This document shows positions 1-64,000 of a stretch of DNA of 64,000 nucleotides, piece by piece. Below the pieces are notes generated by a model. It was not told the origin of the DNA and ran no database searches. It was given only the letters and a program-made list of their open reading frames with translations. The position numbers were made by a program, and so were the translations under genes. Source of the DNA: Labyrinthula sp. Ha. Taxonomy: Eukaryota; Sar; Bigyra; Labyrinthulida; Labyrinthulaceae. The stretch is from contig JAALGZ010000045.1 in NCBI GenBank assembly GCA_015227615.1, forward strand, positions 62,001-126,000, written 5' to 3'. Positions within the stretch are counted from its first letter, which is position 1. Every line of letters begins with the position of its first letter.

Positions 1-2530
1 TGTTTTTATTTATGAGAGAGTTAGATTTAGAAAATAACTTTGAATTAGTATGAAAAATTGAATTTGAATTAGAAAGGGAAATTGAATTTGAGTTTTAAAG
101 AAAAATTGGTATAGGATTAAAAAGAGAAGTTGGATTTGAATTAGAAAGAGAAATTGAATTTGAATTAGAAATAGAAATTGAATTTGAATTAGAAAGATAA
201 AATGAATCTAAATTAGAAAGATAAATTAAATTTGAATTAGAAAGAGAAATTGAATTTGAATTAGAGATTGAAATTGAATTTGAATTAGAGATTGAAATTG
301 AATTTGACTTAGAAAGAGAAATTGAATTTGATTTTTAAAGAGGAATTGACTTAGAGTTAAAGTGAGAAATAGAAGTAATATTAGAGAGTGAAATAACTTT
401 AACATCTGCTAAAGAAATCATCTTTTGTAAAAAAATAGAAATATAATTGTAAGAAGTTTGACCGATAAAATGAACATCTGTGTTTGATTGGTGTATTAAA
501 CTAGGAACCTTCGTTGATCTTTTAACAAATATAGAGCATCTACAATCAGGATGTAAAAATATGCCTTGTTTCTGTTGCTAAAAACTGCTGACATGAAAAC
601 CGCCGATTATTGAATATGCAAAGCGAAAACACTTAGAATATAAAATGTCAAAGTTTTGAATCCATTCAGAAGTGGGGGAAATAAATAAAATAAATAAAAA
701 TTTTTGAATATTTATTTGAGAGTGTTGAGAAAATAAAGAACAGATATCTACATTCTAAATAAAAAGAACTTTGAAATTGTCCTTCGTTTGAATGAATGTT
801 GTTGGCCCAAGATGTTGATAATCTTCCTTGCCAGCTTCCTATTTTCTCTCTTTAGATCTATCTGCTTTTGTAAGGTCAAGAGTAATATCACAGTAACCTA
901 ATGTTTTCTTGCCAATTATATAATCAGAACAAGTAGTAACATCGACACAAGAGAATCTTTACAGACCTAAGTTGAATTCTGTTTCCCCTTGAGATAATCT
1001 GGCTCTGGCCGCAATTACTTTTTTGATAGGTAAAACCTTGCAGTCAAGAAGTTCAACTTGTTTTACGTATCTTGGTTTTTCTTCTTTAATTAAATAGTTT
1101 CTCATTAACTTGAGACTTGAAACATTGCGGATGCACCAGTGTCCTCACTCCCTTGAACATGTTCAAAATCATTCGAATGAATATTCTTCAAACTTAAACT
1201 AATATCTTGGCGCAATGAGCCAACTTTTCCTACTTTGATCTGAAAATCCTTATTATTTTTATTCCTCTTGTTCTTTGAAGGTTCTTGTTTATTTACTACA
1301 CGTTGTTTTTTTTTGTAAAAGATTTGAATCCAGCATGATTTTTCATGAATGTTTGTTTAATTATTGGAAGGTTAAGGTGTCTGGCACCTAGCATTAGCTC
1401 ATCCAACTCTAAATTGATAGATGTTGATGCCTTCTCCATTAAAACCTTTATGATCCTTTTACGGGGCTGGTTCATTTCACTTTCAGTAAGAAACCTCAAT
1501 ATTTTATTGACACTGTCGAAATAAAGATATATTTGTTCCTCAGGAGATAAAGATCGTGATGATCACTCCAGATCTTTGACTAGATTGGCTAAACGTCTGG
1601 TACAATTTATTATATCAAATTTAGAGGCGCGCTTTTTAAATAATTGTAAATAGAAAGAGAACTAGTAACATCAACGCCTCTGTATCTTACACTTGAAGTA
1701 ACACCTTCTGTCAAAAGAGCCTGAATACTTAAATTTGGAACATTTGTGGCCATTCTATCAAAATCGTGAAGAAAGTTGATATTTGATTTCTGTGTAAGCT
1801 CCTTTAGCTAAGGAGGCAGTTGAAATTGAACCAATGGAAAACCAGAAGGTCTCCCTCAGAAATAGTATGCTGCTTGTAGCTGTATCTGTAGCCTTTTTTT
1901 ATTCGCATTCTTATCAACATAGTAGCTGCCAGTCTCACTCCATGGACTAATGATCGATAAGACATGGCGCTTTCCACATCTTTTTTAGCTTTATCTTCTT
2001 CTTTAGGGTATTCTCGATGTTCAAGAGCTTCATCTTCAACAGCATTTTTGTAGGATTCCGGAAGGTTAGATAATTTTTCCGCGTGTTGAGCTTCCTGTTC
2101 TTTGACGTATGCTTCCCTCTTTTCTAGTTCTTCTTGTCTCCTTCTAAGAATATCTTGAAGTTGATCATTTGCTTCTTTTTGTTCCATGCTACTGCTATGA
2201 AAATCTTTGTTTGCTGTTTCACGTTCAGCAAGCTGCTTGGAAATCCGTTCTAGACGAATAAATTCCCTTTGCTGCATCAAAACCTCAGTGAGAGCTCCAG
2301 ATTGAACAAGGTCTTCTGTTCCAGTGGCATGAGTCGTTATTCTTTTAGGGACATCTTGACCTTCGTCCGTAGATGACGGAGGCTAGGGAATTTTGGCTAG
2401 AGATGAGTTATTCGAATCGTTTTGTTCATTTGTGGGAGATGCCTCGGAAACTGGATTTGGAATATTTTCGGAGATCCCTTGATCTGTCATTTCTTCGACA
2501 TTATTCAAATAATGTCTTTCTTCCTAGGTT
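1..2530 (-). mobile_element. Old LTR-retroelement relic: gag and protease part
   Basis: The minus strand carries a decayed gag-like region from about 2490 (a plausible ATG) down to about 1300. It has an acidic, Ser/Asn-rich start, a strongly charged Glu/Lys coiled-coil-like stretch (about 2280-1990), and then a capsid-like segment that opens with a FLHDFDR motif. The intact element at 22.1 kb has a similar FLHSFH motif at that point. Further down, at about 1129-1146, lies a DTGAS aspartic-protease active site, followed by a segment that ends in a YIIGKKTLG-like strand typical of retroviral-type proteases. Below 800 the frame is mostly open into the 24-bp repeat and leaves the window, so reverse transcriptase is not seen. 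It is broken in many places and old. The family is Ty3-like by gag and protease style only, because no LTR was recognised. Confidence 0.6.
40..330 (-). repeat. 24-bp minisatellite with coding-like periodicity
   Basis: About a dozen imperfect 24-bp units. On the plus strand the core reads like GAATTAGAAAGAGAAATTGA. On the minus strand one frame stays mostly open and gives a Ser/Asn/Ile octapeptide repeat of the type SNSNSISL. The same frame runs into the retroelement relic next to it, so the array may be an expanded low-complexity segment of that element. A plain minisatellite is the alternative. Confidence 0.7.
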
Positions 2531-3290
2531 AAAGTTTTGATTATGCGTGACTTGAATCATTAACGACTAGGTTTTTTGTATCTCAAAGCCGATAAATGAT
2601 TATATGTATTTCAAACTATATTACAGAATATAGCAAATGACTATAATTGTCATACGATTCGGAAGTACACAGGTCACTACTGTATAGCATGGACAGAAGA
2701 AGAGTCATCAGAAATTTGTTTAATGCCTTTCAAAGCATCATCCATCGTAAAATAATTTGAAAGAAGTAAAAGATCTGGTAACTTTGTTTTGCAATGGTTT
2801 CCTCAGTTTCTTCTTAAGCCTAGGTCGCTTCATGATAATTACCACCTATAGAAGAGGGAGTATTTAGGAAGGGGGTAGAGTTTCTCTTAACTCGACAACA
2901 GATAAATAACCAAGTTATTTTTCTTACGTTATTATGTTATTTTCAAATAATTTTTAGCTTTTTTGTTTTCCCTCTGGTTATTCTAGGCCATTTGCTCTGT
3001 ATTTTTATTGAAAGGTTTTCTAATTTAAGAGAGCTGAGGTATTTTTGTTCTCTTATTTACTAAAGTTTCCAATATACCAGCCTAAATAGCCAGAATTTTT
3101 ATTCACTAGATGATATTAAGAAGCAATGGAAAGTAGATTCATTAAGGTAAATTCTTCCTTCGCTCTCATCATTTAGTTTGTTACGGTGTAATGTTTCAGA
3201 TGACAATTCTTTTGTTCTCTTTCTAAAGGGGTAAAAGCTGATAAACATAATGTAAATGTGTATATATTGTTATATTAGGATCAACGAAAA
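2531..3290. other. AT-rich spacer with possible upstream ROCO exons
   Basis: No long open frame is present. Sequence near 3100-3150 ends in an AAG|GTAAAT-like splice donor, and 3290-3400 can be read as short Leu-rich stretches. Upstream exons of the ROCO gene may therefore lie here, but I cannot define them. Confidence 0.3.
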
Positions 3291-3295
3291 TACTT

Positions 3296-5342
3296 TTACC
3301 TCGAATGGTGCACTTCATGTGCTAGATGAAATATCTAGAATGACAACACTGTCTTCTATTACGTACTTATTATTCTTGACATTAGTTTCAGTATTGAGCA
3401 ACAGGGATTAGTTGTGGAGAGTGAGAGACTTGCTCGTTTAACAAAGTTATGCTTACGCGATCTACCTTCTTTGGTGCAATATATGTTCATCTTTGTTGTG
3501 TTTAAACCTTTAGTTTGCGCGTCGACATGGTGACTTTTGAGGAAAAAAAAATTTACCGAAATTCAGGCTCTAGTTGATACCCATCCTTCACTTATTTTAT
3601 GTGAGGTTTGCACGAAAAATGTTCTTAATGAAAGTATTCTAAAGAAAAAGTTGCATGGTTATGTGAAAATAATGTTACATTGCCTATATGGTGAGTACCA
3701 AACACTTAATGAATGTCAAGTTTTGTTCTTGGGTGATGTAAGAGTAGGAAAGACCTCTACTATTAGAAATTTGTTCAAGAAACGGTTTAGGATTAACAAC
3801 GATTCAACTTTGGTTCTTAATGATATAGATATATTTTCAGTTAATCCAAATAACTATGAATGGGCTTCACTCTCAAAATATGAGTTGAGTGTTCAGAGGG
3901 TTAAAAATGTTCTTCCGAAAACATTTAATGGTGAACTAGATCTTACAAAAGAGTTTAGTACAAAATATAAACTTGGTTTTGAAGAAGAACTCCTCTATAG
4001 AACCATTAGCGATGATAAATTTGTTGAAGGGATGAAAACAAATACTTACGGATTTTCTACTGCAGATGTTTACTTTCGTGTCTCCGATTTTGGAGGGCAA
4101 CAGATTTTTTCATCTGTACATGCAATTTTTTTGAATTCAAACGCACTATATTTTGTTGTTTTCAATATGGTGAAAACTTTAAAAGGAGATTTACAAAGGT
4201 TAAAGTTCTGGTGTGAGAGTATTTTACAAAATGCTCCAAAGGCAAAGGTTATTCTTGTTGGAACGTTTCTACAAAAATACAAGCGAAAGTATATTGAGGA
4301 TCAAAATCTCCATAATATATATATAATAAAATTGTACAGTGTACGAGTTCTCTTTCTGCAAAACTATATCTCTTGAAGTCGAAATCGTGTATCTTTTTTC
4401 CTATTGATAATTCCCAACATAATTCACGTGAGGTTAAAATCATTAAAAGACTTTTTCGAAGGATTGTTTCTGGTTCTGCAGGTTTAGTACAACAGGGTTT
4501 TCTTAATTTTGCTGTGTTAACATCTTGGGTACTCTTCCTTGATAGTTGCAGAGAAGAGGCTAATTTAATGAGTGTTAAACGATTTGGCACTACAGCTTCT
4601 TTTTGCGGATTCGATCTTGAGGAAATTGATGGCATGTTGGAAGTCTACTCAAAAGCTGGGTTAATTTGTTATCTCTCTAACTTGGATCTTGATGACTATC
4701 AAAACTTCATATTTTTTGCTCCTTCTTATCTTGCTCAGGCGTTAGGTATGTTCATCCGGGATCCAAGTTTTCATGAACTTGCTTTTCGAATGCGTAGCAA
4801 TAACTTTCATCTATACAGAAGATATGTTGATAGTGGAAAGATTAGTAGAGAGCTTTTTGATATTCTACTAAGAGAATATACTGAAGCGGAAAGAAATTAC
4901 GTTCTGCAACTTGCAATAAGAAGTCTTGTTTTAATCCCTGTAGAAATTGAAAAGGATATGTTCATTGTTCCAGAGCTAATTCCTGTTTTGATGGGAACAA
5001 AGATACAACCATCAAAGGTTACTGATATTGAATTGGTTTTTCAGACTCCTGTAAGTGCAGCACTATTTGTCAAATTTACTACACTTTTTCAAAAGGAAGA
5101 AGGTCTCACCGATCATCTGCTTTACATGGGATTTGCAAGATTTATATTTGGTACCGAAGTTGTTGTAGATCTTATTTTAAGAGAAGAAAAGGTTATTGGG
5201 CTTACAATAGTGCAAGGAGAAAATAGGGCTTGGCTTATTCAAGTTATTGATCGAATTAAGGCTGAAATACCGTTATCAAGCTCTGATTTTGATGTGATTA
5301 CAGTCTACAGAACTGAAGTCTAATCATGAAGTTGTTGTAAAG
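3296..5342 (+). pseudogene. ROCO-family protein (Roc GTPase plus COR), interrupted host gene
   Basis: ROCO proteins couple a Ras-like Roc GTPase to a COR dimerisation domain and act in signalling. A P-loop GDVRVGKT lies at 3732-3755 and a G3 motif DFGGQQ at 4086-4103. An ILVGT strand (about 4250) replaces the usual G4 region. A COR-like region follows to about 5310, with the VPELIPVL motif near 4970-4990. Leu-rich sequence upstream (3414-3480, LTKLCLRDLPSLV) suggests the end of LRRs. The reading frame is interrupted by an in-frame TGA at 3531-3533 beside a nine-A run (3543-3551), a frame change in a TA repeat (about 4313-4327), and another between 5298 and 5324. After 5342 an LTR begins, so the C-terminus looks cut off by that insertion. 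The changes in simple repeats could be assembly errors. The alternative is a true pseudogene. No kinase domain is visible. Confidence 0.75.
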
Positions 5343-5532
5343 TGTCTTCACCTTATGGCAGGAGCTGAATGTTTAGATTCACGTTATTGTTTAACTAGCA
5401 AATATGATATGCGAAACGAACTTATTAGCCCTGTGTTACATCATGGGCAATGCTATGATACAAGTAAGCCATCATCAAGTGCCCAGACATCTTGGAACAC
5501 TTGGAGAAGTGAATCTCGGAATAACAGAGACA
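5343..5532 (-). repeat. LTR of the relic at 5.5-7.4 kb
   Basis: A 190-bp segment bounded by TGTCT on one side and AGACA on the other. It directly follows a purine tract (AAGGTGGGGGGA on the minus strand, about 5533-5545), the normal place for a 3' LTR. A partner LTR was not found, so the boundaries rest on the terminal motif and the polypurine tract only. Confidence 0.5.
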
Positions 5533-7440
5533 TCCCCCCACCTTAAGAGGTCTCTTGTGTAGATTGGGTGTAAACTACGTGGCAATTAGAATTCAGTTCT
5601 AGTCCAGTAGTGGTCCAAATAGCACAAATGTTATTCGTAAGGCCAGTGAACTCTATGTTACATCTTGAAGGAAATCTTCTGTCCCAAAGTAAATAAAATT
5701 CTTCATGCTTAACCGAAGGGAAGGTAGATTTTGTTTTAAATAGTAGTTTTAAAATCATTAGAAAAATCTTCCTTGAATACGCCCTGATAATTGACCTGAG
5801 GATGTTACTTACGAATAAACACTAAGCACTTTTCTGGACTGTATTGAAACACATGACCCATACTAAGATGACGTTTATCGTTGCCAGTAATTATAATCCA
5901 TGTAATTTCGTCGATTAGGTAGATGTTATGAGACTTAGCCCATCGTAGAGTTGATAAATAAGAAGTAATCGTAACCCAGATAAACAAATAGTTACCATAG
6001 AGACAATGCCTTAAAACCAACTGAATTTTAGAAATTTGATTGAGTGATACCAAAGGATAATCTAGCTTAACAATTTAAGGTGGGTTAGAAGATCCAGCTG
6101 GTCAAGGTGGATCCATGACCACTAGGTCAAAAATGTAATTCTTAGTACCGTTCTTCGAATAAGGAATATCACATACACTAGATACAATGTGTTTTGAACA
6201 AAGTGGCTCCAAAAATATAGTTTGAGGTGTTCCAACTAGCAAATATTGATTTCCACCTTCATACTCCAGAATGAGCTTGTCCCCATTCAATAGGTCCATG
6301 AACTTGATCTGAATTAAATGTTCGGATAAAAATATAGATTATGAAAAGTTTTCTTCAGTTATAGTTAAATAAATGTTCTCTAGATTAAGTAAATCTAAGT
6401 TAGAATTCTTCGTTTCTTGAAGTGTATTAAAAATATGATAAATAATCCCAGTATTTTGTCTTGTTAAGACAAAGCTAATAAAGTTTATCTTGAAAGGTAA
6501 GATTCTGCTTGAAATAATCTGTAATATCTTCCCTATAGTATTGAACTTTGTTGAGAATATCTGTATTTGATAATTGATGTTTTGATAAAACGTCTTAAAA
6601 ATATTCATTGTGCAGCTTTGCTTGAATTAGATCCATATGTTTAATATTTGATAACCTTCAAAAAAGCTTGTTTTATTTAAGCTAAGTTTTGCTGTGGAAT
6701 AAGCTTGAGACTTAAATTGTTTGAGTATTTTAGTTTTTTCCTACAACATATCGTACTTTCCAAGGAACTTTTTATGAAATGATGTGATTCCTAAAACATC
6801 TTCCAGAAATCTTTGGGTAATTTAGACTTCGAAACATAAGCCATGGAAAATCTTAATTAATTGAATATTTAGCATATGCCGAGTTTATTACTTGCCCTGA
6901 AAGGAAAGATACGGTACAGATAAATAGCCATCATATTTGCCCCATCTGTGTCTTAATATAACTTTTGGTAAAATAGATTTTTCCTCGTACCATCCGATTG
7001 TGTTGCTATTGTTCGGTAAATTATAGTTAGTCATCTTTAAAAAGCGTATTACTTTTTTCTTCCTAGGTTTCCCCCCTTTTTTTGGCGCATTTTTTTTATT
7101 CATTTTCTTTAAAAGTTGAAGTAGATGATCATTAACATTTTCATCTTGAACTTTGTTAGATATATGGTTTCTTACTAAAAGTTTTAAATCTTAATAAAGT
7201 GCAATAAGATCTTGGTAATTATTGTTCGCAGCATTAAGTTTGATCCATTTAACTTCGAGCTTGTACCTTAGACATCTTTCTCCCGTAACTCTTAGAGAGA
7301 CTACCCTGTCAACCTGGAGTGGGCGAAGTTATGGACAATTAGTCTTTTCAATTGCTTCTTGTTCGGTGGTTGCGAGCTCAAATAGAACCTTATGCGTGCA
7401 ATCACAACTTCTTTATTGTTTAATGGAATTATATTAGTAA
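5533..7440 (-). mobile_element. 3' relic of a chromovirus-like LTR element with Myb and MT-A70 domains
   Basis: Read on the minus strand from about 7280 the order is: a chromodomain C-terminal half (YKLEVKWIKL, matching ILVKWLGF and LKVKWKGL of the two better elements), a Lys-rich linker, a Myb/SANT-like segment (GWYEEKSILP to SFQGK, about 7000-6890), a spacer, and an MT-A70 domain (FDLVVMDPP motif near 6110; YLFIWVT near 5980; SPEKCLVF near 5830; EEFYLLWD and WTTTGLEL near 5690-5590). It then ends at a polypurine tract and LTR. The order is the same as in the 22.1 and 46.6 kb elements, but the sequence is far diverged, so this is an old copy of a related family. It is broken in many places. 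Integrase and everything upstream are not recognisable. Confidence 0.75.
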
Positions 7441-8853
7441 CGTTAAGTAAATAATATAAGGAATATTATATATTCTAGATAAGAGAGTACCTCATCTTCT
7501 TGAAAGTACTGTATATAGCGGCCAAGGAATACAAATATTTATTCTAGGCTGTAGGATATATCATTAATGATTTAAAAATAATTAATTAAATAACTTAAAT
7601 CAGTATTAATATAGTAACATATCCGATGAGCACAATTGATTTCAATCAAAGAGAGAGAGAGTTTTAGTATTTTATTCAATACTTAGAAATCGGTAAAATC
7701 TGTTTCTTAGAAACATCTATTAAATTTTATATAATAAATATCTTATTCTTAGCTTTACTTTTATTGATACTAAGACTTATATACACTACTTTTCCTTTTG
7801 TCTTACCCTGTTGATATTTAGCTATAGTTTTAGACATTAAACTTAGTGGTGTGTCACCGTATGAATACTTGTCGGTTAACACTTAAGCGAACACACGTAG
7901 AAAAGATACACAGAGCAATCGATTGTAACTTAAGACAATTAAGAGCATATTAAGACTACTGACTCATACACTTTTAAGCTTACTGGTTGAAATTGTTCAT
8001 AGATATATATTTCTATTTTGAAAACATAATTTACTAAGAAAGTAACTATGCTCAAAGCCTTTGATGTTGCAAAAGCAGATGTACTCTTGTTTTCATAAAC
8101 TGCAAATCCTAAAAAAATTTATTGATTTTGCATTTGTGATGTTGAGTGTGCCGATGAGCAGAAGAATTAAAATAACATGTGATAGAGAAATAAATTGTAA
8201 ATCCGGCGGGGTACCTGAAACCTTTTCTTGAACTCATGGGGTTTGTGTGAGCAATTTTTAATACGATGCTTGATGTGTGCATCTAGAAGTTACAGTGTAA
8301 TTCAAAATTTGTTTTAAATATGGTCTCTATTAACATAGGAGATACACGATACGTTAAAATTTTGCTCATCTACAGACTTATTACAGCTTCATATAATAAT
8401 CTTCATAAATCCTAAGCATAGAGGTTTCATCTACCATCTTCCATCACCGGTTTCTATAGCTGAATACATTTCTAAGCATTATTTGAACTACTGGAATATA
8501 TCCGGATACTCCAGCTAAACAATGTAATAAACTTTGTACTCTGATACCTCAATTTCTCCAAAAAGTTTTCAAGATGGTAAAAATTAGCTTAAAATAGCTG
8601 TGCTTTATTTTTTTGTATAAAATGCCTTGCTCTTTGATTTTTTCTCGACTTGAATTGGTTACTCATTGTTAGCTTTAAGAATTGTCTAGAAAGGAAAGTA
8701 TCTGATTTCACATGGAACTCCATGATGAAAAAGTTCTTCCGATTAAACTTTCAAAATCAATTGCTATCTTAATTAAGTTAATTAAAATTTGATATTAGAT
8801 TAAATTGCGCTGCAATGTCTAGGTATCAAGAATTCAAAAATGAGATATAAAGG
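7441..8853. other. Gene-free AT-rich spacer
   Basis: No convincing coding sequence on either strand. A short AG run lies at about 7650-7663. It may include unrecognisable upstream parts of the adjacent relic. Confidence 0.4.
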
Positions 8854-8983
8854 TGTTGAACAATAGTTTATACTTCTATTCCTTTTTTAATACTTATATT
8901 CCGGGTGAAACCAGAATAAACTAAATACGCAATAATATCTTTAACACCTCCTTTTATTCTATTTTCTCTTACTTTAATACTCA
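8854..8983 (-). repeat. 3' LTR of the copia relic (approximate)
   Basis: It begins TGTTGAAC and shares TTCTAT(T)CCTTTTTTAA and ACCAGAATAAA blocks with 13532-13654. The inner edge is uncertain by about 10-20 bases. Confidence 0.6.
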
Positions 8984-11900
8984 ATTTTTTAGTTTGTGAA
9001 ACTCATCTTTACTTGATGCTCTTGTGAGCATACTACTCCAGTTATTTTAACTTCTTACATACTTCAGCTTTACCTTCAACCTGTCAACTATCAGTCAAAC
9101 AAACTTATAATGGGTATCTAGATGTTTAGTTTGTCCATTTATTTCTTTATTCTTCACGATACGAATAGCACTCTGGGAGTCCATAAATACATCCATTATA
9201 TATTCCATGTTCATTTCTTCTAGGATGAGTAGTACAAACTTCAACTTCTTTAAGTCTAATGAAAGTCCAACATATTCCTGTTTAGTTGAGCTCATCGTGA
9301 TGATAGCTTGTTTCTTGCTTTTGTGTGCTACTAATGTGTTATTCAAAAATATGAGAAATCCGGTTACACTCTTTTTATCTTCATCTGGAGCATATGATGT
9401 AGCCATCAGTTTTTTAACATCGTTTTCCTCCTTCATGGGAAATGTTTTTAGCTTTGGTTTTCTAGTTTTATATAAATGATTCATTACCCTCTTGGCACGG
9501 TTCAGTAGTCTTTCTGTTGGTTCCATTCGGAACCTGGACAGATAGTACAAACTGTACGAAACATCAGGTCGGGAGAAACCAGCAAAGTAGTTAATACTTC
9601 CTACTTATGATTGATACAGTTTTAGATCCGTAAGTTTTCTTTCACCGATTGATTTCAGTTCATTGAAAGATAGTGGAGTCAGTCTTTCTTACATGTTCTC
9701 CAGTTTGATCTTTAGTGTGATTTTTTCAATTCTTTCTTCTTGATTGATGGTTAATCCATCATCTTGAAACTTCTCAAACTTCAGTCCCATAAATGTCTCA
9801 ACTTTTTCCATTGTTTTAAGTTTGAAGCTTTGATTTATTTTTTCCTCAAATTTTTTTATTTCTTCATTTTGTCCTGAGAATAATAAGTTATCTACATAAA
9901 GAAAAACTGTCATAACTATGTTCCTTCCCTTCTTCTTTATAAAAACACGGCTCTCGGAGTGTGATTTTTTCATTCCAAGTTGTTCAAACACTTTGGTAGC
10001 TGTGTTGTACCATATTCTGTGGTTTTCTTGAAGTCCTTAAATATCTGTAGTTGTCATCCAAACTTTCTTTTTTTCCATGTCTTTCTTTGTGATCCATTGA
10101 TAACCCCAGAAACACTCTTTTTGGTAGTTGAACGTATATAAATACAGAAGTAACACCAGTTTATGGATTCCTGTTTGGAATGTTTGAGCGAGCATCGAGA
10201 ATATTTTTGTTGTTATTATAGATGCGACTGGGGAGTAAACCACCGCGTTTTTTCGGTAGAATAATTTTACTGTAATCCCCTTGAGCAACAATTTTGACTT
10301 TAGTTATATATTCACTTTGCATATTTGTTATCGTTACGAACAGTTCTCCTATAGGTGTAAGAACTTTACCAGCTGGGCATGAGACAACTTCAAAGTTTTC
10401 TACAGACTTTAGTACAGAGATTTCATTATTGTACGCATTTAACTACTGTATTTTGTCAGACTGGTTCTGTATTTGTCCATATTTTTTCTAGGTTGTTGTT
10501 TCTTTGGACATCGTAACTGAATATAAATCTGGTTTTCGTGTTCTGCGTTCTGTTAAAATATCTTTCTTGATTATATTATTATATACTACTAGATGGAACA
10601 GGGTCTGTTCTTCTTGCTTTTCGATTTGAAGTTTGCTTTTTGTGTCCTATCCTTCCATGCTTCTGTATCATCATTCTCTTCTAACTTACTTGCCTTTTCT
10701 GTTTCTGTATTATTTTCCGAGGACATGATGTTTTTGATCGATTACTTTCCTACTTTTTCATTCAAACATTGAAAAACTTTATGAAAAGATCCAAAATTTT
10801 GAAACAAGATACCTTCCTCATCTCACGTTTCATATCTTATCTTACTTACTCTTCTGTTGGATATAATATAAGCTAATATCATTTTTGACTTCGTGTCGTA
10901 GCCGAGGATGATGGCTTTTTCATTTGCTTGGAACTTGGATTTTCTAACCGATTTGACAAAATCTTTGAATTCAAATACAACGATCTTCTAAAGTTGTGTC
11001 TTGTTTCCATTTATGAGCTCGTAAGCTGACCTTGGTTTGAGTCTTATGGTATAGTTTAGTATGAGAGTGGAATATAATGCTGCAAATGTCCAATACTTCA
11101 TGCTTAAATTTTCCTGTTGAAGCAACACTTTCATGCTGTGGAACACTTTGTGATTATACATTTCAACTTTGACATTTCACATGGCATATAGTTTGACGAT
11201 ATTTCTAGGCGTATTCCTTTGTACTCTGCAAGTTTGTGTATCTTCATAAGCTCACTGCCGTTGTCTGAAAAAAGACACTTAACGTTTTTATTGTATCTTT
11301 TTTCAATTTTTCGGATCACGTTCTCAAGCTGTTTTGATATGTTTTCTTTGGTTCCCGTAGTTATCATTATAATATAGATTGTGAACGAATCTATTACTAC
11401 AACAACGTATTTAAAACCACATAAACTGGCAGGAAACGGTCTCACGGTATCATAGTATAACTTTTCAAACTTCCTTTGGGATACAAAGAGGGTTTCGTTT
11501 TCAGTTGAAATACATTATCCTTTCTTTTTCTTCGCCAACTTTCCTGTGCTGCACCAGATAAAAAACTATATTTATTAGTTTGTAGATTATTCCTTCTTAG
11601 CATTTCATTATTTAAGTGTACAAACCTATAATGTTGCAGGTTATTCTTGAATTCAGTTTCATTCTCTGTGGCTGCAGCTTTTCTCACAAGTATCTCAACT
11701 CCCTGTTTCGGGGTGTATTTTGGTGTTTAATTGAGAATGAAGTGATCTTGGTTTTGTTCAAGTTTTGCAATAACTCTTTCATTTTGGTTAATAACAGATT
11801 CTTTCTGAGACTTATGAATAACAAAATCTTATTCAATTAGTTAAGATTCAGAGATAATTGCCTCTTTCTGGGAGGGAACTGCGATCATATCTGGAATTTG

Positions 11901-13531
11901 TAAGATAATATTATTCTTGAGTAGGACATTCAATGTTCCAGTTACTGTATTTATCAATTTTGATGTCAATATACCACTTACTTGCACGTTTTTTAGTATT
12001 TTTTTTGATATTTTTTAACATATTTTTTTAAGTGTTATGTAGTGAGAGGCTCTTCCGTCTATGATTATGTTTAGACACTCGTTTTGAATCTACAAGAATT
12101 GTTATTCTTCTCTTCTGCAATGACTTTAAAAATCCTTAGAGCTATTTTTATTTTTGTTGTATATATTGAAACTTCACTTATCCTGTTGTTAACATCGTCT
12201 CCTTAATTTTCAGCTGTACTTGATTCGTTTTCTTCTTCTTCCTGTATGTTGACTTTGTTAACTTTTAGTAGCTTGAACTTGCAGGTATTGTATTTATGGT
12301 CTGTTGATCCACATCCATAACAGACTTTCTGCTTTGTTGGGCACTGGCCTTTATAGTGTCCCCATCCTGTACATTTTTTGCATTAAATCTTCTTCTGTTT
12401 TTTCGACTTAAATTTATTTATTCTTACACCATTTTCCAGCGTAGTATTATTTTCTTCTTCGTAGTTATTGAATCTGAGCCCCATTTTGCCTTAGACTTTT
12501 TGCAAAATATCTGATGGCGTTATTTAAATTATCTGCTGAGCACATAAACTTCATTGACGAGAATCTTTCATCAGGTATTTTTCTAATAAATCCTTCAACC
12601 AAGCTTCTTGACAAATATTCTCCCTACATTTGAAACTGTCTAAATGTCATTTTCTATTCGCTTAATTAATGCCTCATGTTACTAATCTGTATCTCTTCCA
12701 TTTTTCATTTAAATTTAATTAGTTGGTCATCTGATATTTCCTAAAGATGTTCCATCAAACTTTTAAAACTTTCAAATGCGCTTTTATCTTCAGCTATGTA
12801 ATGTATGAGGTCCATGGTTATTGTAGCTCTTAAGATAGTTTTGACTTCTTCAGAGTTTGAGGCATAGGTTAGATAAGCTTCAATTTACTTTTTTTTCTAT
12901 TTCGAAAAGCTGGAATACTTTGTATTCACTTGTACTTACAACTGTTGAGTCCAGAGACAACTTCAGTATGAACATTGGGGTATCGATAGAGTCATATATA
13001 TATATATACTCTAGTTTCTGATTTTTTTAAATTCATAAGTTTCTTTTTATTTTCTCTTTATAATTTATTCTTCAGAAAATGGTTCATCTTTGGTATCTTT
13101 TGTTTTTGGTTGAAGAAAGAATATTGGTCCTTTTATGTATTTTGGATTTCTGACATCTCTCAAAACATAGACATTTAAGTTTTTCTTTCCAATAAATGAT
13201 AAAATAGCTTCCTTCCAGTGATAAAAAGAGGTTTTTTTCTCCTAACTTTGGAAATTTTGTCGTTTTTATGCTATTTTCTTCCATTTAATAATAATGTTTG
13301 TTGTGTAGTAACTCACCTTTAGGTATGTGTCGTCCTAAGGAAATGTGGTATTGCTTCAAGATATGTTATTAACAAAAACCATTTCTCCCGACGAGTTAAA
13401 CTATTTTCTCCTATAAAATTAAACTCAAATTTATTTAAATTATTATTTTAAATTTTCTTAAATCCTTTGAATAGCTACCTAGAAATCTGTTTCTTTGCTT
13501 CAGTAGAAATTGTTGTTTTGGGCTCTTAGCT

Positions 13532-13654
13532 TGTTGAACGATACTTAAATTTCTATCCTTTTTTAACACTTAAAGTCTGGTTGGTACCAGAATAAAAGAA
13601 ATAAACAATACTACCATCAACAAAAGATAATGTTTAATTTTTCTCTAATCAACA
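13532..13654 (-). repeat. 5' LTR of the copia relic (approximate)
   Basis: Begins TGTTGAAC and ends AACA, a short terminal inverted repeat. It is aligned by eye with 8854-8983 at roughly 70% identity. Confidence 0.6.
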
Positions 13655-16600
13655 TTTATTTATTATTTTCATCTTCCTTTTAATTCTTATTTATGCTCAT
13701 GAATAAATCTAGCGACATCATTGGTAGTATCTTTTTGATATTGCTAAATTTTGATAATGTTCCACCGAGCTTTCCCAGTATATGTATAAAATAAAATACA
13801 TGTACCGACTGCAATAGATACAAGTACTTTTGAATAATTTCTACCTGAATCGTTTTCGAAAAATTTATATAATTATAATTTAGGTATTTTATTCTTTTAT
13901 CAAAATAATAAATAGGTCTCATAAATCCAAAATTAAGTTCCTTAACTTTTATAAACATCATAATTAACCTTTGATCTAAGATATACCAGAAAATAGTAAA
14001 AATATTTTTTCATAAATAAAATAAAATGTTGTTTTTTATAAAAAAATCGCTGTATACATACATATATTTGAATTATTTGTCAGGAGCATAACTGAAACAA
14101 TAACATGCATTTTTATGTAATTATTTGAAATACTATGGGAAAGATTTGTAAAAAAAATAAAACATCAAAGTTTACACTTTTTATTTTAAGTTACAAAAAT
14201 TTCTTTCAGATAAATTTTCAGTCATATTTTTTTCTTTTGAACAATTAGAGAGTCAGTCTTAACTACCCGAAAGTAGAGTACATGCCCAAATTACATTACC
14301 CCAAATAAGTATTATCTTCGTTTCCAGGGATTTTTTTTTAATTTGATGCAAAAATGCTAAAAAAGACTATAATTTATCTATACTTGAATGTAGTAACAAT
14401 TATTGCTAAATTTTCGTTGCTTGCTATTACCCATTCAGGAACATTTGACATTAATGTGTATCTTTTTCAAAGTTTCTGAGATCTTGGAAATAGGATACAT
14501 TGTTAGGAAGTCTATACACAATACTCCAATTCTCAAACAAAATTGTTTCTAGGCCTAATTTTGCACGTTCTTTCGACTGGTAAGATTTGTTTGGGCTCTA
14601 GACGAGTATTTTTGTGGTATTGTACGGATTGGAGTTGATAAAAACAGTATTTTAGCCCAATATCAACTTTAAAAATGTTAAAAATATCCTAAAACACAGA
14701 ATTAAAGGTTACAGATCGTATTTTTTTAGTTTTTCGGTATTACCTAGTACAAAAGTTTACAGGATTATAGCAGAACTGAGCGATTTCGTATTTTCAGATG
14801 TGCAGATTTTCAACATTTAACTTTTTTGAGTGAGTTTTAGCTCAGTTACAATTAACCAGAAAAGAGATATCATGAGAAATTATTTGAGAAGATATGTATG
14901 GTGAATACTTAGTGTCTCAGAAGAATCAGATCATCTATAGAGTTGTTCTTCATGATGTTACGTTTAAATGTATGTTTTTCTACAGATCTGTAAACTTAGT
15001 GACAAGGATCCTTAGAATTAGCGTTTTTTGAGTTTAAATTATTCATCCTTATCAAATACCTTAATAAAACACACGGTTCTAAATCTGCATTAAATTTAAA
15101 ATGCATTGAGGGTAATAATATTGCATTTGAGGAAGAATTCGTGACAAAGAGTAACAAACACTATCTATATTATTTTCAGTAATCATGGTTTCTTTACACT
15201 TTGTAATGTTTTAATCTTATAAATTTTCATTCAAATAAGTGTTAGAATGAGATTGCAATATATCTTGAAGTTTGAAGAAGAACTTAAAATGTATTTTAGA
15301 ATATGTTGCCAGTATACTGCATTTTGAAAAAAAAGAATACAGTTGTGAACGCCTGCAAAAAAACTGTAAAATAATATTGGTTACTACAAGCAGTAACTTG
15401 AATATAAGAGCAACTACTGAGAAATTGAGTGGCTATAAAATCTTTTCTTAACTGTTTTCTGGTCAATATAAAGAGACTGGGCTATATTTTGGTGGTATTT
15501 GGTATTCTACTTAAAATTAAAATTTTCAAATCCTACATTATCTTATGCAGCTAGAAATGAACTTAGAATAGCTTTAAAAGAATGTATTTCAATTTGTATA
15601 ACAACAAAATTTCATTGATAAATAAAATCTACGATTATTTAATAACTCTACCAAAATACAGGTTTTCACGAAAAGAATTAAATGTGATAACTGGATAAAC
15701 TACTACTATTACAAACTTTAAAAGTGGGTGGTAAGACATTGTTTTCAATACTTATCTCATGGACAATGCTAAGTGTGTAGGATGAGTTTGGGTAAAATAT
15801 ACTTGTAACCAAATTATGACATGAAATTAATATATTTTCAAAAATATATGAATGAAAAGTTCTAGTGTCATATATATATGCCATATGACATATATACAAC
15901 TAAAATACTTCATTAAAGAAATGCATTTAATACATCTAATAATAATTTTGATAAAAAATAGCAACAAATTATTAAGAGAAATCACTACAACTGGATCAAG
16001 TATTGATATGAAATTTCTTCTCATGATTTTGTACGTTAAGACTCACATATTTGTAGTTAATTTTGCATAAAGCTAATTTCTTTTTATTGGTATAAAGTTA
16101 TTTGAGTTAACCTTTAAACGGGGCAATTTTTCCATTTTTGAAATCAAGTCTGAAACAAGATACGAATTTTTCTCTATGAAGATTAGTAAATATTTTAACT
16201 ATCGCCAAGGTTTTACCTCTATTTTATCGGTTTTCTTTTCTCTGAGAGACTAGAACTAATTGTTTAAAAATATGTAGAGAAGGTATTTAGAATATTTTTT
16301 TACTCTCTAGGAGTAACTTTTTGAGCTGAGACTTAGACAATTTCAAGGCTGAAGTTAGTAGCCATAGGAAGAGTTTCATATCAAATAGCTTGGAAACAAT
16401 GTTGATTATATGTTGCATTTGGTTCTGAGTAAGTGTTTTTTGCGATTTTATTCTTTCAGTGTAACAGCATAGGCAGAATATATTATGGAGATATGGTTTT
16501 GGAAAAATATTATACAGTTAAATGATTTTAGAAACCCAGAAAGCCACCGTAAGAATTTTCTTAACATCAATTTCCGCAAAATTCACGATGTGTTGATGAC

Positions 16601-17151
16601 ATCTTAACATCAACATCCTTAAGCAAAATTTGAATATTTTTCAATGTTGGTTAATGTTTACCACGATAAGAAACTCTGGTGATGAAACTTTAACTAAAAT
16701 CTTTCTTACGTCCCAACTTTGCAAACATATCCAATCGGGAATATTATTCAATATCACACCTTCTGTAACAACCAATAAAATATATAATGCCGTCAACTGC
16801 CTTAGAAATACTTCAAAGAAATATTGAAGAACTCGAAGCATGTGAGAAATTAATCATAACAAATCTAAGATTAAGACAGATAATAACTGCAGTTAGACAA
16901 TTAATTGTCCGTATCGTCTATATATATATGAGGATACATATATTAAGTTAAATAAAATGAAAGAGCTTTAAAAGAGCTTTAAGATGATATAAGTAACGTT
17001 TTCCATCTCCCAGTAGTTGTTGAGATATTAAGGTGTTACGATCTGTTGTTTCTGGTGCTTATGTATTAGTAAAAATGTATTATGTAAAATTGCACTAATT
17101 GTATAGTAATGTAATATTTTATTATAACTATGTAAAGTGTAAACAGTCAGT
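13655..17151. other. Long AT-rich gene-free stretch
   Basis: Small open frames here (for example around 13680-13961 and 15678-16070) have low-complexity Ile/Asn/Tyr/Lys composition and lie on both strands across AT-rich sequence. I see no domain, splice structure or repeat that supports a gene. A palindromic AT tract occurs near 15870-15895. Confidence 0.5.
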
Positions 17152-18635
17152 ATGGAGAAAGTCCTACACTCTACTTCTTAGTGTCTGACTACTGCAAACG
17201 CAACTCTTCAGCAAAAGGTTGTTGGCAGTCAATTATCGGATCTTCGAAACGAACACTTTATCAAGTATTTTCCTTCTTTGTTTAATTCTTAGTGAAGCTT
17301 TGAATAAAGCATTGCGAATAAAGGAAAAAAGAAAGAATGGATTTGATTCTAAACTTTTATCTTTAGAGATATCAAGGCGAAAGCAAAATGCACAAATATT
17401 TTACGAAGAGTATAATGCAATAAAAAATACTAACTATATAACCACTCAAGTGAATTCTGGGTCAGAAATAAGAAAAGTTAATATCTCTGAAATTGAAAAG
17501 AGTTTAATTGAGAAAATCGAGTTTAAAATTTCAGAAAAACTTGTTTTCTTTATTGAGGAATTTAATGGACAAAGTTTGGATCTACAAATTTTTTATTCCG
17601 AATATTCGAGTATGAAAGAGGAAAAAGTAAGTTATTCTGCTTTTTTTGGATTCTTTTATTGTATTGGAAGCTTATGATTATTCCAAGGTTAAATTCACAA
17701 CGAGATACAAGAAATATTTGGAGGATTTAGCAAAATATCTTCTGGATTTCTTCAATAGAACTCAACCTTTGGCTGAACTTGATATTCAATCTGTTGCAAA
17801 GCAAAAAGTTGTTGAATATATTGGATCTTTTAAAATAGTTTCTGAAAATACGAAAAATGAACTCCAAAAACAAAGTTTAAAAGTTGGAGGAAGAAAAGAA
17901 GATCAAGAAAAAAGATTAAAACTTGCTATTGAGAAAGAGGATGAAAAAATAGAAATGTTGGAGCTTAGTAAAATAGGTTTAAAAGATTTCAAAGTGAAAA
18001 GCTTTCGGTATCCTAAAAAAACTATTCTGAAAACAAATGTTTCTTTTTTGTATTTATTTTGCTTGGAAGAAATAATTAGAGAAGTAGTTCGAGAAGATGG
18101 AATGAGTAGAAAAATAACGAAAACTAAGGAAAGAGTTACTAAGAAATAAACTATGTCCTTTAAAGAACACCAAGAAGAAAACTTCTTAGCTGAAAGAGAA
18201 CTTCGTGCACTTCATTCTCTTAATTTTATTCATGACTTAACTCAAGATGCCGCTGAAGAAACGGTTCGAGCAGTTAAAAAACAGAAAACAAATAAAAAAG
18301 CGCTTGTTAGATTAGATGGAGAACCAGTTCCACTTTGGTTGTATAAACTAGAAGGTCTTCATGAAAGTTTTGAGTGCGAGATTTGTGGAAATTTTACATA
18401 CAGAGGGAGAAAGAATTTTGATAAACACTTTCAAGAATGGCGACATGCAAATGGAATGAAGCTTCTAAGAATACCAAATACAAGACATTTTCATGACATT
18501 ATCAAAATTGAGAATGCTAGAAAGTTGTATTCCAAATTGGAGGGACAAATTAAGAATGAGTTTGAAGCTGTGGAAGAGTTTGAGACACCAGATGGCCAAA
18601 AAATTGTTCAGAAACAAGTGTACAGCCTGAGCTAA
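17152..18635 (+). CDS. SF3A3: Splicing factor 3A subunit 3 (SF3A3 / SAP61 / Prp9)
   Basis: Component of the SF3a complex of U2 snRNP, needed for branch-site recognition in the nucleus. The C-terminal third is diagnostic: PVPLWLYKLEGL, then a matrin-type zinc finger (CEICGNFTYRGR ... HFQEWRHANGM, about 18370-18460), IPNTRHFHDI, and an end at TPDGQKIVQKQVYSLS with TAA, as in the family. An SAP-like motif (LKVGGRKEDQEKRL) sits near 17875-17925, and the Prp9 N-terminal helix motif FYEEYNAIK near 17400. The start MEK at 17152 fits the family start. A 28-nt intron at 17265-17292 (GTATTT...TTCTTAG) keeps the frame open. Oddities: an in-frame TAG at 17179-17181 that also looks like a splice acceptor, one extra T in a seven-T run at 17641-17647 (or a GTAAGT intron starting at 17627), and an in-frame TAA at 18147-18149 in a poorly conserved region about 50 residues longer than usual, probably intronic. 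Identity is secure, the exact exon model is not. Confidence 0.85.
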
Positions 18636-19092
18636 CGGTTAAAGGCATCATTTTCTCTTTAGAAAAAGATTAGATTATTGGAATACAAAGACAAGAAATC
18701 AAAGCTGGTTTTCATGAGTTTTAGAACGACCGCCCTGCAGATGCCACAAAATCTTTCTACCAGCGTTGCGTAAATGGCCTTTTGAGTTCAAACCAGCGTT
18801 TGCGAAGAGATATTTTCTTGTAATGGGCAGCTACTTTTTTCTCATGTAAACCAGGTAGTTTTCAAAGCAAATAGTTGTTTGCACAGATACCTAGAGATAT
18901 CTAGCTTGACTGTTACACCTCCATTTTCCTTTTTCCTTGTTGGTATTACATTTATTTTGCCTTTCATTGAACAGCTCAGTTGAGAAAAACAAAAAAAAAC
19001 AAAATCACTTGAGCATTAGAAAGACTCTTCAATTCTTTAAGATATCGACTGGCTACAAAAAAACATTTTGTGAACAGCAAGGTAGACGAAAT

Positions 19093-20448
19093 TTATTTAT
19101 TTTTTCTATCAAGTGCGGAACAAGGAAAGTTTAAATATCTAATGGTTGTTTCTTTTTGCTTTGTAGAAAGTCTTGTAATAGAATAGTTGCAATTGGGTTC
19201 TTCTTTAAAACTACTTTGTAGATTATTCTTCTCATTCAAGTGTATGTCGGAGAGGTCAAAATCTTCAAAGGAAGAAACTGATCTGAAAATATTAACACCA
19301 ATATCTCCAACCTGCAATCACAATCAATTTTTCGTGTTCATTTAAGAAATAGATACGAAGTAAAGTATTTGGGAAAAAGAGACAGCAAAACCTGTGCAAG
19401 ATGTTTTGAAACATTGTCATCTTCAAGAAATTCTTTTCCATTCTAGCTTTTACAAAAAGATAACGAAATTAAATGTACAACACGAGCAAAATCATTAACA
19501 GAACCAGAAACATATTTTATTTTTCTACGATCGAGAAATACGAATTTAAGAGGAAAGTAACAAATATTCTAACTTCATGACAGGAAATCTAAGATTACAG
19601 CAAGAAGCATCATGTATTATAAAAAGATTTGTCTCGGTGATCTTTGGTATATGATCTCTTAGGTGTGCCGTTTCTACAGAGTATAGTTTCATGGAATAAA
19701 ACAAATTTTCATTAGGAATCTTTAGAGTTAGATTAAAAAATGGTTTCGTTATGCTTCTTCTTGATTTTTGGTAAGATGTTTTAAAAGACTGTAATATTTT
19801 TTGTATTCTATCAAGTTATGTAGATGATAAAACTTTCTTTGACACCTTCAGATGAAGCAATTATAAAAAAACAATATTTTTTTCCTTTTATTTATCAGAT
19901 TTTTAAAAACATGCTTTCCATTGAACTTTATAATATCTTCCTTTTAATAAAATTATGGTTTACGTATTAGTGAATAGCTCAGCTAAATTAGCAATTACCT
20001 CTTATAAAACTATAATATGATAATATAAGTTTTTCATTTGAGGTTTTCTTTTATCAGAATAAATATAAGATTTATATTTTGAACCCTTTCTTGATACAAA
20101 TCTTCTTATTTCTCTTATAGTGATCACTTAAGCCCAAACAGTTGCAGAAATACCTTCAAAGTATAGTTTTGTTTATTTCAATACTCGAACTAATATAAAA
20201 TTGAATCTATTGAAAATGTAAAACTCTCTATAATAAATATACAATTAATTGTGCAGAAATAAATAAGTGAGAGAGCTTCCTCTTTTATTAACAGTTTTTT
20301 TTTCGTTAGAGTAGTCCCGCTTTCTTGGCTCAAAGCTGGAACTTGGAATATTAGCAAGTTTATTGAAGACAACTCTCATGCTTGTTTGACTTATCTCATC
20401 TAATTCTTTTGTCCAATGGCGAACTAGTGTTGTCACAAAACTTCTCAC
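19093..20448 (-). CDS. Spliced host gene of unknown function
   Basis: I do not recognise the product. The last exon is well supported: 19311-19093 (73 codons, starting VGDIGVNIFRS and ending at a stop) is preceded by an 80-nt intron 19312-19391 with a CACAG|GTTTTG donor and a TTGCAG acceptor, and joins in phase to an upstream exon ending EDDNVSKHLAQ. Further upstream open stretches read SITKPFFNLTLKIPNENL and ETAHLRDHIPKI (about 19800-19600), LDRRKIKYVSGSVNDFARV (about 19540-19480) and RHWTKELDEISQTSMRVVF (about 20430-20350). These look like coding sequence separated by small introns, but their joins are not resolved. It is convergent with SF3A3. No transmembrane segment or known motif is visible. 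Confidence 0.45.
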
Positions 20449-21736
20449 ATATTTTTTTTAATTTTTCTTAATCATCACTATATTAAACTTACTAGTCAGG
20501 AATTGTCATCATTAGTTTATATTCCGACTATTAAATACTTATCTAGGATATTTCATTTTTATTTGATTGAAAATTCTGGAGCAGCAAGTAAATAGGTAAT
20601 TCAAAGGGGCAACTTTAAATAAAAAAACTATCATCACAAATAATATTAAGAGTTTACTTATTCATCATTCTAAAATATTTGCTGAGGTCAATTATTCGGG
20701 TAAATTCATTGGATGTATTCAAGTATTTCATCATAAAGTTTATGTAGAGGAAACATGGTTCTTATAAGATAAGATGTGTCCAAGTATAAATGAACAAAAT
20801 ATATCACTTTTATATAAATATTCTAAAGAAATAATAAGGAAAAATGTGTGCTTCATTGTTTTATTTCCTTAGCTTCAAATAAGTAGATTACATTCACTAT
20901 GTTGCTTGAATTAGCAGGAAATACTTTGAAAGTGATTTATGGAACACGAAAAAAAGTAAACTTTCTTTAAAATTAACAAAATAAAAACTATAATATCAAT
21001 AGATACTCCTTAATTAAAACATATTTTTTTTGAAATGCCTCTTTATAAATGAAACAAAAAGGATACAGATCCAGTTCAGGCGAAGAAAAAAAAGAACATT
21101 GTACAGTAATTGAAAATAAACCAATATAGTAAGGCTCGAATGAAATACTTAGACAGAAAAATATAAGACCATAAAGAATGATCAAGTACTATTTCTATTA
21201 TCCAACTAAACTCCTGTAATGAACTTTACCTAAACTATATTCTTTCATAACGAAATTCTTTTTGGATATTTTCTTCCTATTAAATTATCATTTCGAAATA
21301 ATTTCATGAGCAAACTATTGGCTAGTTGAAATACTTCCACATATTAGACTTCAAGCATTTAGTTTCTTAATTATCTCCTTGTTCGTTTTTTCTTTGGTAT
21401 TTAAATATTCCTTTCTTAGTTCGTCGTAAAATCAAAACAGGAAGAAAAAAATTCTTCTATGCACGTATTTCTCTTATAGCCATAACCTTTCAAACATTTT
21501 TATTAGTTACGAAAGCTTCTAAAATGTATTGATTAGCATTAACGAAAAGGAATCATTATTCTTCTTTTCTTGATTCAGTTTTTGTTGGCTTTTCTTCTAT
21601 TCTAGAAGAAATTTCCTCGAATTTTCATTTTCTATTAATTGCAGTTAAAATTTGTGAATAACCGTTAAGATTTGTGGATTTTTTCGTCCGTTAAAACAAA
21701 ACCTAATTGAAAATAAAGGTTCGGAAAAATATAAAT
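20449..21736. other. AT-rich spacer
   Basis: No supportable gene. It presumably contains the promoters of the divergent flanking genes. Confidence 0.4.
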
Positions 21737-22050
21737 ATGTCAAATATAAATATGTCGAATATAAATATAAGTAGAAAGTTGACAGAGGATTCAGGAAGAG
21801 AACAAAGTAAAGAGTCATCAAAGGAGGCAAGAGAAAAGAAAAAGAAGTACATTAAAGCGTTGCAAGAGTTGGTCAACAAGACAAAGTTCAGAGAAAGTAG
21901 ATTAGATAAAATTGCCAAAGAGCTGAGACGAGAAAAAAAAGTGAAATAAATTATAGAAATGTTTTAATGCTGTTAAAAAGTGTTGAATGTGTAAGTTTCA
22001 GTAATGAAATTAGTCTTCTTCAGTTGCTGCTTATTGACAATGAAGCATAT

Positions 22051-22179
22051 TGATGTGAACCGTTAAATTGGAATAGATTAATATGTACGTTAAGTTAGAG
22101 TTTTTGACATAAGCATTAAAATTGAAATAAAGTGACAAAGTTATAAGCTTATATAGAAGACCTTTTGGACTATAAATCA
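22051..22179 (+). repeat. 5' LTR, 129 bp
   Basis: Pairs with 29098-29226. TGAT...ATCA termini. It is unusually short for an LTR, and the palindrome at 22180 follows directly. Confidence 0.95.
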
Positions 22180-22191
22180 TTGTTCGAACAA
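22180..22191 (+). other. Palindrome at the primer-binding position
   Basis: TTGTTCGAACAA is a perfect 12-bp palindrome directly after the 5' LTR. The usual tRNA-complementary TGG start of a primer-binding site is absent. Confidence 0.7.
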
Positions 22192-22264
22192 CGTTCCCTA
22201 TAGCCGGAGGACGTATATTTATATATTTTAGGCAAATACAAACACGAAGAGATGCACACGGTCA

Positions 22265-23990
22265 TTGTCAAGAGCAACTAAAGACTTCATCTTTGCGTCC
22301 CTGTCACCGAGAAGGAAAAGAAAGCCTATAAGAGTTCATAAAAAGAAAGTGATGGAGCAAGAAGATACCAAAAACCCAGATGAAGGCACTCCTTCGTTCC
22401 CAAGACAGACATCTGGACCTTCGTCCCCGCCCTCTCCTAGGGACGATGCACAGTTCCAGAGATATTTTCTACAGCCGCATCCGGCCCCGCTGATGCCACC
22501 ACCGTTTCTACGCTCCCTGAAACCAGAGGATGTAATCTCTTTTCTACATAGCTTCCACAACGCTAATGCTGCGGTCAGGGTTAGTAGAGGTCAGGCTCTA
22601 AGCGTCCAGCCTTATATTGACGGCCGAGTTATCAGGAAATTGAAAGAAGCAAAAGGATACAGTACCTCTGCTGAAATCCTTAAAGAACTGGATACCATTG
22701 TAGAAGAATATGATCGAAGTAAAAAGGAGGATGTGCTCCATATTTTAGATAGTAAACTAGCCTGGGATCTCACTGAACCCACGGAAGAAAGAAGAGTCAA
22801 TGCATACATAGACACAGTCCTCGAGATCATGAACGGGGACGGCCTAAAGAATGATAAGAAAATAGAAACTAAGACAGTTAAACTGGTGCTCAAGAACCTC
22901 CCTAGCAAATATGAACTCGAACCTTCTGACCACGATAGACTCAAGATTTTATTATCTAATGCAAGGGCCAAGATTTTATCCCCAGTGGAAATAGAGCTGC
23001 TTGAAGCGGGGGAAAGGAATATGAAGAACAAAGGAGGTGATCCGGTCACCCATGAAAAGATTAACAATCTCAAAAAGTTACTGATATACAAGGCATCGGT
23101 CCTAAGAAATACAAGAAGGGAAGCTGAAGATCTACATGGACTTGAAAGAACCAAGAGGAAAAATATTCTGGGTTTATCAGAAGGAATCTCGCAGAATACG
23201 GCTGGCCAACTAGTGGTCACACTCGCCAACCTCTTATCTCCAAAAGCATCCTCTTTACCAAATCAGAGTTATGTTAATGCAGTAAGGAACATCCAAGCTA
23301 CAGCTACCCCATCATCCCATAACCTGGATCTCAACAGCCCATTGAAAAGCCCGGGTAACCCTGCTCCAGGTATTGTATGTTATTTTTGTGGTGGTGATGG
23401 ACATCGAGTAAGTGAATGCATGACTTTAAAGAATATTAATATGGAAAGGGCTTCAAAGGGACTCTCCCCAGCCTATGTTCCAAGATTCAATAGGAGAGTA
23501 AATGATAGAGGGTACACGAACAACAGGAGACCCAGTTTCAAAACGCCAGTAAAAGAACGTCGTAGTTTGCCGGATATCATGGTCAAGAATTTTGATGGTA
23601 TGAATGGAGTAAGGTTGAACTCACAGAAAGCTCAAGTTGAGTTATTTTATCCAGAGCTCAAGTGGACACCGGTAAAAGGCGCGTTGGATTCTGGCGCAGG
23701 AATGACAGTGGGAGGAGTCAAAGCCTATAGCAGCTACTGCACTAACCTGGAGACTTTAAGAAACGATAGACACGTAGTCCTTCCGAATGGATCTCGTATT
23801 CCAGTGGCCATGCAAGGATATGTCGAAGCCCGCGCAAGACATGAAAATGGAAAAGTAAACACCTTCAAGCGCCTAAGGGTATTTCTTTCGGATTTAGATG
23901 ACTGGGATTGGTTTCTTATAGGTTTTCCAGAGCTAGCTGCACTCCACGCAACATCGGATCAAGTACTTGCTCAAGTAGCTGAAATGCCAA
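22265..23990 (+). mobile_element. gag and protease part of the 22-kb element
   Basis: A Pro-rich, basic start (after about 22265) leads into a helical capsid-like region with FLHSFHNAN (about 22535). A zinc knuckle CYFCGGDGHRVSEC lies at about 23378-23419. The protease active site LDSGAG is at about 23684-23701, with a WFLIGFPEL strand near 23910-23937 that matches the usual second conserved protease block. This is the normal Ty3 position for protease, upstream of RT. Confidence 0.85.
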
Positions 23991-24619
23991 AGCCATCCCT
24001 CAGAGACTATGTAAATAAATAGGATGTAGGCCTGGGGAGAAAGAAGAACCGCGCTTTCCCTTGGGAGCCACCAGATAGCGAGTCAGCTACAGGAATTCAG
24101 GAAGGAAAAGTGAGGGAAGATATTAATTTATTGGACGATCAAGATTGGCAGCGTTTTAAGCAACATATTCAGCCACCTCTGGAGGAATATGATACTTCAC
24201 ACAACTTATTTACTAAAGAAGCGGAATCACTTGGAGCGTTTATTATAGAAGAGGACAAGAATAATTTGGCTATAAAACCGTCAAAGAGAATTGAAGGAAT
24301 GAATCAGCAAGGTGATGATAAAGCAGAAAAGGTTAGAGAGTTTCAAAAACTCGACCACGTCGAATCGGATCCCATTTTTATTGACTCCATGGAAAGAGAT
24401 GTAAGCATGCATTTGAAGAAGGAACAAGGATTTGGCGAAAATATAGATCTCAGAACGGAAGAAGAAGAAAAGAAGTTCCTCGAAAAGGATGATGAGGTTA
24501 TTCTTCAGGCAATAGATGATAAAATAAGAAGCATTTCAGGACTTGAAAAGGATAAGTTGCACCAGCTGAAAGATATATTGATCAAGAACAAAAGGTCATT
24601 TGGATTGAAGTCTTAACCG

Positions 24620-27600
24620 GCCAGGATGTCAAAGATGGACCCTATTATTTGTTTCCTGAAGGATGAGAAAGCGGAAATAATCACGCAGCCGCGCTGGATG
24701 GGACTTCACAAGATGGAGATTTTAAGAAATAAGCTCAAATCAATGGTGGATCGCGAACTTATCAGGCCAACGAAAAATCCTATTTATGGTTCTCCAGCAT
24801 TTTTAGTTCATAAACCAGGAAGACCAGGAGAATGGATAATGGTAGTGGATATGAAGCTCTTTAACTCTCATACAAGGAAGACACCACTTATTATGCCGAA
24901 CCTCGAGCAGCAAGTTTCTTTTACAAAGGGGGCAACTGTGTTTGGATCATTCGATATCCTCAGTGGATTCGATTACTTACCAGTAGCAGAAGATTCAAGA
25001 AAATATTTTACCATAGTTACCTACTTCGGATGCTATGAGATGTGCGGCTCTCCGCAGGGATGAGTGAACACTCCACAACTTTTTCAAAACAGGATGCTAA
25101 CAGATATTTTGAGACCCCTGGATTTATTTGCAAAGACTTCTAATGGAGTTATACAGTGGATAGATGATACACTTCTCTTCTCAGAGAGTTTCGAAAAGTA
25201 CCTTTTACTTTTGAACGGGTTTTTAAATAAGTTAGTAGAGCTAAATCTCAGGCTGAACATCGCGAAGTGCAGCTTTTATGACACTGAAGCAACATGGTGC
25301 GGCAGAAAGATAAATAGGTCAGGTTGGAAATTCAGTGAGAAGTACTACAACAAGATTCTGAAGACCCCAAAGCCCACTTTTGCTCACGAGTTGGCCCAAG
25401 TTTTGTATCTTTGCAACTGGTTAGGACCGAGTATACCCCCGCCTGGCAGAACTAAGGGATTTCTTTTCGCCGATGCTCCCCGCCGAAAGATCTATGAAAG
25501 AACTTAAAAAGATGAACCTATCTTTGGAATGGAACCCTGAGCTTGAACTCAGATGGGAGGAGCTGCTGAAAGAACTTAATGATGCTTCAAAAAGGAACAT
25601 GGCTCAGTACTCAAAGGATATGAGTCTCTGCATATTCATGGATGCCTCGATAAGCTTCTGGGCTTTTATTTTAACCTCCTGTGAAAACGCGAACCCGGCT
25701 GAGGAAGGATACGACAAAACTATCGACGAACAGATACACGCCCCGTTATTCTTTCTTAGCGGCAAATTCCAAGGTCCACAGCTTGGATGGCATATCAGTG
25801 CCAAGGAACTCTACTCACTAGTGCACGTCTTTAAGCGCTTCCCGTATCTCATCCTTGGCCAAGACAAAAGATTGACGGTTTACACAGACCACAAGAATCT
25901 GGTATACATACTCCATCCAGAATGGAACCCGAAAACAGCGTATCTGGATAGGCTATATCGATGGAGCCTGTTGTTCCAGCAAGTGGACATGACAATAAGA
26001 CATGTTCCAGGAAACAAGAACGTCCTGGCGGATTTGATCTCACGATGGGGAAATCCTGACTATCTTCCGAACAAGAATCAGACGGATACAGTGGAAGAAA
26101 GCGCACTTGGTTTAGCTGCTTTAGCTGAAGGAGCCTTTAGTGAAAAAAAACTTGACAAGGGTAGGATAAGTTTTCTCAATCCTTTTTATACACATAGTTG
26201 GGATAAGGTGAATTATTCTGAAGTAAGGGAAGCACAAAAGAAAGCAGGTATTATTAGGGACACGGAATCAAATGAAGTGGATCTAAAATATGAAGGGGAT
26301 AAGTTGATTATTCTGGAGCCGCTGGTGGCAAGACTTATTTTGCACAATCACTTGGCATCAAATCATTCGTCAATAAAAGAAGAGGAGAGGACTTTATCTT
26401 CGTTCAAATTTACTCTTCCCAGGAAAACGTCGGTGTTGGATATCATAAAGAAAGTCAGGGACAATTATATGCATTGTGGTGCTAGACCAAAGCTGATTAG
26501 AAGAAGTTTAAATATGAGCCGGTTGAGCAGAGTTCCCAGGGAGATAATTCACGCAGATTTTCTTTACATCAACAAGTTTATCCATTACTTAGTTTTCACT
26601 GACAATGTAACGAGGAAGATATATTTAAAACACTGTACATCGGACACGGCTGAAGTTGTCGCTACAGCACTTTTGGAATTTGTTGGAAATTTTCAGGTAC
26701 TAGATGGATTTACTCTCTACACGGACAATGGTAGTTATTTTGCGGGAAAACTTTTGGAAGAGGTAAGTAGGTTGCTTAAGTTTACTAGAAGTTTCTCTGT
26801 TCAATTCGCTCCTTGGACTAATGGCACTGCGGAGGTGAGCAACGCCAAGATAATAAGATTAATAAGAGCTTTACGCAGCGAGTTCAGAATATATGAAGAA
26901 GATATAGGCAAACTTACGGGTGTGATCATGAATGTAATCAACAACTCCCCGTCTACTATAAAAGCTGGATATAGCCCCAATGAGTTATTCATGAACACGA
27001 GAGCTCTCAGTGGATCAGAAATGCTACTGGACAGGGATACTATTTTTATACCTTTAAGGAACGGGGTAAGGACACCAGACAATATAGATGCTGTGATTGA
27101 GAAGTGCTTGGAGATCAAAAGAATATGGAATGCAAAGTTAGATCAGGCCTATGAAATGACGAGGTTGAGAAGAACCAAACAAAACAATAGGATGAATTCG
27201 AAATTCAAGCCGGACACGCTCCAGTTTATGCCCTCAGAGTGGGTTTTATGTAGTAAAGCGGGAACACTTGTAGCCAGAGATAAGACGAAGCCTCTTTGGA
27301 TTGGACCTTACAAAGTGATCAAGGCTGTTCACCGAAATGCGTATCTTATTTCTGATTTACTGGGTAAAGATAGCATAGTTCATGCGTCAAGGTTATGGCC
27401 CTATGCACCCTCGCAGTTCAGGCCTTCAGAAGAATTGATCAATCTATTCAAAGTAGATAAAGCTGACCTAAAAGTGGAAAAACTCCTTGATGTGCAATTT
27501 GAACAGCGCAGGTGGTGGATCCTCGTCAAATGGCTTGGCTTTGAGGAATCGGATAACTCGTGGGAGCCGATGCACACTCTAGCAGAAGATATCCCAGAGG

Positions 27601-27620
27601 TAGTAGCAGATTTCCTTTTA
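24620..27620 (+). mobile_element. pol part of the 22-kb element: RT, RNase H, integrase, chromodomain
   Basis: RT: IMVVDMKLFN, FGSFDILSGFDYLP and the catalytic WIDDTLLFS box (about 25155), where the more usual YxDD is WIDD. RNase H: FMDAS, VYTDHKNLVYI and a DLISRWG end (about 25640-26050). Integrase: a HADFLYI first catalytic Asp, YTDNGSYF second Asp and NGTAEVSNA Glu (about 26550-26840). Chromodomain: VEKLLDVQF, ILVKWLGF and NSWEPMHTL (about 27470-27580), the mark of chromoviruses, which often steers integration to particular chromatin. Confidence 0.9.
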
Positions 27621-27734
27621 GAAATGGATACCTCTACTTCCAAGAGAGCTTTAAAGAAGTTTCGCAATATAGTTAAGATGAAAGGTAGAACTAGGGTGAA
27701 CTCTATTTTATTCGTCAAGAACCCGAATTACCCC

Positions 27735-27960
27735 AGCCAATCGCCTGGATGGTTACCAGTGGAAAACACATACTTAGGACTTTAGTAGCTGTTCATGGAT
27801 GTGGTAACTGGAAGGAAATGATGTTGGAAAATGCTTTGCCGGGAAAGAATAAGCAGCAGTTGATCACTCAAGTTCAAAGAATTATTCATCGTCAGTCAAT
27901 TATATCTTACCAGGGTATACATTTAGATATTTATAGGGTTGGCAAAGTTAACAGGTCACT
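27735..27960 (+). mobile_element. Myb/SANT-like DNA-binding domain in the 22-kb element
   Basis: Directly after the chromodomain. The pattern is SPGW..., then VAVHGCGNWKEMMLENALPG and KNKQQLITQVQRII. This matches Myb/SANT spacing (first helix Trp, GxGNW, LPGK, then a recognition-helix-like Gln-rich segment), and closely matches the cleaner domain at 53.53-53.72 kb. Myb/SANT modules bind DNA or histone tails, so here it probably guides the element protein to chromatin or to its own DNA. Confidence 0.75.
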
Positions 27961-28319
27961 GTCAGATGCTTTCATTGTGAACAAGACACCTTATTTTGAT
28001 GAACGAAAATTATTAAGATGGTGCTTCAATGTTATAAGATTTTCATTGAATGAAGAAACTTTATCTACACTTAAAGTTCCATTTTTCAGAAGGGAGAAGG
28101 ATTTATTTATTCGTGAAGTTTTGAACAAGTTGGACACTATTGAAGAATTTGACGATTTTTATCCTCATTTGGGATCATTCAAGCAGACTCTTTCTTGGAT
28201 ATGGTTCGGATATGAAGTTAATGAAGCGGTAAAGGAAGATGACAGGCAAATTTTAAGATGGTTTAATAAAAAAAAAAGATCAGATCGTAGAACTTTTTAA
28301 GAAGAATATTCCTGCAGAG

Positions 28320-29070
28320 GTAGATCAAGTACAGGGTGTGGAATTGAATTGTGAACACTTTCATTTTACTTTCTCTCTCAGGGATAGAAATATTTATGAT
28401 GTTGTTGCGGTTAATGAACAAGATGTCAGGAAGTCTACTTTATATTATGTGCCTGAGAAGGCCAGAATTTTAAATGCGATTTATTACACCCGGATTTCAA
28501 GATGTTATATCAAGAGTTTATGCCTGTTTTGCCCAAGGTTATTATTATGGACCCACCTTGGAGGATTGGGTCAAAGGAACCAACACGTGGTGGCTCGTTA
28601 AATTACCAATGTTTTTCGGATAAAGATTTGATGACTTTGGACTTCTCGTATTTTCAAAGCACTGGATTTTTATTATTGTGGGTTGTTAATGCAAAAAGAA
28701 ATATAGCTGAACAGCTAGTAGTTAAAAATGGCTACAAAATACTGGATACAGTGGTTTGGGTTAAAGTGAGCAAGAATCAGAAACTTCAAGTTGGTCCAGG
28801 CTATTATTTACGACACGCTTCAGAATTGTGTCTATTATGTGGAAAAGGTAACTACCGATCTATAATGTCGCATGGTCAGGTAGTAAACGTTATATTTGAG
28901 CAACGATACTCTCATTCTAGGAAGCCAGATGCTATATATGAGTTGGCTTCTAAGTTAGTGCCAGGTGGGCCGTATTTGGATGTCTTCGCCCGATTTTCTA
29001 ATGTTCGCAGCCATTGGAATTCTATTGGACTAGAAGTTACATCGTCGGTGACTGGTACCTATTTTAATTA
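28320..29070 (+). mobile_element. MT-A70 adenine-N6 methyltransferase domain in the 22-kb element
   Basis: MT-A70 enzymes transfer a methyl group from S-adenosylmethionine to N6 of adenine in RNA (METTL3 type) or DNA (MTA1/AMT type). The catalytic VIIMDPPW motif is intact at 28538-28561. After it come FLLLWVVN, VVWVKVS, GYYLRHASELCLL, SRKPDAIYELASKL and PGGPYLDVFARF, the regular MT-A70 strand order to the C-terminus. About 60 residues of N-terminal extension (from about 28320) are shared in style with the other two copies. Whether it methylates DNA or RNA cannot be told. Confidence 0.88.
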
Positions 29071-29097
29071 AAGTTTATTCATTCTTGAGAGGGGGAA

Positions 29098-29226
29098 TGA
29101 TGTGAACCGTTAAATTGGAATAGATTAATATGTACGTTAAGAGAGAGTTTTTGACATAAACATTAAAATTGAAATAAAGTGACAAAGTTATAAGCTTATA
29201 TAGAAGACCCTTTGGACTATAAATCA
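29098..29226 (+). repeat. 3' LTR, 129 bp
   Basis: Pairs with 22051-22179, about four substitutions apart, preceded by a polypurine tract. Confidence 0.95.
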
Positions 29227-29485
29227 ATATACAAGACTGAGAGGAGAACAATCAAAAGGTTTACGTCAGAAAGAAAACCATACCAAAGAAAAAAATAAAC
29301 TCTCTGCCAAGATTTCCAGAACCAAAACCAAAATAATCCATGATCTTCTTAGAAAGCTGGTAGATTCTCTAGAGTCAAGTTGTTATATTTCAAATGACCA
29401 ATACAAGAACACACAAAAATATGAAACCAGAAAATATAACAAGAGAAAACTCAAAAAAATAGTGAAACTGTATTTATTTAAATAG

Positions 29486-30730
29486 TATTACTTTAGTGGC
29501 GTATCATCTTATTAACTAAACAAAAGAAAAAACACATTAATCAAAGTATCCAAAGTCTTCATAGCTAAAGGAAATTAATTCTCACTTTTTGTTTATACAG
29601 AAATAAATTTTCAAATAGAAAATGAATATTTCTAACAATTTTTGATATTAAAACAAAAGCATTAAAAAAATATCCTTTTGCAAAAGTAATTTATCTTTTT
29701 TCTTCGTCCTTCCCTTTCTTTTTCATTTGCATATCATCGAATCTTATCGATAATTTTGATACATCAACTCTTTATCAAATATCGATTAGACATGACCCAA
29801 ATATCCGTTAGAGCAGTTTTTGAAAACGCTGAATATGAGTTTGAAGTCTCCGTGAGAGAAGATTCTTCTTGTAGCGTCTAGATAACATTCAACTTTGTTT
29901 TTTTGTTAGTTTTGTGGTTTCTTGTTGTTTGGTTGTTATGGTTTTTTGTTGTATTTAGATATTTGCCTCTGAGGTTTCGTGATAATTGGAGTACAATATT
30001 CCCAGAAAAAACTCCTACAAATTTGCATTAACGTGATATGGCGATATTTTACTGAAGTAATATGGAAGAGATTTACAATACCGAAGTTGGCATTTTTTGA
30101 GAATTTGGATTAAGAATATCCTTGGCTATGTGAAATTATGCTGGAAAGGGTAATAAAAATGACTCAAAGAAAGTTTTGTAAAAATTAGGTATTGGAAGAG
30201 CGTAAGTACTTGATATATTAGTGACGTTGGTATTAGTTTTTTTTTGTTAATAACTGTTAATAACTGAAAAGAAAAAATAAGAACAAGAAAAGCTAAAAGT
30301 TTTATATTATTGTTATTCAAGCCGATTATTATACAACCTAAGAACCTTATCCGCGGACGTTTGGTTTATCTTGTGGACACGTAAAACGCTTCAATATGAA
30401 CAACAATATATTTAAAAAAAATATGTATAATTAATGATCCAAAAATTTGAACCTCAGAGTAAGAATAAATCTTAGCTGCATAGAATAAACAAAAACATCA
30501 TTTTATTTATCTTTCAGCAAATTTATGAACTCTATGTTCTTACTACGTCACCATGGTTTAACTTTGTCTTACATTTTTGTTTCTTGGTTCAATTCAAAAC
30601 GCTTAACACTGAATTTAGTAAATAGTAAACATAAACTTCGAATAGGAGGTAAAATATCTTAAGGCAAAAGCTCCAGATATTAAAAAATAAAAGAAATCAC
30701 TTAAGATTCTAAGATTTAAAAAATTAATAC
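29486..30730. other. AT-rich spacer
   Basis: A GT-rich patch (29890-29960) and small open frames only. One minus-strand frame near 30320 starts with a hydrophobic signal-like stretch but lacks other support. Confidence 0.4.
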
Positions 30731-32222
30731 TTATATATCTTTTGTGAGCATCAACATAGCCTCTGGCGCAGTTTCTTTTTCAAAATCACGAAAAAATGAA
30801 CGACTCTCTTTTCTTTTTTCCTCTGTTGTACAGCAGGAATAAAGCTTATCCCTCGTTTCCTTCGAAAGTAACTTACTACAATATTGACACATTCCAGTAC
30901 TCTCTATAGGTTCTGGTGGTAGTCCGAAATCAAAGTGGTTTTTAACGGCTTCATACTGCCTAAATGGTCTGTACCTAGCGTTAACTGCTCTTGGATGAGG
31001 CTCAACATAGTTTTGAAGAATTCCAGCAGTACTTCTCCTAGGATAAAAAAACTTATTTACGAACAAATCATCAATCCGGGCAAAGAATTGAACACCAGCT
31101 AGACCAACTATTAAACTTTCAAGAGATTTTCTTTGCAGCAAAACAAAGTATGAAACTGGAAAAAGCATGGAACTGAGTACAAGATCTGGTAGAAGGACCA
31201 CAGTATACCACAACAACCAAAGTATTGAACATGAGAGCGAAGGACAGTCTCCCCATCTCTCGCAACTACTACAAGAACTTCCAGCCTTGCTAAATTTAGG
31301 CATTTTACAGCACATACAGATACGTGACCGGTTATTTTCACGAGAATAGCAATAGTAATTTCCACCAACCAACTTCAAAGGTAACAAGAATAGCCCAATG
31401 AAAGAAAACCATAAACGTTGAACTGGGTTATCTGATATACATTCGGAAATGATGTCATCCTCTCCAACATATGCTCCATTTGCAATTCCAATAACTATTT
31501 TTCCTTTTACACTAGAAACTAATAGTATTCCAATTACCGCAATACTTTCCAAGAGAACAGGAAGAAGTAATACCCAATTGATAAGAATTACCGCCGTTTT
31601 AAATTTACAAAATTCCTTAGCAAAAGTATTAGAGGAACCAGTATTGTTATTTGCGCTTGTATTGTCTTCATTGTTTTGGTCTCCTTCACCAGAATTTTCA
31701 ATCTCTGATAGATCTTTACATTCAACCTCAAAATCTGTTTCATTTGGGTCAAGTTGTGACAACTTTAAGGACAACTCCTGTAGGTTCTCACAATTTTGTG
31801 TAATTGCTTCTTGAAATGCAGCCTCCAAAGAGAAATCATCTTCTTCTTTGACAAAATAATCATCACAATAGCTCGCAGAAAAAAATTGCTGGAAATCAGG
31901 GGTGCCTGTAGATTCAATGAACCCGTTAGCACTTCCTTGATCGAATAGTATAAAAAACCATACGATTAATGCAAGAAGAACCTAGATATAAATAAACGCA
32001 ATAAGATTATACGATTCCAACCATTGCTTTTACAAAAACTTTTGGGTAGCTTATGAAGAATTGTTCTTCCTTGGTGCAACTTCTTGGAGGTGTTAAGTTT
32101 CGAAACTTGGGAAAGCGAAGATAATCCATTGTTTCATATTTTCTCTCACAAAAAAACGGTTGCAGACAATTAGTTGCAGTGTTCGCTAAGCAATTTCCAA
32201 GCTTCGTCATTGCTTTAACCAT
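30731..32222 (-). CDS. Multi-pass membrane protein of unknown function
   Basis: Two exons: 32222-32013 (ATG at 32222, 70 residues) and 31981-30731 (416 residues, TAA), joined in phase 0 over a 31-nt intron (GTATAA...ATCTAG, 31982-32012). Total about 486 residues. The join creates a continuous hydrophobic helix (MVGIVLLALIVWFFILF, residues about 67-83). A Ser/Asn/Glu-rich loop follows, then helices around ILINWVLLLPVLL, LWFSFIGLFLLPLKL and SILWLLWYTVVLLPDLVLSS. A Cys-rich loop CMCCKMPKF ... CSSCERWGDCPSLSC could bind metal, as could the C-terminal MCQYCSKLL. I do not recognise a family. Acidic N-terminal and basic C-terminal segments suggest soluble tails. It reads intact. Confidence 0.75.
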
Positions 32223-35200
32223 ATTTTTATGTTTTATTGCGTTTTATTTGTCGTTAACAAATAAAATGACTACACGAGACCTAAAATCAGGGGACAAACT
32301 TCGAGTTTATTTAATATATTCGAATATCAGAAATAATATGTTAATAAAACTCTCTCCTTTCGTTAGAATACGTTCTCAATAAAAAGTAAAATTTTTTCTT
32401 TCTTTTCTTTCTTCTTAATATCTTAACGGTTAACAACAAAACTACTTATTTCATAGTTGTTATTAAAATAGCATCGGTATTCCAGTAGTGATAGTATATA
32501 AATCAGCAACTTACTGTAAGTTCCATTATTTACAGGTATCACCTTTTTCCAAAATGTCACAAACATGAATTATGTATAAAAATTACTGGAATTCGGTATC
32601 AGAAATCAGAATTCTCATAATCTTAGAATATGACGTTAACGTAAATTTACGTGGGCTTTTTCCGGGGATATTTTACACCAGATATCACGGATTTCACGCC
32701 ATTTCACATCATCTGAAAAATCGCGAATGCAGCATATTACAAAAAGGAACTCCTAGAATACGTTCAAAAACCGAACTGAATATGAAACAACGCAGCATAC
32801 ACCGGATTGAACACCTTCTCATTTTATAACAAAATTTAAAACACCACTGGACAGGAAAGCTGAAATAAAATATATCAAAAACATAACAACAGTTTCTATT
32901 TGAAATGAAATTGTTTTGAAGGAATGATGAAATGTCCAATTTGGACAGAAAAAATATATATCGACTTTTATACAAGATGATGATTATGGATGATTTTGGA
33001 TGATTTTGTCACTGTATATTTGTTTGAACTGTACTTTATAAAAAATCCAATAATACATTCTTATCGGTAAGTTATCGGTTAGATGATGTTGATGATAAAA
33101 AGATAAAAAAAGACAGGGATAAAGTCCAAGAAAATAATTTCTATAAATGAGATGAAATATTACACTGTGGAAATAACTTCTAATGAATCTACTACTATTA
33201 TAACGGTATGACATTTGTAAAAAAAGTTTTAGTATCACGGTAATCGTTCCATTGTAAATTCCACCAAGCAGAAAATACTCCCTTTAACCAAAAAGTATCC
33301 TATAAATTCCTAGAGAATAAAAAAAAATAGTTTGGGTATAAGCGTCTGATTCTTTTCAAAATATTGCCGACTGTTGCATTTAAATATTCATATGTCTCTT
33401 TCAATAAACTAGCAGTGCAATTTATAGAGCATGTACTACCAAACCATACAAACTGCTACCACACATCATGAAAGTTGCAAAAAAAAAACTCAGATATGTG
33501 ATTTACATACAGTCCCTTTATGATTGTTAACCCAGTTTAGTTTTTGCTCTTATAAAATGAGCTACAGTGTTTTCTACACTGCGTAAAGGTGATAAATCTT
33601 CTTTAAATGTTTTCACCTGGGGAAGTAAAAATTTTCTGTTCTGGTTTAACTTAGGCTCTTACGCATTTGAAAATTTAGTTCATTTTCTTTTTCTAGTCTT
33701 TTGGAACCAAATCTTATAAATGAAGTAATTATATTGTTTTGAACACAGTCTGTTCAAACAATTTAAGGCAATCCTTGGTTTTTATTGGCGTCTTATTACT
33801 CGATTATTACGCTTCAACTGTGTGAGTCGGGGGGGTTCTATTTTTCCCTTTTTGATTAAACTGATATGTTGTTATATTTGTTAGTTTATAGCTGCATTTA
33901 CTCTAGATCGGAAAAAGCAATATTCCGGTAACTTTCACACCCCAAATGAAATAAAACCTAGTATAGTTGAGAAATATTTGTTAATTTTGTTGTGGTTAAT
34001 GCGTTGATAAAAGAATTTAAGGATAAGGTAACAGATAGCTCTGATGTTGCCAATGAAACATCAGTAGGTTTGTTGAAACCTGGTCAAAGATAGGGTGAAG
34101 GCAACATATTCTGTCAAATATCTTAGGAGCTCGTCTAAAGAGGACAATAAAGCAACATCTCGAAGAATCAATAGTTGTTGTTCGTTTGAAATCAATACTG
34201 CAGTTAGTGTTACCTTTCAGTATAATTCTAGAACCACATAATTAAGCGGGAATTGCCTGGCATGTTATTTCTCTTGCCGCTTTGCTTTGTAATGATTTTT
34301 TACCCAACTTAATTGTTTTTCAATGATATATTCGCATGCACCCTTATCTTCAATTAATATTAGCTTCAAATCTCCATATATCTAGGAAAAGAATAACTGT
34401 GGTACTTTACTCTCTCAAAGCATCCATAATGCAAAAAAAAAATTATAGTAGTGCACATTTTTATGAGATTTATCTTTTCCTAGCAATTTAGTATCATATT
34501 TACTTGCTCTACCAATAGATTCGTACAACTAGTTTTCTAAATTTTATTTTAGTATCTTTAATCTGTTACTTATCTTATTCTCAGTTCTTGCTATTATAAA
34601 TGTGATTTAACGTATTTGGCTCCTGTTGCAGAGTATTAACTTACCTATTTTATGTCAAACATCTCATCATCTCAAATTCTTGAGCTGTTATTATGGTGGT
34701 TGTATACCTGCAAAGTTTCTGTTATCATTTTCCTTAAGGACATTTCAAACTTGTAATTTCTTGTAATTAGGTATTAACGGTTTGGTAGACTGTACTTAAG
34801 TATTCCACGATAAAACAATACTTTATTTCAAATATGAAAATTGCAGAACATATAACAAAATGTTCCAGTTACTGTTGTATGGTATTATTTATCGTGTATA
34901 GTTCTGAGTTGTGTAGCTAGTAGTTTGCGCTTTTAGTTTTTAATTTGTAAGTATTGAAAATAAGAAACAACACTTTTTAACAAACAGTTTATACAACAGG
35001 TACGAACCCATTACGAAACTGTTTGATATGTGTGAGGACACTATCAAGACAGTGTTGGTGTCTCGGTTGGTTTGTACTATTGGATTCGATACATTATGCA
35101 ACTTATAATGCTAAGATGGGTACGTTTTGCTGACTTGTTTTTAACATCAAAAACCAACTTGACTCATAGACTTCCAATTAACTCATGAAATTTTTCTAGG

Positions 35201-35480
35201 ACATTCACTGGTTAAGAATACCAATAAATAAAACATATTTTTGTTGTTGATAATGTGAATAATACAAATATTGAGCGATCCACTATCCTGGGGAGAAAAT
35301 ATGACTGCATGAAATTAATAGTTTATGTAAAGCAACAAGCTAATAAAGTTTCTTGATTCACTGTTACCCGAGAAGCGAACAGTGACAAAAATCTATTCAC
35401 TGTTCTACTTTGGAAACCCAAGATAATAAGTGTATATAGAGTATTCCAATCCCTTAAACGAGGAATTCGGATTCTCAAAC
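32223..35480. other. Long AT-rich gene-free stretch
   Basis: No coding, RNA or repeat feature I can support. The first part must hold the promoter of the membrane-protein gene. An ATTT/TCTTT-rich tract lies at 32390-32420. Confidence 0.45.
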
Positions 35481-35484
35481 TTAC

Positions 35485-36025
35485 CTAAACAAAATATAAG
35501 GAGGGTTGCATCTCCTTGGAGCACAGCCAGGAAACTGAAGTCCTTTTGTGGAAGTTGTTTCATCTCTATAATGCAGAAGATTACCTCTATTTTGTTTTGA
35601 TTCTTGGTTAACTGTCTTATTTGTAGTCGGGGCTAGGTTAAAATTATGTTTATTTTTGTTCAAATTAATATTATCTGTATTGGAAAGAGTTTCCTTTATT
35701 TCATAGCTTGCCAGCTAAGCCCCGGTCAAGAAATGAAAAGTTTCATTCATCACACTATTGTTGTAGTAAGTATCTTATTTGCCGAGAAAGAGGTTATATA
35801 CAGTTAAAATAAGGCCATGAACAGCTAAGAGTACTCAATGCTAAGCGTTATTTTTAGTAACTTGAGTAATTTCCTTCGAAAGGAAGCCGAAGACAATACT
35901 AGTTGAAACGTGTTATTGCTAAATTTTTCATAGCTTCCTCGATTCAGACTAAATTCACTATTGAAAAAAGAGATATTTAGTAAACTTCTAACATCAGAAG
36001 GATAAAATACCTCTCTTGTAAGCAA
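35485..36025 (-). CDS. Possible exons of a spliced gene
   Basis: Two minus-strand stretches look coding-like. About 36025-35830 includes REVFYPSDVRSLLNI and FSLNRGSYEKFSNN. About 35720-35485 includes LASYEIKETLSNTDNIN and ETTSTKGLQFPGCAPRRC. The second starts after a CTTAG acceptor and ends at a strong TTTAG|GTAAGT donor (35485/35484). The join between them and the next exon is not resolved, and no family is recognised. Confidence 0.25.
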
Positions 36026-37174
36026 CTATATCCAACATTTGGATATTTTCTCTTTACAAACCTCCTTTATTTTGAACAATTATCCACATTGTCTTTCCTT
36101 ATATATCAAATTAATAAATTTTCTAGACATCCCCATGATGATTTCAAATTAGCCAAAATTAATAAATAAAAGTTAAAGAAAAAGACATATAAAAGCCTGC
36201 TACCTAGTTTTTTAGACTCTTGGAGCATGCTCTAAGATTCTCATTCATGTTTTACACATGCCACCATTCTTAGGCAAACATGATAACAAGTTGATGAGTG
36301 TTTAGCATGAAGTAGAACTTACAGAGAACATTTTCAAAATTAATTAATACAGGCTATTAACGGCACAATAGAATGTCTTTCATTTCTTAGGTTAAATGTA
36401 GAAGGCTTACTGCAATTATCAGTATGACAATAAATTTGGAACTTAGAACATGAGATTTGGTTCTATGACGACTCGTAGGATGGATCAACCTCTAGTCTCT
36501 TTGTTACGGTCTGAGAGTGCTGAAATAGCAACAGCTAATTGCCGAACTTCAAGAAATGGAAATACTGATACAAACATTGAAAAAGCTAAGATACTTATCA
36601 TAAGCATCTCGTGCAACTTTTGTAAGAGGAAGAAAAAAAAATGGAGCAGAATTTATTTTGTAGGAATTTTCCGTTCTATTATTTAGCAATACTCCAGGTT
36701 TTGCACATACAGAACGTTAATTGCAATTAACACCATTGATGCAATAGAACAAAATAATAGCTCTTTTTGTTATAGCACCTGGTGTTTCTTTCAAGAAACT
36801 CGAAGAAAACTCAACCCTTGAAGAATCTTAGATTTATTAAAAGAACTCTAATAAAAACCTATCGTCCCTTGAAGCAGTATCATATTTGGTGATACTTGAA
36901 CTAAATAAAATTTTCCTTGGTCCTAAATCAGGTTTTAAAGAATCATCGGAATGAGAGAATATCATTATTCCCTACCAAGAGGCATCATTGTTGGTTTTAT
37001 GCTAAATTTATTGTTCCTGCAGCAATAGGTCTTCTTTTCTATATACTGCATTCTGAGACAAGAGTTTTTTTCTTACGAGAAAAAACCATATATTTGAACA
37101 GTTAGAATATTACATTAAAAGAGAAAATCTAAAAATAAATTCCAAAAATATGCTAGCAACTAAAACAGTGCGTT
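36026..37174. other. AT-rich spacer downstream of the kinase gene
   Basis: Contains a short plus-strand open frame (36450-36686) and a minus-strand one starting near 36610 with a signal-peptide-like N-terminus. Neither has enough support to call. Confidence 0.35.
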
Positions 37175-38380
37175 TCAGTAAGAAAAGTCTTCTTCCTCTT
37201 GCGTCAACGCGGGCATATCCCACGGCAATATTTTATTTTGTAAAGGGTTTACGCAAACAGTCGGTTGGCGACCTAGTAGCATGTTACGTCCATATTTAAC
37301 ATAATGTTGAACTACGTCTTTGAACAAGTTAAAATACTCTAGGGTTTGTGGTGGTTTCCCTGCGGAAACACGATCCCAATCACTTTTCACTTGCTTAAAC
37401 CAGTCCATATTCTTAAGTTCTCTAACAGTCTTACGATCTTTAGGAGAAGCTTTTAAGAAGGATCTTGTAAATGATCTCATTTCCTTTTCTTCTGGATCGC
37501 CCTTTGGATAATTGCTACTAAACCTAAACATTCGAGAATAAGCTAAATTTTCGCCCGTCTTGCTTGAATCGCGCCTCACTTTATCTAGAACTTCATTTGC
37601 TGAAAAATATGATCGACTAGTTATTTGTTCCATAATCGTAACCCAAACGGAATAGCTATCAATTCTATGATCAAAACTTTGATTATGTAGAATTTCTGGG
37701 GCTGCATAAGAATATGTTCCTAACATTTCATTTCCTTTAATTTCAGTTCCACATTTAATAGAGATACCAAAATCAGCAAGTTTTGGAACTCCATATATAT
37801 TAACCAGTATATTTGATGGTTTCACATCAGCATGAATATAACCTTCTTCATGAACGTAGCTAAGCGCATCTAAAATAGGATAGATCAAATGCTTAACCAT
37901 CTTAAAAGGGAACTTCCACTTGTCCTGAATTCTATCAAAAGGAAGATCAGCATAGCGTCGAATGTTAGATAAAGAAACAGGACAAAACTCGAAGTAAAGA
38001 TATGTATAAAGACCTCTGTTTACATGACCAAGGAAACCTACCACATATTTATGTGATTGGAACTTTTCAAGCAGGAAAATTTCTTGTTTCATATCGGACG
38101 GCTCGATTCGATTGCATTTTCCTGTTAGTTTATCTCTGAACCACCAGTACTTTGAAGTTTTTAAACGCTTGACAGCGAGATGTTCGTGCCAATTTAAAAA
38201 TCTTCTGTCATACCAAAACACTTTTCCAAACGAACCACTTCCTAGTACTGTGTAGTCTCTTAGACTATAAACTTGAGGCACGACTTCGCCCTGTTTTGTT
38301 CTAACTCTGTGATAATTCATAATGCTTGGAACATTAATCTTATCTAGCCTTAGGGCAGAGTAAATGAATGGCATCTTCAT
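37175..38380 (-). CDS. Serine/threonine-type protein kinase, intact and intronless
   Basis: 401 residues, ATG at 38380, TGA at 37175. It has a complete kinase fold: Gly-rich loop GSGSFGKV (residues 47-54), catalytic Lys in AVKRL (71), a KQEIFLLEKF C-helix Glu (100), a hinge near YFEFCPVSL (129-137), catalytic loop HADVKPSN (183-190), DFG (203-205), a GTYSYAAPEI activation segment (221-230), and the F-helix Asp in DSYSVWV (241). The HRD Arg is replaced by Ala (HAD), so it is a non-RD kinase, unlikely to depend on activation-loop phosphorylation in the usual way. The first 40 residues and the last 80 have no known domain. The KPSN catalytic loop favours Ser/Thr specificity. It lies head-to-head with a LINE whose 5' end is about 200 bp away. 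I cannot assign a subfamily. Confidence 0.9.
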   Translation of the reverse strand: MKMPFIYSALRLDKINVPSIMNYHRVRTKQGEVVPQVYSLRDYTVLGSGSFGKVFWYDRRFLNWHEHLAVKRLKTSKYWWFRDKLTGKCNRIEPSDMKQEIFLLEKFQSHKYVVGFLGHVNRGLYTYLYFEFCPVSLSNIRRYADLPFDRIQDKWKFPFKMVKHLIYPILDALSYVHEEGYIHADVKPSNILVNIYGVPKLADFGISIKCGTEIKGNEMLGTYSYAAPEILHNQSFDHRIDSYSVWVTIMEQITSRSYFSANEVLDKVRRDSSKTGENLAYSRMFRFSSNYPKGDPEEKEMRSFTRSFLKASPKDRKTVRELKNMDWFKQVKSDWDRVSAGKPPQTLEYFNLFKDVVQHYVKYGRNMLLGRQPTVCVNPLQNKILPWDMPALTQEEEDFSY

Positions 38381-41300
38381 TATTCTCTTTAGGTTAAAAT
38401 TATGTTGATTATTACTTGCTCTATTCGGTCAGAATTAGAGTCAGAAATGATGTCTATGATGATTATTAATGAATTAATCTTATAATGACGTCATTATCTA
38501 AATGATTGAGGAATGGTTTGCACAAAAAAAAAGATGTAAATCGAGACAGTTTAGTATTAAAGTTTTAAGAATACCAATTAGGCGTGTTTAACGAGAGAGT
38601 ATTAACAAGAGCTAAATTTTTGGGAAACGGAAAATTTGGAAACAAAGAAACCGTTATGAGTACCGGCAACACTCAGGCAGTCGAAAGACAGTCACCAGTC
38701 AATGAAGCGCAAGATTCCAGAACAATTTCAATTGTTTCTGTGAATGTTGACCGTCTCACCTCCTACAAGCTCAGGTCTCTCGAGGAATATGCCCTAACTG
38801 CCGATACAAACGTCCTTGCAATACAGGAAGTTGGTAGTAAAGGAGCGGAATACCTTGAAAGAGCGAGCTTCTCTAGACTAAACTGGTTTAAAACAGATAT
38901 CTCTAAGAATAAAGACACAGAAAAGGAGAAAAACAATATTTTAGCAACATATTTTAACAGAAACATGGATAAAGAAGCAGAAAAAGTATTTGATGAGGAT
39001 AGAATTTTAGGTGTTAAAACTAAACTTGTCTCTAGAAGCTACTACATCATCAATATCTATGCACCACACACGGGAAAAACAGCGAAAGAATACAACCAGT
39101 TTCTAACAAGAATCCAGTAAGCGATCTCACTAAAAAGAAAAAAAGACCTCATGCTAATCTTAGGTGAGTGGAACGCACAAGTACTACACAACGAAGTGAG
39201 CAACAACGGAAAATATGGATACACGACAAGAACGAACAGGAACGGCAAAATACTTCGGGACTTTTTGAAAAAGTACAATCTGGCCATCGTCAACTCATAC
39301 TTCGCAACTGGTGCAAAGAATACAAATAGTCATGTAACATACTATTCAAAGCACAAGAATAATCAGAAACGTTCAGAAATAGATTTCATCATAACGTGTA
39401 AAGGCAGCATCCCACTATTCCGGAAAATCCGGATAAAAAGAAAGTTAGGAGAAGAAATCCACAATAGAACAGAGTTTGATCATCAACCAGTTGAAACACT
39501 AGTTTCACAAAAGTTCAGGAAATACTCCAACAAAAACCCAAGGATGCATTGGAACTACAAAGAATTCTTCAAAATCGATGCAAATCGTTGGAAGCTAAAC
39601 GAAGAAATACGACAAGGCTTTGAGGAAGAACTAGCCAAACTCCCACCACCCAACAACACCGAAAGGCAACAAAGACTAAACTTTCAAACATTCAAGTCAA
39701 CAATAAAGAAAGCTGTTGATAACTGCATACCACTGGTAGCCCACGAAAAGCTCTACAGAACATCTTCAGATAGAACAGATACCTTGTTTGAAATAAGAAG
39801 AAGATTATGGAAAATTCTAACTGAAAATGAATCTAAAATACTAAAGAAAATAATAAGAAAAAGTACCCTGAGCGACTACAAAACCTGGTTAGACCTTCAA
39901 GTAAGAAGAATAGATACAGCTATGGCAAAGAATGATATTCACGAAGCTTTTAAACAAGCAGAAAGGATAGTAGGGAAAAAGCGAAAACCTCAACGCACCA
40001 TTACCATGGAAGATGGAAAATACCTAAACGATAAAAAACGAGCAAAAGTATTCCAAGAATATCTTGAACTCACTTAAAGAAACAGAGAAGAAATTGTCAC
40101 AGATACTGAACTGGATATTCCTGAAGCAAAAACCGAAGATATCAACGTATCTCCTCCGACTTTAGAAGAACTTGAAGAGACAACGAAAACGCTAAAGAAC
40201 TATAAAGTGCCTGGACCTGATGGAGTTACAAACGAAATCCTAAAGAATAACAAAATGACACTAAAATACTTGCAACAACTTGCAGAAGAACTATTTTTAG
40301 ATCCAAGTGGCCTGAACAAAGATGAACTCATTTCTCTTTCTACTGGAAACATCATATTCTTATACAAAAAAGGAAATCATCAGCTTCCTTCCAACTATAG
40401 GCCAATATCCTTGCTTAACACTTCTTCTAAACTAATCACTAAAATAATAAACAACATACTAAAGAATACCCTGGAAAGAACAGTAGGAAACTACCAGGCT
40501 GGGTTTCGAGAAAATACAGGAACTAGACAAAAAATTCAACTTCTCTTGAACCGCTGTAAACTCAGCCAGATGGAGAACTCGAAAACACTTTGTCTTTTCA
40601 TAGACTTCAAAAAAACTTATGACTCCTGTAAACATCCCTTCCTTGAGCTTAGTTTAAAAGAGAGAAAAGTTCCTACTAACTTTGTCAATATAATTATTTA
40701 CCTATATAAATATGCTGCAGTTCAAGTGAAGATAGGTAAACACATAAGTGACAGAGTAGAAATAAACAAAGGCGTGTTGCAAGGTGATTCACTAAGCCCC
40801 ACGTTATTTGTACTTGCTCTGGAATCTCTGCTTCGAAGGATAATAAAGAAAATAAACTTGAGCTTTCCAGAAGCAGAATTCTCTTTTAAAAATATTCTTG
40901 GATTTGCCGACGACCTTTGTATCTTAAGCAGAGATAGAAACATCTTAAAACACTTCATTCAATATACAGAAGAGCTCTCAAAATTGTCTGGCCTAAAGAT
41001 AAATACACAGAAGACTCAACTCATGGGAATAGTCAGGAGAAGGAAGCTCAAAGATAAGCTTTCGGACACTGCAATTCAACAGCTGGTCAATAAATACACC
41101 CGTACCTCTAGTTCCAGAAACTTACCGTCAAAGGATGCCCTTGTAGGATATAAAGCACAGTGTCTTGGAGCGGGAACCGTGTTAGTTCGAAGTAGAAAGT
41201 GCACTACAGCAGTTGCTGTAGCTGAACAAAACTTCCTTTATAATAACATCCCAATAGAAGAAGAACTGGAAACCAACCTTGGAAGCATCAAAGGAGTAAA

Positions 41301-42249
41301 AACCTTTAGATACCTTGGAGTGGATGTAACAGCAACAGCTGACACCCACGTTAACCCATTTGCTAGAATACGCGCTGCACAGGAAACCCTCCATAAACTG
41401 CAACCGATACTGAGGAATAATATGCTGGCTGTCAGAAGGAAGAAGAACATAGTGAAAGCACTTGTCGTCTCAAAAATCCAATATGGCAGCGAGTTTTGGA
41501 ACCTGGAAAACAAAGATGCATCCAAAGCCATGAACAAACTATCCAGAGATGTAAAACGCACCCTCCTCCAACCTAATCCAAAACAACCACTTGAACACAT
41601 AAAAAAATCTAACATTTTCAAAGCTGGTGACATAAACATTCTCGAAATAATAAAAGAAAAGTAAAACAGTTGGCTAGAAGCGTGCCCAGCTGCAGAAACG
41701 GATATAGAACTGGTGGAATGCTCAAGGAAACTTGAAGCACACCTCTTCCCACAGAATCCTATCACAGCTGAAAACCTGAGGTCGCCTCTGGAACACTTTG
41801 ACGCAACACTGGAACAATATGAAGCCTGCCCTCTCCTTCACCCGCCACCACCCGGAGAGAGCGAACCATCACCGCAACAATTATCCTCCCAAACTAAAAT
41901 CACGAACCCAATATCTCCATCCACAATTATGAATGACTAAAAAGAGAAAAATCTACTTCAACAATACAGGAACATAGCTCAAGACACTTTAGTTCATCAC
42001 TTGATAAAACTCCCATGTGCATTTAAGATAACTTCGACCCTCGGTTGCTTCTTGGATGGATAACTGGAGCAGGCTCAACTGGATCTCTTATTAAACCATG
42101 ATTCTCTTGTAAAACAGAGCGATGAGAGGCAGCAGAAGTAAAAAACTGGTGCAGGACATCTCGATATGATCAATGAACGAACTTGAAACAATTTGTTTGA
42201 TATCAGGAACTCTGGATAGAACACACGACGTTATCTCAATCTCCTTCAT

Positions 42250-42560
42250 GATTTCTTGCGTGATTTGTTATTTTTGATTTGGATTGGATACAATTTTGGG
42301 AAATCGATAATTTGGGAAATCGATACCTAGGAAGATCATATACGATAAATGAGTACATCGGGAAAACTATCGTGATCACACCAACAGCGTGCCGAGGTCT
42401 CGAAACCAAATAATATAAGGATTTTAGCGTGATTTGCAAATAGTGATTTAGACTTACACAAATCACGGGAAAACACTACTCCCGTAAGATCAAACGAGAT
42501 TAGTGAGTAAAACGGGAAAACTATCGAGATCATACCAGTAGTCCCGAATTCGCGACAACC
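42250..42560 (+). repeat. Direct duplication in the LINE 3' UTR
   Basis: Two diverged copies about 170 bp apart share GCGTGATTTG, then GGGAAAACTATCG and GATCA(C)ACC/ATACC blocks. They lie between the stop and the tail of the 38.6-42.7 kb LINE. Confidence 0.6.
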
Positions 42561-42682
42561 AGTTTAGTCTAGTGACAGTAGGAGCACGGGACGGGAAGCT
42601 TCCCTAGTGAGCGGCGGACCGGCATCGGACCCTAAGATAAACGCATAGGCGAATTTGCAGATGTAGTACCTTACTCCCACCT

Positions 42683-42709
42683 TTAACTATTAACTATTAA
42701 CTAACTAAC
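42683..42709 (+). repeat. LINE 3' tail of 7-bp repeats
   Basis: Short tandem TTAACTA units instead of poly(A). The related fragment also ends with such units at about 57440-57461. Confidence 0.8.
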
Positions 42710-45514
42710 AAGAGCTACACGAAAGCCGATCTCTCGTTATATCACAATACAAATATTTTTTAAGCATCTTTCTCGACAAGCTTTTGCTATCTCTATAAAT
42801 ACACCCATGTCGCGGAAATTTTTTCTTGAAGAAACCAAACTACGAAACTCCTTGACATGAGATTATGGCTAGATTTGATTTAATTGTTGACTTACCAAAA
42901 AATATATTTTCTCATATTTTTCTTTTTGTTTCATTCTGATAATTTCCGAGTCATTTTGATTTATGATTTACAACCAATTAAGTATCAATGACAAATTGGG
43001 CAAAATGGCGAGCATCAATTGACTCATTGATTAGCTTGACCAGTTATAAGTTTTGATATGCTATTTTTTCCATCATCTCTTAATGCAATTACATATCAAT
43101 TTCCTTAATAAACCCTTTATTCGTTAGGACCAAACCAGGATCCCTTATACTCCAAGCAAGTTTCGCTACATCTATACTACACGGGCTCCTTTACAAAGTT
43201 TCTGTATGGGCAAAAATACTGATTCCATCATTTTCGGCAAAGCCTACTACAAAAGCAAAAGACTTAAGAGATCATACAAAATTAAGGACTACGCGTAAAG
43301 TAACGTAGCTATCAAATGTAACAGCTTTTCATTTCCCAGTACAGTTGTTTCATTTTGAAGTGATTTTGAATAAAGAATTAGCAACAAATAGTAGTACTTT
43401 TAGAACAGTGAGGCGAATGATGACTTCTTACAATACAATACCTCTAACTACCCCCACAAAAACTCACTTCAATAAGAGTTATTTTTATATTCAAAAATAA
43501 CGAGACAAATTCTTTTACCATAGAAGTAGATGATTAGCATAAACTAAACTTAAATTCCTTAAAACAAAACATTTCTGGGGGAAACTGCGAAAATTTGCAT
43601 AATCTTCATATAAATGCTTGTAGCTCCGCTTAAGCTTTGCATTCCTGAATCTGAAAAAAATGATTCGAGCTGTATTTCTATTTTTTAAATGCTAGTAGGA
43701 CATAATAGAATTCTATAGTATGTAATGTATGACTCATGACACTTCTCTAACTCAAAAATTACATCAAAAGCTTAAGCATTAACTCTTGGTTAAGTAAAGA
43801 TATTTCTTAGTACCAAGTATTTTGTTATTGTATATCTAATGAAAGGATTGCGCACTCCAAACAATCGGTTCTGACGCCCCTTAGCCTACCCTTATACTTA
43901 GCATATTTTACTAAGATAGAAGTTTGTATCTCTGTATTTATTAAATACTAGAGGTTTCCAAGTGGTATTTTTGTTTTCTGGTGGCTCACAGAATTTTTTC
44001 TTTAGGTGTTTTTGTAATTTATGAGACTTTTTATCAAAGTATATATAAAAAGAGTTCTTAAATGTTTAATATTTCAGCTCTGGAAGCAACTTTCTTGCTC
44101 AAATTTTTTCAGATAAATATTTATTCTTGGTAAACTGCTTAATTAATACCTTGCTCATTTTGTACGTTTTCATTTTAGCTATACAAATAAAGCATAGGTT
44201 TGAAAGCTATTTTAAATATTATTTTATCTACATACGAAGATATATGATTGGAGTCAGCTAACTTTATGTACAGAGCCAAGTGTCATCAAACTACGTCACA
44301 TATATTATATATTTGCCAGAAAACAATGAAAAATCATCTAACACTACTTCTATAAACTCTAAGTTTCGACTCTTGTGTTGATGTTATTCGAGATAGTGAA
44401 CACTGTTACTTTATAATTTCTATTATTACTATTTTCTGAAAACTTTATTAACGATATTAGCAAGAATACACTATATTGACATTATATTCAACAACATATT
44501 TGGTACTATTCCACAAAACTCCAAATATATTTTAAGCTATATTTAATATTATTTAACATAAGAACTTAAAGTATAAAATTAGTATAAATCTTAAAAACCG
44601 TGACTACTAAAAATATAGCGGTAGCACTTTCTGGTTCTTGTCAAATAACATTCCCAAAATACAATACTATCACGCATAATGCGTTTCACATTAAAAAACT
44701 ATCCAAACAAATATTTTTTTCAAATTAATTATTAGAGATAAGTTCTTTCAGCCATAGAAAGGTTAATTCTAAGGTTTCCTTTCACAAAGTTTGCAGATCT
44801 CTAAAAATATACATTCAAACGTGAAATCACGAACAACCACTATAAAGATGATTTTATCAATTCAGACACTAGAGATTCACCATATCAGACTTTTCAAATA
44901 TTTTCTATTTTTATTCCTTTTAACTTTCAGTGAACTAAATTTCTCTCAGAAAAGTCAAATGTTGAAGTTATACATATCTAAACATTCATTTTCCCTCAGT
45001 TTTGCTATAATTCCCTAAATTTTTGTAATAGCCACATATATCGACTAATAAATATGGTTATAAATGTTCTCTTCTATCTTTGAAATTTTTACTGTGTTAA
45101 TGAAATGTTCAAAATGAATTAAGAATCTATTCTTGTTAAGTTCGATCTATGTAGCAACTCAACAAATATTTGTTTAGAGCGTAATCATGCCTCAACAAAT
45201 AATAGGACGTATGAAGTTGCGATTGGAAACTAGTTTGTTTTAGAATTGAGCTATTCTGTACAAGCTTCATAACAACTTATCTATTTTCAAGAAAACAGCA
45301 AATCTGCAAAGAATACTATTAAATCAGAGGAACCCATGAATGGGTGGAACAAACAACAAAACACTATCAAAAAGGACTGTGACGTCAATATATGGTAGGA
45401 TTGTAATTTTTCCGGTTTTCTTTTAACAGAATGCAAGAACTCTCTTATTAATCACAGTAATTGTAATTTGAATTTATGTAGTTTTGCTTGAAGCTCAACA
45501 ATGAAACATTGAAA
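42710..45514. other. AT-rich gene-free stretch
   Basis: No supportable gene. A small open frame near 44791-45018 is Ser/Phe/Ile/Lys-rich with no other sign of coding. Confidence 0.45.
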
Positions 45515-45694
45515 AGGGATCTGCTTATTGAAAAGTATGAAATGATTCAAGCCAAGAAACTTGAAGCAATTTTTTAATATGCGGAAGAGATCTCACAGTT
45601 GCATGGTATGAAGTATATACACAGAAACTGTACCAATGAGAATTGTCAGAAGAGCAGCAGTTACTGATGACATTTTGGACACTGGAGTTTAATA

Positions 45695-45703
45695 GTTGAG
45701 CAG
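45695..45703 (+). repeat. Left target-site duplication of the TIR element
   Basis: GTTGAGCAG, identical to 56038-56046. Confidence 0.8.
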
Positions 45704-45780
45704 GGGCTCGGATTTTTTGACTCCGGAGTCAGATACTCCTCGCGATCTCATTGGTCAGATCGATTTCCCAAATTTTTTTT
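45704..45780 (+). repeat. Left terminal inverted repeat
   Basis: Matches the reverse complement of about 55955-56037. 45711-45739 is identical to the reverse complement of 56002-56030. The core is itself a 12-bp palindrome. Confidence 0.8.
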
Positions 45781-45844
45781 CATCATACTTCATCTGAATA
45801 ATTGATGCGCAGAACAATAATTTCCAATACTTAGACAAAAAAGA

Positions 45845-46041
45845 GGGGGGGGGGGGGCTGGGAATAAAGTTAAGTATAGTAGAAGATAAAAAATAAATAT
45901 TAATAGTTAAGGAACAATAAAATTTGCACTTTCCTGACACTAGCGTAGCGGGGTGCCTTTCATGCTCCCCGCGCCTTTAAAAATGGCCCCCATGACTCGG
46001 CCCTCCCTCCCCACTCGGCCCTCCCTCCCCACTCGGCCCTC
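45845..46041. repeat. G-run and GC-rich 18-bp repeats
   Basis: Thirteen consecutive G at 45845-45857, and about two and a half copies of an 18-bp unit (CTCGGCCCTCCCTCCCCA) at 45996-46041. They stand out strongly in an AT-rich setting and lie inside the TIR element. Confidence 0.85.
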
Positions 46042-46189
46042 GATGAAGATGAGGATTGATTTAAATCTTTTTCCATAGGTTGAATACAGAACCTTGAAAA
46101 TATATCTGAACTTTTATAAATATATCTGTGAACTGACACAATTAGAAGTTTAAGACAAATGATTTTGAAAACTGAAATTAAGAAGATTT

Positions 46190-46400
46190 AAATTTTTGTT
46201 AAAATTAAAATTTAAAACTTAAGTGGGTTGATACTTTAATCTAGGTGCAGTTTTTCTAAAACTTTCACCCCTTTTTTTTCGTTTCCCTTTTCATAATTTT
46301 TTTTTGTTAAAATTAAAATTTAAAACTTAAGTGGGTTGATACTTTAATCTAGGTATAATTTTTTTTAACTTTTATCCCTTTTCTTTTTGGTTTTCTTTTT
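46190..46400 (+). repeat. 118-bp tandem duplication inside the TIR element
   Basis: TTAAAATTAAAATTTAAAAC followed by TTAAGTGGGTTGATAC occurs at about 46199 and again at about 46317, with similar T-rich ends. Confidence 0.85.
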
Positions 46401-46622
46401 TTAATTTTTTTTAACTTCCATCCTGATTTATTTTCATATATTTTTTATTTAAAAGTTCCATCCTGTTTCATTTTGAAATATTTTTTATCTAAAACCTGCA
46501 TCCTGTTTCTTTTTGAAATATTTTTTATCTAAAACTTTCATCGTGTTTCATTTTGAAATATTTTTTATCTAAAACTTCCATCCTGTTTCATTTTGAAATA
46601 TTTTTTATCTAAAACTTCCATC
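46401..46622 (+). repeat. 40-bp tandem array, target of the LTR element
   Basis: Units of exactly 40 bp with core ACTTCCATCCTGTTTCATTT, starting at 46401, 46441, 46481, 46521, 46561 and 46601. The last unit is cut at 46622 by the LTR element and continues after 55902. Confidence 0.9.
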
Positions 46623-47176
46623 TATAACAGTGAGATACTTCTTATCTAGCTTACTGCTATTCTTTTGCTTAAAAATATTCTATTATTATTATTATAATTT
46701 ATATTTATATTATTATGAAATATTAATATTTTATATCATATATTATTATAGTGTCTATTATAGGTAGTTAGAGAATAGTCAATATGGCAATACTGTAGTT
46801 TCAGATAACACATAAAATATACAAAATATACAGATTTAATACAGTACAGAGTTGTTATCGACTGTACACGAACTAAGACACCCCAGGAAAATTAGCACTG
46901 CAAGATATAACTTTTATAAACCATATTTTGTGGTCTAAACAACAGAAAACCTTATCACTGAGAAATTAGCTATTTTAGACACCCCCATTTATTTTTAGGG
47001 TATACTGAAACTGCGAGAATAGAAAGCTATCTTTTGAGCATATTTCTCTATATTATACACTTATATTACTTTATACGATATTTTTACATTATTTCTAAAG
47101 TTTCTCACTTATATTTTTACAACTTCTACCTAGGTTATTCCAACACTTACTCAATCTTTGATAAAGTGAGGTTAAA
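46623..47176 (+). repeat. 5' LTR, 554 bp
   Basis: Over 99% identical to 55348-55901. Confidence 0.95.
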
Positions 47177-47189
47177 TTGATATCAATTT
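47174..47189 (+). other. Palindrome across the LTR/primer-binding junction
   Basis: AAATTGATATCAATTT, a perfect 16-bp palindrome overlapping the last three LTR bases. No TGG start of a tRNA-type primer site follows the LTR. Confidence 0.7.
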
Positions 47190-47230
47190 TCAAAGTGATT
47201 AGCGCTAAAAACAAAAATAAGAGAGTTAAG

Positions 47231-49500
47231 ATGTCAAGTGAGAATCCTAAAATAACTACTAGGAGCTCTAGAAAGACTCTAATGGACCAAGTTAGAGTTT
47301 TGGAAGAGATGATGGAAACGAATCGGAATAGCATGCCAGCCGAACTTTCCACCAATGTTAATACTTTATTGCAAGTACAGAAGCAGACGCTAGAAACTGC
47401 TTTAGAAACAGGAGTCTATGACTCGGCTATTGTAAAAACGGTAACTCAAGGAGAAGATCAGTCGGAAAATAATGAAGATCAAGATGCTACTACACCACAG
47501 CAGGTGAATACAGAACAAGAGCATGATCAACATCCGGTGATAACAACACCAACAGTTAAGAGAAATATATTTGAAAATAGTTCTGAGGACTCTGTAGATA
47601 CCTCAGATACTTCTTCTACTTCTGATAGTGATAGTTCAGAATCTGATGGGAATAAGAAAGGATCTAAAAAGAAGAAGAAGAAGAGGAGACTAAGAAGACT
47701 TAGAAGGAAAGACAGGAGATACGAAGAGACCTATGAGAACAAGCCGTTTCTGAAGTCTCTTATGCCAACTGATATCATAGAATTTTTAAAAGAGTTTGAT
47801 GGATGGGAGCGTAAATTAGCTCATAGATTTAGATTAAAACATGCTGATTTAATGATTTGTATTCATCACAATACTCTTGAACAATTATCTACTATGCAAA
47901 TAAATACTACAAGCGACAGAACTATTAGAAAATACTTGGACTCAATAAGAAAGGAGTACGAGGAAGAGTCAAAAAATACTTTATTTGATAGAATTACTAA
48001 AATCAATTTTAGCCCTGGGATGGGTAGTCTACTTACTTCGGCTCAAAAACATATCTCAAAAGTAGAAGAAGAAATAGGGGGCCTATCTTTAGGTAGAGAC
48101 TCCAAAAAAGACTATGTAAACTTGTTCTTTCAACACTCCCTGCTATTTATATTAAAGCAGACCTTAAGAATATGATTGAAGCAAGATCATTAACTAAATG
48201 GGCTAAATTGAAGACATTTATTTTATCGCAGAGCAAGGTCTTATCTCAGTTCGATTGGAACATGATTGACCTAAGAACTAGGAAACAGACAGAAAAAGGT
48301 CATCCTAGGATATTTATTTCAGGTACGGGGCGTATGAGTAAGATTAAGTCGAATAAATCTTCGACTAGGTCTGAAAACAAGTCTGTAAATACCAGCATGG
48401 GAACCCATGGATCATCTTCAAGATCGAAAGAAGGTGTATCTAGAGGACCCATAACAAAGTATTCTCTGAAGGATGCTCAATCTAGAGTATCTGAGATAAG
48501 AAATGTTAATACTTTTCCAGATTCTTTAAAAGCCCAATTAGTGGATTGTTTAGTTAGAGGTCTCTGCACTAAGTGTAGAGATGACAAACATCCATCTAAT
48601 GGCTGCGACCTTAGTAAAGAGGAAGCAATAAAGAAAAGAGAAGAATACAATAGGAAACACCCAATAAATATTAGCCAGCTGTTGGAGGGTTTTCCTAAAA
48701 TAAATACTGACACAGCGAATACTGTCACGGTTACAAAGAGTCAAAGCAATTCCAACGCTATTAGTAATGACGTTCCTTTAACCGATATTATGGCGAATCT
48801 AAACACTAATAAAAAGTCAACAGCGAATATGATAAGAACTAAGGAATATTTAGAGGACATAGAATATGAAAAAGATTTAATATCAGAGAATCTTACTTAC
48901 TGGATGAATCAATCTGAAACATTTAATAAATATGATGGGGATGAATATTTAGAGAAACAACTTAAAACAGGAATAAAAAATAGAAAATATGAAAGTAAAA
49001 TAAAAAATAGAAAATATGAAAGTCAAATAAAAAATAAAAAATATGAAAACGAAATAAAAAATATAGATAAAGAAAAATTTTATAGTAATGAACATTTAGA
49101 CTCTGATCTAATGGGGAAAGAGATTAAGATGAAAAATACAAAAATATATGAAAGTCATAGTCATAATAAAAAGATGTTAAACAACATTCTAGCAGTAAAT
49201 AGTTCAAGAATAGAAGAGAATACTCTTAATACAACAAAGTCTTATGAAACCTTGAATAAAAATAGCAAAATAGAATATGAAGATCATCAAGGGATCAAGT
49301 GGCGAAACTTCTCTAGAATAAAGAAAAAGTTAAGTACTGCGTGTAAGAGGACTAAGTGTATAAATTCTAACTTTATTAATAGTATAAATACACAGGAGGA
49401 CCTCTCCAATAGTTTTCCTGACCTAGACAGTTATGAGGAATCATGGGAGTTAGGGTATGGAGAAAATACCAAGAGTGACTTCGATGATTTCAACAAAGAA
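47231..49500 (+). mobile_element. gag part of the 46.6-kb element
   Basis: The start is Ser/Asp-rich and phospho-site-like (DTSDTSSTSDSDSSESD), then a run of Lys/Arg, then PTDIIEFLKEFDGW (about 47765), which corresponds to the EDVISFLHSFH position in the 22-kb element. A zinc-knuckle-like CTKCRDDKHPSNGC lies at about 48568-48610. The C-terminal part holds Lys/Tyr-rich repeats of the form IKNRKYES (about 48970-49060). No DSG/DTG protease motif is found in this part. Confidence 0.75.
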
Positions 49501-49649
49501 AAGATAAAAGAAGAGAATGAAATAAAATCTATTTAATATCTCAGTTACAAAACCACTATAATAAAAAACACCTTACGAAAAATCAGTTGGAAGAGCTGAA
49601 ACAGTTGTATTTTAAATATATAGAAGCCTTTGGAATCAGGCAATCGATA

Positions 49650-52600
49650 GCCCAGATGTCCAGAATACCCCCAATGCCAGTGATCCTTAAACCAGATGAT
49701 AAACCTTTTAGAGCTCCTGCGAGAGAAATGGACGCAGTAAAGAAAGAAGCTATGAGAAAGAAAATACAGGATCTCATCGACATGGGTATGCTGGCTCTCG
49801 AACCTGATCCTCTTTATTCATCACCCGCTTTTATGGTACCGAAGAAAAATAATAAATGGAGAATGGTAATAGATTTAAGAGACCTTAATAAAGTAGTTGA
49901 GGTAAGTGGTGCTTCTTTAGTAGATTTAGAAGCTCAACTTAACTGGTTGCCTTCAGAGATTAATCACATGGCGAGTTTCGATGCATTTAGTGGATTTGAC
50001 ATGATGCCGATTAGTAAGGAAGCAGCAAAATATTTTAATATTTCAACACCTTTTGGCTGCTATCAATTATTGGGCAGTCCTATGGGTTTTATAAATACCC
50101 CGTTTATCTATAGTACGAGAATGATTAGTTTTATATTGGGGGGTCACCAAGGTGTATTCGGTACCCCTAATCAAGGTTGTCTACAATGGTTAGATGATAG
50201 CCTTATTTATGTCAACGAGTTTCAAAAATTTAAACAAGTGATAGAAACTATACTAAGTAACTGCATAAAATACAAGTTGAGATTGAATGCAGTTAAGTGT
50301 GAATTCTATACTACTGAAACAGAATGGTGTGGCAGAACAATTACTAAGAAAGGATGGAACTTTAGTCAAAGACACTTTGACAAAATACTATCCATGGAGT
50401 GTCCTAAGACCTTAGGACAACTTGAAGATATCCTTTATGTAAGTAGTTGGTTAGTACCAGCCTTACCAAAACTTAGCTTGATAAAAAGCGAATTACAATC
50501 CCTTGCATTAGAATTAAAAAGAAAATTATTCTTAGACAAAGGTAAAAGAATACCAAAGAAGTTCAGGAGCAAAATGAATATAGAAGGGAGTGTGGAATAT
50601 AATACTCTTAAAAATAATTTTAATATGTTCAAAAAGGTATTGGCAGCCGCAGCTAAAAATACTTTGAAACACATAGATCCTGAACAACAATTAGAAATAT
50701 ATACTGACGCTTCAGATAACTATTGGGCTGCTGTTATTACTATAGTAACCCGCGAAAATAAAAATAATATAGTAAGCCAACAAGAAATAAAAAATTTGAA
50801 TAAGGTAGAGAGTCATTCGGATGAAAATATGGAGGAACTTGTTATGGATGAATATTATTATAGTGAAATAAATCCTGAGACAGGAAAAATAAATTCAATA
50901 TTTAATAGGGTTATGAGATTATCTACTCAAGAACCATTATTAACAGATAGTTATGAGAAAGAAAAGAGTAACAACAATACCTATTCGACAACTAAGAATA
51001 AAAATATAAGACTAGTTTCAAAAGAAAATATAGCAAATATACAGAAGTGGAGAAAAATTATTAAAATACAGAACTCTAACCAGATGATCAAGGAAGATCT
51101 ATTAGAGTGTATAAATTCTCTTGCAGAAGAAAAAATAAATATCGAAACTGCTCTAAATATTATACAGAATATATTATCTACTGAAGTCTTGGATAAGAAG
51201 TTAAGTATGGAAATATTAAACACTCTTAGAAAACCAGACTGGAAGACTCTAATACCATATTTAAGAATGAGTATAAATAATTTAGAAAAAGACAATATTT
51301 TAGTAGCAACAACTGATGAGAAAAAATCCAGGATCAAAGATGATCAGGTGGTTACTCCAGTATATTTTTTATCTGGTACCTTTAAAGGGCCTGAATTGTC
51401 TTGGTCGGTATCTGAAAAAGAAATGATTCCAATAATAAAAGCCTTACTCAGGTTTGAATATATGACTTCAAGTACCCTTAAACCTATAAAGGTGCTGACA
51501 GATCACAGAAATCTTATATATATTTTTAATCCGCCTAAATCAGTTAAGTCATCTTCCTTAGGCAGATTGCAAAGATGGGCTATTATGCTCCAGAGGTTCA
51601 ATATAGAAGTTTTACACTACTCTGGAGAGCATAATAGGTTCACTGATTTATTATCAAGATGGGGTTTTCCTAATATAGTGGAAGAACAAATACCCAAGAT
51701 AGTTAGAAAATATGATTCTGAAGGGAATATAATATTTGGAAAATAAAGTTATTAGCCAATGCAGTTACTACTAGATCCAAAAATAAGAATATAAATCCTT
51801 TAGACTTAGAAAAAGTTTTAGAAGAACCTGATATTTTAGAAGAAGAGTATGTAGAAAAAGATGAGGACTGGTATCAATTCAGAGATGCCTGGGTATCTTT
51901 TCTATATCCTTCTTATCCTAAACAATGGGAGCGTATTAACGCAGCAGATGTTAAGAAACATCAAGAGAAAATAGAGTGGAAGGATATTTATCAGAAGAAG
52001 AAAAATATTATTCTATTAGACAATAAAGTTTTGATACCAGAAACTTTGTTAGATCGTTTATTATTTCATACGCATGTTGCTGAGGGTCATACTTCAATCG
52101 ATGCTGAATTAATTACTTTGTCTGTGTATTCATTCACAGTAACTAAAAAGGAGATAAGAGCTAGACTGAAAATACTAAACAACCTCTACTTACATTGTGA
52201 TAGGTTTCCAGCTCTAATTCGAAGTCCTTTAGGTAGATTACCTCATGCAACGAAGCCTAATATTTTATTACACACAGACTATTTATCAATATATAATGGT
52301 TACTTACTTTCCATAGTTGATGATTATTCAAGAAAAACTTGGTTATTTTATAAAAAACATTGAACTGTAGAGGGATATATAGAAGGTATAACTAAGTGGG
52401 CTGCTATTCTTGGTATTTCGGGAAAAGCAGTCATTGCCTCTGATAAAGGTAGCCATTTTTGTAATGAAGCTGCTAGAGAGTTAGATAATATTATGGGCTA
52501 CAGTAGACGGTTATCTATAGTTTATTCTCCTTGGTCAAACGGACCAGTAGAAAGAAGAAATAGGGAAGTTATTAGACTATTTAGAAGTTTGACCAGCGAG

Positions 52601-53390
52601 ATTGGATTACCACTTAATGAATGGCCATCACTGTTGAATACAGTCATGGGGCATATAAATAATCATCCTATTAAATCAAAACTTAACCTTACTCCAAACC
52701 AAATATATAGTGGGAGAAATATTGAAGGAAAAATTCTTGCCTTGGACCCTGATTTAGATGAACCTTTAGTAGAAAATAATATAGTTAATCCCACAATACC
52801 GATTTGGAATAAGAAACATTTTATACAATATCAGAATACAGATCAATTAACGAAATATATCAAAGAACTTACCAAAGAGTTAGGTGAGAACGATAAAAAG
52901 TTATTAGAGTATCTTACTATGGAAAGAGATAGACATCAAAAACGATATAATAAAAATATTCATATGGATTATCTACAATACGGTCCTGGTGATTACGTTA
53001 TGTATTCTATAGCGGAAACTAGTTTAATAAAAGATAAACTTCAACTTAGATGGTTGGGACCTGTTATTATAGAAAAAATTACAGGGAACAATTTATATTT
53101 AGTCAAAGATTTACTAGGTAATACTATGGAGGTCCATTCCAGAAGAATTAAATATTATGATGGAAAAGGCTTACCAAACAATGAATTAATTAAAGAAGTT
53201 TATTTATATAATTCAGGACGTTTTTATTTAGAAGAAGTATTAGACGTACAAGAAATAGATGGAAAAATATATTTGAAAGTTAAGTGGAAAGGTTTAGAAG
53301 CTTTAGAGTCTGATTGACAATTATTTGAAGCTCTGTGGAATGATGTTAAATATTCTATAATAAAATTTTTGCAACAGAATAAAGATAAGA
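49650..53390 (+). mobile_element. pol part of the 46.6-kb element: RT, split RNase H, integrase, chromodomain
   Basis: RT shows WRMVIDLRDLN, ASFDAFSGFDMMP, LGSPMGFINTPF and WLDDSLIYV (about 49855-50215). RNase H begins with IYTDASDNYWAAV (about 50697) but resumes only at PVYFLSGTFKGPELSW (about 51355) and VLTDHRNLIYI, ending DLLSRWGFP (about 51670). Roughly 190 residues, rich in Asn/Ile/Glu/Lys, lie between. Integrase shows LLHTDYLSI, ASDKGSHFCN and SNGPVERRN (about 52270-52565). The chromodomain LEEVLDVQ and LKVKWKGLEAL lies near 53228-53300. Confidence 0.88.
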
Positions 53391-53529
53391 CTTCTCTGAT
53401 TAACTCTTTATATGAAAAATATGTAGTACCTCATAAGAAGAAAAATTCTGCTAATATAGTATATTATAAATCATACCCAGAGAAGTTAAAGTTAGAACAT
53501 GATGGAGTTTTACCATATCTTACTCAATC

Positions 53530-53720
53530 TAAGGGTTGGACCGATTACGAAGATTATTTATTGAAAAGATTAATAAGAGGATATGGTTTTGGTCAATGGG
53601 AGAAAATATTGAATAGTAATTGTTTACCAGGAAAAACTAGATCTCAAATAATAAATAGATCAAGAGTATTAGTTGGTAGTCAAGCTATTTTTCTTTACCA
53701 TGGATTAAAGATCGACTTAG
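53530..53720 (+). mobile_element. Myb/SANT domain in the 46.6-kb element
   Basis: GWTDYEDYLLKRLIRGYGFG then QWEKILNSNCLPGKTRSQII has the Myb/SANT pattern: W near the start, acidic first helix, G-x-G-x-W, LPGKT and a basic recognition helix with NR. The tail FLYHGLKIDLDI is shared with the other two copies. Confidence 0.88.
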
Positions 53721-54049
53721 ATATTATAAAAAGAGAAAACGATAGAAAGGTATCCCCAAGAAAGAACGGTCTACTTTACAATAATGAGAAGCATTTGAGT
53801 ACTGAAGAAAGAAAAATTTTAAAAGAAAAAACTTATAATTATTTCAAGGATCAGCAAGACCCTTTATTAGAGAAAAATATTGGTATACCTATATGGGATA
53901 AGATTAGTCAAAATCGTATTAGTTACGAACAGAAGAAGAACTTATTAGAATATTGGAAAAATAAAATTTTTATGTTCGAAGAAAAAGACAATAATCAGGA
54001 GGTATCTATATCCTTGATAGATGCAGAAACGGAGCAGGGATTTACACCT

Positions 54050-54330
54050 ATTGGATTATTAGATTCAGGGGCTTCAGTTACTTGCACCAGCCTGAAATCA
54101 TTACCCAGAAACAATCAATATAATATAATTAGCAAAGATGAATATCATAGAGCACATTTATATTTATATGATGCTAACAATAACCCTACTATGACTATAG
54201 GGTATGTGGCATTGGATGTGATCATTACTTTAGGAAATGGCGAAATTCAAATACCTAAGGTAAAAATACTGATCACTGACGCCCCTAAATGGAATTATTT
54301 TTTATTAGGAAATGATATTTTGAAGAAGTT
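54050..54330 (+). mobile_element. Retroviral-type aspartic protease placed downstream of integrase
   Basis: LLDSGASVTCTSLKSL (active site about 54062-54073) and YFLLGNDILKKLGANP (about 54297-54345) are the two conserved blocks of a retropepsin, with a normal spacing of about 75 residues. It lies between the Myb and MT-A70 domains, whereas Ty3-type protease normally lies between gag and RT. Confidence 0.85.
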
Positions 54331-54559
54331 GGGAGCAAATCCTATAAATATTTTACAAAATAGAATTAATTATTACACACGACAGTTGCCGAAGGAGAAT
54401 AAGGTGATGCGCATTGGTCATAAGACAGAAAAATATAATTTAACAGAACAACACAGAAATTTAATAAGAGACTTAGACTTAGATATTAATCTCGAAAAAG
54501 TAATAATTTTATCCAGAGAAATTTTAAGAAGAAGAATGAGAACTTATTGAAATCTTTAG

Positions 54560-55340
54560 TTCATTTTTATTATGATCATTATGATGAAAAGAATTTTGTA
54601 TCCCAATATAATGATGTAAGAGTAAAAGCTGAATATTTAGGAGACAATGAATTTAAATTAAGAACTAATGGAGAAGATTATAAAATATGGGTAGCCCCTA
54701 AGTATTCTACTTATGCTACTATAGATATATTAGATGAAAGAAGTTATCTGATGATCAAAGACTTTTCATTTAAAGCTTTGGTGGTCGATCCTCCTTGGAG
54801 GCAAACAAGAACTAGTCCTACAAGAGGAGCAACTGTACCTTTTAGTTGTATGTCTGATGAAGAAATTTTATCTATTCATTTGTCGAAATTTATGAAAGAT
54901 GGTTATTTATTTTTATGGACTGTAACTAACAAGTTAAGATTAGCCTACGATTGGATGGAGAAATCTGGATTTAAGTACCTTGATTTTATTATATGGGATA
55001 AGAGTACTAAACATGACAACGATTTCTGCAGTCAAGGTAGTTATTTATGACATAGAAAAGAACTTTGTTTTTTAGCAAAAATTGGTGAACCTGGAGAAAG
55101 TTGGAGACGACAGAAAGAAGCTGATTTATTTAGGGCTGCAATTTCTACTCCGATGAGAAAGCCGAACGAATTCTATGATTTGATTGAAAACAGCTTACCA
55201 GGAGGTTTATATTTAGAAATATTTGGAAGAACCCATAATTTGAGAGATAGATGGATTACTATGGGAAACGAGATTGATCCGTCAGCAGATAAGAATAGTT
55301 TTCCTATGTTCAAATTACAAGGATTTGATCATCATAAAAA
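54560..55340 (+). mobile_element. MT-A70 adenine-N6 methyltransferase domain in the 46.6-kb element
   Basis: An N-terminal extension (VKAEYLGDNEFKLRT, WVAPKYSTY) precedes the intact catalytic ALVVDPPW (54775-54798). Then come PFSCMSDEEIL, GYLFLWTVTN, FIIWDKST, RKELCFLAKIGEP, MRKPNEFYDLIENSLPGG and YLEIFGRTHNLRDRW, in the canonical MT-A70 order. It is clearly homologous to the 28.3-29.1 kb domain but diverged. Confidence 0.9.
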
Positions 55341-55347
55341 GAGGCGG

Positions 55348-55901
55348 TATAACAGTGAGATACTTCTTATCTAGCTTACTGCTATTCTTTTACTTAAAAA
55401 TATTCTATTATTATTATTATAATTTATATTTATATTATTATGAAATATTAATATTTTATATCATATATTATTATAGTGTCTATTATAGGTAGTTAGAGAA
55501 TAGTCAATATGGCAATACTGTAGTTTCAGATAACACATAAAATATACAAAATATACAGATTTAATACAGTACAGAGTTGTTATCGACTGTACACGAACTA
55601 AGACACCCCAGGAAAATTAGCACTGCAAGATATAACTTTTATAAACCATATTTTGTGGTCTAAACAACAGAAAACCTTATCACTGAGAAATTAGCTATTT
55701 TAGACACCCCCATTTATTTTTAGGGTATACTGAAACTGCGAGAATAGAAAGCTATCTTTTTGAGCATATTTCTCTATATTATACACTTATATTACTTTAT
55801 ACGATATTTTTACATTATTTCTAAAGTTTCTCACTTATATTTTTACAACTTCTACCTAGGTTATTCCAACACTTACTCATCTTTGATAAAGTGAGGTTAA
55901 A
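55348..55901 (+). repeat. 3' LTR, 554 bp
   Basis: Pairs with 46623-47176, followed by the CATC target copy and the remainder of the 40-bp repeat unit. Confidence 0.95.
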
Positions 55902-55954
55902 CATCCTGTTTCTTTTTGAAATATTTTTTTTGTTGAATTTGTTGGTTTGTATTT

Positions 55955-56037
55955 TACAAAAATTAATTTTGGGCAATTGAAAATTCGGCCAATGAGAATT
56001 TGGAGTATCTGACTCCGGAGTCAAAAAATCATATTCG
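55955..56037 (-). repeat. Right terminal inverted repeat
   Basis: Inverted copy of 45704-45780, with the target duplication at 56038-56046 following. Confidence 0.8.
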
Positions 56038-57461
56038 GTTGAGCAGTGAATACACAAGTACCTTTTTTATCTGTGACTTTCCGTTGAAGGCTGCTCACGT
56101 GGGACATAGAAAATAGTTTCTTGGACCGGTAACACCTTTAATGCGCAGCAGAAAGGGTATTAAAGCAGCCACTGCAACTGAACAAAGCTTCTTCAATAAA
56201 ATCACTACAATAGAGGAAGTTGTGTAACTTACCTTGGAACAATTAAATGTGCAAAGAGCTTTGGATATATTGAAGTTGATTTAGCAGCAATAGTTGAAAC
56301 ATTAAATCACTGGTTTGCCATGATCAAAGTTGCAGAGGCAACATTTCACCGTCTGCGACCAATATTGAGTAATATGATAACGTCCAGAAGGAAGAATAAA
56401 GTAATCAAAGCGACAGTCGTCCCCAAGATCCAATACGGCAACGAGGTCAGAAATACGGAAAAATATATCAAACGCCCTGAAGAAACTATGCAGAGACATA
56501 AAGCACACCCTTCTCCAACCTAATCCAATACAACCACTTGAACATATAACAAAAACCAAAATTCTCAGAACTGGATACATAAATATCCTAGAAAAAAATG
56601 GCAACAATTTGGCTAGAAGCGTGTACAACTATTGATATAATGGAACTAGTAGAATCTTAAAGAATAATTGAAATATAACTTTTCATATTCAATCTTATTG
56701 GTCCTGAAAAATTGAACTTCTCGCTCGAACATTCTACATACCATTGGAATAATATGAACCATGTTTGTCTCCTCATCCACTACTAACCGGGGAGAACAAA
56801 TCATCTCCATAACAAATATCCTCCTATCCTGAAACCATGAGCTCAGTATCCCCATGGAACACTATAGAAAACCAACAAAAAAATCACTCTCACAATACAG
56901 AAACATAGCACAGGTAACTTAGTTCATCACCCAATATATCTCTCACATATACTTGAAGTAGCTTCTGGCTTCATCAGTTTCTTGGATGGCTAACCGGAAT
57001 TAACTTAATAGAAATTCTTAATGAACAACTGTTATCTTGTAAAGCAGAAATAAAAACAACAAAAAGTAGAAAACTTGTACAGCTCATTTCAATAAAGCCA
57101 GCAAGGAAACTTTGAAAAAATAGTTTTTCAAAGGGATTTCTATATGCAACCTCTGAAAATGTCTGAATTTCTTTCATCATTTTTGCGTGATCTGTTAATT
57201 TCGATTTGAATTGTTCACAAATCTTGAAAAATCACTATTTTGAGATAATGAATAAGATGAGTCAGTAGAAAGAGAAAGCTGTCACAATTATACCAAAAGT
57301 GTCTCGAAAGACCGGTAGCTTCCTTAGTTCAGTGATACTAAGAACACGAGATAGAAATCTTTCATAGTAAGCGGCAAATCGATCCCAATCCATAAGATAA
57401 ACGCATAGTTGGCTTAGCAGAAGCAGCACCTTACTCTCCCCTTAACTATTAACTAATAACT

Positions 57462-58591
57462 CTAAGCTTATTTTATTCTTATTTCCTGTAACTAATAAAA
57501 TATAAAATTTGAAGTTCGTATTAGTTTAAATTAAACAAATTTTTGCTATATATAAATTGTATTTTCTTTTATGAAAACATTTATTACTTGACCCATAATA
57601 ATATATACAAAAAATAGATATAACTTGATACAGAACAAAATCCTTCGTTACTATATATTTTTTTGAGGAAAGTCAAAATATGGATGCTCTTCGGTGTATT
57701 TCACATTAAGCTGTAATGTTTTTGCTAATTAAACTAAAACACATTGGTCTTATATATACAAACTATATTTCCGGCCAGTTAATAAAATAATTTCCTTTTG
57801 GCAATGTTATTTATGTCTTCCAACTAAAGCATGGAGGTAGTAATTTATTCTTTTGATTTATTTAACATTATATTTCTATTACTTATTTGAGTTGGAAATG
57901 ATAAATACCAGTAAACAATCTATTCACAGGATTAAAGTAAGTAAGTAATATTAATATAAAATTATATTTTCCCTATAGACTTTCGAAGATACAAAGTAGG
58001 ATAAATTTGGATGAAACTGATGAAATTAACTAGAACAATAATAAATAAATAATAGATAACATGAAGGATCAGCTCAACTTTGAAATTCTGAAAGGTTATA
58101 TTTAACTTGACTCCTTGCAAGTTATATTTTCTACAAAAACCTCAATTAATCACTGCAACCATTAGGCGCACCACTAACACTAACTAGAAAGTAAAGTAGT
58201 TTCCTTTTTCTTCTTCCACATTTTGCTAGAGAATACTGTTAATTTTTCTTACTCACACTTCGTTACTAAAAGTTCAGGACTGTCCTTACTCCTTGAGTCG
58301 ACTGGGTTAACTTCTTACTAGTTCTTTTATATAGAAGTAATAATATTTCCATTTTGAACTACAGTGAACACGGATTTCTCATTCGTTCTTTTTCTTCTCC
58401 ACCCTATCAGTCTTCGAGTGCAATGGAAAAGAAAAGAAATTACAATTCTTCCGTTTTGCAATGCTCATTGGGCTCACTAAAATGTCTGTTCTTGTAAGCA
58501 AATTTGCTGCGACCCCTAGCTTAGGAACTAATCCAGCTTTTTTCTTACAGTTTTATAAGGAGAGAAACAAACTTACTCGCAAGATCTGTAC
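57462..58591. other. AT-rich spacer
   Basis: No open frame or repeat worth calling. It separates the LINE fragment tail from the 3' end of the next minus-strand gene. Confidence 0.45.
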
Positions 58592-60569
58592 TTAGTAGTT
58601 GACACTTTCAACCGGTGTTATAGGACTATTAACATAAAAAAGAGTGCTAACCTGAATCAAAATTAAAATCTTATAACCTTAGGCTGCTGTGATGTATTCA
58701 GCTCTCAATGTAATGCTCTTTTGTACTTTGCAAAGCACTTTAGCTACTTACCTGTGAAACAGGAAATCTTATACGCTCTATATCCTCTTGCATCTCTTTC
58801 CTTAGATCTTCGAGATCCGTATCTATTTTCACTTTAACTTTCGGTTTAGCAGACAGATTTTCCCCCTCCGCTTCAGCCGCTAGTTCTTTCCCCTCCGCTT
58901 CAGCCTCTAGTTCTTTCCCCTCCGCTTTAGCTGCTAGTTCTTTCTCTTTCTTATCATTTAAGAGAAGTATAGATAAAATACTCAATCTATTGCTTGAAAT
59001 ATTTTCCCATTTTTCTGACTCTTTACTTGCTTCATAGTACATTTCATACAATACTGAACTGTCAAAATTAACTCGACCCATTTCATCAGAGTACTCAAAA
59101 TTTGCACGAGTAAGAATTTTACTAGGACCTTTATCCTTTGGTGAAACCTTTATGCAAAACTGTTCTCTTATGATTGGTTTGTTGCACGGGCATAGACAGC
59201 AACACCTCGGTATCTTCAATATAACCTTTTGTGGCTCACTAAGAGTAGAGATCTCATATTTTTTTGATAGCACAGTAACGAATTTTCTTGGTTCCATTGA
59301 GCTCCTGGTACTTGAAGAATCATTATTTTTCGATCCAGCGGAAGGTTTAATTTCAGCTGGTGGTGACCACATAATATCACAACCAATATCCCAAGCACCA
59401 AGTCCCACTGGCTTATTCTTGCTATCTAAATACAGAAAAGCACCGTACAATACAGCTCGGTGTATTGGTGAACGTAATGTGTCAGCACAAAAGGAAAACA
59501 TTTTCTTCTTCTTTGCATCTGTGCAAATGTCGTTAAACTTCAAGGGGAACAAAATACAATAAGATTCAGCTCCACGGATTTTTAAACGGTTTCTATCATT
59601 TTCTGTTGGACATAGGGTGTAAAGAGAGAAAGTTTTACTTGTACAAAACTCCAACTCCTCATTCGGAAACCCAAGGTTATCTTCCCAAACGCTTGGAAAC
59701 TCTAGTATTAAAGTGTCCTCCCTCTTCCTAGGATTAAAATCGTTGAGGTGAGTTTCGTGAACATGCAATATCTTTATAGGCTCAATGAAATATTCATGAG
59801 AACTCTTAGAACCATTCTCCAAAGGTGAAACAGGTACAAGACTACTCATCTTGTATTCCCGTTGATTGCCTGGCATCCTGCTACAAATGGTTTCCAGCAT
59901 ACATGCGTGATAAGCATCAGCATAGTGCATAAAGGATCCCTGTTCTAAGTTTGAGGATGTACCCATAATGAACTTACACCAATTTCTTCTTTCTTTAATA
60001 ACTTCTTGGATAAAATTTTCTGGGTCAAATTCCAAACGTACATTAACTATTGTACTTCTCGGCTGCTTTGTGTCAATACTTGAACTTATATTAATGTACA
60101 TCTGATTAAGGGAAGCTATTGCGCGCTGAAGTGGCAAAATATGTCTATATAATTCTATGCTGCGAAAATTCCTTGAGTCTGGACCAAAAAACAAAGGTTG
60201 CTTTGTACTCATAATACAAACTTGCCTTATTACCTCTCGAACAGTCATAATCTCCGCCCAAGCAGGTTTCGAAAGCTTAACTACGTTCATTTTGAGATCC
60301 TTGAATACGCAAAGAAATATGTAACAGCTCTTACTCAAAGCATCAACTTCATTGCAATAGTTTAACAACTGGTTATGAAAAAAAAAGTACAATATTGAGG
60401 CAGCTCCCGCAGGAGTATTTTCTTCTGCTTTCTGCAAGATTGTTTTTTTCGGGTTCATAGGGTCATTAGAGGAAAAAGAACATTCCGTCTCTTGGGAGAA
60501 GGAAAACCGAATGCCATTTTCATTATATTTTTTTTCCAAGTATTCATCATATTCCATTTCTTCGCTCAT
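58592..60569 (-). CDS. Large acidic protein of unknown function, two exons
   Basis: Exon 1 is 60569-58752 (ATG at 60569, 606 residues). A 100-nt intron 58652-58751 with a CACAG|GTAAGT donor and TTGATTCAG acceptor leads in phase 0 to exon 2, 58651-58592 (VSTLFYVNSPITP..., TAA at 58592). Without splicing the frame would stop three codons after the donor. No transmembrane segment or signal peptide is seen. A Cys cluster RCCCLCPCNKP lies around residues 460-470, a short Lys patch near residue 355, and three and a half copies of a 9-residue repeat of the type KELAAEAEG precede the C-terminal acidic helix (DLEDLRKEMQEDIERIRF). I do not recognise the family. It has no internal stop and uses many CAA/CAG codons, so it reads as a functional gene. 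Confidence 0.8.
58858..58946 (-). repeat. 27-bp coding repeats
   Basis: Three and a half units of 27 bp encoding the KELAAEAEG-type nonapeptide in the gene at 58.6-60.6 kb. Near-identity of the units suggests recent expansion. Confidence 0.85.
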
Positions 60570-61180
60570 TCTATAACTTTAAATTTTTTTCTTTTTATAT
60601 ATGCTTTACCGCTTAAAAACCAAATATATGTCAAAATTTATTCCAAAGTTTTTCAAGGAACATATATTTCAAAGTACTTCCAATACCAAATGAAACTGAC
60701 TAAACAGGTAACCATAGGACTTTTGTACATATAGTTGTTCCTTATATTATTTCATGTCAATCGTGACTAACGATATCTCATTTCAAACTTATATCATCAA
60801 ATGTCACCAAATGTAAATTCACAGCGTGGAAGCATCAGTGAACAAACCACCCTTTCATCTCATCACGGGCGAAAATTTTCACATAATACGAGGCTAAAAA
60901 GACATCAAATTAGGTTCTCAAATTGCTCAAATCGCTCATATCTTCTGAGAAACACCTAAAAACAAGTCAATAACCATTCAATATCACTATATATCCCTCA
61001 TAGATTCATAATATACCAAAATTTCACACATCTATCAATATACACTAGAATTTGAACCTCATTTTACTTCTTAGTAACATAACAAGCATCGAAGTCGTCA
61101 GAACAAACTTTCACTTGGTCAACCAAAAAGCACAGCTGAAATCAAGATACACTATAAACCACAACAATTCTCTAATTCTT
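60570..61180. other. AT-rich spacer with the promoter of the 60.6-kb gene
   Basis: No coding feature seen. Confidence 0.4.
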
Positions 61181-61182
61181 TT

Positions 61183-61208
61183 TTTATTTAGGTTTAGGTT
61201 TGGGTTTT
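61183..61208 (-). repeat. Telomere-like tail at the LINE 3' end
   Basis: On the plus strand TTTAGGTTTAGGTTTGGG, i.e. AAACCTAAACCT-type units followed by an A-rich tail on the LINE strand. Confidence 0.6.
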
Positions 61209-64000
61209 AATGGAGTTAATTGGGCCTACTGGCCTAACCCTGCGGCGGGGATCTAACTACCAATAAGAGCTACGTACTATTATGCTATTTTATTGTTTGT
61301 TATGTTCCACTATGTTTCTATAATCTCATTGGTATTTGACAGAATCCTATGAAGCTGGTTGGTCAAACTCTCATCTCTTGATCATTTCCATTATTTCCCA
61401 AAATCCTAACTTTTCTGATACGATCCACAATCAAATTAACAAAACACAAAACATGCAAAAAGTAAAGATAATCTCACGGTTGCCAGTTCAAGTTACTAGC
61501 GGTTTTTTCACTGAAGATTTACTATGATATGGCTTTCTATTATGTTCCTGTTCAAGATTTTCACGGTTTTGCTCATTCTTATCTGGATTCTGCATTTTGG
61601 ATGGCCTGTTTTTATCTTATGTTGGTTTTTGGACGATCCTAGATATTTTTCAAGCTGTTTGAAGATAATTGAAGGTGATTTAAGTTCGGGAGGTTGAAGG
61701 GGAGTATAGATGGTGGAGTTTCTTGCTGTTTTCAGGATGTTTTCTTCATTTTCCAGCGATTTTGTTTCTTTCAGCTGAAGTTATTGATGGTCTTAGTGAG
61801 TGCTGGGGGGCTCCTTTGAGCTGACTTGTGCTGTTTTTATGTTATTCTATAGCTTGGTTGTCCAGTGCTGTTGTTCCAGGTGAAGGCTGTTGATATTTTG
61901 TCAGGATGGAAGAATTTCGTTTATTTGCTCCAGCAGTTGAATATAGTCCATTGGATTCATTCCTCTTCCTCCAGCTGTTATTCTCGACGTTTCACTTAAT
62001 GCTTTAGGTGATATTCTAGTTGTTGGGTTTTCTGTGGGTTGATTGTGAATGTTGTATCTTGGTTGAAGGATGGGTGTTGTTGGTGTTCTGCTCATGTCCA
62101 GGCTCCTGCTCGTATTCAAGTCCAAGTTTGCGTTCCTGCTCAAGTCCAACTCCGTGTTCATGTTCGTGTCCAAGTTCCTGTTCAAGTGCTGGTTCGCGTC
62201 CAAGTGTTCTTCTGGTTCCTGGGTTCTTGTGCAGTTCGAAGGTTGGTTCAAATTTTCAGGATGGCGGGTAAAGTGGGATGGTGGTGGGTCCTCAGGCGGC
62301 ACTATATCTTCTCCTAGTAAAGCAAGTGCTTCATAGTAGTATATAGGTTTTGTTGTTGGTGGTGGTGATGGGTTTTGAAGTTGGTATTCTCTCAACGCTG
62401 TCAGTTCTTTGTCTATGATAACTTTTGCTGTGGATTTATTCGTTTCTTGACGTTTTTTTATTATATTGATAAGATCCAAGTCGTCTTCTTCTAGTTGGAA
62501 GTCAAAGCTGTCTATTCAATCTATGGTTCTTTTCAGCCTTCTTGATATTTTTGTTAAGGCTTTTGTTATCTTCACATTGGTCGACCAGTTGTCAACATTA
62601 TACACTGCTGGAGCTATTACTAGTGCTCTTGCCAGATTGATTATTGTTTTCTCTTGGATGTTTGAAGAAGATAACATGTCTCTGAACTTGTTGATGTGAC
62701 TGTGAGCTTCATTTAACTTTTTGGAAACAGCATCGGCATTAATACCTTGTGGATAAAAGATAGCACCAAGAAACTTGTACTTTGTCACAACTTCAATTGT
62801 TTCTCCTGCTACTTCAACGTTGTTTGTGTTGGGTTGGATTTTGTCGTGAATGATCGTTCTACTGTCTGTAGCAGCTAAAGTCCCAGCTCTGCTTCTGTTG
62901 CGTGTTCCATCACAAAATCTTGAGCTTTTGTGACACCTTAGGTACGTTTCAGAGTGAAAATACCTATCGCAACGCTCACAGTGGAAGTTGTTTAATATTC
63001 TATTCATATCTACGTCTGGAATCTTATCAACCAAATTTTAACCTTCGCTTGTGAGCATAACTTTTGTCTTGCTAACATTAATTTTTAGGCCCGTGCGTTG
63101 CTGAAGATTCTGCAGTTGTGTTACGAAGCTGATCATTTCTTCATCGTTCCTTGTTAGTATTACCAAGTCGTCTGCAAAAGCAAAGTATCTGAAGGTTTGG
63201 TTGTGTAAGCTGGTGCCTTGTAGGGTATTGTTTTTTATTCTCTTCATTATAGAGTCAAGACAGAGAATAAATATGCTTGGGGATAAGCTATCCCCTTATA
63301 TCACTCCTCTTTTTATATTTACCAAGCTGTTTTTTTCTCCACTGTCCGAAACAAAAATTTTGGTCTTGTCATAGAGAGTGCTGATAACTTTGATGAGCTT
63401 TTTTGGTACATGGTATTCTTCCAGGGCTAACTTCATGAACTTGTGCGAAATACTATCAAAAGCTTTCGCAAAATCTATGAAAAGGATTCGAAGATATATT
63501 TTCCGCTTGAGGGTCTATTTTATGATTGTATCAAGTGCCTAAATTTTTTGTATAGTTGAGCGGTTGTTTTGTCCTTCTTATAAGAGTGTAACTTTGATTC
63601 TTAACTTAACTTATTAACGGTAAGTATTGTATTATATTACAGGAAGAGCTATAACTACTAAGTGATGACGTGGACTGGTGTAAGGATGTTGTCACGCATA
63701 TTATTGCGTTGTCGGGACAGTTTCTGAATCCTGCTTGGTAGTCTGGGAGCTTATTTAGTATTGACGTTATTCGATTATTGATGATTTTTGTGAGGAGTTT
63801 AAAGTGGGAGTCCAATAGTGAGATTGGTCTATAGTTGGAGGGGTCGTTTTTTGCTACCTTTTTGCTTGTAGAGATACACAACTTTACCTCTGCAGATTTT
63901 TCTCATCTTTCTAGACTTGAACGCATCTAACCTGAAGAACGATTGGATTTCTCTAACAGCATGGTTTTGAACTATTTCAACGTGCTTTAAGACTTCGCTT
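61183..64000 (-). mobile_element. Second LINE (minus strand), 3' part, continues beyond the window
   Basis: RT blocks on the minus strand: SNYRPISLLDSHFKLL (about 63840), YQAGFR (about 63740-63723), RSTIQKI (about 63560), ILFIDFAKAFDSI (about 63490-63450), GDSLSPSIFILCLDS (about 63295-63250), YFAFADDLVILTR (about 63190-63150). A Cys/His finger CERCDRYFHSETYLRCH follows (about 62980-62930), then a tail with Asp/Asn/Leu repeats to the TGA at 61901. Stops within the frame are TAG at 63539-63541 and 63515-63517, TAA at 63296-63298 (where the family has the Gln of QGDSLSP) and 63038-63040, and TGA at 62516-62518. About 145 bp of foreign sequence (63578-63722) interrupts RT between QAGFR and EGQNNRST. 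The 3' UTR ends in a telomere-like short repeat. It differs clearly from the 38.6-kb LINE. Confidence 0.85.

What the first reader, a model, noticed from the sequence alone, without database searches (positions are those of the whole stretch)
27735..29071. Myb/SANT plus MT-A70 adenine methyltransferase module captured by a chromovirus-like retrotransposon
Seen: after RT, RNase H, integrase and a chromodomain, the 22-kb element continues with a Myb/SANT-like domain and an MT-A70 domain with intact DPPW, all inside its LTRs. Known: MT-A70 enzymes methylate N6 of adenine in RNA or DNA, and the ciliate MTA1 complex needs homeobox-like DNA-binding partners. Cytosine methyltransferases captured by retrotransposons have been described, but I do not recall an adenine-methyltransferase equivalent. 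Inference: the element may mark its own DNA or RNA with 6mA/m6A to escape silencing or to steer integration.
Basis: partly seen in the sequence, partly recalled or inferred. Interest (0 to 1): 0.93.

Follow-up and report, generated by a model that had tools for sequence, protein, structure and literature searches.

The report
Retrotransposons carrying a DNA adenine methylase
A large family of jumping genes in an unidentified eukaryote carries, inside its own coding region, relatives of two parts of the cell's DNA adenine-methylation machine, so these elements may write their own DNA marks.

Summary
Element 1 (22051-29226) is a decayed 7.2-kb Ty3/gypsy-type LTR element (LTRs 125 of 129 nt identical, target duplication ATAT): gag, RT, RNase H, integrase, chromodomain, then a Myb-type and an MT-A70 domain ending just before the 3' LTR. 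It is no one-off: of 150 scored MT-A70 hits genome-wide, 135 have the Myb-type or integrase domain upstream on the same strand; controls gave 0-1. Of 20 loci read at about 10 kb, 19 are flanked by direct repeats; the exception looks like the host's own AMT1 gene. The Myb part is specifically p1 of the ciliate 6mA complex MTA1c (profile E 6e-28; next Myb 7e-6). The MT-A70 part is nearest MTA1/AMT1 (207 bits; METTL3 143). Both evolve under purifying selection, roughly like RT, and co-diverge with integrase. One sublineage has its protease motif between p1 and MT-A70. Methylation of the element's own DNA is the likeliest role but untested; lineages A/B have DPAW, not DPPW. No such element turned up in the papers searched.

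The parts
22051..22179 (+). 5' LTR of element 1 (129 bp)
   Evidence: Direct repeat, 97% to 29098-29226; 4 mismatches of 129
22047..22050 (+). 5' copy of the 4-bp target-site duplication ATAT (3' copy at 29227-29230)
22180..22191 (+). Palindrome TTGTTCGAACAA directly after the 5' LTR (primer-binding-site position)
22232..24022 (+). gag-like frame with CCHC knuckle (residue 383) and a DSGA aspartic-protease motif (residue 486), ends in an in-frame stop
   Evidence: zf-CCHC E=7.4e-4, below its cut-off; motif positions
24023..25507 (+). Pol pieces up to and including reverse transcriptase, split by stops
   Evidence: RVT_1 E=1.1e-3 (below cut-off) and 1.3e-7 (above) on two pieces
25425..27785 (+). 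RNase H (about 25623-25982), integrase core (about 26535-26798), chromodomain (about 27471-27614)
   Evidence: RT_RNaseH E=1.9e-14, rve 1.6e-7 (just under cut-off), Chromo 4.1e-7
27735..27970 (+). p1/Myb-like DNA-binding part (frame broken near its start)
   Evidence: Tetrahymena p1 query hits 27767-27928; 69% identical to intact relative L030; family profile matches p1 E=6.3e-28
27971..28534 (+). Connecting region between p1-like part and catalytic domain (frame changes near 28.26-28.30 and 28.46-28.60 kb)
   Evidence: intact relatives L030 and L043 aligned with other types
28535..29035 (+). MT-A70 domain, MTA1/AMT1-like, DPPW intact
   Evidence: PF05063 E=3.5e-31; retro-only profile vs PDB: MTA1 207 bits, METTL3 143
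29083..29097 (+). Purine-rich stretch before the 3' LTR (likely polypurine tract)
   Evidence: sequence
29098..29226 (+). 3' LTR of element 1
46623..47176 (+). 5' LTR of element 2 (554 bp; TSD CATC at 46619-46622 and 55902-55905; palindrome TTGATATCAA follows at 47177)
   Evidence: 555-column match to 55348-55901 at 99.5%; TSD; palindrome
49521..51743 (+). Element 2: reverse transcriptase and RNase H
   Evidence: RVT_1 E=1.9e-19, RT_RNaseH 2.7e-21
53522..53926 (+). Element 2: p1/Myb-like domain
   Evidence: PF00249 E=1.5e-7; PDB p1 E=8.8e-11, first of 49
54053..54112 (+). Element 2: DSGA protease motif lying between p1-like and MT-A70 parts
   Evidence: RVP E=0.03, below cut-off; motif read
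54769..55272 (+). Element 2: MT-A70 domain (one in-frame TGA)
   Evidence: C94:116769-117272, E=1.6e-21
55348..55901 (+). 3' LTR of element 2

Best explanation
A diverse family of chromodomain-bearing Ty3/gypsy-type LTR retrotransposons has carried, for long enough that its subfamilies have diverged together with it, a fused copy of two subunits of the eukaryotic DNA 6mA-writing complex MTA1c: the Myb-type DNA-binding subunit p1 and the catalytic subunit MTA1/AMT1, at the C-terminus of Pol. Shown: domain order, LTRs, target duplications, specific homology to p1 and AMT1, recurrence across the genome, purifying selection, parallel divergence with integrase. Inferred: after or during integration the Pol-derived p1-AMT1 protein methylates ApT adenines of the element's own DNA or its surroundings, probably borrowing host partners (p2, MTA9). 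In eukaryotes with AMT1 this mark goes with transcriptionally permissive chromatin, so the element would open its own promoter or resist silencing. Anatomy about 0.97 likely; this mechanism about 0.5.
For: 135 of 150 MT-A70 hits have p1-like or integrase hits upstream at tight spacings; controls 1 (downstream) and 0 (opposite strand) for the Tetrahymena p1 query, 0-1 for the others. 53 of 150 lie in open frames of 1000 aa or more, 19 in 2000 or more. 19 of 20 loci of about 10 kb have flanking direct repeats with the MT-A70 hit 25-65 nt from the 3' repeat; 14 of 17 tested have perfect 4-5 bp duplications when repeat ends may shift by up to 8 nt to TGT...ATA. p1 homology spans p1 residues 22-158, far beyond the Myb fold. 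Profile of 23 retro domains: MTA1 207 bits, METTL3 143, METTL14 81, METTL4-type 54. pN/pS of MT-A70 0.13-0.27, p1-like 0.18 and 0.03 (two families), RT 0.09-0.18. Pairwise identities of IN, p1-like and MT-A70 correlate 0.67-0.78; 1-7 of 2000 permutations as high. The host has its own likely AMT1 (L016) and two p1 genes (L044, L045), so the pathway seems to exist there. MTA1c methylates ApT and p1/p2 help form its DNA channel (abstract and passages of PMC9174199); 6mA with permissive chromatin (title and passages of PMC12695648).
Against: No methylation, expression or mobility data. In ciliates the four subunits are reported as necessary, and MTA1 binds SAM stably only with p2; no p2 or MTA9 equivalent was identified in the element, nor looked for in the host. 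Lineages A and B have DPAW (6 of 23 retro rows), i.e. a change at what I take to be Pro211 of MTA1, which PMC9174199 calls catalytic; one DPPY, one DAPW. 15 of 150 MT-A70 hits lack both upstream markers; 58 of 150 p1-like hits have no scored MT-A70 hit downstream, and only 46 of the 150 best integrase hits have either part downstream. Caps, decay and other element types may explain these (two such integrase loci read are Ty1/copia-type) but they were not checked one by one. Trees neither show nor reject one origin of the retro MT-A70 (p-AU 0.52).
Confidence: 0.55

Rival explanations
1. The module serves as a DNA/chromatin-binding tether for target choice: p1 and the MT-A70 fold, with the chromodomain, hold the integration complex on 6mA-writer-bound (open) chromatin, and catalysis is secondary or lost.
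For: It lies directly downstream of integrase and chromodomain; DPAW in lineages A and B, DPPY and DAPW elsewhere, with the A and B domains still under constraint; the p1 HTH contacts DNA in the MTA1c model.
Against: 15 of 23 retro domains keep DPPW; conservation covers the whole catalytic domain.
Confidence: 0.25
2. The enzyme methylates the element's RNA (m6A), affecting packaging, translation or sensing.
For: MT-A70 enzymes include METTL3; with a METTL3 query the best of 150 scored places (353 candidates) was the AMT1-like host gene at 44% identity, so a host m6A writer may be missing or intron-split.
Against: Specific affinity to MTA1 rather than METTL3 and fusion to p1, a subunit of the DNA enzyme.
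Confidence: 0.12
3. The protein works inside the replication cycle, marking cDNA to shield it from host nucleases or to discriminate self from other DNA.
For: Being part of the polyprotein it would travel in the virus-like particle with RT (inference).
Against: No sequence evidence separates this from chromatin marking; MTA1c was assayed on double-stranded DNA, so only finished cDNA would be an obvious substrate.
Confidence: 0.15
4. A passenger: host genes transduced once and carried without function.
For: Many copies are decayed; retrotransposons do pick up host sequence.
Against: pN/pS of 0.13-0.27, not far from RT; maintenance across subfamilies 27-31% identical in integrase; open frames over 2000 aa.
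Confidence: 0.05

Closest known systems
Ciliate MTA1c (MTA1/AMT1, MTA9, p1, p2) 6mA methyltransferase
   Same: p1-homologous segment over p1 residues 22-158 and MTA1-type MT-A70 domain
   Different: p1 and AMT1 parts are fused into one retrotransposon polyprotein; no MTA9 or p2 part identified
Retrotransposons with cytosine methyltransferases in dinoflagellates and charophytes (PMC5890265: abstract start, passages)
   Same: DNA methyltransferase captured in a retrotransposon protein
   Different: Cytosine enzymes of an unrelated family, in LINE-like and DIRS-like elements; no DNA-binding partner subunit mentioned in the passages seen
DIRS elements with Dam-like N6-adenine methyltransferases (cited in PMC5890265)
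   Same: Retrotransposon-encoded adenine methyltransferase
   Different: Bacterial Dam-type enzyme, not MT-A70; DIRS elements use a tyrosine recombinase (recalled), whereas these have a DDE integrase
Chromoviruses (Ty3/gypsy with integrase chromodomain)
   Same: Gag, RT, RNase H, integrase, chromodomain order and LTRs
   Different: Additional p1-AMT1 module; protease motif placed between p1 and MT-A70 in one sublineage

Membership tests
Ty3/gypsy (Metaviridae) LTR retrotransposon | RT-RNase H followed by DDE integrase | tested here: met
   L028: RVT_1 E=4e-14, RT_RNaseH 2.2e-19, rve 5.5e-9 in that order; element 1 likewise, rve just under cut-off; in element 2 the split integrase gave no rve hit
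Ty3/gypsy (Metaviridae) LTR retrotransposon | Long terminal repeats and short target-site duplication | tested here: met
   19 of 20 loci; TSD in 14 of 17; both window elements
Ty3/gypsy (Metaviridae) LTR retrotransposon | Placement in an RT phylogeny | not tested
   No reference RT tree was built
Chromovirus | Chromodomain C-terminal to integrase | tested here: met
   PF00385 above its cut-off (25.1 bits) in element 1 (30.2) and L030 (32.0); below it in L028 and L025 (24.2), L009 (22.5), L011 (17.5), L020 (16.6); not hit in element 2
MTA1/AMT1 family | MT-A70 domain closer to MTA1 than to METTL3/14/4 | tested here: met
   Profile of 23 retro domains without the host gene: 207 / 143 / 81 / 54 bits
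MTA1/AMT1 family | Falls in the AMT1 clade of a tree | tested here: inconclusive
   Deep forks unresolved
MTA1/AMT1 family | Catalytic DPPW | tested here: inconclusive
   Met in 15 of 23 retro rows incl. the window's; 6 DPAW, 1 DPPY, 1 DAPW
p1 of MTA1c | Homology extending beyond the Myb fold | tested here: met
   Profile aligns p1 residues 22-158, E=6.3e-28; c-Myb only 44-46 residues, E=7.4e-6
MTA1c complex | MTA9 and p2 subunits | not tested
   Not searched for in the host; one MT-A70 domain seen in each C-terminal region read
MTA1c complex | 6mA activity at ApT | not testable with these tools
   Needs methylation maps or enzyme assay
DIRS with Dam-like methylase | Dam-type methylase, no DDE integrase | tested here: not met
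   MT-A70 domain and rve integrase present

The most novel reading that the evidence does not exclude
These retrotransposons encode a single-chain p1-AMT1 DNA adenine methyltransferase that writes 6mA on their own copies, using a mark of active chromatin as an anti-silencing device: a case of a mobile element owning half of the cell's 6mA-writing complex.
Probability: 0.45. Interest if true: 0.93.

Novelty: new variant of a known kind. Interest (0 to 1): 0.88.

Why it matters
Retrotransposons that own DNA methyltransferases are known for cytosine enzymes and Dam-like enzymes. Here the captured piece is the eukaryotic 6mA writer together with its DNA-binding partner, kept under selection across an old element family. 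It gives a natural test of what 6mA does: compare methylation and activity of copies with DPPW, DPAW and no module in one genome. It also shows that counts of MT-A70 genes in an unmasked eukaryote genome can be dominated by mobile elements.

Tried and rejected
Generic Myb/SANT: rejected as the full description, because p1 outranks every other Myb in the PDB by about 22 orders of magnitude in the profile search. METTL3/14/4-type RNA enzyme: disfavoured. The earlier profile of 12 MT-A70 rows (210 / 146 / 71 / 46 bits) contained L016, the host gene, and so leaned towards MTA1; one search repeats it with 23 retro rows only, same order. One-off fusion: rejected. Host gene merely next to an element: rejected for 19 of 20 loci by flanking repeats; the twentieth, L016, is the likely host gene. 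That every LTR element of this genome carries the module: no; two integrase loci without it that were read are Ty1/copia-type by domain order (L058, L059, my reading, no profile search).

One or several captures: MT-A70 trees unresolved (p-AU 0.52); p1 tree separates retro from p1 proteins with weak support 73/75. Parallel divergence of IN, p1-like and MT-A70 favours old joint descent but does not prove one event.

First selection script gave p1-like pN/pS 0.58 for family B because one row (L017) was out of frame; one search replaces it, using only rows open over each domain (family B: RT 6 of 9, p1-like 8 of 9, MT-A70 9 of 9; family C RNase H had no row; family A p1-like and RNase H one row each, so no value). 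Family C has L023, the divergent row, for MT-A70 (5 of 5); for RT, IN and p1-like 4 of 5 rows were found.

Structure: AlphaFold of the p1-protease-MT-A70 region is poor overall (mean pLDDT 49.5); only the MT-A70 core is fairly confident; Foldseek finds METTL3 and MTA1 alike, so it confirms the fold, not the subfamily. Relatives in viral contigs and in GTDB genomes: none confirmed. Host identity: ribosomal protein L3 scores highest with entries I recall as plant ribosomes, yet no light-harvesting family was found; unresolved.

Full report
What is in the window. The finding lies in an LTR element at 22051-29226. Its LTRs are 129 bp with 4 mismatches and the insertion is flanked by ATAT on both sides, so LTR to LTR it is 7,176 bp, not 22 kb. 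Reading along: a gag-like frame with a CCHC knuckle and a DSGA protease motif, reverse transcriptase in two pieces, RNase H, integrase core and chromodomain, then the finding's segment. The MT-A70 domain at 28535-29035 is unmistakable (E=3.5e-31, DPPW). The Myb-type segment gives no Pfam hit in this copy, which is frame-broken there. A second, much younger element occupies 46623-55901 (554-bp LTRs, 99.5% over 555 columns, TSD CATC), with RT/RNase H, a clear Myb domain (E=1.5e-7) and an MT-A70 domain just before its 3' LTR; its integrase, split by a stop, gave no Pfam hit, and its chromodomain none either.

It is a genome-wide family. The window belongs to a 50.8-Mb, 153-contig assembly; PF05063 has 354 candidates there, of which 150 were scored. 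Using positions from searches with PF00665, the window's p1-like segment and Tetrahymena p1, each also capped at 150, 135 of the 150 MT-A70 hits have a p1-like hit 0.3-3 kb or an integrase hit 1-4.5 kb upstream on the same strand. Spacings are tight: 660-1215 nt for the p1-like hits and 1968-2493 nt for integrase. Controls: for the Tetrahymena p1 query 1 downstream and 0 on the opposite strand; for the query 0 and 0, for integrase 0 and 1. 53 of 150 lie in open frames of at least 1000 aa and 19 in at least 2000 aa. Of the 15 without either marker, one is the likely host AMT1 and three lie in frames over 600 aa (one of them shares its 2164-aa frame with a reverse transcriptase); the other 11 were not resolved. 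Against a simple picture: 58 of the 150 p1-like hits have no scored MT-A70 hit downstream, and only 46 of the 150 best integrase hits have either part downstream.

Reading 20 of the 150 at about 9-10 kb each: 19 have direct repeats on both sides with the MT-A70 hit ending 25-65 nt before the 3' repeat, identity 80.9-99.8% (two of these repeats are cut by a contig end). The one without, L016, has no repeats and a 327-aa frame with MT-A70 alone; it groups with Tetrahymena MTA1 (90/93) and is the likely host AMT1. 14 of 17 loci with usable repeat ends have perfect 4-5 bp target duplications around TGT...ATA LTRs, repeat ends being allowed to shift by up to 8 nt; a 4-nt match at random places came in 0.75% of trials. 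4 of the 20 (L012, L024, L026, L028) have one open frame of 2278-2358 aa from gag to MT-A70.

What the module is. A profile of the p1-like region from five retro copies of different families finds p1 of Tetrahymena MTA1c at E=6.3e-28 over p1 residues 22-158; the next family, c-Myb, is at 7.4e-6 over about 45 residues. The host has two stand-alone p1 genes, 51% and 48% identical to Tetrahymena p1 (L044, L045), and the retro segments align with them over 63-139 residues at 30-44% identity. A profile of 23 retro MT-A70 domains scores MTA1 at 207 bits, METTL3 143, METTL14 81, the METTL4-type chain 54; a single retro domain (L009) gives the same order for the first two, 134 against 103 bits. So the element carries relatives of two of the four MTA1c subunits in one chain. 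No p2 or MTA9 part was identified.

Two architectures. In five long open frames (L009, L012, L024, L026, L028) the only D-S/T-G-A/S/T protease motif lies between the p1-like and MT-A70 parts, and window element 2 has one there too, giving gag-RT-RNaseH-IN-chromo-p1-PR-AMT1. The L009 frame begins after a stop and does not cover all of gag. In element 1 the motif is at the end of the gag frame, the usual place. The profile support for the displaced protease is weak (E=0.008-0.06, below cut-offs), so it rests on the motif and its conservation.

Is it maintained? Within families A, B and C, pN/pS is 0.13, 0.17 and 0.27 for MT-A70, 0.18 (B) and 0.03 (C) for the p1-like part, against 0.09, 0.18 and 0.17 for RT. 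Pairwise identities of integrase, p1-like and MT-A70 across 10 copies rise and fall together (Spearman 0.67-0.78; 1-7 of 2000 permutations as high). The most distant families compared are 27-31% identical in integrase, so the association is old. Trees cannot say whether it arose once.

How it may work. PMC9174199 (abstract and passages) describes MTA1 as the catalytic subunit, p1 and p2 as forming the DNA channel, and MTA1 as needing p2 to bind SAM stably. PMC12695648 (passages) ties AMT1-dependent 6mA at ApT to transcriptionally permissive chromatin and describes MT-A70 families as relatively static in eukaryotic evolution; the passages seen mention no retrotransposon-borne copies. From these I infer that the element's p1-AMT1 protein, with host partners, writes 6mA on the element's own DNA and keeps it open. 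The counter-evidence is real: lineages A and B, including copies with nearly identical LTRs (L012, 99.8%), have DPAW, an alanine at the place of the second proline, which by the D209A numbering is the Pro211 that PMC9174199 calls catalytic; single rows have DPPY or DAPW. There a tether role is as good. Both could hold in different lineages.

Novelty. Ten full-text searches of an open-licence PMC library listed no paper whose title or abstract start reports MT-A70, AMT1 or p1 in a retrotransposon; I read passages of six papers (PMC12695648, PMC11441545, PMC13297926, PMC5890265, PMC6338049, PMC9174199) and found none there. A 2016 review of eukaryotic adenine methylation (recalled; PubMed 26660621) is not held and could mention it. 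Most subscription papers and preprints were not searched. Dam-like adenine methylases in DIRS elements and DNMTs in other retrotransposons are known, hence 'new variant of a known kind'.

A side observation. In the 16 loci and 2 window elements whose 5' LTR end was read, the LTR is followed at once by a palindrome of form TTG...CAA whose middle differs by family: TTGGATCCAA, TTGAATTCAA, TTGATATCAA, TTGTTCGAACAA. Only the first fits the usual tRNA-complementary TGG site (recalled rule); it suggests unusual priming and common descent.

Noticed in passing
window 22180-22191 and 47177-47186; L009-L012, L014, L015, L017-L020, L022-L024, L026-L028: Perfect palindromes of form TTG...CAA directly after the 5' LTR, in four sequence types: 12 loci TTGGATCCAA, 3 loci TTGAATTCAA, one further locus (L023) scored as 8 nt, plus the two window elements; 10-nt palindromes start at only 0.17% of window positions. 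Possibly an unusual primer-binding site.
   Followed up: partly
window 46623-55901: Second, young MT-A70 LTR element in the same window, LTRs 99.5% alike, with a protease motif between the Myb and MT-A70 parts.
   Followed up: yes
L012, L024, L026, L028, L009 (C-terminal part of the frames): Aspartic-protease motif found between p1-like and MT-A70 parts instead of between gag and RT.
   Followed up: partly
L016 (G000:C91:220767), L044 (C1:1284458), L045 (C100:136117): Likely host AMT1 and two host p1 genes, i.e. the host seems to have the 6mA pathway; a METTL3 query found nothing closer than this AMT1 among 150 scored places.
   Followed up: partly
L058, L059: Ty1/copia-type elements without the module in the same genome, by my reading of the frames.
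   Followed up: no
window 18-449: Array of repeats spaced by 24 nt.
   Followed up: no
window 40207-41664: Separate reverse-transcriptase frame (RVT_1 E=1.2e-32), not part of the two LTR elements.
   Followed up: no
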